The notes below the pieces were generated by a model that ran no database searches, was not told the origin of the DNA, and saw nothing but the letters and a program-made list of their open reading frames with translations. 64,000 nucleotides of DNA from Diphasiastrum complanatum (taxonomy: Eukaryota; Streptophyta; Lycopodiopsida; Lycopodiales; Lycopodiaceae), in contig CM055095.1 in NCBI GenBank assembly GCA_029204225.1, positions 43,176,223 to 43,240,222 of the forward strand, given 5' to 3'. Within the stretch, counting starts at the first letter, position 1; each line of letters starts with the position of its first letter. The translations under genes were made by a program, and so were the position numbers. Shown here one piece after another: positions 1 to 64,000 of this stretch.

Positions 1-460
1 TCTTTACAATATGCTCTTCACAATGGAGCTTACAATATGTTCACCCAAAAAAGGGGATCTTTCATCCAAATGGGAGCTTTGCTCAGCCTTTAGGAGAATT
101 ACAACTCACTCAAAAGAGCATTTGTCATCCACTTAAGGAGAAGTTTCATCCACTTAAGGAGAGTGTTCATCCAAGAATGGAGATTGTCAACAATAGGATT
201 GAAAAGAACATTGTTAGTATTGAATATGCACAAGCCTCACAATCACAAATGATTAGGTGTTATGATCTGATCCAAAATAGTTTCTTTTCAGCCTCTGATC
301 TTCAATAGACCTGAAATATGCTTTTGATCCACAAGTTCAACTCACAAAACAAAGGTTAGTAAGATTTGATCAACAAAGCAATGCAAAATCATGCTAGAAC
401 TTGATCAAACATCCAAATATCACCAAAAATGGAATACTTACTGTAAATAGAAGCCAACCA
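1..460 (-). other. Copia-1 internal leader, cut by window edge
   Basis: This is the sequence immediately inside the 5' LTR of a minus-strand Copia element, between the primer-binding site and where gag would begin. No open gag reading frame is visible, so it is untranslated leader or decayed sequence. It contains short direct repeats based on 'atccacttaaggag' near 128-165. The body of the element lies outside the window to the left. Assignment rests on the adjacent primer-binding site and LTR. Confidence 0.6.
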
Positions 461-472
461 GCTCTGATACCA
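461..472 (-). other. Primer-binding site of Copia-1
   Basis: The minus strand reads TGGTATCAGAGC directly against the LTR end. This is the usual plant Ty1/copia site complementary to the 3' end of initiator tRNA-Met, used to prime minus-strand cDNA synthesis. It fixes the orientation of the element and one border of the LTR. Confidence 0.85.
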
Positions 473-1127
473 TGTGAAAAATACAGATCCTAAGTGGATC
501 TAAACTCCAAGATCATTGGCTTGAATGCTTGCACTCCAAACTACATAAGCTAGGAATTGGCAACACATTCTATGCTACCTAGAATGCAAAGAACTTGATC
601 AAAAAGCATTTATCACAAATGGAAACTTCCATAAACATCAAGTGCGGCCCAAAATAGCATTATACAGTCCATAATACATCAGCCTATCACTTTTGGAAAG
701 CACCTAAGATCATACACAATAGCTTGAAGACAATACACACAACAATGCTCTCAATGGAGGAAGAAACAATGACAATGATCTATTGATCTCAATGAAGCAT
801 ACAAAAGGTTTCTCCAACCTGTTCTCCACGACTTCCCTACTATTTATGGATGAGGAAGATGACTCTCTCTCCTCTCTCTAGAAGGTACTTGACCCTAGAT
901 ATTCCCTATATAGGAAAAATAGCTAAAAATGGCTTATATGACCAAAATACATCAAAATGGTCTCATTTTGAAGGGTATGAAGTTTGACACTTCATCATAC
1001 TGAAAAAATACAGTAAATAAAAACATTGTGGCCTGGTTCACACGTGTGAAACTCCAGAACCAAAACTATTTACAATTTTAGCCAATTTAGGCCTCAAACT
1101 AGCTAGGAAATGTTGACAATTTTCACA
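473..1127 (-). repeat. LTR of Copia-1
   Basis: A 655-bp LTR, bounded on the plus strand by TGTGAAAA at 473 and TTTTCACA ending at 1127, so the ends are a short inverted repeat with TG...CA termini. The primer-binding site abuts it on the left, making this the 5' LTR of a minus-strand element. It contains the palindrome CACACGTGTG at 1039-1048, which recurs in the other Copia LTRs of the window. The element appears to have inserted at or near the left end of CACTA-1, because TNPA-like coding sequence starts within 30 bp. The partner LTR and target-site duplication are outside the window. Confidence 0.8.
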
Positions 1128-1154
1128 ATAATAACTACACTATATTATACACTA

Positions 1155-2224
1155 CTACTCCTCGTCAGAGGCACTAGTGTCGTCATCACCCTGACCCGTA
1201 GAGCGACATGCTCTACATCTGGAGTTGGCGCTGCATGTGCCTGCATAAACACAAACAACAAATACGACAATGGTAAATTTTCGACCAAAGATCAATCTAC
1301 TGATGATATATGCATATAAATAAATTTGATGAAGACAATCATGAATATAACTCACTATGGGGTGGTTGCCCTGATGAGCTAGCTTTGCCACCAAACCAGC
1401 GTATGAATCGCGAAATTCAATTTCATACTCGGCCTTCGATGGATAGCGTCCAAAGTCGTGAAGCTGTAAAAAAGAAAAAATGAATGACAAGTTAAAATTT
1501 TTACCATGAATTAAATTCATATGCGATGACAGTAAAGAATGCATTGTAGAATATAAATGAATTACATACCATTAGGGCCTGTAGGCCTACCTTTCCACTA
1601 GATCCTAACTTAGGATTCTCCATGCCAGGGGTAATCCTACTCACCGCAACCTCCTTCTGCAAGTGATATTTTTCTAGATCTTTGGCCTCATCCTTGTAGG
1701 CCTTCCAATCTGGCTTGGAACACCAGGCAGGTTTTGACTTGCCTGTCCAAAGTGTGCCCCGCACAACATTCCTCTTACGCCGAATCCATTTGCTCATATC
1801 TTTTGATATGGCTCCTGGATCGAACTCATTTTCTTGCTGGAATTCTTCCCGCAACTCCTACATAATCTTGGATTTTGATTCTCCAGGTTGATCACACCCT
1901 TTTTTAAAAAGTCTTGTTCCAAAATAATGAGAACATAACAAATGCAACTTATTAATAAAGTGGTCCCTTTCTCATCCCTCACTACATCCCCATCGACAGT
2001 TAAATTGTAGTGAGGGTTGGAGGATGATTCATCTGTGGCAGCGGGTGGAGATGAAGGGCCTGTTGTGGCGCCTTCTTATGTGTTAAAAGCATTTGCCTAA
2101 TAGCCACCCTTTGTTCTGGCGACATGGTACCAATCAAGCTAGCGGTGTAATCTTCATATACAGACCTAGATCGACGTCGTCCGCTACCACCGCCACTTCC
2201 ACTTCCACTCATGATTGTGTGCAA
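1155..2224 (-). pseudogene. TNPA-like (Transposase_24-like) accessory protein, exons 1-4, broken
   Basis: The product resembles the second protein of plant CACTA elements, expected to bind subterminal repeats. The model runs right to left. Exon 1 (about 2214-2000) starts MSGSGSG and has the motif MSPEQRVAIRQML. Exon 2 (about 1960-1570) has HYFGTRLF, then FDPGAISKDMSKWIRRKR and GKSKPAWCSKPDW, ending at donor GTATGT. Exon 3 (about 1463-1366) follows acceptor TTTTTTACAG and reads HDFGRYPSKAEYEIEF. The last exon ends in the acidic tail DDDTSASDEE. An in-frame TAG at 1858-1860 breaks exon 2. The same order of motifs occurs at 18898-19927, which supports the exon model. The Transposase_24 assignment is from memory of family pattern, not a search. 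Confidence 0.65.
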
Positions 2225-2865
2225 CCTGCAGATGCTGAACAGACAAATAAATCATGAAATGAATTCTATCATATGTTGGACAATAATTATTTAGTCGAAG
2301 ATCTGAAAATTGACAAATTCACATCATGAAAAGATTGTGAACCCAACAATATAAGGACTAACTTAAAACTTTCAAACACTCCAAGCTTGAAACAATGGGA
2401 CAAAAAACTTGAATAATGTAATGGTATTGAATAACTTCCACTAACAACATTCTCTCCATGAAATAAGAACCAATTACATTCTGCTTTGCAAATATGTCAT
2501 AACTTGTCCAATGCATACTATCAACAATCAATCACACCACCATCACCACTTGACCAAATTCCTCAAGACAACTAGCTATCCACAAAAGAAATCTTTGTTG
2601 TTAATCTACTCCTTTATGACAATCATTTTTTGCATCAAGCATGCACACTATGGAACTAAAATTTCTCCCTACCACCAAGCAACAACAATATTCATATCTA
2701 CAATGTCATGACCAATCCAAAAAAGAATTACAAATGACTTTATCCTCTTGATTGTAAAAAAATGCTTATCAAACTTCAAATATGTGAACATTCTTATGAA
2801 AAAAAAAAGTCTCGCACATTTGAAATACTTTACTAGAAATTGAATGTTTTGACGGATGTTTGTGT
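2225..2865. promoter_or_regulatory. Divergent intergenic region between TNPA-like gene and TNP2
   Basis: This non-coding, AT-rich stretch lies between the minus-strand TNPA-like start and the first recognisable plus-strand TNP2 sequence, so it is the likely bidirectional promoter of CACTA-1. The duplicated version at 4029-4380 lacks about 305 bp corresponding to roughly 2313-2617, suggesting that part is dispensable or that the second copy is damaged. I see no single convincing TATA box. Function is inferred from position only. Confidence 0.45.
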
Positions 2866-3404
2866 AGCTCATCAGACGGAGAATCTAGTGATGAAGGCAT
2901 AAATGTCAACAAAGTAAATCAATATACCATATCCTACAATGATTTTTTCAAGTTAACTATTACCGATTTTTGCAAGAAACAACGTACTTACAATTTTTTG
3001 TAGGCCAATTATTATCAAGAATGAATGTCGTGAACCTGCGTCAGATGCGACAGGCAAGTGTTCTGTCAAAGATGCATTGTCAATGCTCACTTGTGGAAGT
3101 ATGGAAGAGGAGCGGATGGTCACACATCAAATCCAGAAGAGATTGAGGTTTGCTTTAAAAGCTAACACACTTATGGCATTTATTATATTTTTTTAAATAC
3201 TAGGATATCTAGGTAACCGTTGACTTGTTTAAATGACACATTCTCTATCGATTTGTTTAGACACACCATCGAATGCCATTACATGGTCTTGATCCATCCG
3301 TATTAAATTCCAAATGAAGAAAAATCTTGATACAAATGAGAAAACAAAGAATGAAAAAAATAGAAGAAGGCGCTAGTGGATTGCCACTAGATCCTAACTT
3401 AGAT
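2866..3404 (+). pseudogene. Truncated TNP2 5' segment in unit a
   Basis: This is the plus-strand start of TNP2, left behind by the internal duplication. A serine/aspartate-rich first segment (SSDGESSDEGINVNK) is followed by a cysteine-containing segment with LWKYGRGADGH near 3080-3125, the Transpos_assoc-like N-terminal domain, and by the beginning of the next exon near 3265. The sequence then runs into unit b instead of the rest of TNP2, so this copy has no transposase core. Confidence 0.6.
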
Positions 3405-4028
3405 CCTACCTTTCCACTAGATCCTAACTTAGGATTCTCCATGCCAGGGGTAATCCTACTCACTGCAACCTCCTTCTGCAAGCGATATTTTTCTAGATCT
3501 TTGGCCTCATCCTTGTAGGCCTTCCAATCTGGCTTGGAACACCAGGCAGGTTTTGATTTGCCTGTCCAAAGTGTGCCCCGTACGACATTCCTCTTACGTC
3601 AAATCCATTTGCTCATATCTTTTGATATGGCTCCTGGATCGAACTCATTTTCTTGCGGGAATTCTTCCCGCAACTCCTAAATAATCCTGGATTTTGATTC
3701 TCCAGGTTGATCACACCCTTTTTTAAAAAGTCTTGTTCCAAAATAATGATAACATAACAAATTATCAATAATGCAACTTATTAATAAAGTGGTCTCTTTC
3801 TCATCCCCCACTACATCCCCATCGGCAGTTAAATTGTAGTGAGGGTTGGAGGATGATTCATCTGTGGCAGCGGGTGGAGATGAAGGCCTTCTGCGGCACC
3901 TTCTTCTGTGTTAAAAGCATTTGCCTAATAGCCACCCTTTGTTCGGGCGACATGGTACCAATCAAGCTAGCGGTGTAATCTTCATATACAGACCTAGATC
4001 GATGTCGTCCGCTTCCACTTCCACTCAT
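3405..4028 (-). pseudogene. Second, partial TNPA-like remnant in unit b
   Basis: A copy of TNPA-like exons 2 and 1 produced by the internal duplication. Exon 1 starts MSGSGSG at 4028 and keeps MSPEQRVAIRQML. In exon 2 a stop (TGA) replaces the codon after MSKWI near 3600, where unit a has an arginine. Downstream the frame ends in duplicated PKLGSSG sequence at the unit junction. Exons 3 and 4 are absent because the next DNA is unit a. It cannot make a full protein. Confidence 0.7.
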
Positions 4029-4905
4029 GGTTGTGTGCAACCTGCAGATGCTAGACAAATAAATTATGAAATGAATTCTATCATATGTTGGACAATAATT
4101 ATTTAGTCGAAGATCTGAAAATCGACTTTATGACAATCATTTCTTGCATCAAGCATGCACACTATGGAATTAAAATTTCTCCCTACCACCAAGCAACAAC
4201 AATATTCATATCTACAATGTCATGACCAATCCAAAAAAGAATTATAAATGACTTTATCCTCTTGATTGTAAAAAAATGCTTATCAAACTTCAAATATGTG
4301 AACATTCTTATGAAAAAAAAAAAGTCTCACACATTTGAAATACTTTACTAGAAATTGAATGTTTTGACGGATGTTTGTGTAGCTCATCAGATGGAGAATC
4401 TAGTGACGAAGGCATAAATGTCAACAAAGTAAATCAAGATACCATATCCTACAATGATTTTTTCAGGTTAACTATTACCGATTTTTGCAAGAAACAATAT
4501 ACTTACAATTTTTTGTAGGCCAATTATTATCAAGAACGAATGTCATGCACCTGCATCAGATGCGACAGGCAAGTGTTTCGTCAAAGATGCACTGTCAATG
4601 CTCACTTGTGGAAGTATGGAAGAGGAGCGGATGGTCACACATCAAATCCAGAAGAGATTGAGGTTTGCTTTAAAAGCTAACACACTTATGGCATTTATTA
4701 TATTTTTTTAAATACTAGGATATCTAGGTAACCGTTGACTTGTTTAAATGACACATTCTCTGTCAATTTGTTTAGACACACCATCGAATGCCATTACATG
4801 GTCTTGATCCATCCGTATTAAATTCCAAACGAAGAAAAGTCTTGATACAATTGAGGGAACAAAGAATGAAACAAATAGAAGAAGGTGCTAGTGGATTGCT
4901 GCAAC
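3405..4905. repeat. Internal tandem duplication of CACTA-1, unit b
   Basis: Direct repeat of unit a, offset by 1,819 bp on the left and by 1,514 bp to the right of an internal deletion near 4110-4130. It carries the TNP2 5' segment that is continuous with the rest of TNP2. Identity with unit a is high, with scattered point differences, so this duplication is older than the 8.3-kb duplication in which both copies carry it. Confidence 0.8.
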
Positions 4906-7900
4906 ATCTAATGAGGAAGACAGTTGCAGTTGATGATAATGATACTGAGGTACTACACGATGAAGCAATGCATGACTTGTTTCAATCATATTTTACAACC
5001 AACAATGAACGTGCACACTCAACGGGTGGAGAGAACATGGATGAAAGTGAAGAGTTGCATGATGATGAAAATGAAATATTACTACGCAAAAAAGCCGACA
5101 CTCCCTTATAAATGCATTATACTGTTTGTTAGAATTTAGGGTTATGCATTCATTTTTACAAACACAATATTCGTTTTTAGTCTATTACAAAAAATACTTC
5201 CAAAAGACAATGTGATGCCGAGAACGCAAAAATAAGCTCGAAACATGTTGAGCAAGCTTGGAATGGATTACGAAAAGATTCATGGTTGTCCAAGTGACCA
5301 CATTTTATATAGGGGTGTGCATTCAGAGAAAGATCAATGTCCAACGTGTGGCACATCACCATGTAGAACAGTCGTTTAAGGATCGAGTGTGCCACAAAAA
5401 GTGTTACGTCATTTTCCTATCATTCCACGACTGCAACGTTTGTTTTGATGCAGGTCTTTGGCACAACTAGTAGATTGGCATATTAAGAATTGATCTATAG
5501 ATGATGTTATGCGGGTACCAAGTGACTCACCTGCATGGAAACATATTGATGAGCAATGGTCCGAGGTCAAAAATGAACCTCGTCATTTACAATTTGGTTT
5601 AGCACACGTGGCCAGTTGTTCTTGTTAATTATAATAAACGTGGGTGAATCTGTATAGAAACATATAATTGGTGCAAAGGACAGTGTTGCAGCACGTCAAG
5701 ACTTGGAGATGGCTAAGGTGAAGAGACCTTATTGGATTCAAAATGATGAAAGTGGAATGACAAGTACTTCTAGCGTGCCATGGATTCTAAAAGCGGGAGA
5801 GTCTCACATGTAAAAAATGTCATAAGACGAAAAAGAACTCCAACTGGCTATGCACATTCCTTGTGCAGCCATTAGAGGAGTTCTAAATCCAAAAAAGACC
5901 CTTTGTAAAGATACTTTTTATATTTTTTCTCAAATTTTGCTTACACATGGACCAATCAAAACACTCAAATTTGAAATCTACGTAACGTAGCTCATTTAAA
6001 TTAAAAAATGTTTTCTTAATAATGTTATAATTCGGCGCCGGGGGCAGCCCACAAACATGACATGTTATTCATAGTATAATATGCAATTATCATTTAAAAT
6101 AGCATAACTTTTTAACCGTAGCTCTGATTGAGATGAAAATTATATCGTTGGAAAGTGCTCGACGAGAGCTTTCCAATGGTACCTAGGTGACCTACTTTTG
6201 AGCTACCGTTCAAAAGTTATGGCTGACCAAAATTTTAGACCCCAAAAAAAAAAGTCCACATAGCTCTCTCGTGCGCGGATAGAGTACCCTCTCACTGAGA
6301 GGGTACTCTATCCTTGCACAAGAGAGATATGTGGAGTTTTTCTTTTTTTTTTGGTCTGAAACTTTGGCCGGCCATAACTTTTGAATGATAGCTTGGAAGT
6401 AGGCAATGTAGGCACCATTGAAAACCTCTCGTTGAGCACTTTCCAACAGTATAATTTTCGTCTCAATCAGAGCTATGGTTAAAAAGTTATGCTATTTTAA
6501 ATGAACTACAAATGGTAATGTACATAGAATGGTTAAGCATCGAAACTAGTGTGGGAAGAAATGAAAAAAATTTGGGCAGAAAATGAATTTATTTTGGTAA
6601 TTGACATTAATAAACTTTGTCAATCTACGTGGCATTCCTTAAAGAGTCTTTCTTGGATTCAGAATTCTTCTAATGTCTTTCACCAAAGTGGATTAAAATC
6701 TCACGATTGGCTAAAGATGTTGCAATTCATTTTTTCGATTGCTATTCGAGGTTACTTAGGAGACAATCTACAAAGTACTCTGTACAAATTAGCATCAATT
6801 GTCAAGTATCTACAAAACTCATTTGTGACTAGGGACATTAAGATAGACATGACAATACAGAACCAAATGCATCATGTTATTTGTACATTAATATTTTATG
6901 TAATGTTTATCTTGTAGGTGGATCACCTCAAAGGAGATCAAATGGAGTGAATTGCATTCGAAACAACAAGAAATGATTGAAACTATGTGCTTGCTAGAAA
7001 GAGATTTTCTGACTTCTTTCATGGATATACAAGTTTATGTACTTGTGCATTTGGTTGATGAAATTTCCATCGTCGGGCCAGTGCACATTAGATGGATGTT
7101 CTACCTTGAGCATTTTATGAAAGTTCTAAAAGACTTTGTGAGACAAAAGGCAAGGCCATAAGATAGCATCGCAGAAGGTTGGCTTGTTCAAGAATTATTG
7201 TTTTACACCACATAATATTCCTTACAAATACACCCTAGGGCGCCAAAGTTACGGCATACTGAAGAGGACGAGCGCGTCAAAGGTGAATTACATCAAGGAA
7301 AAGGAGTAAGAAAAATGTCTATGTCGTTACGAGAAAAAATTGGCACTTTCATTTTATACAATTGCGAAAGAATGGACACGAAGAAGCCTTGAGACGAAAC
7401 AGGAGAAGGAACAGGATGGTGACTCGCCATTTGCATGAAAATGACGAGCCATTAAACAATGACCTTCTCGATGCGCATGTGAATGGATCTATGATACTCT
7501 TGAAAAAGCAATGGAATATAGTAAACACGTGATAGAACAAGAGTGGGAATTCACTTGCAATTATTCATGGCATGTAAGTAATGTTTTAATTTTAAAAGGG
7601 TAATATAAATTTGTTTATTAAGTTTTTTCTAGCTCAAAGTCCTAAACCCTAGAATGTTCAAGATATGTTGTGCTAAATTTTCAAGATATGTTGTGCCAAT
7701 ACAAAACATACAATGTCATGTGGGCATACGGATATCACTTTCGTGTTGAGGGCATTGACACCAAAAGAAGCACATATGATTGTGGCATAATGGCAAACTT
7801 TCAATAGAAGAGTTGTCTAATGCATGCGACACAAACATCATTTCAGGTGACCTAGGCTATGTCGGCACACTTCAACATATTTATGAGGTCGACTATGGAA

Positions 7901-8446
7901 GTAATGGAAAATACTTGATCTTTGATGTGAAATGTTTCAAAGACTTTTTTGTTCGATCGCTTTGAACACAAATTGTGATCACATTGTGCACTGATTTTAT
8001 TTGTCAATTGTAGATCATACTTCATCCGGATCGATTATCCCCTCAGTGATTATATGTTGTCCAACCCAATACAAGATCACGACATATATTTCAAGACAAA
8101 GATCTTGCATCAAATATGTCAAACGACTTGCACGAGAAATCGGAAATCGATCCAAAACCCTTGATCGAGCAAGAAATCCAAGTTCCATTTGATGCTGAAA
8201 TCATTGAAGAAGAGATCGCAAATGAAAATATGAACGTAGAAAGGAAATCGCCGATGAGAATGCCACGTTTCGATGAAGAATGGCCAGAGGAATAAAGTGA
8301 TGATGAAGATTATCATAACTCTTATACTCATGGGCGAAGAAATTTATGATTGCAATTAGAATTGGATTCAGATGAGTGTATGGACTTAGATAATGACGAG
8401 AATGAGACACTATTTGATGAGCAATGTAATGAGAATATTGACTTAT
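4381..8446 (+). pseudogene. TNP2 transposase of CACTA-1 (Transposase_21), degraded
   Basis: Decayed transposase of a CACTA element. Recognisable segments in order: an N-terminal Transpos_assoc-like domain near 4540-4665 (MSCTCIRCDRQV); an acidic linker 4788-5111 ending in LLRKKADTPLY; the Transposase_21 core from 5262 with MDYEKIHGCPSDHILYRG and CPTCGTSPC, then VPQKVLRHFPIIPRLQRLF and VPSDSPAWKHIDEQW (about 5510-5560). It continues with KDSVAARQDLEMAKVKRP (about 5675) and GLKSHDWLKMLQFIFS (6690-6740). A DUF4218-like part at 6950-7160 has GPVHIRWMFYLEHFM and VRQKARP, and a DUF4216-like part at 7840-7965 has GYVGTLQHIYEVDYG. An acidic tail follows to about 8446. Introns, several frameshifts, a stop after RLQRLF and a foldback insertion at 6091-6503 interrupt it. 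Domain names are from known family patterns. Confidence 0.8.
6091..6503. repeat. Foldback (MITE-like) long inverted repeat inside TNP2
   Basis: Two arms of about 200 bp are imperfect reverse complements. The left arm starts CATTTAAAATAGCATAAC at 6091 and the right arm ends with GTTATGCTATTTTAAATG at 6503. The centre is a perfect 18-bp dyad, 6278-6295 against 6297-6314, around one base. By eye the arms match at roughly 80-85 percent. The element interrupts TNP2 between recognisable coding blocks, so it is probably an inserted foldback element or MITE, although placement in an intron is possible. I could not define a target-site duplication. The same structure is present at 60064-60476. Confidence 0.85.
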
Positions 8447-9708
<1,262 letters not shown>

Positions 9709-9805
9709 TCTCAATTTCTTTTCTCAAAACAAAAAATTGAAACCAAAAATCAAAGTCAACTCATTCTCTGTCTCTTTCATTCTCAATTTCTCTCTCACAA
9801 ATTCA

Positions 9806-10125
9806 ATCACTCACACACACACACACTCTTTAAAATCAAATGTCACAATTTTTTTTACACACACACACTCTCTGTTTCTTTCTATCTAGCTATTTATCTC
9901 TCTCCCTATCTATCTATCTATCTATTTATCTCTTTCTATCTATCTATCAATCTAAAATATGTAAAATCAACTAAATTAATAAATGAAAACCTCCAAAATA
10001 TGAATCTCCAAGCTCCCCAAGCTCCAAGCTCCAAGCTCTGCAAGTTCCCAACTCTCGAAGCTCCCCAAGCTCCAAGCTCCCCAAGCTCTCCAAGCTCCAA
10101 GCTCCTCAACCTCCTCCACTTCCAA
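9806..10125 (+). repeat. Mixed simple repeats: CA, TATC and CAAGCTCC
   Basis: Short (CA)n runs near 9812-9826 and 9858-9871 are followed by TATC-rich sequence at about 9885-9950, then an irregular array of CAAGCTCC-type 7-8-bp units at about 10008-10115. The region lies just inside the subterminal repeats of CACTA-1 and belongs to its 3' non-coding part. The second copy of the window ends inside the CAAGCTCC array. Confidence 0.85.
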
Positions 10126-10190
10126 GCACCAAGATTTCTCTGGAAAGGTAGCGCGAAAATGGAGGTCGTGGGAAGCTATACAAACACAGT

Positions 10191-10570
10191 GTCGGAATCC
10201 GACATCCATAGGATCCATTGAATTTCGACATAATTTTTAGAACTTAAAATGTCCAATCATCGACACGGATTGCTGATCTGGATGTCAGAATCTGACATAT
10301 TTAAAAATGTGTCGGATTCCGGCATCCAACTAGGATGCCAGCTCAAAGAAAGTTTGCCACATGGCACCCACGTCGGATGTCAAAATTTGTCACAGATTTT
10401 ATATGTCAAATTCCGACATCCAATTTAAAATTCTATTCCCATCAGCTATAGGAGGCAGCAGGAGTTTGTTTTTACGGGGATTTGACAAAGGTGTCACATA
10501 GCGACATGTCGGATTTCGACATTTAATGGGATTTTCCGAAATTTGTCACAACCACATGTCGGAATGAGCG
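10191..10570. repeat. CACTA-1 3' subterminal repeats
   Basis: At least seven copies of a motif related to GTCGGAATCCGACATCC occur in both orientations, at about 10191, 10281, 10311, 10372, 10403, 10503 and 10553. Many are themselves inverted repeats (TCGGAATCCGA). Clustered subterminal motifs next to the terminal inverted repeat are typical of CACTA elements, where they are the binding sites of the TNPA protein. The same motif family marks CACTA-2 at 15745-16110 and near 18300-18380. Confidence 0.8.
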
Positions 10571-10572
10571 CG

Positions 10573-10585
10573 TTTTGTAGTAGTG
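10573..10585 (-). repeat. CACTA-1 right terminal inverted repeat
   Basis: TTTTGTAGTAGTG is the reverse complement of CACTACTACAAAA, matching the CACTA consensus end. The element therefore ends at 10585, and the following ATG would be the 3-bp target duplication, which cannot be checked because the left end is missing. The adjacent inner sequence ACATGTCGGAATGAGCGCG resembles the decayed left end of CACTA-2 near 15745. Confidence 0.8.
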
Positions 10586-11697
10586 ATGGAGGATTTCATG
10601 TCCTCAGAGAATAGTCTCATATTTTTCCTTATCTCGCTTCTCACTCTTCATGCAAGCTTGTCAACATTGTGGCCTCTCCCAAGATGGGCTTCATAGATGT
10701 TGTTGCTGATCCCACATATGGTGACCTACTGCCTTGCTCTACCTTCACACCAGGGGAAGTGGCAGGGGTGGCAACAATACAAGAAAAGGAATAGAACTAC
10801 CCCAATAGACACCCTACTGATGCTTTCCTTTCCCTAGTAACTAAGACTTATGCCACCTTGCATCGACACTTTTGAGGAATTTCTTTGGATGTGTTCACGT
10901 CGAGCAGGAGAGTGTCAAGGTATTCCAAGTTCTATTCTCGTGGCGTTTTTCTAACAACATATTTTTATTGCCTTGTAACATGCTCAGGCCTTGTCAATCC
11001 TACTACGGGCGATGATGGTTGGGTCTGCTTCATCTCATCTCCCTTCATTAGCCGACTCACTACCTCTACGATTTTCTGATTTGATGCAGTCAGTTGGCAG
11101 AGTCTCGCTGATACCCTCATAAATTTTGAACTTTTTTTAAAGCTGGGATCTAAACTAATCTTAGTTGTTGTGCAATCTTTGCTCTTGTTTGAGCTTGGGT
11201 TTTGTCAAACTTTTCCTTGGGGATGTATATATATTTCTCATCATTGTACCTATTGATTTTTTTAATAAATAAATGCACCACTGTGTTTCTTCTTGGTTCC
11301 AACATATCTCCCAAAGGTATACATAAGATTTTTAAAAGAAGTCCTAGATTTCATTGTGTCATTGTGTTGCCACATCAGATTGAACCCGCATGCCCAGAAT
11401 CTATAAATTCAAAACATACCACGGTTATATAACTTATGGCGTTATCTTCCACGATGGACTTATCCCCGCGCGATTAACAGGTCAAAATTAGCCCCCCGCG
11501 CTTTCACAAACTATATATTCAAATCTTTCGATTAACGCTCTTGCTGTTGCGTGTTCTTTCTGGTACTCGTGTGCCATCAGTGTTTTATTTCCTTCTTGTG
11601 TGTCTACCTCATCGCTATTTCTGCAGCCGTCTAGTTTGTAGTTTTTATAACATTTTCCTTACCTGACCATCTTCTTTCTTTTTCTATTATTTTTCAG
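10586..11697. other. Host or old-repeat DNA right of CACTA-1, no gene recognised
   Basis: No protein family is recognisable. An open stretch at 10885-11079 lacks motifs. Part of the region (11058-11340) is a dispersed repeat related to about 30327-30582. From about 11640 the sequence becomes T-rich and ends in a TTTTTCAG-like tract just before the 1.4-kb dispersed repeat. Confidence 0.5.
11125..11340 (+). repeat. Dispersed repeat, inverted relative to 30362-30582
   Basis: The phrase GCTCTTGTTTGAGCTTG near 11188 and its flanks reappear in reverse complement near 30500. The block just upstream (11058-11105, TTTTCTGATTTGATGCAG) matches 30327-30372 in direct orientation. The repeat family therefore differs between its two copies by a local inversion. 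The family is unknown to me. Confidence 0.65.
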
Positions 11698-13105
11698 TCC
11701 AGAATTCAAGCGGCACATCAAGCGATTTTGCTCTAACATTCATCACTGCTATGCAGTTTCTTTTATTAGCTATAACAACTATATTGTTTTGAGTATTGGT
11801 ACGACAAGAATTTGGTGCTGCTTTTCTGCAATGTCAGTTCAAACGCTTTCTTATGACTGCATATTTTTCTCCTGTTCGCTAATGTCTGTGTTTTCACTTC
11901 CAGTATAGCTAGACAATGTTTGGACGCTGTGACTTTTCTAGATGAGATGTTCGTATATTTATTGAATTACGTATGTCAAGAATCACGTCAAAATATGGTT
12001 TTATCAATAAATGGTAGAGTCTAGACCTGAAATAGTTTGATACAGATCAGGATGTAGGCTACGTACGCTTCGTTCGTCGGAATATTTGCCATAAGATAGG
12101 ATGACGGGTAACGATCGACGCGCAGAATAAAGCTCGCTATCGATGAATGAACGACATAATATTATCATCGTCGTAATAGAGCGTGTGAGAAATGTTACTA
12201 CTCAGATTTTATTCATCGACCAATACACTAGTGACTGACGAAAGAACTGCTTCCGCTGGAAGAAATGCTGCAATTAATCTAGCTTTTTGGGAAATATACC
12301 TGGTATTGCATGACGTGAGTAAACATTCAGACAAGGCGATAAGCTCTTCTTTTGATAATTTGGCCATAATGGAAGAGTCAGCACCTAGCGTTAGAGACAA
12401 TATTTATGTGTTATTGCCTTTGAGAGACCAGTTTTAGCGGACGGCGCTCAAACAATTGTCATTCTTTCTATAGGAAAGTCATAATCCAGAAGCTCTGTCA
12501 AGTCTGCAAGGTCTGAACATGTATCTCACTTTTAATCTGTTTGGGGAGCATTTCCATCTTGACCCCAATGCTGTCTTATTGAAATTGTTATCTATGATAT
12601 CTTGCACGTTCCACTTTTATGGTCACTGAGACTATTTCAAGCACTTACTGGTCAAGTGACTGCTCTGTAACTAGTATCAGTGTCAGATTTCACTCTAGCT
12701 TTGTCCGACTGGTATCAGAGCCTTCGTAATGCTCCAGAAAAAAATAGGTTCCTAAATAGTTGCTTGGTTTTTAAGAAGAAATGAACAGAGTTTGGGAGGA
12801 ATTTAGAATCGAAAGCAACCGAAAAACTGGAATAGAATAAAGAAAACAAGAGCTTTTGCATCTATAAAATGGGGCATAGATCTAAAGAGCCTTTTCCATA
12901 AATTCGTTCTGGTGCTTGTACATTGTCAGTAACAAAAACGTGCTTATATCTAAAAGTTGATCTCAAACAAGGAATTTTTTAGAAAATAGCATTTTTAGGT
13001 TTGGCATGTAGCTCTGAGCTTTTAGTATTTCATAGAATCCTGCCCCCAAAAGACTTTATGGATTAGATAATTGGTTTTGTTGGCCCATGGTTAGGATACA
13101 ATGTC
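11698..13105 (+). repeat. 1.4-kb dispersed repeat, copy 1, with Copia-like primer site
   Basis: Matches 33384-34770 in direct orientation, by eye at roughly 85-90 percent, starting at AGAATTCAAGCGGCA. It contains TGGTATCAGAGCC at 12710-12722, the form of a plant Copia primer-binding site, so the part left of 12710 is probably an LTR and the part to the right a leader. The putative LTR does not end in a clean CA and its left border is not defined, so this is a tentative identification. No gag frame follows. The largest open stretch, 12192-12437, has no motif I recognise. Confidence 0.6.
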
Positions 13106-14223
13106 ATCATCTTGTCTTGCTCCCACAAGAGGAGATGATAATCCATTATATCCTTAACATGGGTCAACGTCAAACACCCATTATCTATAGACAATGTGTG
13201 TCATGGAAATCTTAAAAAAGAAAAAGGAAATAATTTTCAATCTTTTGTTGCACCATCCATGAGTGCTAAGTATTTTCAGGATTCCAAAATCCATGATAGC
13301 TTCGTATTTTGAAGGCTGAAAATTACACCCAGTCAAATTTGTACACAATAATGAGGTCCCACTTTTATGACCTAAGCGATGGTAATCTCCAAACTCAGTA
13401 TAAAACGACGATTCATGTAAGATTCGAGTAGACACACATTATGTGTTTGAGGAGCCTTGCCTTGGCACTAATAGTGCACATCTTACTGTCAGGCTACAAC
13501 AATCCATGAAGTGCACCTATGCCATGAATTTATCTTGCCTCAAAGTCTCATAAAAAGTTGTTTAACTCATTCTTTAAGTTAGTGGACGGGCCTAATGCAC
13601 TTTATGTCATAAAGTTTGAAGACTTTGATGGAATATTATCCTATCCACATTGAAACCAATGGGCTTTGTGTGGGCATATGCACTTCATGTCACAAAGTTC
13701 AAGGATTTTTATGGGCATAGTATCCTATATCTACTATGAAGCCCATGGCTTTTGTTGTGCTATAAACACTACATACACAATTGTCCATACATTTTTCATC
13801 TCAATATAACAAACTTCATAAGTAGTTGTAAGCAAGAAATATCAATGCAACCCATTAGAGTTGGTCAAAGAGAGCCAAGTCCTTATGCCTTTCAAAACAT
13901 CCAACAATAAATTGGCCTTCAACTAGATATAAGCACTTCAAAAAGATCTTTAGAATTTGTCAATGATGAAACACATGACAAGAAGTTTAATTTGATAAAA
14001 CAGAGATATCTCAAAAGTCATGTTAGATAAGACCGACTTTACTTTGAGAATCCATCTGGAACTTTAGTCTGTCGACGTTAAGAGAGATACCGTGCTGTGG
14101 AAATTCATTCTCTGATATCGAAACAAATCATTTCGAACTGAATAATTTGATATCGTGAAAGATATTAAGTATTAGAGCTTGCGCTATGATATAGTAATAA
14201 AATTAGGCCCTAAAGAATCAACA
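13106..14223. other. No gene; contains a two-copy tandem repeat of about 83 bp
   Basis: No coding sequence is recognised. At 13597-13762 a unit of about 83 bp beginning ATGCACTTTATGTCA is repeated once in tandem with moderate divergence. The right part (13950-14223) lies just inside a minus-strand LTR and is probably the leader of that degraded element. Confidence 0.5.
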
Positions 14224-14234
14224 CTCTGATACCA
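14224..14234 (-). other. Minus-strand Copia-type primer-binding site
   Basis: The minus strand reads TGGTATCAGAG immediately against TGTTGG on the plus strand, the start of an LTR. It faces the plus-strand site at 12710, so two different retroelement remnants lie head to head here. Confidence 0.65.
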
Positions 14235-15076
14235 TGTTGGAAAGAGCTATGAAAAGATAGGTCGAGTAAGATTCAAATAAAAAGAATTCGAACGACAAGA
14301 ATTAAAACTTATCGTGCGCAGCGGAATAAGCTCTCTGTCTCTTTCTCTGTGCATGTCCGCCTATCAATTTCGAACAAAACAATAGTGACAAAAATCATGT
14401 TCGATCTTATAGTAACTAACTTTGAAATCATTAGTACTACATTGATTACATAACCAAACATTAAGCATTGAATTATCAGACAAATAATTAGTCACGAAGA
14501 ACTACAGAGATGCATACATTCTTATACGAACCTGAACGCAAGAAGAAGATAGATTGATTTAGTATGAAAACGAAATAGATGTAAATGAGTACAACAAGTT
14601 GCAGATTGCAGCTGCGTACTCTAAGCTATCTCTGAGGGACTAAATATAAGTCTGAATTAAGCGCAACTACTGATGACCAGAAGCACAATAGCAATCTCTA
14701 ATCAACTCTAAAAAAATGAGCTAGAATGCTCAAGAGTGTCCAAGCTCGCAAGCTTGAGAGAGAGAATGCTGACTATTCAATACTTGATCATTTAAGAACG
14801 ATATGTGTTTATCTAAGATGATAACAACGTAAAAATATGAACAATTATTTATACTATGAAATAAGATTGTCAAATGTGTCATCCAGTTGGTTGTGATGTG
14901 CTGGCATCCATCCAATTAGGACTTCTCAGAAATTACTTGCTGATTAATGCAAGTCGGTGGCTTCGGTCGTAAACAGTCTGTCTGCAGATTTGAACATAAA
15001 TTGTAACTTTGTAGAAATTAACGTAAACTGTAATGCAAAAAATGTGAAGGTCTTCACCAATGTTATTTCCTTAACA
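14235..15076 (-). repeat. Probable LTR of a degraded Copia element
   Basis: The LTR starts TGTTGGAAAG next to the primer-binding site. The far border is placed at TTCCTTAACA (15076) because it gives TG...CA ends with a short inverted match, but this end is uncertain. GTGCGCAGCGGAATAA at about 14315 is a phrase often met in plant Copia LTRs. No partner LTR or pol sequence was found nearby, so it may be a solo or truncated LTR. Confidence 0.5.
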
Positions 15077-15272
15077 TTTGAGGCATCTGGCATTTTGCAA
15101 AAATGTCGAAGTGAGAGAAAATGCTGAAAGACAAAAATCCCGAAGTGCCGACATTGTGAGCTATTTCTGAGTAATTATGCAGACTGTGTAAAAACATGAA
15201 GGCTGCAGGTCTGGATAAGAATTGGACTAAGATTAGAAGGTCGATTAGTCGATTAGTAGGAGAATAGTCCGA

Positions 15273-15745
15273 CATCCCTTTGTCTTACCAATGCTCCTGC
15301 CACATTCAATCAAATGATGGAACAAATTTTTCGACCTTATCGACGATTTCTGGGAACATTCTTTGATGATATCCTAGTCTTCAATGCTAATGAAGAAGAA
15401 CACAAAAGACATCTTGATATCATTTTTAAAACTTTAATGGAAAATTCACTTCTTATTAAGGGAAAAAAAAGTGAATTCTTCCTAGAAGAGATACATTTCT
15501 TAGGACATATGATTTCGAAAGAAGGAATCCAAATGGACCCTTTCAAGATCAAAGCTCTAAAAGATTGGCCAAAACCTAGAAACATTCATGAAATTCAATC
15601 TTACTATATGAAATTTATTCGACATTTTGCTCATATAGCTTCACCTCTTCATGAACTCACTAAAAAGAGAGTGAAATTCCATTGGAACAAGAATGAACAA
15701 AATTCTCTGATTCCTTTAAGCACTCCCTTATCACAAGACCCGTCA
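15273..15745 (+). pseudogene. Ty3/gypsy reverse-transcriptase fragment
   Basis: This encodes an internal piece of a Gypsy polymerase. The order TNAPATFNQMMEQIF, then FFDDILVFN (the RT catalytic YxDD-type box, here FFDD), then EEIHFLGHMISKEGI and HWNKNEQ matches RT thumb and connection sequence. The upstream MPFG-like segment is joined by a 1-nt frameshift near 15286, and the downstream part shifts frame again near 15700 (LITRPVM). The fragment has no LTR or integrase. It stops where CACTA-2 begins, which suggests the transposon inserted into it. Confidence 0.85.
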
Positions 15746-16110
15746 TGACCACAATAACATATCGCGCACATTTCGACGTGGGAAATCTCATAATCTGTCA
15801 CAATCCGACACATTGAAATATGACGTCCCAGTAAAAATCCAAAAACCAGAGTTTGGCGGTTGAGAATATGGGCGGCAAACAATTTTTGAAAGGCACGTCG
15901 AAATCCGACATGTCGGATTATGACATTCAAACGTGGATATCACCTGGCATGGCTTTTCCAAAAAAAAATACGTGTGATCCGATGTGGACATCAGAATCCG
16001 ACGTCCACATCGGCAATCTGAACGCTTGTCCACGGCAACTGGTACCTGTCGTCCAGGCCTGAATGGGCACGGATGTCAGATTCCGATGTGTTTTGAAGTC
16101 TGTTTCATTT
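15745..16110. repeat. CACTA-2 left end and subterminal repeats
   Basis: Motifs such as ATCCGACATGTCGGATTATG (about 15903), AATCCGACGTCCACATCGG (about 15996) and GATGTCAGATTCCGATGTG (about 16073) occur in both orientations. They are the same family as the CACTA-1 subterminal motifs. Further copies lie near 18297-18380 and 18655, so the motif-bearing zone is split by the microsatellite block. Confidence 0.7.
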
Positions 16111-16573
16111 TTTGTATTCGCGCGATCCAGCGCCTTCTCTCTCACTCTGATTTTTTGCATGTTAAAACATCTCTGGAGCAATTGAGGGTGCTTGAAGATC
16201 AGTGTTTGAGGTTGGGGCTTGTTTGTTTAGCTTTTTGTTTGTTTGTTTGAGGTTGGTGTTTGCTTGTTTGTTTTGAGAAGAGATAGAGAGTGTGAAAGAT
16301 AGAAAGAGATAGAGAGTGTGTGTGTATTATATGTGTATGTGTTTTTAAATTTTGCATTGATTTAAAATGGTTTTGAATATTGTTAGTATGAATATGGTTT
16401 TGAATGGTCTTGTAATAAATTATTAGTATTATTTAGGATAGTTTGGTAATAATATATTATTAGATTTGTAATTTGTGAGAGAGAAAGAGAGAGAAGAGGT
16501 GGAGTGTAGATGTATGCTTGAAGATATTGAAAGATTTTGGAGTTTATGTTTTGTTCTTTTTTTGAAAGATAAA

Positions 16574-16578
<5 letters not shown>

Positions 16579-16617
<39 letters not shown>

Positions 16618-16990
16618 ATATAATAGATTGTGATAGTGTTTATAATAGATTGATTTTTTACAGTGTTTATAATACATTGTTAGAATTATTTAGGATAGTG
16701 TATGTGTGTGCTTGAGAGGATGTGTATGTGTTTTGAATTTTGCATTGACCTATAATTTAGGTTAATAGACAAATAGATATAGATAGTGTTGGGTAGTAAT
16801 AGATTGTTAAATTTATAATCTGTGTGTGAGAGAGAGAGGAAAAAAAAAAAGAAGAAGAAAAAAAATAGAAGATGTGTGTGTGTGTTCAACGTTTTGCATT
16901 GATTTAGAATTTAAGATTATAGATAAATACATAGTCTATGGTGGTAATAGATTGTTAGATTTATATTTATTTAGTACTAAGAATGATACA

Positions 16991-17064
<74 letters not shown>

Positions 17065-17439
17065 TGTGTGTGTGTGTTTTGTATTATGCATTAGTTTAGG
17101 GTTTTTAAGAGTGATAGATAAATAAATAGTGTTTGATAGAAAAGTATAAATATTGTTTATAAAAAATTGTTAGAATTATTTAAGATAGTGTATGTGTGTG
17201 TTTGAGAGGATGTGTATGTGTTTTGAATTTTGCATTGATCTATAATTTAGTTTATTCGACAAATAGATATAGATAGTGTTGGGTAGTAATAGATTGTTAA
17301 AATTATAATGTGTGAGAGAGAGAAAAAAAAAAAAAAAAAAAAGAGAAGATGTGTGTGTGTGTGTTTAACATTTTGCATTGATTTAGAATTTAAGATTATA
17401 GATTGTTAGATTTATATTTATTTAGGACTAAGAATGACA

Positions 17440-17502
<63 letters not shown>

Positions 17503-17556
17503 GGGAACATGTTTAGCAGTTTACATTGTTTTAAGATGAGAGAGAGAGAGAGAGAG

Positions 17557-17607
<51 letters not shown>

Positions 17608-17761
17608 TTTGATTAAGATTTAGAGTAGTAGGTGAATAGATTGTGTGTGTGTGTGTGTGTTTAAGTTTAACATTTTGCATTTTATTTAAAATTTAAGATG
17701 AGAGAGAGAGGGGTGGGAGGGAGGAAGTGTGTATGTGTTGTGTTTTGCATTTTGAATTTAA

Positions 17762-17808
<47 letters not shown>

Positions 17809-17905
17809 GTGTGTGTGTGTGTTTTGTATTATGCATTAGTTTAGGGTATTTAAGAGTGATAGATAAATAAATAGTGTTTGATAGAAAATTTATATTAGAT
17901 TTATA

Positions 17906-17983
<78 letters not shown>

Positions 17984-18010
17984 GTGTGTGTGTGTCTGTG
18001 TGTGAGTGTG
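16579..18010 (+). repeat. Compound (GA)n/(GT)n microsatellite block in tandem units
   Basis: GA tracts occur at about 16581-16615, 16993-17062, 17442-17497, 17768-17803 and 17941-17980. GT tracts occur at about 17561-17606, 17641-17660 and 17908-17940. The unique sequence between them also repeats: the phrase GGATGTGTATGTGTTTTGAA occurs at about 16719 and 17209, and ATTATGCATTAGTTTAGGG at about 17084 and 17825. The block is therefore a tandem array of units of about 0.48-0.75 kb, each carrying its own GA/GT tracts. Confidence 0.85.
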
Positions 18011-18897
18011 TGTTTTGATTAAGATTTAGAGTAGTAGATGACTAGATAGTGTTTGATGGTAATTGTATGTTTGAATTTACTTATAATAATGGTTCAAGTG
18101 TGTAATACAGTGTTATTTTTTAAATGATTCTGCATGTGACAAAAATATTCAAAAAAAAGAGAGCAAGCGTTTAAAAAGCGAGCAATTGCACGTTTGCATT
18201 TAAGCTTTGAGTGAGTTTCCGGTGAGTTTGTGTTGTTTCAATTTGTTTTATTATTGGAATACGTTATCTAACATAGTAAAAAATCCTACATGTAACATGT
18301 CGACATCTATGAAAAGGAAGTCTCCGACGTCTATCCAACGTCTGTCTGACACGTTTTAATGTCGGATTCTGACGTCCCAAATTAGGTAAAATAAAAAAAA
18401 ATTATTCTTGGAGTTGGATTCTTGGAAAAGCGATGTTCATGAATTGTTTTTGAAACAATATTTTTGAGTTGCATTCAACATTTGGATCAAACAACAACCT
18501 AAGCATGAGGTACTTTTCATTCTGAAATTACTTTTCATTCTATATTTTATTGCATTACTTCATGTCTATTATGAATGACAATACTTTATTGCATTGCTTT
18601 ATGCACATCATAAATTTCATTTAGATTTCTATATATGATATTGATTGTTGTTTTGAAATCCGACATTGCACATGGTTTTAAATTCTTAGTTGGTTATTAC
18701 GTCAATCCACATCTCAAAATTCGATATTGCAATTTTTAAAAAAACAACATTGCACATATAAAAGCAATGGCAATATAGCACGATCATTTGCAATAATAAT
18801 ATATTCATAATATCAATCAATGTATTACAAAATTGCTGCTTTAATGTCACATGAGTCTTTTTAGATCTAACATTAACTAAAATTTATAAACCTAATC

Positions 18898-19927
18898 TAC
18901 TCGTCGTCGTCGAAGCGAACAAACTACATTAATATTTAATACTTGATCGTATTAAATAAAATAAAATTGACGCTGGAATACAAACCACATCCATATGAAT
19001 ACAAAAACTAGTACTTACATTTGGAGGATGACCCTCGCTCTTTAGTTTGTTGACTAATGCGTCGTATGATTCCTTGAAGGCAAATTCGTATTCCTCCTTA
19101 GTTGGCAGACGTCCATAGTCCGCCAACTATCCATGCATTGAATTTAAGTTGAAATTAATTTAGGGCTACGTTGGAGTAGCTAGTCATAATGCATATTAAA
19201 AAATAAAAGCATATGAAATCAAAGATAAACTATAAGAGTAGTGTAAGTTCACTTACCATGCTTGCTGGCAATCCCGCCCTTCCGCTCGAGCCCAACCTAG
19301 GATTGCCTATCCCATGCATCCTAGCAACCGCATCATCTTTCTGGATCTTGTATTAATCTGGTATTCGTTCATCTGCTTTTACACGGTTCCAATCATTTCT
19401 TGAACACCAGGAGGGCTTGGATTGCCCGTCCCTATAAGCTCGTCGTGCCATATCACGATGATACCTAATCCATAAGCTCATATGCTTATGAATTTCCTTC
19501 TCCTCGAATTCCTCTTCTTGTCGAAATTCATCATGAAAGGTACCAATAATCTGTCGTTTATCGGCGGCAGGTTTTTCGGACCATTTACTAAACAATCTAT
19601 CACCAAAATGGTGTTGGCATAAAGAATAGAGCCGGACCAAAACCACCCTAAGCCGTTGGCTACCTGAATAAGATTTTGCTATCCGGAATCTATGAGTTTG
19701 TCAACACCTGCTCCCTTTTCTGTTGGGAATTATATTACCTTGAGGATCCACGTCATAATAAGGATTTGTGAATGACTCTTCGGTGGGGGCGGGAGCCGCG
19801 GCCGTTTGTGAGGGACCACCCTCATCTCGGCTAAGCATACTTTGTAGTTTTGCTTTTTGCTCAGGAGTTAATGATTCATATAAATTTTTACCATAGTCTC
19901 CCGAGCTTTCACCACTGACCCCGACAT
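18898..19927 (-). pseudogene. TNPA-like protein of CACTA-2
   Basis: Homologue of the CACTA-1 gene at 1155-2224. Exon 1 starts MSGS at 19927, changes frame within a few codons, then reads YESLTPEQKAKLQSML. Exon 2 (about 19646-19360) reads LCQHHFGDRLFSKW, FRQEEEFEEKEIHKHMSLWI and GQSKPSWCSRNDW, aligning residue by residue with CACTA-1. Exon 3 (about 19121-19017) follows a TAG acceptor and reads ADYGRLPTKEEYEFAF, ending at a clean GTAAGT donor. The last exon ends in DDDE then a stop at 18898. The early frameshift and a stop after exon 2 make it non-functional as read. Confidence 0.65.
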
Positions 19928-20212
19928 GATTACTACATTCATAAACATACAATACATTACAATAGACCCTAATATATTGAAATGAAGTAGAAAAGAAAAT
20001 CAACTACAGAACTTGAATGCATATTGGAGTGGGACTTTCATACTTGTGATAACAAAACAAGAGAGATATGCATTTAGAGCCTACACCAAGTTGCAAAAGA
20101 ATCATATAAGCGACAACGTATAAGAATAGTACTATCTAAAAATTAGAACATTTGAATCATACAATAATTTTATGTTATTTGTGTTTTGTACTTGTGCATA
20201 TATGCATCACAA

Positions 20213-20269
20213 CGAGATGAATTACATTCAAATCAGTCTAGCGATGATGACACTACTCAAGTTAACAAG
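20213..20269 (+). pseudogene. First exon of CACTA-2 TNP2, orphaned
   Basis: A short exon reading ELHSNQSSDDDTTQVNK ends exactly at AAG/GTAAGT (donor at 20270). It matches the Ser/Asp-rich TNP2 start of CACTA-1 (SSDGESSDEGINVNK at 2866) in composition, position and divergent orientation. The rest of the gene is absent because the element is truncated just downstream. Confidence 0.5.
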
Positions 20270-20289
20270 GTAAGTAAATTTGAATAATT

Positions 20290-21239
20290 AGGGAGGCAGA
20301 AATGGATTAATAGGATTTAGAGGCTAGGGGACCAACTGGAGTTCCTACACATGTACATTTCTTCATTTCAATAAAGCAGATTGGTTCTCTTGTGAAATGG
20401 ATTTATGAATGTCCTTGCTCTCTATCACTTTTCCTCCATCTCTCATGCTTTATTTGTGTTTTGCTACTTGTTGGATTTGATTGTTATTAGCATTGCATGT
20501 TATTATACTTTTTATGAGGGAGAAAGGGAGAGAGAGAAAGAGTAAGCTATCTTGTTGTAGATCTATGCGTGACAATTAACTTCATCTCTTTGATGCTAGA
20601 TTGATGAAATCTTGGATTGAGGTTAGGCAAGGAAAGAAACCCACTACATAGATTTCGTCGTATTTGCAGTTTGCACACGTCCCGATTCGGTCTTTTTGGT
20701 ACTGCTTTAGTGTTGTTACACCAATTGGTAGTATTACTCCAGTAGTCAGGTACTAATTTTACAAATTTTGTACTATTTTGGTATTATTTTTGTGTTGTAA
20801 AACTCTTGAATACAAAATATTAGTACTACGATAACTTATCGTGTACCAATTTTGATCCTGTTGACTACCTAATTAGGTTCTTTTATAGTAAGTGTCTCAT
20901 TTTTATTCTAAAATCTACCAAATAGGTACTATTTAGACTTCTTGTGACAATGTTTTATGCGTAAAACTATTAAATTAGGTACTTTTTTTTTTATATTTAA
21001 TTGTGTTCGCAGCTCACATACAATCCTTTGTGGTCTTTTTGGTACTATTTTAGTGGTGCTTACCAATTGGTGGAATCTAAGCTTTAGTTACTACCAATAT
21101 TACAAGATTTGTAATATTTTTGTAATGTTTGTGTGTTTCTGCAACTTTTGAGTACCAACTATTTGAACATATCGTGTAACAATTTTGATCCTCAGACTAC
21201 CAATTAAGGTTCTTTATCTTTTTGCATGTGTAGTACTTT
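20290..21239 (+). repeat. GGTACTA-rich repeat, copy 1
   Basis: No gene is recognised. About 20730-21239 is rich in GGTACTA/TAGTACC phrases and matches about 26480-27000 in direct orientation (for example ATCTACCAAATAGGTACTAT at about 20917 and 26656). Copia-2 begins immediately at its right end, so the retrotransposon inserted between the repeat copies. The family is unknown. Confidence 0.65.
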
Positions 21240-21902
21240 TGCTAAATTTCACACGTGTGGACTGTCCACTACATGTACTTGTGATCTCCTAAGGTGTGTA
21301 GATGCACCAAGATCAAGACTAGATTGAGATTCAAGATCAATCTTGAATCCTATGGCAAAAACACACTACTACATGCATTCAATCACTTCCAACTCTCACT
21401 CACACGTGTGGGAAGTATTCAAAAAATAATCTAAGTAAAAACAAGCTGCTCTCCTCGGGTAGAGAGAGAAAATGCATCAAGAGCTCTCAGGTAGAGAGAA
21501 AAAGCTAGAAATCCAATAACTCACAAAATCCATGAAATCACTAAATCAATTTTCTATTGGACCTCACAAGATTCCACCTCTAAATCCTATTGGACCTCTT
21601 AAGCTTCATCAAAAAAAAGCATGACACTTGTCTACACTCTAATTGGCACAAGTTTGGCTCTATTTTGGCTCAATAGTGGCATTACAAGTGGAAATGGATA
21701 ATTTGCCATCTATGCCAAATTTGACCCTATCAACATCCTACACCTAAATGCTTGACTATGAGATTCTATGAGACCCCTATATCAAACATTTTAATTTACT
21801 CTACAATTCTCCACACGTGGGAACATCCTCCACACACGTGAGATTCACTTACAAACTTCTATCATAAAAAATACCAAGCTAGAATTTTGCCAATTTCTCA
21901 CA
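21240..21902 (-). repeat. 3' LTR of Copia-2
   Basis: This 663-bp LTR starts TGCTAAATTTC where the partner has TGTTGAATTTC and ends TTTCTCACA. It contains CACACGTGTG at 21250-21259 and 21401-21410. Divergence from the 5' LTR is slight, so the insertion is not ancient. Confidence 0.9.
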
Positions 21903-21918
21903 CTCCTCCTCAAAAAAA
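21903..21918 (-). other. Polypurine tract of Copia-2
   Basis: The minus strand reads TTTTTTTGAGGAGGAG immediately before the LTR start TGTGAGAAATTGG. This is the plus-strand priming site. The same TTTGAGGAGGAG precedes the 3' LTR of Copia-3. Confidence 0.75.
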
Positions 21919-22364
21919 TAGCTTGGAAAGGTACTAGATCACTTGAGAAGTTTGTAGATCTTTTTGAGTGGATCCTTTGGTATGCATAAGAAGTGAAGAT
22001 CAGCCAAGGGATCCATCATAGCAGCACCCTCACCATATCCATGATAAGATCTCTTTGGTAGAGATCTCTTGCCAATGCCTTTGAAGAGTGCTCCACCAAT
22101 ATGCCACTATTATCATGGGCTTCCTCCATGCTTGATGATGATCTTTGCCTTGAAAGTTCCACTTGCATGATGGATGCACCATAAATAGAGAAATCTGAGG
22201 CTTCCAAGCCTCATAAGGATCATGGAGATCAAGATCATAAGATGTGAAACAATGATGATTATCAAGATTATGCTTTCTAGCTTGACTAGTCCACATACAA
22301 TGAACTATATCCATGATGGATCTAATCTTGATATCAAAGACTATCTTGATCTTTTTTAGGCTAG

Positions 22365-24137
22365 TTACTCTCTCAAGGATGTAAGTGTCCATTTGGATGC
22401 TTCACTTAATCTCAAGAGGAGTTTACAATTTGTCTCAAAACATGTGAAAACATGATTTTCAAAAAAGTGAGTACCAAGCTCAATCTTGTTCTTACTAGAA
22501 CCAAGAGCATACTTTTGACAATACAATATCTTGCTTTTAGAAAGTATTGGAAACACATCTAAGTCAATAATGACAAGAAACATGTCCATACCATAAGCAT
22601 CATACAAAACTAGTATAGCTTTTCTTGAACTTTGAGATCCAAAAAATTCAATGAAGCAAGATAGCATTTCAAGCAAAGGAAGAGAAGCATATATGAATGT
22701 GTTGTAGTAGATACAACATGAAATATGCCCCTCTTTGCCATGTAAGGTGAGCCATAAAGACTCGGCCATGCATCTTGAAGATCTTCTTGAAATCATATGA
22801 AGAAGAAACTCCTCCTCACACATTGGCCCCATCATAACTTGAATACCTTCAAAAAGGATAACTTGTGATGCTTCTTGAGAAGCCTTGATCTCGGCCACTT
22901 CCAAGATTGAATCTTCATGCAATATGACATCTCTATTCACCATCACATTTGAAATAGAGAGTGTAAAGACACTAAAGGCCTCCTTGATGGATGAGTATCC
23001 AATCATGATCCATGAGCTTGGATCATCCTTCCTTTTTGTTTCCAAGGGAATATATGCAAAGCAAGCACTACCAAGTTCACTAAGGTGATCAACCTTAGGC
23101 TTCATCTTGAATAAAACTTCATATGGTGCTATTCCTTCAAGAGCTCCAATACTCCTCAAAGCTTTGATCTTCAATGAGAATTTCTTCTCAACATATGCTT
23201 TGAATAATAAGGAATAATCATACACCATAACACTTGAAGAGAGAAGATATGTGCATCTTGTGTAATCCTCCTCCTTTGAAATATTGGAAATATAAGAAAC
23301 ATCAAGAGAGTTTGCACTCTCACTTGGATCCAGTTTGTAGATGCCTTCAAATCTTGATCCATATGCAAGGATCTCACCATCCTTCTTAATCACACAATTG
23401 TCAATATTGAAATTGACATCAAAGCCACTATCAAGAAGTTGGCCAATACTTAAGATGTTCTTTGTAAGCTTTGGGACAAAAAGAACATTGTTGAGAAAGA
23501 GATCTTTAGAAGATGCAAGCTTCAAGAGAATAATCCCTACTCCTTCAATATTGCACTCATGCTTACCTGCAAAGTATATGGTCTTCTTGACTCCATCATA
23601 AGGCATAATAGATGAAAAAAAGTGCTTGGAGCCACACATATGTGAAGATGCTCCACTATCAATATACCATGAGTCATCCTTGTTGAAGGTGGAAGAGGAG
23701 AAGCTTGATGCCATAAGAGAGCCTTCTCCATCACTTGCAATATAGTCTTCTTTCTCATTGGTGATGTTGGCTTGATTGAGTTGATTCTTCTTCTTGAAGC
23801 AATTGGTGGCATAATGGCCTTTCTTGCCACAATAAAAGCACTTGATCATCTTCTTCTTGAGATTTGAATTAGAAGCATGAGAGGTATCCTCCTCCTCTCC
23901 ATCTTGGTCTTTAGCTTTGTCATTAGAGAAGTGATGGTGTTGCTTCTTACTCCTCTCTTTGTGCTTGGCAAATAGAACTTTGCCATCATCATGATTGAGT
24001 GATAGCTTGTCCATCCTCAAGAGTTTGTACTCTTGTCTTGATTCTTCAGAAATAAGCACACTTTGAAGGGCCTCCAAACTTGGTAGCTCCTCCTTAATAG
24101 CATAGGATTGGACAAGGTTGTCATATTCATCTCTCAA
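22365..24137 (-). CDS. Copia-2 gag C-terminus, protease and deleted integrase, one open frame
   Basis: A 590-residue open frame. Residues about 100-115 are a CCHC zinc knuckle (CFYCGKKGHYATNC), the gag nucleic-acid-binding motif. The aspartic protease motif DSGASSHM follows near residue 160, then VLFVPKLTKNILSIGQLLDS. Around residue 320 the integrase stretch SLKIKALRS jumps directly to GIAPYEVLF, skipping the catalytic D-D-E region and much of the core that Copia-3 retains. The C-terminal 160 residues are hard to align. ILVLYDAYGMD may be a remnant of the RT YVDD region. There is no usual ATG; the frame is joined to the upstream gag frame by a 1-nt shift at about 24135. It is unusual that the deletion kept the frame open. 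Confidence 0.75.
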   Translation of the reverse strand: MRDEYDNLVQSYAIKEELPSLEALQSVLISEESRQEYKLLRMDKLSLNHDDGKVLFAKHKERSKKQHHHFSNDKAKDQDGEEEDTSHASNSNLKKKMIKCFYCGKKGHYATNCFKKKNQLNQANITNEKEDYIASDGEGSLMASSFSSSTFNKDDSWYIDSGASSHMCGSKHFFSSIMPYDGVKKTIYFAGKHECNIEGVGIILLKLASSKDLFLNNVLFVPKLTKNILSIGQLLDSGFDVNFNIDNCVIKKDGEILAYGSRFEGIYKLDPSESANSLDVSYISNISKEEDYTRCTYLLSSSVMVYDYSLLFKAYVEKKFSLKIKALRSIGALEGIAPYEVLFKMKPKVDHLSELGSACFAYIPLETKRKDDPSSWIMIGYSSIKEAFSVFTLSISNVMVNRDVILHEDSILEVAEIKASQEASQVILFEGIQVMMGPMCEEEFLLHMISRRSSRCMAESLWLTLHGKEGHISCCIYYNTFIYASLPLLEMLSCFIEFFGSQSSRKAILVLYDAYGMDMFLVIIDLDVFPILSKSKILYCQKYALGSSKNKIELGTHFFENHVFTCFETNCKLLLRLSEASKWTLTSLRE

Positions 24138-24601
24138 GCATTGAGAATGACTTGGACTAGCTCACGTTGATTGATTGAGTCACCAATACATGCAAGCTCC
24201 CTATGAATATCCTTGACTCTCAAAACATAATTAGATGCACTCTCATCACTCTTTTGACTACTTTGGAATATTTGATTTCTAAGAGTGAGGAGCCTAGAGG
24301 TGTTCTTAGCCTCATAGATGGACTTGAGACAATCCCAAGCTTCCTTGGATGTAGAACAATCACCAATCTCCCTCAATATCTCATTAGAGACATTCATCTT
24401 AATGTAGTGGAGAGCCATCCTAGCTCTCTTCTTGTATTTTTGTACTTCTTGAAGGACTTGAGGCTCCTCCTCAATCCCAAGTACAATGTCCATCACATCT
24501 TGGAGTATCAAGATGGACTCCATCCTCAACTTCCATATTGAATAATTGGAAGTAGACAATCTCTCACTTGGTTGCAACAAGTATGAACTCATTGAAGTCA
24601 T
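24134..24601 (-). CDS. Copia-2 gag N-terminal half
   Basis: A 155-residue frame from an ATG that follows the leader. It has the DUF4219/UBN2-type gag pattern: STSNYSIWKLRMES, then KKRARMALHYIKMN, KEAWDCLKSIYE and NYVLRVKDIHRELA. It aligns closely with Copia-3 gag (36586 onward). It ends at a TGA after VQVILNA, where the frame continues in the overlapping reading frame of 22365-24137, so one nucleotide has been gained or lost. Gag forms the cytoplasmic virus-like particle. Confidence 0.8.
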   Translation of the reverse strand: MTSMSSYLLQPSERLSTSNYSIWKLRMESILILQDVMDIVLGIEEEPQVLQEVQKYKKRARMALHYIKMNVSNEILREIGDCSTSKEAWDCLKSIYEAKNTSRLLTLRNQIFQSSQKSDESASNYVLRVKDIHRELACIGDSINQRELVQVILNA

Positions 24602-25343
24602 GTAAAGTGGAGATAAATAAAAGTGATGAACAAAAAATGTTGCTTCTCTCTCACTATAGGATCCAATAATGGTGTGCTACCATCTCCTATGCAAGATCTT
24701 GCAACAAACTGTGAGATGATTCTCACTAGCTATCTCAATCTCTCCAAAACTAGATCTACTTCACATCAAATGATGGAGTATGAGCAAAGTTAGGATCAAA
24801 CACTCTTAGCACGTGTGAAACACTAAGAAACCAAATTTGACTCAAATACAATGATATTGCATGAAACAAAATGACTAAGATCTCAAAACAGTGCCTAGAT
24901 CACATATTGATGAGATTGGTAAGCATTCAACTGTGATTTTGGATCAAACAAGCAATCTCTTGACCAAACCAAATGTGTCCACCCAGGTCTAGGTGCCTAC
25001 CTAACCCTCTTCAAAAGCTTATAACTTTTGATTGGCTCAACCAAATGGAATGAAACTGATTGCAACAGAAACTAGACAAAAATAGCTTCAAAACAAGCTA
25101 TCTAGCAAGATTTTTGGATCAAACATGAAAGAGAACTCCAAAACTGAAATTGGATGTTCCTCACATGTGTCTGAGCACCTGATTCCGTACAGTACCAGGT
25201 CAGACCCAATCAATGTCCTTTTGATCTCTTTTGATCCAAAATTGAACAAGATAGCTAGGAAAATGGGCCTTGACAATTTCCAGCTCAAGATTGATGAATA
25301 GTTTTCACTCAAATGGATCAAAATGCATGGTAACCTTAGGTAG

Positions 25344-25355
25344 GCTCTGATACCA
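25344..25355 (-). other. Primer-binding site of Copia-2
   Basis: The minus strand reads TGGTATCAGAGC directly after the 5' LTR end (AATTCAACA). It is identical to the sites of Copia-1 and Copia-3. Confidence 0.88.
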
Positions 25356-26017
25356 TGTTGAATTTCACACGTGTGGACTGTCCACTACATGTACTTGTGA
25401 TCTCCTAAGGTGTGTAGATGCACCAAGATCAAGACTAGATTGAGATTCAAGATCAATCTTGAATCCTATGGCAAAAACACACTACTACATGCATTCAATC
25501 ACTTCCAACTCTCACTCACACGTGTGGAAAGTATTCAAAAGTATTCTAAGTAAAAACAAGCTGCTCTCCTCGGGTAGAGAGAGAAAATGCATCAAGAACT
25601 CTCGGGTAGAGAGAGAAAGCTAGAAATCCAATAACTCACAAAATCCATGAAATCACCAAATCAATTTTCTATTGGACCTCACAAGGTTCCACCTCTAAAT
25701 CCTATTGGACCTCTTAAGCTTCATCAAACAAAAGCATGACACTTGTCTACACTCCAATTGGCACAAGTTTGGCTCTATTTTGGCTCAATAGTGGCATTAC
25801 AAGTGGAAATGGATAATTTGCCATCTATGCCAAATTTGACCCTATCAACATCCTACACCTAAATGCTTTACTATGAAATTCTATGAGACCCCTATATCAA
25901 ACATTTTGATTTACTCTACAATTCTCCACACGTGGGAACATCCTCCACACATGTGAGATTCACTTACAAACTTCTATCATAAAAAATACCAAGCTAGATT
26001 TTTGCCAATTTCTCACA
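25356..26017 (-). repeat. 5' LTR of Copia-2
   Basis: A 662-bp LTR with TG...CA ends, near identical to 21240-21902. It contains CACACGTGTG at 25366-25375 and 25517-25526 and the phrase ACACGTGGGAACATCC near 25928. As the 5' LTR it should hold the promoter, but I see no clear TATA signal to assign. Confidence 0.9.
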
Positions 26018-26345
26018 CTTTGGTACTATATGATGCTTTGATACTTTGGTACTACCTTTATATGATGCTTTGGTACTACTTGCAGGTACTTTCTACCTTC
26101 TTGGTACTACCTATGCCTGTGTATGATACTTTGGTACTACATGTATATGAGGCTTTGGTACTACCTGCAAGTACTTTCTACCTTCCTGGTACTACCCATG
26201 TACGATACTTTGGTACTACCTGTATATGATGCTTTGGTACTACCTGTAGGTATTTTCTACCTTTTTGGTACTACTTGTGTATAATACTTTGGTACTACCT
26301 ATATATGATGCTTTGAAACTACCTGTAGGTACTTTTTACCTGTAA
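26018..26345 (+). repeat. Minisatellite of about 79 bp, four units
   Basis: The phrase ATACTTTGGTACTAC starts units at 26041, 26126, 26205 and 26284, giving periods of 85, 79 and 79 bp. Each unit contains several GGTACTACC words and TATATGATGCTTTGG. It lies between Copia-2 and the second GGTACTA-rich repeat, to which it is related in composition. Confidence 0.85.
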
Positions 26346-28683
<2,338 letters not shown>

Positions 28684-28696
28684 TGGTATCAGAGCC
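28684..28696 (+). other. Plus-strand Copia-type primer-binding site
   Basis: TGGTATCAGAGCC abuts an LTR-like end (CAACA). No coding sequence of the element is recognisable downstream, and a (GA)n tract starts 200 bp later. Confidence 0.65.
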
Positions 28697-28900
28697 CTAC
28701 TCGCTAGAGGCTGTGCAATGCCTCCCTGGCTGAACTTGTTGGAACCCTCCACCTACTAGTCCTCATCTGTGCACAGGATGAAATGCTACATTTGAAGACT
28801 ATGTGAACTCATGGACTGTGTTGATCAGAGTCTTGCACTAATGTATGTTCATCAGAGTCATGTTGTAGCCGCTCAATGTCTAGTAACCTGCCTGGTAAAG

Positions 28901-28902
<2 letters not shown>

Positions 28903-28974
<72 letters not shown>
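28903..28974 (+). repeat. (GA)n microsatellite, 36 units
   Basis: A pure tract lying between the two (CT)n-bearing duplicated segments. Because GA here and CT on either side are complementary, this interval could fold into long hairpins in single-stranded form. Confidence 0.97.
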
Positions 28975-30734
<1,760 letters not shown>

Positions 30735-31250
30735 TGTAAGAGTATAAATGCTTCCATCAGACACGCAAAGTTTTATTCCAAGTTTCTTCACAAATTTATC
30801 AAACCTCTAATTCCATTGCCTACATCCTTGTTTTAGACCATATATGGATTCTTCAGCTTGCAACACTTGTTCCCTTCAACTTCAAAATCAGACAACTGTA
30901 TTGTGTAAATGCTCTCTTCTAGAATTCCACTAAAAATTGTTGTTTCTACGTTCGACTACCAAATTCTCCAGTTCTTTTGAGTAACAATTGCCACCATGAT
31001 TCTTATGGAAGAAATTCTTACCACAGGCGCATAGGTTTCAGTGTAGTCTATCCTCTCAATCTGGCTGTACCCCTTTGCTACAAGCCAGGCTTTGAATCTG
31101 TCATCACTTTGTCAGCAATTAATTTAACTTTGTATACCCATTTGTTTCCAATTACCTTTGTATTTGTTGGTATCTCCGATAGCTCCCATACTTGGTTTTC
31201 TTCCAGGATTGAATCTCTTCCTCCATTGCTTTCCGCCAGTTGAGCCAGTG
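30735..31250 (-). pseudogene. Copia-4 reverse-transcriptase remnant
   Basis: Across several frames the minus strand reads KAMEEEIQSW, VWELSEIPTNTKVIGNKWVY, SQIERIDYTETYAPVVRISS and KPYMVLKQG-like and GSIYT-like pieces, the start of a Copia RT. Each piece is separated by a stop or frameshift. The region with the YVDD catalytic box is not found. Recognition rests on the order of familiar RT phrases. Confidence 0.65.
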
Positions 31251-31448
31251 TTTTTTTGTTTTGCCTCTATGAGAGTCTTTGATTCTAATATGAACTCTCC
31301 CCATTCCTCCATTAGATATATCGTACCTTCATACCTCTTTGATGGAGTTTTTACTCTAGTTGATTTCCTTAAGAGAACACTTTGATCTGGTTCTTTTCTT
31401 TTCTCATGATTTTTTGTTGCTGCTGCATCATGTCTCTTAGCTTCTTGT

Positions 31449-31766
31449 TCAACTTGGAGATCTATATAGCTTATTCCCTTTTGATATTAATTTCTCTAGC
31501 CTTTTGTGAGATGCATGTCCTAATCTCTCATGCCAAACCCATGACTCTATGCCAGGTCCTTCTTCAGCAATATTTGCATGTTCTTCTTTTATAGAATTGC
31601 ACTCAACTCTAAATAGATTGCCAGCTTTAACACTCTTTATAACCAGCTTTTCATCAATATAAATCAGACAGTTCCCCCCTTGAAATCTAGTTTCAATCCC
31701 CATATCCATCATTTTGATGATAGAAAAAAGATTTTTACTGATAACAGGTACATATAAGACTTCCAT
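31449..31766 (-). pseudogene. Copia-4 GAG-pre-integrase segment
   Basis: Reads VLYVPVISKNLFSI, NLFRVECN and WVWHERLGHASHKRLEKLI, that is the end of the protease region and the H-x(n)-H zinc-binding start of integrase. It ends shortly after the histidines, and the CxxC half and the catalytic core are absent. The segment is open but has lost its downstream partner. Confidence 0.75.
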
Positions 31767-31904
31767 CAGTTTACCCCTTCCTTTTCACTAAGCTTAATAG
31801 GAACATTACTTATCCCTTCTGCTACAATAGGCATATTGTTTCCCATAAAAATACTAATAGGCAGATCTAGATACCTGAAGTCTCAAATGATATGTTTGGG
31901 GGTG

Positions 31905-32892
31905 TCATATGAGAGGATCCACATACCAATGTAGATCTAGCTCTTCATCGCTATCACTGCTGATCACAACCTTATTTCTGAAATGTTCAGCTTTAATAGG
32001 GGTAGCCTTTTGCCTCGCCATCATACATCTTTCTTTAGGTTCCGCATCTTCTTCATCTTCTTCGGCCAAGTTTGCTACTTCTCTAGTCTGCATCTGCTTG
32101 ATCCGTGCTTTTATCGAACAGTCTCTTACCAGATGATCTGGTGAATCACAGGCATAACACTTCCTTTCAAATTTCTTTCAAAACTCTTTCTTTCCTTTGG
32201 CATTTTGCTTTTCCTTTCGAATCTGTGGATTTTTAGGTTGGCTTCGTTGAGATGTCATAATCAAGGCCATTTCTTGGTCAGATGGCCCTGCCATCTTGCT
32301 TCTTCTTAGCTCCGTCTGCATGATCCTTGCCATTGCTATTTCTAGCATTAACAAATCTTCCTTATCATATGCATACTGAGCCTCTATGACAACAATGGTA
32401 GTTTCAAAGGATGAAGGTAGTCCACCAAGAAATAAAGCCGCTACATCCTTTTCCTTCATGGAAAAACCCAATGATGCTAGGCACCTATGCACATCTTTGA
32501 ATCTTATTACATAAGAAGCAATTGATTTGCCTTTTGCTACTGCCATATGCGTTATCTCCTTCTGCAAAACAATCCTGGAGGTTACTCCTACTCCATGGTA
32601 TAAATTTTGCAAGGTCTTCCAAACTTCTTTTGGAGGACTTGAGCACTGGCAGTATCTCCCAGAGATAGGCAAATAATGGAGAGAGCTTGCTTCATTCTAT
32701 CTCGAAACAATCTCCCCTTCTCTGCTACATCCACTGATGCTTCTCCTTTGATGATCGGCTCTATTTCAGCTCCAGAGACAAGATCCCAGAGTCCCTTCTC
32801 ATCTAGGATCAACTGAATTTTCCACGACCATACATCGTAGTTTTCGTCTTCCAGTTTCTCGACCTGCCTCGTTTCCTACATATGAGCCATCC
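31905..32892 (-). pseudogene. Copia-4 gag with zinc knuckle
   Basis: Begins MAHM then an early stop at about 32880. It continues EKLEDENYDVWSWKIQLILD and KGLWDLVSGAEIEP, then shifts frame near 32640 into PPKEVWKTLQNLYHG, SIASYVIRFKDVHRCLASLG and ALFLGGLPSSFETTI. A CCHC knuckle (CYACDSPDHLVRDC) lies near 32150 and an acidic stretch SSDSDEELDLHWYVD near 31930. The tail is WYVDPLI then a stop, where intact elements continue with the protease DSGAS motif. At least two frame breaks make it non-functional. Confidence 0.75.
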
Positions 32893-33383
32893 TTCTTGAC
32901 GTTGTACTGCTCGATACCTTTTAGACAGCTATAATAATGATCAATCCTTCTCAAAAGATTGTTCAGTACACAATCTGGTTTAAAAAACTTTTAAGAGGAC
33001 AGGGTGCATGTGTGTCGTGGGCCCATAACCCATGTTAAGTCTAAAGCGTGCAACCAAAAGACATATCAAAGCACAATCATTCTCATACGTACACAACATA
33101 TTTCCATCCTAACAAAAGCTTCTTTTATTACTTATCAAGAAAGATCTCAGTACATGATCACTTCTCAGAGATTCACAGTACGTATAATCTCTTTGCATTC
33201 ACACTACTTTACTCACAAAAGACATACACTAGCAGCCCGAACTCATCATACTTATGAAACGTCTACCATCAATTATTCGCATAACTACTGCCTAAACTTA
33301 ATCCTATCAGCTACCTAACTGTTAACCGTTTATCATGACACCTGATCCTGAAACTATTCTCAACGACTATCCACCAACTCAAC
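32893..33383. other. Probable Copia-4 leader; no gene
   Basis: Lies upstream of Copia-4 gag on the minus strand, so it is likely leader sequence. No primer-binding site of the usual type is visible. Open stretches on the plus strand (33004-33318) have no motif. It ends where the 1.4-kb dispersed repeat begins. Confidence 0.4.
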
Positions 33384-34770
33384 AGAATTCAAGCGGCATA
33401 TCAAGCTACTTCGCTCTAACGCTCATCACCGGTATGCAGTTTCTTTTATTGCTATAACAACTATACTGTTTTGATGCATTGGTAGGACAAGAATTTGGTG
33501 CCGCTTTTCTGCAATTCAAGCGCTTTCTTATGACTACATGTTTTTCTCCTATTCGCAAATGTCTGTGCTTTCTCTTCAAGTGTAACTAGACAATGTTTGG
33601 ACGCTGTGACTTTTCTAGTTGAGATGTTCGTATATTTATTGAATTGTGTATGGCAAGAAACACGTCAAAATATGGTTTTATCAATAAATGGTAGAGTCTA
33701 GACCTGAAATAGTTTGATACAGATCAGGATATAGACTACCTATTATTAGTTCGTCGGAATATTAGCAATAAGATAGGATGACGGGTATCGATCGACGCGT
33801 AGAATAAAGCTCGCTATCGATGAATGAAAGATATAATATTATCATCGTCATAATAGAAGATAGAGAGGAGTGTGAGAAGTGTTACTACTCAGATTTTATT
33901 CATCGATGAAGAACTGCTTCCGCTGGAAGAAATGCTGCAATTAATCTAGCTTTTTGGAAAATATACATGGTATTGCATGACGTGAGTAAACATTCAGACA
34001 AGGCGATAAGCTCTTCTTTTGGTTTGGCCATAATGGAAGACACAGCACCTGGTGTTATAGACAATATTTATGTGTTATTGCCTTTGAGAGACCAGTTTTA
34101 GCGGACGACGCTCAAACAATTGTGATTCTTTTGTAGTAAAGTCATAATCCAGAAGCTCTGCAAGGTCTGAACATTTATCTCAGTTTTAATCTGTTTGGGG
34201 AGCATTTCCATCTTGACCCAATGCTGTCTTATTGGGAATTCTTATCTATGATGTTTTGCTTGCAAGTATATCTTGCATGCTCCATTTTTATGGTCACTTA
34301 GACTATTTCAGGCACTTACTGGTCAAGTGACTGCTCTCTAATTAGGATCAGAGTTAGATTTCACTCTAGCTTTGTCCGAGTGGTATCAGAGGCTTCGTAA
34401 TGCTCCAGAAAAAATAGGTTCTAAATAGTTGCTTGGTTTTTAAGAAGAAATGAGCAGAGTTTGGGAGGAATTTAGAATCGAAAGCAACTGAAAGACTGGA
34501 GTAGAATAAAGAAAACAAGACTAGCTTTTGTCTATTAAATGGGGAATAAATCTAAAGAGCATTTTCCATAAATTCGTTCTAGTGCTTGTACATTGCACTA
34601 ACAAAAAGGTGCTTATATCTAGAAGTTTATCTCAAACAAGGTATTTTCTAGAAATAGCATTTTTAGGTTTGGAATGTGGCTTTGAGCTTTTAGTATTTCA
34701 TAGAATCCTGCCCCCAAAAACACATTATGGATTCGATAATTGGTTTTGTTGGCCCATGGTAGGGATATAA
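33384..34770 (+). repeat. 1.4-kb dispersed repeat, copy 2
   Basis: Direct-orientation partner of 11698-13105, with small indels (for example a shorter stretch around 33905 and an insertion near 33855). The primer-site-like word is TGGTATCAGAGGC at 34381-34393, one base different from copy 1. Shared borders are near AGAATTCAAGCGGCA on the left and TGGCCCATGGT on the right. Confidence 0.65.
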
Positions 34771-35410
34771 TGACTCGTACTCAATGAATACATAGAAGCT
34801 CTAATATGCTCAGATCCGAGCTCTACATGTATAAATATGTGATGGGATTTCCATCCAATTATGAGCAAAATCGAGATTTTCCTTCTTGACTAGTTTGAGT
34901 CTATGATTTGATTGATGAATGCTATTGGCATAGGATTTTTTGTGATGATTAAATGAGTTCAGAGTTGCAGATACAGTACACAGGCGGCGGCAGGCCGTAC
35001 TTTCACATGTGTGAAGAGTTTTGGAGCTAATTCATGGAGTTCAAGCCAAGATAAGCTAGGATTCATTGCATTGATTAGTAATCTAGCTTCTAGATCTTGT
35101 TTGGATCTTAAGTAGGTGCTTTCTCCATCATTTCTAAGATCAAATGAGATTATTTTGCTGATTTTTATCATGTTCATGTAGTTTCCAAAATCTCAACAAT
35201 AGGCTGAACAAGTCTAAAGCCAAAATACAAAGTTTCCTCACATCAAATTGTATATTTTATTCTAAATCATGCTCAAAATTACATTCTAAAATCATGATAC
35301 AATCTGTAAAACACAAAAGTGAGTGTAAACTTCAGCTGGATATATTGATAAAAAGCAAGAACTCAATAGGCGACTATTATAAAATGGAATCTGGTCACAA
35401 CATGATTTTT
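34771..35410. other. No gene; sequence replacing the start of the Copia-3 5' LTR
   Basis: No coding sequence is recognised. The composition resembles Copia leader sequence (for example CACATGTGTG at 35005), but I could not align it firmly. Its right border abuts the Copia-3 5' LTR at 35411, where 154 bp of LTR are missing. Confidence 0.4.
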
Positions 35411-35928
35411 TGGTAGTGATTCCTACTTTGTAGGATCTAGACCATGATTTATGATGAGATTTGTACCTACCATGCACCTACCAAGCGTGACTCTTGGATC
35501 TAGGCTAGGAATTTCACATTAGGGCAAGAAAGTGGAGTCCACTTCCTTATTACATGCTGGATTTTCACCTAACTTTGCAAAGGAAGTGTGTTTTACTATG
35601 TATTCCCATTCTCCATAGTGAGAAGATAGAAACTTTTTGGAGCCTCAAGGAGAAACTCGAGTTTCCTCTCATTGTATGGTGATTACTCTATTTTTCCAAT
35701 GAAACCCAGCTTTGGCACTTTGTAAACACTGTCTACAGGCCGTACTACAGCCTTATTTCTACACGTGTGGAGTTGTGCTTTGATTGTCTCTACTTGTTTC
35801 CTATCTAGCTGCTAAACTAGATCTTGTTTTCTGATGACTAGTTTCTGATAGATTGTTTAACAAGCATACAATCACCTTGTGGATCATTCAAAGATCCATT
35901 AATGGTCCTTAGTACTGTACTTTTCACA
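35411..35928 (+). repeat. 5' LTR of Copia-3, missing its first 154 bp
   Basis: Matches 40718-41254 from TGGTAGTGATTCC to TTTTCACA, with few differences. The LTR part equivalent to 40564-40717 (from TGTGAAAAATTGCC) is absent and replaced by unrelated sequence. It contains ACACGTGT at 35761-35768. The missing piece may have held upstream promoter sequence. Confidence 0.88.
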
Positions 35929-35940
35929 TGGTATCAGAGC
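35929..35940 (+). other. Primer-binding site of Copia-3
   Basis: TGGTATCAGAGC directly follows the LTR end TTTTCACA. The sequence continues CAAGTACAAGG into the leader. Confidence 0.9.
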
Positions 35941-36320
35941 CAAGTACAAGGCCATTGATCTGTGTTTGAATCTAATCCAGTTTTAGCAAGTTTTGGTGCA
36001 AAAAGCTAGTATTGGAAGGGCGAGCTGGTATCCAGGTTTTGGTGAGGAAATTTGATCCCAAACTTTTTCAGGATCAAAATCCGTATTGTTCACACGTGTG
36101 GGCATCTCTGAACCAGCATTTAATAACCCATATTCATCGGATCATAGAAAATTCATCTGGTGTCAATTTGATGTAATTTTTGGTGCAAATCCTAGGATAA
36201 GCTACCAAGATCACTTGCCATTGATTAGTTTTGAATTTGTTTCATGAAAACTAATTAATCTAGGCTGATTTCAGACCTTCTTAAAGTGAAAACCAGTTCT
36301 TGAAAGTACATCAAAGTGAA

Positions 36321-36323
<3 letters not shown>

Positions 36324-36360
<37 letters not shown>
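36324..36360 (+). repeat. (GA)n microsatellite in the Copia-3 leader
   Basis: A pure tract of about 18 units between the primer-binding site and the gag start. The leader also has CACACGTGTG at 36091-36100. Confidence 0.95.
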
Positions 36361-36364
<4 letters not shown>

Positions 36365-36585
36365 TTTTTGTCCAAGAATAGCCAAGATTGGCAAGATTTG
36401 CTTGAGTGTAGTTTTCATCTCATCTTATCTCCATTCCAGCTTGTGAGGGAGTGATAGAACTATGATTACAAATCCATTTGTTGGATTAGAAGTCAACATT
36501 TGAGTGAAACACTGCAAGTTAGAAACCTTTGTGAGTTTCAGGTACAAACAAATCTATATCTTGTGTGTAGAATCTTGCTAGTAAG

Positions 36586-39500
36586 ATGGGATCAACGGGA
36601 GCCTACCTTCTAGAAGCTAGTGGGAGGTTAAATTCTACCAATTATGCTATTTGAAAAGTGAGGATGGAGTCACTAATGGTGCTCCAAGATCTTTATGAGT
36701 TTCTAATAGATGATGAAGATGAACCTCTAGGTGCACAGGAATTAGTGAGATACAAGAAGAGGTCTAGGCTTGCACTTCACTGTATTAAGATAAATGTAAG
36801 CAATGATCTTTTAAGGGAAGTATCATCATGTAAGAGTGCTAAAGAGGCTTGGGAATCTTTAAAATCTATCTATGAGTCTAGTAACACTTCGAGGGTTCTC
36901 ATGCTTAGGAATCAGATTCTACAAAGCATGAAGAGGAGTGATGAGAGTGCACAAGATTATGTGCTAAGAATCAAGTCTCTTAATAGGGAGTTAGCTTCCA
37001 TTGGAGAGAAGATTCAAGATAGTGAGCTTGTTCAGATTTTCCTAAATGGTCTAGGGAGTGGCTTTACAAATTTGGTCCAAAGCTTTGCAATCCAAGACAC
37101 TTTGCCTACTATAGAAAAGCTACACAGTGTATTAGTAGCTGAAGAGTGTAGGATGTTGCATATCAATGCAAGAATGAATGCTATTTCTTTGCAGGATGGT
37201 GATGAGAAAGCTAATTTCTCATTCAAAAGCAAGAAGAAGACCAATGGCAAGAAGAATCACTTCAAGGAGACCAAGGAGGAGGATGAGGCTTCAAGCTCAA
37301 AGGGCAAGATCAAAGACAAGTCCAAGTCCAAATGTTTTTTCAGTGGAAAGAAAGGACATTTTGCATCAAAATGTCTCAAGAAGAAGAAGGCACAAGAGAG
37401 CAAACAAAGCAACATTGCACATCAGGAGGAAGAGGAGGATGAAGAGTCATCCTTGATGGTTTCCAACAAACCACCATCATCCAAGAGCAACACCAATGAT
37501 TCTTGGTGGATTGATAGTGGGGCAAGTTCCCACATGACATATCAAAAGGACATATTCTCCACCTTACTTTCTTACAATGACTTACATAGATCAATCTATA
37601 CTGCAAGTAGTCAAGAATGTAAGATAAGTGGAATAGGAACAATTCCCTTGTATGTGGGATCATCCAAAAGGATGAATCTAGATAATGCTCTTTATGTTCC
37701 TAAGTTAACCAAGAATTTGCTTAGTGTTGGCCAGTTAATGGATAATGGCCTAGATGTACAATTTAAGCATGGAGTTTGTTCCATTCTTTGAAATGATGAA
37801 TGTATAGCCAAAGGCTTTAAGCAAGGTAGATTGTTTAAGCTTGATGCTAATGTTGTAGTGGAGAGTGTTAACTTGGCTGGAGTTATCAAAGGTGGAACTG
37901 TGGCACAAAAGGTTGGGCCACCCCAACTACAAAGCCATGAAATCTATGGCTACAAAGGAGCTTGTAATTGGACTCCCCAAGCATTTGTCAAAGTGTGGGA
38001 AGAGATGTGAAGCATGCAGCCTCTCAAAGGCTCACAAACTACCCTTCTCAAGATCTACATCAAGATCAAACTCTCCTCTTGAACTCATCCATTCGGATGT
38101 TCATAGTTTTTCACATGAGCCTAATGGTAGTGCCAAGTACTATGTAATCTTCATTGATGACTATTCTAGATTTTGTTGGATGTACCTCTTGTCTAGCAAA
38201 TCAATGGTGTTTGATTCTTTTGTAAAGTTCAAGACTTTGGTAGAAAATCAACTTAGTACCAAGATTAAGGTATTAAGGAGTGATAATGGAGGTGAATATA
38301 TCTCCAATAAGTTGATTGACTTTTGTAGTTCTAATGGCATAAAGAGGGAGTTGTCATGTCCATACACCCCTCAACAAAATGGAGTGAGTGAGAGAAGAAA
38401 TAGATCTCTTTCTGAGTGTGCTAAGGCCTTAAGGCTAGATGCTTCTCTATCCAAACCATTTTGGGGTGAAGCAATAACTTGTGCTAACTATTTGTGCAAT
38501 AGATTGCCAAACCAAGCCATTGGAGGAATCACACCATTTGAAGCTCTATTTGGAGAGAAGCCCAATCTCAAAGATCTCAAAGTTTTTGGATCCACTTGCT
38601 ATGTACACCAATCCTTGGATAAGAGAAGGAAGGATGATGCAACATCCATCAAAGGCATCTTTGTGGGATATGGTGAGAATAGCAAAGCTTATAGAGTCTT
38701 CAATCCCATCACTAGCAAGGTGATAGTGAGTAGGGATGTTATTTTTTATGAAGGACATGCTTGTGAGTTGGATGATAATGCTACTAATCATCTTGATGCC
38801 AAGGATCATGCTAGGATGGAGGAGGAGCTTCCAAGTGAAGAAGAACTTGAGGATCCACCTCAAGATGCAAGAACTCCAAGAACTCCAAGAAGTTCTGCAA
38901 GGGCAAGATCCGAGCCGTTGAGGCTCACCTATGATGGTCAAGGTGATCAAAGGGAAGGCTCATCATCTTTCACATCTTACACCTTTCTTACTTCAATGTT
39001 AGATGAGCCAACATGCTATGAAGATGCTTGTAAGTCTAAAAGTTGGATGGATGCTATGCAAGTAGAGTTTGATGCTCTTATTGAGAATCATACTTGGGAT
39101 CTTGTGGATCTTCCTCAAGGGAAGAAACCTCTTGATTGCAAGGGGGTGTTTAGATTGAAGTATAATCAAGATGGATCAATAAGCAAGCATAAAGCTAGGC
39201 TTGTTGCCAAAGGTTTTTTACAAATCAAAGGCATTGACTATGATGAGACTTTTGCTCCTGTGGCTAAGCTTGTTACTATCAGGTTGATCATTAGTCTTGC
39301 TACAACCTTCAATTGGGAGCTATTCCAACTTGACTTCACAAATGCATTCCTCAATGGTTATTTGGAGGAAGAGATCTACATGAGGCAACCCGAGGGCTTC
39401 ATCAAGGCAAAGCATGAAGGAAAGGTGTGTTTTTTGAAGAAGAGCCTTTATGGGCTCAAGCAAGCACCTAGAGCATGATACTCTAGGCTAAACTCTTTTC

Positions 39501-40560
39501 TCATTTCCATCAATTTTGTAATGAGTGCCTATGATCCATCATTGTATATAAGTTTTCATGATGGCATGATCATTATTCTTGTTTTGTATGTAGATGACAT
39601 TATCTTGAGTGGTAATGATCTAGATGGAATTAGAGATGTAAAAATTGCTTTAGCAAAAGAGTTTAAGATGGTAGATCTCGGCCTATTGAGCTTCATTCTT
39701 GGAATAGAGGTTATTAGAGGATGTGATTTTAGCTTCATTTGTCAATCTAAATATGCTACATCCATCCTAGATAGATTTGGAATGAAGAATTGTAAAGGCA
39801 TTGAGACACCAATGGAGCAACATGTAAAAGCATCTATTGGTTGTGATGAAGCATCCTTTGAGGACATCACATTATATAGAAGGCTTATTGGCTCCTTGAT
39901 CTATTTAACTATGACTAGACCTGATCTTAGTTATAGTGTTGGAAAGTTAAGCCAATTCATGCAAAGTCCTCTAGTTTCACATTGGAAGATGGCCAAAAGA
40001 GTTCTTAGATACATTTCATTCACTAAGAATTTTGGTATTTTGTATAGAGGAACTAATCTTTGCTTAAGAGCCTATAGTGACTCGGATTTTGCAGGTGACA
40101 AAGTGGATAGAAGATCAACAAGTGCCTTTGCCACCTTTCTATGTGATGAAGTAGTATCATGGCTTTCTAAAAAGCAAGATACCATCTCCCTATCTTCCAC
40201 AGAATCCGAATACAAGGCCTTGACATCAACATGCAAGGAGGTCTTGTGGCTCAAAAGGCTATTGGTGGAGCTTCATGTCATGGAGGAGGAGATTCCTATC
40301 ATCTATTGTGACAACCAATCAGCCCAATCACTTGCAACTAATCCTACATTCCATGCAAGGAGCAAACACATCGAAATTGCTCATCTTTCGTGAGGGAAAA
40401 AGTGTAAGCTAAAGAGATCAAGCTCCAACATCTGCCATCATCAAGTTGCTTGGCTGATTTGTTTACTAAACCTTTACCTAAAGATTCATTTGTCAAGCTT
40501 AGATCTTCAATTGGAGTTATTGATAAAAGCATTGTGATCTCCAAGGCTAGATTTGAGGAG
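36586..40560 (+). pseudogene. Copia-3 gag-pol polyprotein, broken by stops and frameshifts
   Basis: ATG at 36586 begins MGSTGAYLLEAS. Gag continues to a zinc knuckle near 37333 (CFFSGKKGHFASKC, with the second Cys changed to Ser). The protease motif is DSGASSHMTY (37514). Integrase has its HHCC zinc region (WHKRLGH, CEAC), D at HSDVHSF, D at RSDNGGEY and E at NGVSERRNR. RT has ETFAPVAKLVTIR, FQLDFTNAFLNG, KKSLYGLKQAPRA and catalytic LYVDDIILSGND (39580). RNase H has YSDSDFAGD, STESEYKAL and CDNQSAQSLA. Breaks: TGA at 36652 and at 39476, both where a tryptophan is expected; TGA at 37789; a frameshift near 37860-37900; and a frameshift near 40385 before the C-terminal LADLFTKPLPKDSF. All catalytic residues survive otherwise. 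Confidence 0.92.
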
Positions 40561-40563
40561 GAG
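40552..40563 (+). other. Polypurine tract of Copia-3
   Basis: TTTGAGGAGGAG abuts the 3' LTR start TGTGAAAAATTGCC. It is the same as the Copia-2 tract and also codes the last FEEE residues of the polyprotein frame. Confidence 0.8.
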
Positions 40564-41254
40564 TGTGAAAAATTGCCTACATTGGCAAATCTAGCCATGT
40601 AGAATATTGTACATTTTGTCAATATTGTTTGTTGGTTACTTGAATGGCCAAAGTGCCACTTGTACATACACACCTAAAGTAGGTTACCACGAGTCAAGAG
40701 GAGTGGTTGTGTCTATATGGTAGTGATTCCTACTTTGTAGGATCTAGACCATGATTTATGATGAGATTTGTACCTACCATGCACCTACCAAGCATAACTC
40801 TTGGATCTAGGCTAGGGTTTTCACATTAGGGCAAGAAAGTGGAGTCTACTTCCTTATTACATGCTGGATTTTCACCTAACTTTGCAAAGGAAGTGTGTTT
40901 TACTATGTATTCCCATTCTCCATAGTGAGAAAATAGAAACTTTTTGGAGCCTCAAGGAGAAACTCGAGTTTCCTCTCATTGTATGGTGATTACTCTATTT
41001 TTCCAATGAAACCCAGCTTTGGCACTTTGTAAACACTGTCTACAGGCCGTACTACAGCCTTATTTCCACACGTGTGGAGTTGGATTATACTAATTGATCA
41101 ATATTTTGATTGTCTCTACTTGTTTCCTATCAAGCTGCTAAACTAGATCTTGTTTTCTGATGACTAGTTTCTGATAGATTGTTTAACAAGCATACAATCA
41201 CCTTGTGGATCATTCAAAGATCCATTTATGGTCCTTAGTACTGTACTTTTCACA
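40564..41254 (+). repeat. 3' LTR of Copia-3
   Basis: A complete 691-bp LTR, TGTGAAAAATTGCC to TTTTCACA. It contains CACACGTGTG at 41067-41076. The inverted terminal word TGTGAAAA/TTTTCACA is shared with Copia-1. The palindrome array begins within about 30 bp of its end. Confidence 0.92.
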
Positions 41255-41277
41255 AATCATAACTAAAAATTCAACAC

Positions 41278-41850
41278 ATTTTCTTACTAAAACATCTCAA
41301 AAGTTTCACTTTTCTTAGACTAAGCCTTGTAAAATGAGAAAAATATGAGTAACGACCTATGTTGAGCATAGGTTATGTTGAGGTCCTGAGTAACAACCTA
41401 TGCTCAGCATAAGATGTCAGCATGATGTGTCTATTCTTATCACCTATCGACCTATGCTGAGCATAGGTTGCATCTCTAGTTCTCTTCTAACCTATGCTAA
41501 GCATAGGTTAGCAAGCAGCATGCGAAGACATCCTATGTTGAGCATAGGTGGGACTCGAGCACGCGAGTGACAACCTATGTTGAGCATAGGTTAGAAGAGG
41601 ACTAGAGAGACAACCTATGCTCGGCATAGGTTGAAACGTGGTAAGAATAGAAATATCCCGCCGGCTTCCTATGTTGAGCATAGGTTTTTACTTAGGACCC
41701 GAACACAGCCTATGCTCAGCATAGGTTAGAGGAGAGGACTCGTGTAGCCACCTATGCTGAGCATATGTCACCCAAGTTTTAAGAAGAAGAACACTAGCTA
41801 AAACCTTAATATTTAGTAATGCAATAATTTAGTACCCATGCTAAGCATAG
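41278..41850. repeat. Mirror-symmetric array of eleven 17-bp palindromes
   Basis: The palindrome CCTATGCTNAGCATAGG (with C/T at the seventh base) starts at 41356, 41397, 41451, 41491, 41532, 41574, 41614, 41668, 41709, 41751 and 41835. The last two and the second are imperfect. Spacings are 41, 54, 40, 41, 42, 40, 54, 41, 42 and 84 bp. Outward from the fifth copy (centre 41540) they read 41, 40, 54, 41 to the left and 42, 40, 54, 41 to the right. The spacers are also reverse complements across this centre (for example TCTATTCTTA near 41430 against TAAGAATAG near 41642), so the block is one large inverted repeat built of small ones. There is no coding potential. It may be a foldback transposon, a hairpin-RNA source or a protein-binding array. 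I do not recognise the family. Confidence 0.9.
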
Positions 41851-42281
41851 AACAAAGTTAAAAAATGACAATAATCTTACCATCAAGAAATGTGTGAGCG
41901 AGAACGTATGCAATATACTTTAAAAATCCGTGACTTTGTCATAGCAAGAGCTCTGGCAACATGTATGCTTCTGAATTCGTAGATGAGGTGAGTTATGCTT
42001 GGACTACGGTCCATAGATATTTTTTTTTTCAGACCCTTGCCTCACGCCGATTTGGAGCATGAGACTCAACTCACTTCTTGCCGACCTCGAGCTTGCGTCG
42101 GGACCGTGTTGTCGTGACTCACCTCACCTCACCTCACGCCGACCTCGAGCGCACTCGGATCTGATACTCGGTTTTCTGATATCTCTTTCGAGCGCATAGG
42201 ACGTTGTAGTCTTGTTTGAACTTGCATGTTGCGCCTGAGTCCAATATTCAAATTTTTTCTTTCTGTATTTTTTTTGTTGAA
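41851..42281. other. No gene; locally GC-rich with a small repeat
   Basis: No coding sequence is recognised. At about 42040-42170 the base composition rises sharply against the AT-rich surroundings. CTCACGCCGA and GCCGACCTCGAGC each occur twice, and CACCT is repeated in ACTCACCTCACCTCACC. The role is unknown. Confidence 0.5.
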
Positions 42282-43400
42282 ATGTCTAATTTTGATTCTA
42301 GTTTGCTATCTTTTTTTCATGAATTTGGTATTAGTAATATTATGGAGTATTTCAAATCTCTTTTTTCTCGTTTTCTTTTTGTTCTTCCTTCTATTATTGA
42401 GGATCCTGGTGTGGAAGCTTTTTCAGAGATTTATCTCAGATTTAAGTCTCTGCTCAGTACTCCCTTGTTCAGATCTCGTAATAAGAACATGATTCATAGA
42501 TGACTGTCCAATTCACAATAAAAAAATGTAGATTTGTAGAGTTTCAATCTACATTTATTTTTTTTTCTTTTGTTAAATGTTTTTGATGATTTGGAGGCTA
42601 TCCTTTTTACTTCTGAAGTTGTTTCTTCCAGCGGTACAAAATCTGAAAAGTCGAAGACTGTAGATATTAATTTTTTTATTTATTGATATGAGCGTTAGTT
42701 TAGATGATTGTACAGTTTCTGATCGTGCACAAAATAGGGCATCGTTTATAGGCCCAAGAGTTACTAATACCATTTTTCCTTCTAATCAATTTTTTATCAC
42801 ATTGCCTACTTATAATATAGATAATAATTCTTTTTTGACACTATCGGATATATCCGATCTTTTTGATGTCACAGAGGCCAAGACTCTTTGCACTTTGAGC
42901 AAAGAGCTTCATGAATTTTCAGATATAATTGATTATGATGCTGATGATCTTCTCCCTAGTGTTGACGATGTAAATAAGGATGAGTTTTATTCAGGAAAAA
43001 ATTGCTTGAAAATGGATGTGGAGGAAATGTGCCAAAAGGAAAATGATCTTCCTTCTGACGAGGAGTTCTTCGGATTTCAAAGTCAGTTTGGTTTTTAAAA
43101 ACCAACTGTTTATTCACCAACCTTATTGACATCGAAAGGTGGACATAATATTGATGGAGAGGCAGTAATCGAGAAAGACAAAGCTGAATGCGTAAGTTTT
43201 GTATCTTATCTTGTACTAATAGATCCGTAATGTTAGATTTTATACTAGAGTTTACTTTGCACTTTTTCATTTCAGAAAACAATTTTTCTTGGTGATTTTG
43301 CAATTCGTCGAGATGGGCAAAAATCCTTTGTTGGAGAATTTTCAAGAGATCATGCACTAGGGATTATCCGAAATTCTTCAAGAATAATGAGATAAGTGTT
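42282..43400 (+). pseudogene. Unrecognised coding region, fragmented
   Basis: Three open pieces on the plus strand look like parts of one gene. The first, from ATG at 42282, starts MSNFDSSLLSFFHEFGIS and runs to 42503. The second is at 42575-42685. The third, 42688-43098, is 136 residues, acidic toward its end (DYDADDLLPSVDDVNKDE). A plausible intron lies at about 43192 (GTAAGT) to 43274 (TTTCAG), followed by FLGDFAIRRDGQKSFVGEFS. I do not recognise a family. It may be a captured gene fragment or an old transposon gene. An inverted repeat, AATGTAGATT...AATCTACATT, sits at 42524-42556 between pieces. Confidence 0.4.
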
Positions 43401-44054
43401 CATTCAAAGTTTCATCAAGATGGTGATAAAATGATTATGGCAATCAAGGCACTTTCTCATTTTCTTGGAGGACATAATTTTAATAGGGCGCATAAAATAA
43501 TTTTTGTTAAGAAAAATGTTGCACTTAAGATTTTAGGATATGGTCCAGTGAATTCCATGTTCAGATCATCTCATTTTGCATTGTATGCAGCCTACGTTGA
43601 TCTGAGTAAGCATGAAAACTAAGAGCTTTTGGATTCTTATGAGAGAAGGAAATTGTTGTATGATTTTAAATTACAACTTTTATTAGAGAAAGTGTCAAAG
43701 CGGAGTAGATATTGGATAACCGAACTTTGTAAAATTTTCATTTAATATACAAAATCTCTCTGTGTGTCTATTGACTATTGGCTTGTATAAATTTGCATGC
43801 TTTTTGAATTTTTTTTATAATCCGTCGATTTTGTATTATGACGAATTTGGATTCTTCTATGAAACCATTGGAAAAGTTGCAATAGATAATTGTTCTTTAT
43901 GCTAGTCCCACCATGTTCTATACTTTTATGAAATGCCGCTCTTGCTTGCCAATGAGATTTTTCCATTCCTTGCGATGACTATATGCTAAGACTTTCACAA
44001 TTTCTTGCAAAGAATGTCGAATGATGCCGTAATATGTGCTACATGTCATAAAAA
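43401..44054. other. Low-information region between two unrecognised coding remnants
   Basis: The plus strand continues with decayed sequence (43431-43622 open, no motif). The minus strand at about 44030-43900 may hold the downstream exon of the next entry (reading HSLQEIVKVLAYSHRKEW). There is no firm feature. Confidence 0.3.
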
Positions 44055-44830
44055 CAAAATACAAATTATTACCAAAAGTATCTAAATTAATTGCACGTGT
44101 TTGTCTACACTAGTGCAACATCAAAATCTTACCATATAATGAGTTATATGATCTAAACCCCATGCACTTCAAACTGCATCCACAAATTCACTAGTTGTTT
44201 TCTATATTATTTGTACATCAGTATTTGAAATTTTATCTTTTCTCAAGTATCCCACCATGTTGTCTAATTTTCTCCAAACTTTTACTTTGTGTACACGAGT
44301 AGGACCTTCTTCGAAATCTTGAGTTGCAGCTATTATCTCTTTCCAAACTGAGTATTGAATCTTGGATTGTTTGCCAGAATAATTTGATAAAAATCTACGA
44401 GCTTTGGATCCTCCAATGCTCGACTTGCATGGAATATTTCTTGTTATACCTGATAGCTTGTCATCTTTTTTTATTTTAACGTGGCCTTTATGTAAGCCTA
44501 CTTTAGACAACACATCCTCTAATCTGGAAATAGCTTCCTTCACAGCTGCCTTTGGCTCGGAATTCCATGCAAACAAGATGTGAAGATATATTATTTTTTC
44601 TTTTATACGCACCTCTGCATGCAATGTACAAATATGAATATTTGAAGAGGAATCAGTAGTACGGGTTTCCAATTAGGATCTTCTCGATCTCTTGATATTT
44701 CTACACTCCTTGTCATGTCTTTTTTTGTCTTCATGCAATACAAACAAGGGTGTTTAGAGTTAGCACCATGGGATACATTGAACATACATTTTAATGTCTT
44801 TAGATCTCCTGCTAAATGCCATTATATCTT
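44055..44830 (-). pseudogene. Unrecognised coding region with HPCLYC motif
   Basis: The minus strand reads LAGDLKTLKCMFNVSHGA then SKHPCLYCMKTKKD. After a frameshift near 44650 come CTLHAEVRIKEKIIYLHILF and a basic stretch to 44202. A stop is followed by SAWGLDHITHYM ending at a GTAAGA-type donor near 44127. The block is about 230 residues in all. The length and the conserved-looking cysteines and histidines suggest a real protein in the past, perhaps from a DNA transposon, but I cannot name a family. It lies in the same orientation as the CACTA-3 TNP2 and 2.2 kb from its end, without sharing its known C-terminal motifs. Confidence 0.4.
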
Positions 44831-44884
44831 GTAGCATGTATTGTTGTTGGATTTTCCTCCAACAAAAATACGCAATATTTTGTT

Positions 44885-46095
44885 CACCAAATTAATTCAC
44901 CTGATGCGTGGCCCAAAATCTATGCATTAAAGACTTTGACAAGATCTTGGCAATGTTGATTTAAAAACGGTTCAATGTTACTAGTTTTCTACATATGCAT
45001 TGTTACAATTTCCACCTACCCATCACTTGCTAATTTTAACTCCTCTTTAATGCATACTCGTGGACTGTAATTTTGCTCCGTTGATTTGGTATACGTTTTA
45101 TTTGTCTAAATTAATAATTTTCATGAATTGCAATATTGCTCCCTTGAATTGGATTTCGAAAATGTCAATACAATGGCACATGAAAGATGTTCCAGTATAA
45201 TAATTCGATACTAAAATACTTTCTAAACCTACCTATATAGCCCAATGAGAAGCAAAAAATATATTTTTTAGTTTTAACTTTGGTAACAAGCACACTTTGC
45301 TTTTGATTACAGCCGGTTTCAAAAAAAAACATCTAGCATGCACCCAAGACAAAAACTTAGTTGCACCATAATACAGTAAGATTACCAAACACAATATATC
45401 CAACATGTTTTTTTTTTTTACAAATGTAGGTAGTTTCACTCCATTTCATCTAACTATGACACTATATGTAAAAGCAAATGACAAACAAAACCTGTAAAAA
45501 GCTCAAATACATTGACGCTCATGCATAAAGCATACAACATACTCTCCTTTATTTTCATATTAATAAAGAATGTTAACACCATAATCTCATCAACAATACA
45601 TCCAAAGTAACTAATTACAAGTATTTGTTGATGTTAGTTTGCGCAATATTTCATGCACCAGGATTTTCCACCTGATGGATGGCCAAAAGTCTACGCATTA
45701 AAAACATTGACAAGATTTTGGCAATGGTAATCAAGAAATGTTCAATGTTGTAATATGCATTTTACAATACCCACTTATCCATCACATTGTTAGAATACCT
45801 ACCTACTATGCACTTAAATAAGAAACTTAGTCACATCATAATACAATAAAATTATCAAACACAACACACATTCAAGATGCTCTAATTTTGTAAATGTAGG
45901 TAGTTTCACTCCTTCATATCCAAGTATCACAATACACATGAAAATAAAAAAATGAACCAAAGAAAAATGGCTTCAAGAAACTCAAATACACCAAGAATCA
46001 TGAATAAAGCATACAATTTGCTTCTTTTTTATATTAATAAAGAATGCAACTGCTATAATCTCAACAGCAACACGTCTAAAATAATCTCATCAACG
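44885..46095 (+). repeat. Two-copy tandem duplication, diverged
   Basis: About 44885-45620 and 45655-46095 share an ordered series of phrases: CACCTGATG, ATTGACAAGAT or TTTGACAAGATCTTGGCAATG, AATGTAGGTAGTTTCACTCC and ATATTAATAAAGAATG. The second copy is shorter. No gene is recognised in either. Confidence 0.7.
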
Positions 46096-46148
46096 GCACG
46101 TCTAATCTCATCTACATCTTATGAAAATCAAACACTCTTCTAGTTGAT

Positions 46149-46375
46149 GTGTTCACTGCACATGTAAATCACACATTACAACTAGCCCCATTCACATTGA
46201 AGTACCTGAAACACAATCACAAATATTGCAATCTCATATCACTACCCAAGCAATGCCCATTAATATGCTCATTGCCACATGTAGATCACACATTACAACT
46301 AGCCCCATACACATCAAGGTACTTGACACAATCACAAATATTGCAATCTAATATTACTACCCAGACAATGCCTAC
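46149..46375 (+). repeat. Tandem duplication of about 115 bp
   Basis: The block ATCACACATTACAACTAGCC occurs at about 46166 and about 46284, each followed by ACAATCACAAATATTGCAAT and a TACTACCCA-like phrase. Two copies lie head to tail with modest divergence. Confidence 0.8.
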
Positions 46376-47044
46376 ACAGCACCCTTGTGGAAAAATACGA
46401 ATCAATCGACTAGCATTTTTTTTTGCACGTCCATTTTTTGTGTGATTATGACAAACTATCATAAACTTGTGAACATTGTGTCCGCTAATTATGAATCCTC
46501 CAAAGTATTGAACATGTCGATACAATGTTGAAAGTGAATACCTTGACTATTGAACATGTCTACTGTTAATATTGACATCAAACTAAAATCATAAATTGAT
46601 ATGTTGTGTACCTGTTCTTTTCTTTTGGGAAAAATAATAATATCATGCAAAAATTAAGTGAAGAGAATGTATTTTCCAACAATACAACTACATAAAACCT
46701 GTTCAGATATTATTGTCTATCTGATAAAGTATTATGATCCACCACCTAAAAATACTGGATATTTTAGCTTGTAAAAAACCAATCATTGTGATTATTAATC
46801 ATTTGATGCTATTAGTTAATATCTAGGTTCTAAGCTAAGTTGAAGATCGGAATTTGCTTACAGTTGCAAACAAATCATGTATTCGTGTTGGATTTTTTAC
46901 AGCCGTTTGAAAGCCTGCCCAACAAATGGATACTATCAATCACTATTAAATAAGTATATGTCAAAGAATAATTATAGCCATAGTAGTATATCATGTGAAT
47001 GTCAAGAATTACTAGTTGTATGTAACTGTAAACAAACTCCTATG
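46376..47044. other. AT-rich, no gene recognised
   Basis: Lies downstream of the last recognisable CACTA-3 TNP2 sequence on the minus strand. The missing TNP2 C-terminal half (DUF4218 and DUF4216 parts) should be here if the element were intact, but none of its motifs are visible. Confidence 0.4.
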
Positions 47045-48750
47045 TACACAAGATAGACATTGCTTGAATGATTACTTGAGCATTAACCTAATCCTAGATA
47101 CTCATGCATTGTCCACATTACAATGGCATGTAGTGTAAACTCCCTCTAGGGGTGCAAAATGTCATATACATTCATCCCCTTCCACTAATCTTCCAACTCG
47201 TCAATAAGCGGTTCCTTGCGTTGGCCAGGAATTAGAAGTGCCAATATAATGTGTCTCTTTTTTGTACTAAACCAAGGAGGAATATTATAATTTACCAAGC
47301 AAATAGACCAAATGGACCACGTAGTTGCTCGTACACCAAAGGGGTTCACACCATCTGTTGCAAGACCAAATCTCACATTTCTTGACTCATTGGCAAAGCT
47401 TGGATACTCTTTGTTGATGTGCTTCCATGCAGGTGAATCTGAAGGTACCCTCATTATCCCATCCGTAGAGGTATGGTGTGCATGTCAGTCCATAAGTTGT
47501 GCAAGAGATTTACAATGAAATAATTGTTGCAATCATAAAATTACTGAAAAATGTCGTAAGACTTTGCACGGAAAGGTTGCCCCTTGCAAATCATCTCTAT
47601 ATCGAGGAGTATCACAAATGGGACATTTCTTGAGTGTTTCGTACCTTCCTCGATATAAAATACAATCTTTTAGACATGCCTGATATTGCTTGTAGTTCAT
47701 CTAGATGTTAGACAACATCTTTCGTGCCTCATCTCTTGTCTCAGGCATGACATTTTCTTCTGGAAAATTTTGTTTTTCAATACTCTATACATGACAAAAG
47801 AAGTTATTGTAAAAAAATTATCACTAGATGTCCAAATTGTGAATTTTGTTTCAAAGCAAAAATGACAAGTAGATGAAAAAAAATTTACTCAAATAATGAT
47901 GTGAGGCTTTGGTTACTCCATCTATATTTGGCTTGAAGATTTAATAGAAGTAGAGAAATCGCCAAACGAGATGTCTTTGCTCCAGGATACAATGCGGTCT
48001 TTGATTCTTCACGCAATTTCTTTTCTTCTTTAGACAAAAGTGCCTCCTCATCTTGTTCATTGTGTCTAGCTGCACTATTGTTCTCGTACATATCATCCAA
48101 CATGTCTCCCATGACTTCAAATTCATCATTCATTGGAAGCTCATTTTCATCGTTGGAACTTGTTTGCGAAGAAGTAGATCTAGATGAGCTAGATTCAGAT
48201 GCATTAGTCTCTTGATTAATGCGCTCATCAATTTCCATCATCTCTTTTAAGCCTTGACGTAGACGACGAGGTAATTGCTTTATATGAGGACCATTGTATT
48301 GCATTCGTCATCTACGTCGACCATTACGAGGATTATTGTCTCCAACGCTAAATGAGGATGAAGAATCCTATATACCAAAATAACAAGAAGTAGGTTGAAA
48401 CAATGCTTGATAAACATTTCCTCCCAATACTTGATAGATCTAAATGTTGCATATGAATATAAATTACCTCTTTGTTTAAGAAGTATGAACATACCAATGT
48501 ATCTATTAGACATTTTTCTTTTCAACTTATTAACATTCAATGAACTCAAGAATTGCACGCTTCTACATATTTACATATTTATGAATTTCACATTCATTAG
48601 CTTTCACTTATTACCTTATGTAAACATCTAGGCAAATGATGAATAATGCTTCTAACATTTGACATATTTAATGACACAAACCAAATACAATCAAGATGCA
48701 TGGATTATACATCTCTGCATATCAACAAAATTTAAATCTTCACATTTGAC

Positions 48751-49694
48751 TTATTGTCTTTTGCAAACATTTGGGTAGAGGACGGTTGAAACTATACTTG
48801 ATGAACAATTCCTGGTGCGTTCTTCAAACTCATAATTCGTCAATAGAGGGTGGCCAATGGAACTATTTATATATGCAGCAATGTTTCCATGCACATCTGG
48901 ATGTCCATCAATGTATGTACGATTTGCCCTTGAGATGTTGTCTCCTTGCATGCGTTGCTCCTCTAAAGAACAAGCATTTGAATTCAAGCCATATACTTGC
49001 ATCCTCCATTGGTGACGACACAAAGCATGCCAGTCACCCCAATTGTATTGAGGTCCTGCATATGGCATCAATGTCACAACACTATTTAGAGGGACCTCAA
49101 TACTACTCACTGCAAAAAGGCCCAAATCAGCCTTAGTGTTCACTAGGCATGATCATGTACATTTGACCCCAATACATAAATGGTGTTCCATTTAATGGTA
49201 ATGGTGATTGCAGTGGCCAACACGAATATCTACTTCTAATGAAAGTTTTTACTAATGGTTGCAAGCTAGGTGGAAGAGGAAGGTTAGACAAAAAACCTAG
49301 AATGTCTTTTGACACATCAACAGTGTGTAGTAATTTGTAATTATCTTTCAAACTAGTCATAATACATCCAAGACGTGTTCTCTTTTTTAAAGAGGTGGTC
49401 AAGTTTGTGGAATCCACGTGGAGTATCGTGGAGTATCGTGGAGGACTCATGTGCAACATCCAAGATCGGTGTGGTTGGGTGTAAGGAACGTTCTAGAGAT
49501 TTGGAAACATGGATTGAATCACAAGGCATTGATGAACTAATTATATCATGCAAGGGGTCATCATCAACAAGAGCATCATCTAAGGCCAAAGATGATCCAA
49601 AATCAATATTCATGTGATTTATCCTATTAATAATATTCTCGATCTCTCTTGCAACTCTTTTTCTTGAAACCAGCTTATGTTCCTTCTTCTGCAA
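48751..49694 (-). pseudogene. SET-domain-like gene fragment embedded in CACTA-3 TNP2
   Basis: A near-continuous coding stretch of about 310 residues with two frameshifts (near 49385 and 49140). Order: KRVAREIENIINRINHMN, LHDTPRGFHKLDHLFKK, then LPPSLQPLVKTFIRS, NGTPFMYWGQMYMIMPS, ADLGLFAVSSIEVPLNSVV, and finally TYIDGHPDVHGNIAAYINSS followed by YEFEERTR. GLFA near the start and an IDG...GN.A.YINSS block about 75 residues later resemble the first and the catalytic-site motifs of SET lysine methyltransferases (canonical RFINHS), but the arginine and the cysteine of the canonical block are absent. It ends before the expected final motif. CACTA elements are known to capture host gene pieces, and this is my inference here. 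No search was possible. Confidence 0.45.
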
Positions 49695-49716
49695 AAGTTG
49701 AAAATGTTAGATGTAT

Positions 49717-49719
<3 letters not shown>

Positions 49720-49803
<84 letters not shown>
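49720..49803 (+). repeat. (CT)n microsatellite, 42 units
   Basis: A pure tract directly upstream (in the minus-strand sense) of the SET-like fragment. A (CA)-rich stretch follows at about 49857-49920. Confidence 0.97.
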
Positions 49804-49806
<3 letters not shown>

Positions 49807-50151
49807 CATGAAACATAAACTAATATATAACACAAACCATAGACCAGTAGCATAAAACACACACACAAACACATGCATGCATGCACACACACACACCCAC
49901 TCACACCCACCCTAAACACACATGAAGAGAAAAATAGAGAGAACATTATAGAGTGCTAATCAAAACTCTTGAACCACACGACTATATCCTACTCCGCAAT
50001 GTCACCACATGCTCCCTCCCTACGGCATTTGGGCTTTTTTGTGGAACTCATCTTCTAACAAAAAACATTTGAACCGTGCCTTTAACGGAAGAAAACAAGG
50101 GCTACACACCTTCCTAGAATTGGGAGTGTTGGTTACCTTTAACTCTTTCAT

Positions 50152-50153
<2 letters not shown>

Positions 50154-50237
<84 letters not shown>
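50154..50237 (+). repeat. (CT)n microsatellite, 42 units, with shared flank
   Basis: Left flank CCTTCCTAGAATTGGGA (about 50109) is the reverse complement of sequence flanking the (GA)n tract at 27357-27464, so both belong to one repeat family that includes the tract. Confidence 0.95.
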
Positions 50238-50239
<2 letters not shown>

Positions 50240-50302
50240 ATGAGTCTATTACGGGTGATTGGATATGGAAATCAAGATTAACTACATCTTTCGATTTTTT
50301 TC

Positions 50303-50440
50303 TTTTAGAAGCAAGTGAGGGATTAACTTCATCTAATCATTCTATTTGGATTTCTCCTTTTAGAAGCAAGTGAGAGATTAACTTCATCTAATTATTCTAT
50401 TTGGATTTTTCCTTTTAGAAGCAAGTGAGAGATTAACTTC
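50303..50440 (+). repeat. Tandem repeat of 55 bp, about 2.5 units
   Basis: TTTTAGAAGCAAGTGAG starts units at 50303, 50358 and 50413. Units differ by a few bases. It sits just beside the Transpos_assoc exon of CACTA-3. Confidence 0.9.
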
Positions 50441-50819
50441 AAAGTATCGTGGCACTTATCCTATCGCTCAATATTTATTGGCCAAACTGTACTTGAAGTG
50501 CCATAAGGGTCAAAGATTAAAGCATTTCCAAAAAGACACTTTAAAGAGTTCACCTCTAGTTCTCTTGGATTCTCTGTGTGCACTCCATTGGCCCAAATAT
50601 GATCATTGACAATCTTTCTTGTCCGAATTCTAAGGCCTTTGCATTGTGTGCATGTACATGGTATCCTCTCATCATATTCTGGTTGAAACTGGTCCAATAA
50701 TCCAATTGCAAATTGCACAAATTCTTTCAATGTCATTCAAGTGAAAATTGACAAATTCTAATATGTGACGAATTGTAACATGTGACAAAAATTGACAAAA
50801 TAGTCTTTGTACATTTAGT

Positions 50820-50932
50820 GCATTTGCAACCTTCATTTGTGATGGAGTGGTGTCTTGGCTTTCCAAAGAGCAATATACTATATCACAATCCTCAACCAAA
50901 TCGGAGTACATCACTATTACAAATGAAAAAAT
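50820..50932 (+). pseudogene. Copia RNase H scrap inside CACTA-3
   Basis: The plus strand reads AFATFICDGVVSWLSKEQ followed by SSTKSEYITIT, matching Copia-3 RNase H at about 40120-40220 (AFATFLCDEVVSWLSKKQ, SSTESEYKAL). Only about 37 codons are present, with no flanking retroelement sequence, and it is on the strand opposite to TNP2. It looks like a short insertion or template-switch product. Confidence 0.8.
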
Positions 50933-51340
50933 TATGACGTAAATCAATATACATACATGTGATGGATCAATAGGCGGTCTACGTCGACTGATGGAAGAGC
51001 TTGAAGATGAACCAGTCAATAGTTGTTCATTGTACTTTAGTCTTGCTTGTTCCTTTTTTCTGTGATAGAGCTCAATTCTTTTTTCTTTCTCTAAATCATG
51101 TGGAGGTATGATAATTTCCCTAGAATTCATAATTCCAATTGAATGTCATTGTAAGAAGTAATTTGCAAGAAAAATTATACACTCATATTCAAATAACAGA
51201 CAAAGTACAATTGATGTCAATATCAATAACAATATATACTTGCTGTTGCGATCATGAGATGAATCGTTATTTGATGATGATGACATTGTCAATGACATAT
51301 ACACACTGTAGTCAGCTACTCTATACCACATCATAAGTAA
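50933..51340 (-). pseudogene. 5' exons of CACTA-3 TNP2 region, uncertain
   Basis: The minus strand carries MNSREIIIPPHDLEKEKRIE followed by basic and Ser-rich sequence (51130-50960), and further out MSSSSNNDSSHDRNSK (51285-51238) ending near a GTAAGT-like donor. The Ser/Asn/Asp-rich piece resembles the first TNP2 exons of CACTA-1 and CACTA-2. The middle piece has no counterpart that I recognise. Confidence 0.35.
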
Positions 51341-52624
51341 TCATTATGAGACCGTATGTACTGAACAAATAAAATTTGTTAGAGACATGCCAACATCTCA
51401 TCCATGTATATTCTACTTATGCTTAATGTAAATCTAATATTCTAGTAACATTGCTATCAAGAAAAGACAACACATGACAAGCAATCAAAATGAGGTTCAT
51501 ACTGACAAATGTTAGACATCAGTAGATAGTGCGCACAAGCCTATCTCAACTAATTTAAAGACCAAATAGCACTCAATATTTGAAGCATTCAGTTTGAACC
51601 CTTGTCCAAGATGAGTGATGATCTCACTCAATCTTTCTTTCAAGATGGAATGATCAAAATCAAACAATCAGTCATATACTCAATTGATTCATTGCCCACT
51701 CAATCACTCATTTGATTAATTAATACTTGGCTCGAGTTAGCACACACCAACAATTAAAAAGATATATCATATAGGTCACATATAAGCAAAAAATTTCTAT
51801 TTGACCATATAATTATGTCATCAAATTATATCAAATCTATGACACCTAGATTATTAATAAACTAAATGTTTTATGACATCACCGATTATGTCATAAAATC
51901 TTAAAAAACTTGTCAAATTACTTGTTTAATAATAATATGTACTATTTCTTATCTCATGATTTTGTCTTGTATGTCAAATCTCAAGAAAAATCAAATTTAT
52001 AACAATATAAAACTAGTTTTAACAACTAAATACTACCATAATGATCTTTGAATCGATTTTTTTATGTTCCATCATATTAAAAAAAAAAATTATGTAAAAT
52101 CCTACAATAAAATATTCTCATAAAATCTAGAAAAGATTATGAGAAGATTGAATGAGATTTAAAGCATGCAAGCCCATGTGGGGGACCCTCTCACGTGTGA
52201 AGAGAGGGGAAAAAAACCGTGTGGAACATCCACGCGTAGATATCGCGTGGATAACTTCTGCATGGATAATCCACGCGAAACTTGAATGCCAATAGAATAG
52301 CATTTTCGCGAGCATTCTTGCTCCTCTTCTTTTGCTTTCAAGTTTTATAGGTTTTTCCTAATCTAGTGTTTAGTGTTCTTGATTGCTATTGCTCTTCCAA
52401 GCTCTATAGATCTTGCTTGATTGCTTGCTTCCTTCCTTGCTAGTGATCTTGTTCTTGCTATTGCTTGCTCTATTGATCTTGCTTGGTATTGATCTTGCTT
52501 GTTCTTGCTTACTATTGATCTATTGCTTTCTTGTCATTGCTTACTCTTCTAATCTAACAGTCTTCACTACTCTTTCACTCCCATTTTTCACTACTTTCTA
52601 ACTTTTAAAGTTTTTTTTGCTACA
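51341..52624. promoter_or_regulatory. Divergent intergenic region of CACTA-3, AT-rich, with hairpin
   Basis: Lies between the TNP2 first exon (minus) and the TNPA-like ATG (plus) and so is the likely bidirectional promoter. It is strongly AT-rich at 51700-52100. At about 52228-52250 TCCACGCG and CGCGTGGA form a hairpin, with another ATCCACGCG copy at about 52268. A CT-rich leader with repeated TTGCTTGCT-type words precedes the ATG. Function is inferred from position. Confidence 0.4.
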
Positions 52625-52843
52625 ATGTCTTCAAGTGGTAGCTCAAGTGGAAGGTCAAGTGGGAGACCATCTAGGAGAAGAGCTCGTGAGGAGCCCGAAG
52701 AATATAATCAAGAGTGGTTTGAGAATCTATCTCCTCAACAAAGAGATAGAATCAAAAATCTTGTGTTAACTTCTTCGGGTGAATCATTCGAGAGGAGCTT
52801 CCAAGGATGCCCCTTCCCTGGTTTAAGCAAGGACCAGCTGTGA
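52625..52843 (+). pseudogene. TNPA-like first exon of CACTA-3
   Basis: Starts MSSSGSSSGRSSGRPSRRR and reads WFENLSPQQRDRIKNLVL. The layout (short Ser/Gly/Arg-rich N-terminus, then a W/Y..L-S/T/M-P-E/Q-Q-R/K motif) matches exon 1 of CACTA-1 (MSGSGSG, MSPEQRVAIRQML) and CACTA-2 (LTPEQKAKLQSML). The downstream exons are not found. The sequence after about 52800 is unrelated. Confidence 0.6.
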
Positions 52844-53739
52844 GCCAGCGCTCAAACACTTGTAAAATCCAGTGCTGAGAATCCCAAGAGGAAGAGCAAA
52901 AGACAACGCTCTCTCTACACTTCTTTCTTGACTTCCGTTGGAGGGCTTCCGGTTTTTCTTGTTCTTCACTGCCATTGAAGGTGCTGCCTACTGAACCAAT
53001 TGAGATACTGTCTTTAATTGTTGAAAGACCTGTATCATGTCACTTTTGGTAGCAACTGCTGCTTCTTGAATGAGTTTGAGGTGCACATAAGGGGTTGTTC
53101 TGAAGGTGCTATCACAACAATGTGCTATTCTTGCAGGTGATGCCACATATTTCTATTTTTTCATAGGCTGATTCAGAGTTGATGAATTGATTTCTTAGCT
53201 AAATCATGGATTTCCATGTTTGGATTCTCAGAGTTTGTGATTCAGAGATGAATCTAAAAGATGAATGCAAAACTAATTATTGCTAGCTATTGTTACCTAT
53301 TGGGTGCTTACCAAAATACAGGAAGATAAAGGAGCTCAAAATTACCTGAAGTTGACGGCTCCATCTTGCTGGTGGACTTATTGTCCTCAATCCTTGCAAT
53401 GCACTGCTTCTCCACTTGTTAGGTCAGCCTTGCCTCTTCTCCTCTATTTTCTTTGATGCTAAACTCCTCTTGCCCTACTTTGATGCTAACTGACTCCTCT
53501 TGCCCTAGTTTGATACTTGTAAGGCTTGTCTTTATTTAACCTTTCAGTATGAAGGGTCCCATTCAGTCATAACAAGCAGTTAAGTCCACTGTTGATTTTC
53601 CAATTGACACACCTCACATATTTAATATAATACATTGACATGGGGTAGACCAATTACCATGTCGCTCTTTTCAAAATGACTCAAAAATTGAAGTTCAAGT
53701 GATCAAGCTGATGATGCCAACAAATAAATTAGGAGAGAT
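52844..53739. other. No gene recognised
   Basis: No coding motif is visible on either strand. The phrase CTCCTCTTGCCCTA occurs twice near 53467 and 53502 as a short direct repeat. It is probably old non-coding or repeat DNA. Confidence 0.4.
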
Positions 53740-54420
53740 TTGTTGAAATTTGACAAGCATACAATACATAATCAATATCAGTCTATATGTTCCTCTTCCT
53801 TTGACACCTATAGCAATTGCAATATTTACCTCCTTATTAGTGCATTTATTATCAAAGAAGGGAACTTGAAAGTTTTTTAAAGTTATTGTAGCAAACTGAG
53901 ATAAGGTTTTGCAATAGTTTAGAGATATATAATACTTGCTCAATGTTCCTCAATTCTTGTGGTGTATCAATCACAACGGAAACAATTTTATGAATTGGAA
54001 TTTGATTGCCATCACCTAAACATACTTGTCTTTGCTCATCAATCCAATCCACAAAAGTACAAAATGATCACTCTATGAGATGTCATATGTTGGGTGCATG
54101 CAAAATCTCTCAACTAACCATCATGTTTCTAATCCAAAGAAGCTAAAAAGAGTTTAGGATTGTTTATACCATCACACTTCTTCTCTTTAGCAAAGTTGTC
54201 GATCTCCTTAGCCTAAACCTTGCCCTTCTTAAGATCAAATGTCTTTTGTTTGTAGTAAAATTTGTCCTAATGGCATTCCTTGCCACAATAGTTTTATGCA
54301 CCATGCTTCTTGCCTTTGCTTCCATCAATTTAAATTGTGAAATCAGCATCATGACATGCACTATAAGAGGAATTCTTCTTTTTTTGAAATTTCTTATAGT
54401 CTTTAGCAAGAAATGCATGA
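53740..54420 (-). pseudogene. Copia gag zinc-knuckle/protease remnant
   Basis: The minus strand reads KDYKKFQKKK and a decayed knuckle NYCGKECH near 54280. Later come WIDEQRQVCLGDGNQIPIH, then VLYISKLLQNLIS (54052-53900) and a GRGTYRL-like segment near 53780. This is the order of a Copia zinc knuckle, post-protease region and pre-integrase start. The DSGA-type protease motif is lost. Several frames are needed. It is not closely similar to Copia-2 or Copia-3. Confidence 0.55.
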
Positions 54421-55159
54421 CTTGATGGCTCTAGCAATGTAAATTCGCATTTACAAAAACTAAGGCATTGGCCTTTTCAGTCCCCAAGCAATTCCTCTTC
54501 AGAGTGGCTATATTGCCAAAACTCCATAATCGCTCGCAGTGAGATGAGCTCCCATCATGGCTAAGGACACGAATTGCAAGCTTCTGCAATTGTGGTGTAT
54601 TTGCCCCATAATTCCTCCCACCACAAGGCTAAACTGTGAAGGAACCTATCAACATGTGTTTATCACCTTTTGAATTATCTATGGCCTTCACAAAGTATGT
54701 CTTACCACATGAATAACAAAGAACACCTTAAATAGTTTGACTCCTAGTATCATTCCAACCATCACCAATCAAAGAGACGCCCTCATAAAGGATGAGTAAC
54801 CATCAACTTATGGCCGTGAAAATTTGACTAAACCCAGGCTTATAAAAAGGTGCGTCAGGAGGCTTTGACACCTATAGACACTTTCAATGTGGCTCATACT
54901 TGGGACAAACCCTTTCCCTAGTCTCGTAGGTCTATAAGGAGTCCACCAGCTCAATTTTCAATAAAATCGACATTCCTTACGATTATACGACCTCATGTAA
55001 TCAAGAAGATGATTGAGCATTTTTGCCCTAATTGCCAATCCAACCTAACCCTTGAGCTTTTCCAAGTTGATGGCTAGGTTGATCAACCAACTCCATAATT
55101 CTAGGGATTTGGTCCTCTAATTTAGGAATCATTAACAAAAAAAACTTGATCAACCCTAT
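54421..55159. other. No gene recognised
   Basis: Decayed sequence without recognisable coding motifs on either strand. It lies between a Copia gag remnant and LTR scraps and may belong to the same dead element. Confidence 0.35.
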
Positions 55160-55310
55160 GAACATGATCTAACATATTCTAGAGTAGATTCACACGTGGC
55201 AACATGGACTCACACGTGTGGGACCCATCAATATACATATTTACATGGTTTAATCAAGCCAAGTTTGCCAAATTTGACAATTTCTCACAATTTAGAGTAG
55301 GACATACTTA
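55160..55310 (-). repeat. LTR scrap related to Copia-2
   Basis: Contains CACACGTGTG at 55211-55220 and ends ATTTGACAATTTCTCACA (about 55290), resembling the Copia-2 LTR ends. Borders are unclear. Confidence 0.5.
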
Positions 55311-55629
55311 TGGTTCGGAACTAGGCAATTTCATGGATAGATATGCCTTGTGACAGTTTTGACAACCTCGGTTACGTTTGTAGTTAGAAAGAAGATATCC
55401 CCGCAGCATGAGGGACGGTAGAGATGAAATAGATCAAAGTCAGTACTCCACAAGGGCCGAGATCATTGCTGCACTACAACAACAGCCCGAGTGGTGGAAT
55501 AAAGTCCTAAAGGATAGTAGGGCGTTAGCGTGGAAAAGGATCAATCCTTTTTATATGCCGATCAGATGAAGAAATCTCTAGCCAACAGAGCAACCGCGAG
55601 TCGAAGTGGTGAACTGGCCGGTAATTTCA
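55311..55629 (+). other. Short coding-like remnant, unidentified
   Basis: The plus strand at about 55455-55560 reads EIIAALQQQPEWWNKVLKD, followed in another frame by KKSLANRATASRSGELAG. The second phrase has a loose resemblance to the basic K..N.A.R pattern of plant TNPA-like proteins, but this is weak. No other signal is seen. Confidence 0.25.
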
Positions 55630-55696
55630 GGAATTTCAGACGTGTGAGATTCACTTACAGACTTCTATCATAAAAAAATACCAAACTAGAATTTTG
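55630..55696 (-). repeat. Copia-2-type LTR terminus abutting the duplication junction
   Basis: GAGATTCACTTACAGACTTC followed by ATACCAAACTAGAATTTTGCCA matches the last 60 bp of the Copia-2 LTR (25957-26010) and breaks off inside the word GCCAATTTCTCACA. The next base belongs to the duplicated CACTA-1 segment. The scrap marks the left breakpoint of the duplication. Confidence 0.8.
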
Positions 55697-56188
55697 CCAG
55701 GCAGGTTTTGACTTGCCTGTCCAAAGTGTGCCCCGCACAACATTCCTCTTACGCCGAATCCATTTGCTCATATCTTTTGATATGGCTCCTGGATCGAACT
55801 CATTTTCTTGCTGGAATTCTTCCCGCAACTCCTACATAATCTTGGATTTTGATTCTCCAGGTTGATCACACCCTTTTTTAAAAAGTCTTGTTCCAAAATA
55901 ATGAGAACATAACAAATGCAACTTATTAATAAAGTGGTCCCTTTCTCATCCCTCACTACATCCCCATCGACAGTTAAATTGTAGTGAGGGTTGGAGGATG
56001 ATTCATCTGTGGCAGCGGGTGGAGATGAAGGGCCTGTTGTGGCGCCTTCTTATGTGTTAAAAGCATTTGCCTAATAGCCACCCTTTGTTCTGGCGACATG
56101 GTACCAATCAAGCTAGCGGTGTAATCTTCATATACAGACCTAGATCGACGTCGTCCGCTACCACCGCCACTTCCACTTCCACTCATGA
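55697..56188 (-). pseudogene. TNPA-like gene, truncated second copy
   Basis: Exon 1 and the 5' part of exon 2 of the TNPA-like gene, identical in sequence to copy 1 apart from rare differences. Exon 2 is cut at the duplication junction just after the GKSKPAW-encoding sequence, and exons 3-4 are absent. It keeps the TAG stop seen in copy 1 (here 55832-55834). Confidence 0.65.
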
Positions 56189-57378
56189 TTGTGTGCAACC
56201 TGCAGATGCTGAACAGACAAATAAATCATGAAATGAATTCTATCATATGTTGGACAATAATTATTTAGTCGAAGATCTGAAAATTGACAAATTCACATCA
56301 TGAAAAGATTGTGAACCCAACAATATAAGGACTAACTTAAAACTTTCAAACACTCCAAGCTTGAAACAATGGGACAAAAAACTTGAATAATGTAATGGTA
56401 TTGAATAACTTCCACTAACAACATTCTCTCCATGAAATAAGAACCAATTACATTCTGCTTTGCAAATATGTCATAACTTGTCCAATGCATACTATCAACA
56501 ATCAATCACACCACCATCACCACTTGACCAAATTCCTCAAGACAACTAGCTATCCACAAAAGAAATCTTTGTTGTTAATCTACTCCTTTATGACAATCAT
56601 TTCTTGCATCAAGCATGCACACTATGGAACTAAAATTTCTCCCTACCACCAAGCAACAACAATATTCATATCTACAATGTCATGACCAATCCAAAAAAGA
56701 ATTACAAATGACTTTATCCTCTTGATTGTAAAAAAATGCTTATCAAACTTCAAATATGTGAACATTCTTATGAAAAAAAAAAGTCTCGCACATTTGAAAT
56801 ACTTTACTAGAAATTGAATGTTTTGACAGATGTTTGTGTAGCTCATCAGACGGAGAATCTAGTGATGAAGGCATAAATGTCAACAAAGTAAATCAATATA
56901 CCATATCCTACAATGATTTTTTCAAGTTAACTATTACCGATTTTTGCAAGAAACAACGTACTTACAATTTTTTGTAGGCCAATTATTATCAAGAATGAAT
57001 GTCGTGAACCTGCGTCAGATGCGACAGGCAAGTGTTCTGTCAAAGATGCATTGTCAATGCTCACTTGTGGAAGTATGGAAGAGGAGCGGATGGTCACACA
57101 TCAAATCCAGAAGAGATTGAGGTTTGCTTTAAAAGCTAACACACTTATGGCATTTATTATATTTTTTTAAATACTAGGATATCTAGGTAACCGTTGACTT
57201 GTTTAAATGACACATTCTCTATCGATTTGTTTAGACACACCATCGAATGCCATTACATGGTCTTGATCCATCCGTATTAAATTCCAAATGAAGAAAAATC
57301 TTGATACAAATGAGAAAACAAAGAATGAAAAAAATAGAAGAAGGCGCTAGTGGATTGCCACTAGATCCTAACTTAGAT

Positions 57379-58002
57379 CCTACCTTTCCACTAGATCCTA
57401 ACTTAGGATTCTCCATGCCAGGGGTAATCCTACTCACTGCAACCTCCTTCTGCAAGCGATATTTTTCTAGATCTTTGGCCTCATCCTTGTAGGCCTTCCA
57501 ATCTGGCTTGGAACACCAGGCAGGTTTTGATTTGCCTGTCCAAAGTGTGCCCCGTACGACATTCCTCTTACGTCAAATCCATTTGCTCATATCTTTTGAT
57601 ATGGCTCCTGGATCGAACTCATTTTCTTGCGGGAATTCTTCCCGCAACTCCTAAATAATCCTGGATTTTGATTCTCCAGGTTGATCACACCCTTTTTTAA
57701 AAAGTCTTGTTCCAAAATAATGATAACATAACAAATTATCAATAATGTAACTTATTAATAAAGTGGTCTCTTTCTCATCCCCCACTACATCCCCATCGGC
57801 AGTTAAATTGTAGTGAGGGTTGGAGGATGATTCATCTGTGGCAGCGGGTGGAGATGAAGGCCTTCTGCGGCACCTTCTTCTGTGTTAAAAGCATTTGCCT
57901 AATAGCCACCCTTTGTTCGGGCGACATGGTACCAATCAAGCTAGCGGTGTAATCTTCATATACAGACCTAGATCGATGTCGTCTGCTTCCACTTCCACTC
58001 AT
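57379..58002 (-). pseudogene. TNPA-like remnant of unit b, second copy
   Basis: Counterpart of 3405-4028. It differs by one C-to-T change (57984) that turns a glycine codon into arginine in the MSGSGSG-type start. The internal stop is retained. Confidence 0.7.
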
Positions 58003-58354
58003 GGTTGTGTGCAACCTGCAGATGCTAGACAAATAAATTATGAAATGAATTCTATCATATGTTGGACAATAATTATTTAGTCGAAGATCTGAAAATCGAC
58101 TTTATGACAATCATTTCTTGCATCAAGCATGCACACTATGGAATTAAAATTTCTCCCTACCACCAAGCAACAACAATATTCATATCTACAATGTCATGAC
58201 CAATCCAAAAAAGAATTATAAATGACTTTATCCTCTTGATTGTAAAAAAATGCTTATCAAACTTCAAATATGTGAACATTCTTATGAAAAAAAAAAAGTC
58301 TCACACATTTGAAATACTTTACTAGAAATTGAATGTTTTGACGGATGTTTGTGT

Positions 58355-61300
58355 AGCTCATCAGATGGAGAATCTAGTGACGAAGGCATAAATGTCAACA
58401 AAGTAAATCAAGATACCATATCCTACAATGATTTTTTCAGGTTAACTATTACCGATTTTTGCAAGAAACAATATACTTACAATTTTTTGTAGGCCAATTA
58501 TTATCAAGAACGAATGTCATGCACCTGCATCAGATGCGACAGGCAAGTGTTTCGTCAAAGATGCACTGTCAATGCTCACTTGTGGAAGTATGGAAGAGGA
58601 GCGGATGGTCACACATCAAATCCAGAAGAGATTGAGGTTTGCTTTAAAAGCTAACACACTTATGGCATTTATTATATTTTTTTAAATACTAGGATATCTA
58701 GGTAACCGTTGACTTGTTTAAATGACACATTCTCTGTCAATTTGTTTAGACACACCATCGAATGCCATTACATGGTCTTGATCCATCCGTATTAAATTCC
58801 AAACGAAGAAAAGTCTTGATACAATTGAGGGAACAAAGAATGAAACAAATAGAAGAAGGTGCTAGTGGATTGCTGCAACATCTAATGAGGAAGACAGTTG
58901 CAGTTGATGATAATGATACTGAGGTACTACACGATGAAGCAATGCATGACTTGTTTCAATCATATTTTACAACCAACAATGAACGTGCACACTCAACGGG
59001 TGGAGAGAACATGGATGAAAGTGAAGAGTTGCATGATGATGAAAATGAAATATTACTACGCAAAAAAGCCGACACTCCCTTATAAATGCATTATACTGTT
59101 TGTTAGAATTTAGGGTTATGCATTCATTTTTACAAACACAATATTCGTTTTTAGTCTATTACAAAAAATACTTCCAAAAGACAATGTGATGCCGAGAACG
59201 CAAAAATAAGCTCGAAACATGTTGAGCAAGCTTGGAATGGATTACGAAAAGATTCATGGTTGTCCAAGTGACCACATTTTATATAGGGGTGTGCATTCAG
59301 AGAAAGATCAATGTCCAACGTGTGGCACATCACCATGTAGAACAGTCGTTTAAGGATCGAGTGTGCCACAAAAAGTGTTACGTCATTTTCCTATCATTCC
59401 ACGACTGCAACGTTTGTTTTGATGCAGGTCTTTGGCACAACTAGTAGATTGGCATATTAAGAATTGATCTATAGATGATGTTATGCGGGTACCAAGTGAC
59501 TCACCTGCATGGAAACATATTGATGAGCAATGGTCCGAGGTCAAAAATGAACCTCGTCATTTACAATTTGGTTTAGCACACGTGGCCAGTTGTTCTTGTT
59601 AATTATAATAAACGTGGGTGAATGTGTATAGAAACATATAATTGGTGCAAAGGACAGTGTTGCAGCACGTCAAGACTTGGAGATGGCTAAGGTGAAGAGA
59701 CCTTATTGGATTCAAAATGATGAAAGTGGAATGACAAGTACTTCTAGCGTGCCATGGATTCTAAAAGCGGGAGAGTCTCACATGTAAAAAATGTCATAAG
59801 ACGAAAAAGAACTCCAACTGGCTATGCACATTCCTTGTGCAGCCATTAGAGGAGTTCTAAATCCAAAAAAGACCCTTTGTAAAGATACTTTTTATATTTT
59901 TTCTCAAATTTTGCTTACACATGGACCAATCAAAACACTCAAATTTGAAATCTACGTAACGTAGCTCATTTAAATTAAAAAATGTTTTCTTAATAATGTT
60001 ATAATTCGCGCCGGGGGCAGCCCACAAACATGACATGTTATTCATAGTATAATATGCAATTATCATTTAAAATAGCATAACTTTTTAACCGTAGCTCTGA
60101 TTGAGATGAAAATTATATCGTTGGAAAGTGCTCGACGAGAGCTTTCCAATGGTACCTAGGTGACCTACTTTTGACCTACCGTTCAAAAGTTATGGCTAAC
60201 CAAAATTTTAGACCCCAAAAAAAAAAGTCCACATAGCTCTCTCGTGCGCGGATAGAGTACCCTCTCACTGAGAGGGTACTCTATCCTTGCACAAGAGAGA
60301 TATGTGGAGTTTTTCTTTTTTTTTTGGTCTGAAACTTTGGCCGGCCATAACTTTTGAATGATAGCTTGGAAGTAGGCAATGTAGGCACCATTGAAAACCT
60401 CTCGTTGAGCACTTTCCAACAGTATAATTTTCGTCTCAATCAGAGCTATGGTTAAAAAGTTATGCTATTTTAAATGAACTACAAATGGTAATGTACATAG
60501 AATGGTTAAGCATCGAAACTAGTGTGGGAAGAAATGAAAAAAATTTGGGCAGAAAATGAATTTATTTTGGTAATTGACATTAATAAACTTTGTCAATCTA
60601 CGTGGCATTCCTTAAAGAGTCTTTCTTGGATTCAGAATTCTTCTAATGTCTTTCACCAAAGTGGATTAAAATCTCACGATTGGCTAAAGATGTTGCAATT
60701 CATTTTTTCGATTGCTATTCGAGGTTACTTAGGAGACAATCTACAAAGTACTCTGTACAAATTAGCATCAATTGTCAAGTATCTACAAAACTCATTTGTG
60801 ACTAGGGACATTAAGATAGACATGACAATACAGAACCAAATGCATCATGTTATTTGTACATTAATATTTTATGTAATGTTTATCTTGTAGGTGGATCACC
60901 TCAAAGGAGATCAAATGGAGTGAATTGCATTCGAAACAACAAGAAATGATTGAAACTATGTGCTTGCTAGAAAGAGATTTTCTGACTTCTTTCATGGATA
61001 TACAAGTTTATGTACTTGTGCATTTGGTTGATGAAATTTCCATCGTCGGGCCAGTGCACATTAGATGGATGTTCTACCTTGAGCATTTTATGAAAGTTCT
61101 AAAAGACTTTGTGAGACAAAAGGCAAGGCCATAAGATAGCATCGCAGAAGGTTGGCTTGTTCAAGAATTATTGTTTTACACCACATAATATTCCTTACAA
61201 ATACACCCTAGGGCGCCAAAGTTACGGCATACTGAAGAGGACGAGCGCGTCAAAGGTGAATTACATCAAGGAAAAGGAGTAAGAAAAATGTCTATGTCGT

Positions 61301-62419
61301 TACGAGAAAAAATTGGCACTTTCATTTTATACAATTGCGAAAGAATGGACACGAAGAAGCCTTGAGACGAAACAGGAGAAGGAACAGGATGGTGACTCGC
61401 CATTTGCATGAAAATGACGAGCCATTAAACAATGACCTTCTCGATGCGCATGTGAATGGATCTATGATACTCTTGAAAAAGCAATGGAATATAGTAAACA
61501 CGTGATAGAACAAGAGTGGGAATTCACTTGCAATTATTCATGGCATGTAAGTAATGTTTTAATTTTAAAAGGGTAATATAAATTTGTTTATTAAGTTTTT
61601 TCTAGCTCAAAGTCCTAAACCCTAGAATGTTCAAGATATGTTGTGCTAAATTTTCAAGATATGTTGTGCCAATACAAAACATACAATGTCATGTGGGCAT
61701 ACGGATATCACTTTCGTGTTGAGGGCATTGACACCAAAAGAAGCACATATGATTGTGGCATAATGGCAAACTTTCAATAGAAGAGTTGTCTAATGCATGC
61801 GACACAAACATCATTTCAGGTGACCTAGGCTATGTCGGCACACTTCAACATATTTATGAGGTCGACTATGGAAGTAATGGAAAATACTTGATCTTTGATG
61901 TGAAATGTTTCAAAGACTTTTTTGTTCGATCGCTTTGAACACAAATTGTGATCACATTGTGCACTGATTTTATTTGTCAATTGTAGATCATACTTCATCC
62001 GGATCGATTATCCCCTCAGTGATTATATGTTGTCCAACCCAATACAAGATCACGACATATATTTCAAGACAAAGATCTTGCATCAAATATGTCAAACGAC
62101 TTGCACGAGAAATCGGAAATCGATCCAAAACCCTTGATCGAGCAAGAAATCCAAGTTCCATTTGATGCTGAAATCATTGAAGAAGAGATCGCAAATGAAA
62201 ATATGAACGTAGAAAGGAAATCGCCGATGAGAATGCCACGTTTCGATGAAGAATGGCCAGAGGAATAAAGTGATGATGAAGATTATCATAACTCTTATAC
62301 TCATGGGCGAAGAAATTTATGATTGCAATTAGAATTGGATTCAGATGAGTGTATGGACTTAGATAATGACGAGAATGAGACACTATTTGATGAGCAATGT
62401 AATGAGAATATTGACTTAT
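58355..62419 (+). pseudogene. TNP2 transposase, second copy
   Basis: Counterpart of 4381-8446 with the same breaks. The Transpos_assoc-like domain is near 58514-58640, MDYEKIHGCPSDHILYRG begins near 59236, the DUF4218-like part is at 60925-61134 and the DUF4216-like part at 61813-61938. The shared stops show that the gene was already dead before the duplication, so neither copy supplies transposase. Confidence 0.8.
60064..60476. repeat. Foldback inverted repeat, second copy
   Basis: Counterpart of 6091-6503, with the same perfect 18-bp central dyad (60251-60268 against 60270-60287) and two single-base differences in the left arm (60175 and 60198). The foldback therefore predates the duplication. 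Confidence 0.85.
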
Positions 62420-63565
62420 AATATTGACTCACAATTTAAATGTTATTGCAAAGACTGCTTGCACTAGTATCACAAAGATTGTATGCACACTATTGGCATG
62501 ACCTCAAGTTTCAAGTATGTACTATGGACCTAAGTTGCACCCCCTTCTGGAATGCTGTGTTCCAATCGCGTTCTAGACCGCTACGTTCCGGAACGGATTC
62601 GGGTCCAGAAAGCTGCGTTGTAGAATGTAAGGGTCATGCGTTGGATTGTGTTCAAATTTTACTGAATGTTAGTCGATGGGTTGTGGACCCGAACAAACCC
62701 ATAAAGCTGTTTTCTAGACAGATAAGAGGAATAGCACATAATATATTTTGATGGACTTGGATATGATATTAGGGTTTTCTCACTCCTACACTGAACCAAA
62801 TTAAACCTTATTAGCCTCAATCAAACCTCATTAGCCTCACCAATTAATAAGAGTTACCAATGATGATTTAATAAGAGTTACCAATTAATAAGAGTTACCC
62901 TCAAATCTCTCTTTCTTTCACTCTTCATATCTCTATTACCAATGAGGATTGTGAGGAGAGAAGGAGTTTTCAATTGAGGAGCAAATGAGCTAATGAGCGA
63001 TTTTCAAAAGGAGGCGCTATCATCATTGTTGATTGTGAAAAGCATATAGGGTGCTAGCTAAGGAGTAGAGTAGATGAGGTTATGCAGGTTTTCAAGACAA
63101 ACAAACACATGCAAGGTGCATTGACCCCTTAAGTATTGCGAAGAAATTGAGCATGAAACTTCAACCACGTATGATTAAGTGAACTTGAGGACTTAGGAGA
63201 TTGTGACATACCTTTTTAGCTATATATACCAACACATCCCTTAAACTACTGCATGAATCAAAATGGACCTCCATGGCTTACTATGAACATATGTTAGTCT
63301 ACAAAGACTAGGACCTATGGCTTTGATATTTGATGATCGTAGATATGAGACGATGCTACTTGTAAAATTAGTTCAATAATAGACAAAGGATTGACACCCG
63401 AATGTATTTGTGAATGATATATCTCAATGACCCCTTAAATCCGTGATCTTACTTTTATGCTTATTAATATAAGATGAAAGCCTATATCATCTTTACGGAC
63501 ATACCCTATAATATCAAAGATGGAGATGTTATATTGAACCCAAGAACCGAAACCCATGTTTTCTT

Positions 63566-63569
<4 letters not shown>

Positions 63570-63656
<87 letters not shown>
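63570..63656 (+). repeat. (CT)n microsatellite, about 43 units
   Basis: Counterpart of 9597-9705, but 22 bp shorter. It is followed by the CA, TATC and CAAGCTCC repeats, in which the window ends. Confidence 0.97.
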
Positions 63657-63659
<3 letters not shown>

Positions 63660-64000
63660 TCTCAATTTCTTTTCTCAAAACAAAAAATTGAAACCAAAAA
63701 TCAAAGTCAACTCATTCTCTGTCTCTTTCATTCTCAATTTCTCTCTCACAAATTCAATCACTCACACACACACACACTCTTTAAAATCAAATGTCACAAT
63801 TTTTTTTACACACACACACTCTCTGTTTCTTTCTATCTAGCTATTTATCTCTCTCCCTATCTATCTATCTATCTATTTATCTCTTTCTATCTATCTATCA
63901 ATCTAAAATATGTAAAATCAACTAAATTAATAAATGAAAACCTCCAAAATATGAATCTCCAAGCTCCCCAAGCTCCAAGCTCCAAGCTCTGCAAGTTCCC

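Follow-up and report, generated by a model that had tools for sequence, protein, structure and literature searches.

A high-copy DNA transposon of Diphasiastrum complanatum with an ordered palindrome array between its divergent genes

Clusters of short sites for the DNA-binding protein of an element are known from parS, which is bound by ParB, and from the subterminal repeats of CACTA and Mu-like transposons. According to the available text on the Sola superfamily, these transposons make 4-bp target duplications, their terminal inverted repeats (TIRs) are 11–1124 bp long, and their size is mostly 2–9 kb (PMC10741241). In the Ectocarpus transposon Sola1-1_Ec32, a ParB-methyltransferase gene is located on the strand that does not code for the transposase. 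The authors of that study proposed that proteins of this kind may bind the transposon that encodes them and modify it epigenetically (PMC12477816). The same paper reports that self-binding and self-methylation have also been proposed for ParB-methyltransferase proteins encoded by transposons of green and red algae (PMC12477816). Besides PMC12477816, no other description of a ParB-methyltransferase transposon was found in the full-text literature searched.

The DNA transposon described here resembles Sola1-1_Ec32 in that a methyltransferase (N4C or N6A) accessory gene is located opposite to the probable transposase gene (PMC12477816). As the Ectocarpus Sola1 element has an opposite-strand ParB-methyltransferase gene, the gene pair is of a known kind (PMC12477816). 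The two elements differ in host, a brown alga and a plant, and in size, 21.5 kb there and 7.4–9.4 kb here. The ParB part is annotated in the algal protein, whereas here a likeness to ParB is seen by eye only, and the available text of PMC12477816 mentions no palindromic array. In our element such an array is intergenic, unlike the subterminal repeats of CACTA and Mu-like transposons, and its likeness to these repeats and to parS is one of arrangement. No description of an ordered palindrome array between such genes was found in the full-text literature, a scope outside which preprints and most subscription papers fall.

In the 64-kb stretch of DNA analysed (the window), 11 sites of the 17-bp palindrome CCTATG(C/T)TNA(G/A)CATAGG and its variants form an unstranded array at 41356–41851. 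The sites start at 41356, 41397, 41451, 41491, 41532, 41574, 41614, 41668, 41709, 41751 and 41835; all of these starts had been given in the original prediction, and every one is exact. Three sites are perfect palindromes, seven have one mismatch and one has two. By chance 0.14 sites are expected, and 11 were reached in none of 100 shuffles; a chance origin of the array is thus ruled out. No further site was found in the 64 kb at up to three mismatches. The successive spacings are 41, 54, 40, 41, 42, 40, 54, 41, 42 and 84 bp. Sites 1–9 with their spacers form a large inverted repeat of 372 bp (41355–41726, unstranded), a feature absent from the original prediction. Its 155-nt arms (41355–41509 and 41572–41726) are 83% complementary and enclose a 62-nt centre. 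As the array is an inverted repeat, the spacings in the window are not independent of each other. The DNA of 41330–41870, folded as a single strand, gave z = −18.3 against shuffles.

The exact motif is present in 2141 copies in the 1.74-Gb genome, and the reversed-pattern control gave none. Genome-wide, 1011 motif pairs are spaced at 39–43 bp, 178 at 53–55 bp, 76 at 26–30 bp and four at 45–49 bp. Since copies related by descent are included in these counts, they represent a preserved arrangement and not independent events. Recurrence of the motif elsewhere in the genome, at a preferred spacing, was observed; its absence had been named in the original prediction as speaking against a functional array. 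The commonest full array has 12 sites with gaps of 41, 54, 40, 41, 42, 41, 40, 54, 41, 42 and 84 bp. It was found exactly in four of the 23 arrays compared, and many of the others match it in part, with small insertions or deletions, cut ends (some of them at the edge of the stretch compared) and units lost or gained. The window array has one unit fewer than the 12-site form. This ordered spacing is shared by copies that are located on separate contigs. Among the loci examined, no cluster has more than 13 sites; the clusters are dispersed over many contigs and form no long head-to-tail tandem blocks. The satellite-like reading offered in the original prediction is thus unsupported and was rejected.

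Several copies of the array region are closely similar to that of the window. Two of them, at C3:56393575 and C3:56457863, match the window without a difference (100%) over 841 bp, and another eight at C4:42350920–42970262, within about 0.6 Mb, are 91–95% identical. According to these copies, segmental duplication may have contributed to the spread of the stretch, in addition to transposition. At another locus (L014), two arrays with transposon parts are present in equal orientation at 2478–2944 and 6184–6640, about 3.7 kb apart, and the second copy starts near 4642, in mid-element sequence.

The sites are better conserved than the sequences between them. In 16 aligned arrays, the agreement was 0.919 in the motif columns versus 0.802 in the spacers. 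As this set includes copies found via the motif, 10 copies found via gene A (below), and hence independently of the motif, were compared separately, and the agreement was 0.910 in the motif columns versus 0.781 in the spacers. In these 10 copies, none of the 413 circular shifts of the motif mask equalled the true mask. One locus (L036), a near duplicate of L035, was excluded from both comparisons. The central base is the most variable position of the motif (agreement 0.64), as expected for a dyad site.

The identical palindrome is also present in clusters whose spacers are unrelated to those of the array and whose sites are mostly 26–32 bp apart. Denser clusters of this kind are present in other repeats (L005:2017–2359, L008:1841–2634 and L010:2030–2163, with many gaps of 26–32 bp), where the palindrome partly alternates with ACTTATGCTNAGCATAAGT versions. 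A palindrome shared by clusters with unrelated spacers argues for a common binder, either of the host or of the element. One such cluster is located about 1 kb from a carotenoid-dioxygenase-like ORF of the host, of which the nearest solved structure is a chloroplastic 9-cis-epoxycarotenoid dioxygenase (E = 8.8e-22). On account of this location, the binder may be a host protein. If the element has a partition-like operator (below), the other repeats that carry the palindrome may parasitize this system.

The original prediction also placed all the sites on one face of the DNA helix. The usual 12-site array of the family was tested at 10.5 bp per turn against random arrays of mirror symmetry. Clustering was seen for the spacings (p about 0.01) but not for the positions of the sites (p = 0.12). 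With this period the position coherence is 0.43 for the family array and 0.59 for the window, and a high coherence (R = 0.87 and 0.89, respectively) was reached only at 10.4 bp per turn, a period chosen post hoc. In the motif cluster L005, comparable position coherence was not seen. Helical phasing is suggestive only and weakly supported.

The array is part of a larger mobile element. Similarity between copies extends far past the array, and a MITE or foldback element ending at the ends of the array is thus ruled out. Searches of the genome with the element ends were evaluated on the best 40 of 1094 candidates for the left end and the best 40 of 1405 for the right end, and three copies were compared contiguously. 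Both junctions were seen in six copies, whose terminal repeats are imperfect and 11 bp long and whose target duplications are 4 bp long; as the flanks are A+T-rich, the junction borders were placed by eye. At the left end the sequence is AACATGATGAC, except for one copy with AACATGATGAT, where the last base is T. At the right end it is GTCATCGTGTT, with GTCATCGTATT in one copy and GTCATCGTGTC in another; read inward, it is AACACGATGAC, and 10 of the 11 bases match the left end as inverted repeats. The target duplications are perfect in five of the six copies (TTAA, TTAT, AACT, TAAA and TAAA) and show one mismatch in the sixth (CGAT/TGAT). Copies with target-site duplications, named in the original prediction as support for an element, are thereby established. 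Five copies span 7.4–9.4 kb and the sixth 2.7 kb, which is presumably a deletion derivative. Terminal inverted repeats and a target duplication of fixed length, the marks of a cut-and-paste DNA transposon, are found in all six. The 4-bp duplication is that of the Sola superfamily, although other superfamilies make such duplications too, and the imperfect TIR of about 11 bp and the 7.4–9.4 kb of the five copies agree with the Sola ranges. Judged by the sequence of its ends and flanks, the host of the array is a dispersed, high-copy DNA transposon with terminal repeats and target duplications.

Gene A of the transposon is read leftward, and its product matches the Pfam family N6_N4_Mtase (PF01555, E = 1.8e-12). 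Among solved structures, the methyltransferase part is matched by the RsrI (5e-6) and MboIIA (1.3e-4) methylases. RsrI and MboIIA are bacterial restriction-modification enzymes, and the match of these N6-adenine methylases to the C-terminal methyltransferase region of gene A covers 55–59 residues only. A piece upstream of the methyltransferase part contains DIPY, in agreement with a catalytic consensus. The order of the catalytic motif followed by the SAM motif suggests that the gene A product is a class-beta enzyme. A conserved stretch precedes the methyltransferase; in the genome, the best 150 of 2206 candidates for it all have E ≤ 1.4e-72. By hand count, 32 of the 150 best gene A matches are stop-free and 118 contain a stop codon.

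The N-terminal stretch of gene A looks ParB-like by eye only. Pfam gave nothing above the cut-off (the best hits below it were the unrelated TAF2_3rd, E = 0.0032, and Mei4, E = 0.071), PHROGs and NCBIfam gave no family, and the best of the PDB profiles was an unrelated protein (E = 0.82). In an hhalign comparison with 22 bacterial ParB proteins (of 23 matches), of low power at an effective diversity of 1.1, the match did not exceed that of the reversed control. No relatives of the ParB-like part were found in viral contigs, and a first scan of genome contigs gave no relatives of the methyltransferase part. The methyltransferase part matched one viral locus and four phage records (31–50% identity over 29–56% of the query), and its 54-aa core matched 46 bacterial and 13 viral loci. 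ORFs were tabulated for 56 loci, namely all 46 bacterial loci, nine of the 13 viral loci and the single viral locus of the longer query. Among the tabulated ORFs longer than 370 aa, whose starts were read by eye without an HMM, no ParB fusion was noticed.

Gene B is read rightward, divergent from gene A, and contains DUF7869 (E = 4.7e-21); it is probably the transposase gene. In the genome, the best 150 of 2953 candidates for DUF7869 are all above the cut-off, and no mention of DUF7869 by name was found in the full-text literature searched. In the complete transposon copy that was scanned (9145 bp), the match covers the first 86 of the 192 profile positions only and is followed by a repeat that is also present at 29905–30328 of the window. 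According to this partial match and the repeat after it, gene B of the complete copy looks interrupted. None of the 12 top DUF7869 loci has a palindrome cluster within 3.6 kb, and several other families of DUF7869 elements are therefore probably present in the genome.

The order of the parts, obtained from separate searches, is left end, gene A, array, DUF7869 and right end. The lists compared consist of the best 40 or the best 150 matches, with all 150 DUF7869 matches used, so that the pair counts are lower bounds. At least 12 pairs of left end and gene A were found, all on opposite strands and 2.9–3.1 kb apart. Gene A and DUF7869 are within 10 kb of each other in at least 12 pairs, versus 0.26 expected; nine of the 12 are divergent at 1.8–4.4 kb, and three are on the same strand at 5.7–9.3 kb. 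The N6/N4 methyltransferase domain is thus opposite in strand to DUF7869 in nine of 12 pairs, which is the Sola1-1_Ec32 arrangement if DUF7869 is the transposase. The array is paired with gene A at least four times, and with DUF7869 at least twice, at 2.4 kb. The left end is paired with DUF7869 at least five times, at 6.3–7.4 kb, and for at least 11 of the best 40 right-end matches one of the gene A matches compared is located on the opposite strand, at a distance of no more than 10 kb. Taken as sequence, these pairs place the array in the region between the two divergent genes of the element.

The sites were located at up to three mismatches in the complete copy: three at 2073–2226, twelve at 4547–5083 and two at 5547–5633. 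Upstream of gene A, about 230 bp separate its start from the beginning of the 12-site array, and the start of gene B is 31 bp past the last of the two weak sites (both starts as read). A second, incomplete copy has the first two groups of sites alike, and one of the last two sites.

The window holds only a remnant of this transposon, the between-gene part at 41255–42150 (unstranded); in fuller copies gene A is located to its left and gene B to its right. The two L014 copies align to 41254–42144 and 41254–42150 of the window, at 83% and 75%, and two other copies are 77–80% identical, up to 42149. Using the window fragment as the query, the best 40 of 565 candidates in the genome match, and the query end at 42160 leaves the right border unplaced. 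Read from these alignments, about 0.9 kb of the element survives in the window as a dead fragment that lacks both genes. It is directly adjoined on the left by a copia-type LTR retrotransposon on the plus strand (35411–41254), of which the LTRs (35411–35928 and 40718–41254) are 94% identical. The retrotransposon has copia gag, integrase and RVT_2 domains (Pfam), and its LTR ends and tRNA primer site were read by eye. No target duplication was seen by eye, the 5-bp flanks TTTTT and AATCA being unlike, and window-wide comparisons found no transposon sequence to the left of the retrotransposon. The array is not part of the LTR retrotransposon, because it is outside the LTR and gene A occupies that place in fuller copies.

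Other features of the window and the genome were observed. The segments 1723–10049 and 55697–64000 of the window are 8.3-kb direct copies, 99.6% identical and 54 kb apart; they reflect either segmental duplication in the recent past or a duplicate in the assembly. At 16203–18077 one strand is strongly G-rich (GC skew 0.735 over 16001–18000), and GA/TG dinucleotide runs are numerous there, as are imperfect repeats. Elsewhere in the genome, a radial-spoke gene is present in four pieces (PF04712, best E = 2.8e-34) on contig C20 near 46.07 Mb. Taken by themselves, this gene and the ORF resembling a chloroplastic dioxygenase point to a host plant whose sperm swim, probably a land plant without seeds and less probably a charophyte alga.

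With respect to function, the original prediction named a binding array for a dimeric protein, for example a transposase, in a mobile element. The first part fits the results, as the motif recurs, is conserved over its spacers and is located inside a transposon. A transposase as the binder is not favoured, because in the complete copy examined the sites are between and within the genes, the nearest of them 2.1 and 3.5 kb from the termini. We consider it somewhat probable that the palindromes are an operator on which a dimeric protein encoded by the element would dock. The most likely candidate for this protein is the product of gene A, and it would bind the array cooperatively. The bound protein would then methylate and/or regulate the two promoters of the element itself; as a result the expression of the transposase would be tuned, and the element would be marked or protected. 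We put forward more tentatively a partition-like operator, in which the dyad array would recruit the bacterial-type methyltransferase, and a private 6mA/4mC mark would switch or shield expression.

The operator reading was weighed against three others. An array for a host transcription factor at a promoter or enhancer, which the transposon would exploit and the proteins of the element would not bind, is unlikely. The location between two divergent genes would suit it, as would the palindrome in clusters with unrelated spacers, one of them beside the carotenoid-dioxygenase-like ORF; dense 12-site palindrome arrays, however, would be unusual for a host factor. It is quite improbable that the palindromes are transposase sites that pair the ends, in the manner of CACTA or Mu-like subterminal repeats. 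Such sites would likewise be element-associated, multi-copy, palindromic and conserved, but in the single complete copy that was scanned no site is closer than 2.1 kb to the left end or 3.5 kb to the right, unlike subterminal transposase-binding repeats, and the six junctions, compared by eye, have only the terminal repeat of about 11 bp in common, not a palindrome. Very improbable is a foldback that yields a hairpin RNA or small RNAs, or an inverted duplication with slippage that has no binding function. The 372-bp inverted repeat with its very stable fold, and the units gained and lost between copies, are in line with a foldback. A foldback should nevertheless be conserved over the whole arm, whereas the 17-bp sites exceed the spacers in conservation and the arms in the window are only 83% complementary; moreover, further sites are located outside the inverted repeat.

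The idea that algal transposon proteins bind their own element had been put forward with no target sites named in the available text (PMC12477816), and the array is a concrete, high-copy candidate for such a target. As a conserved 17-bp palindrome is present in an ordered array between the genes, the self-marking idea becomes directly testable. The family would also be a case of a bacterial-type DNA methyltransferase carried by an abundant mobile element of a plant.
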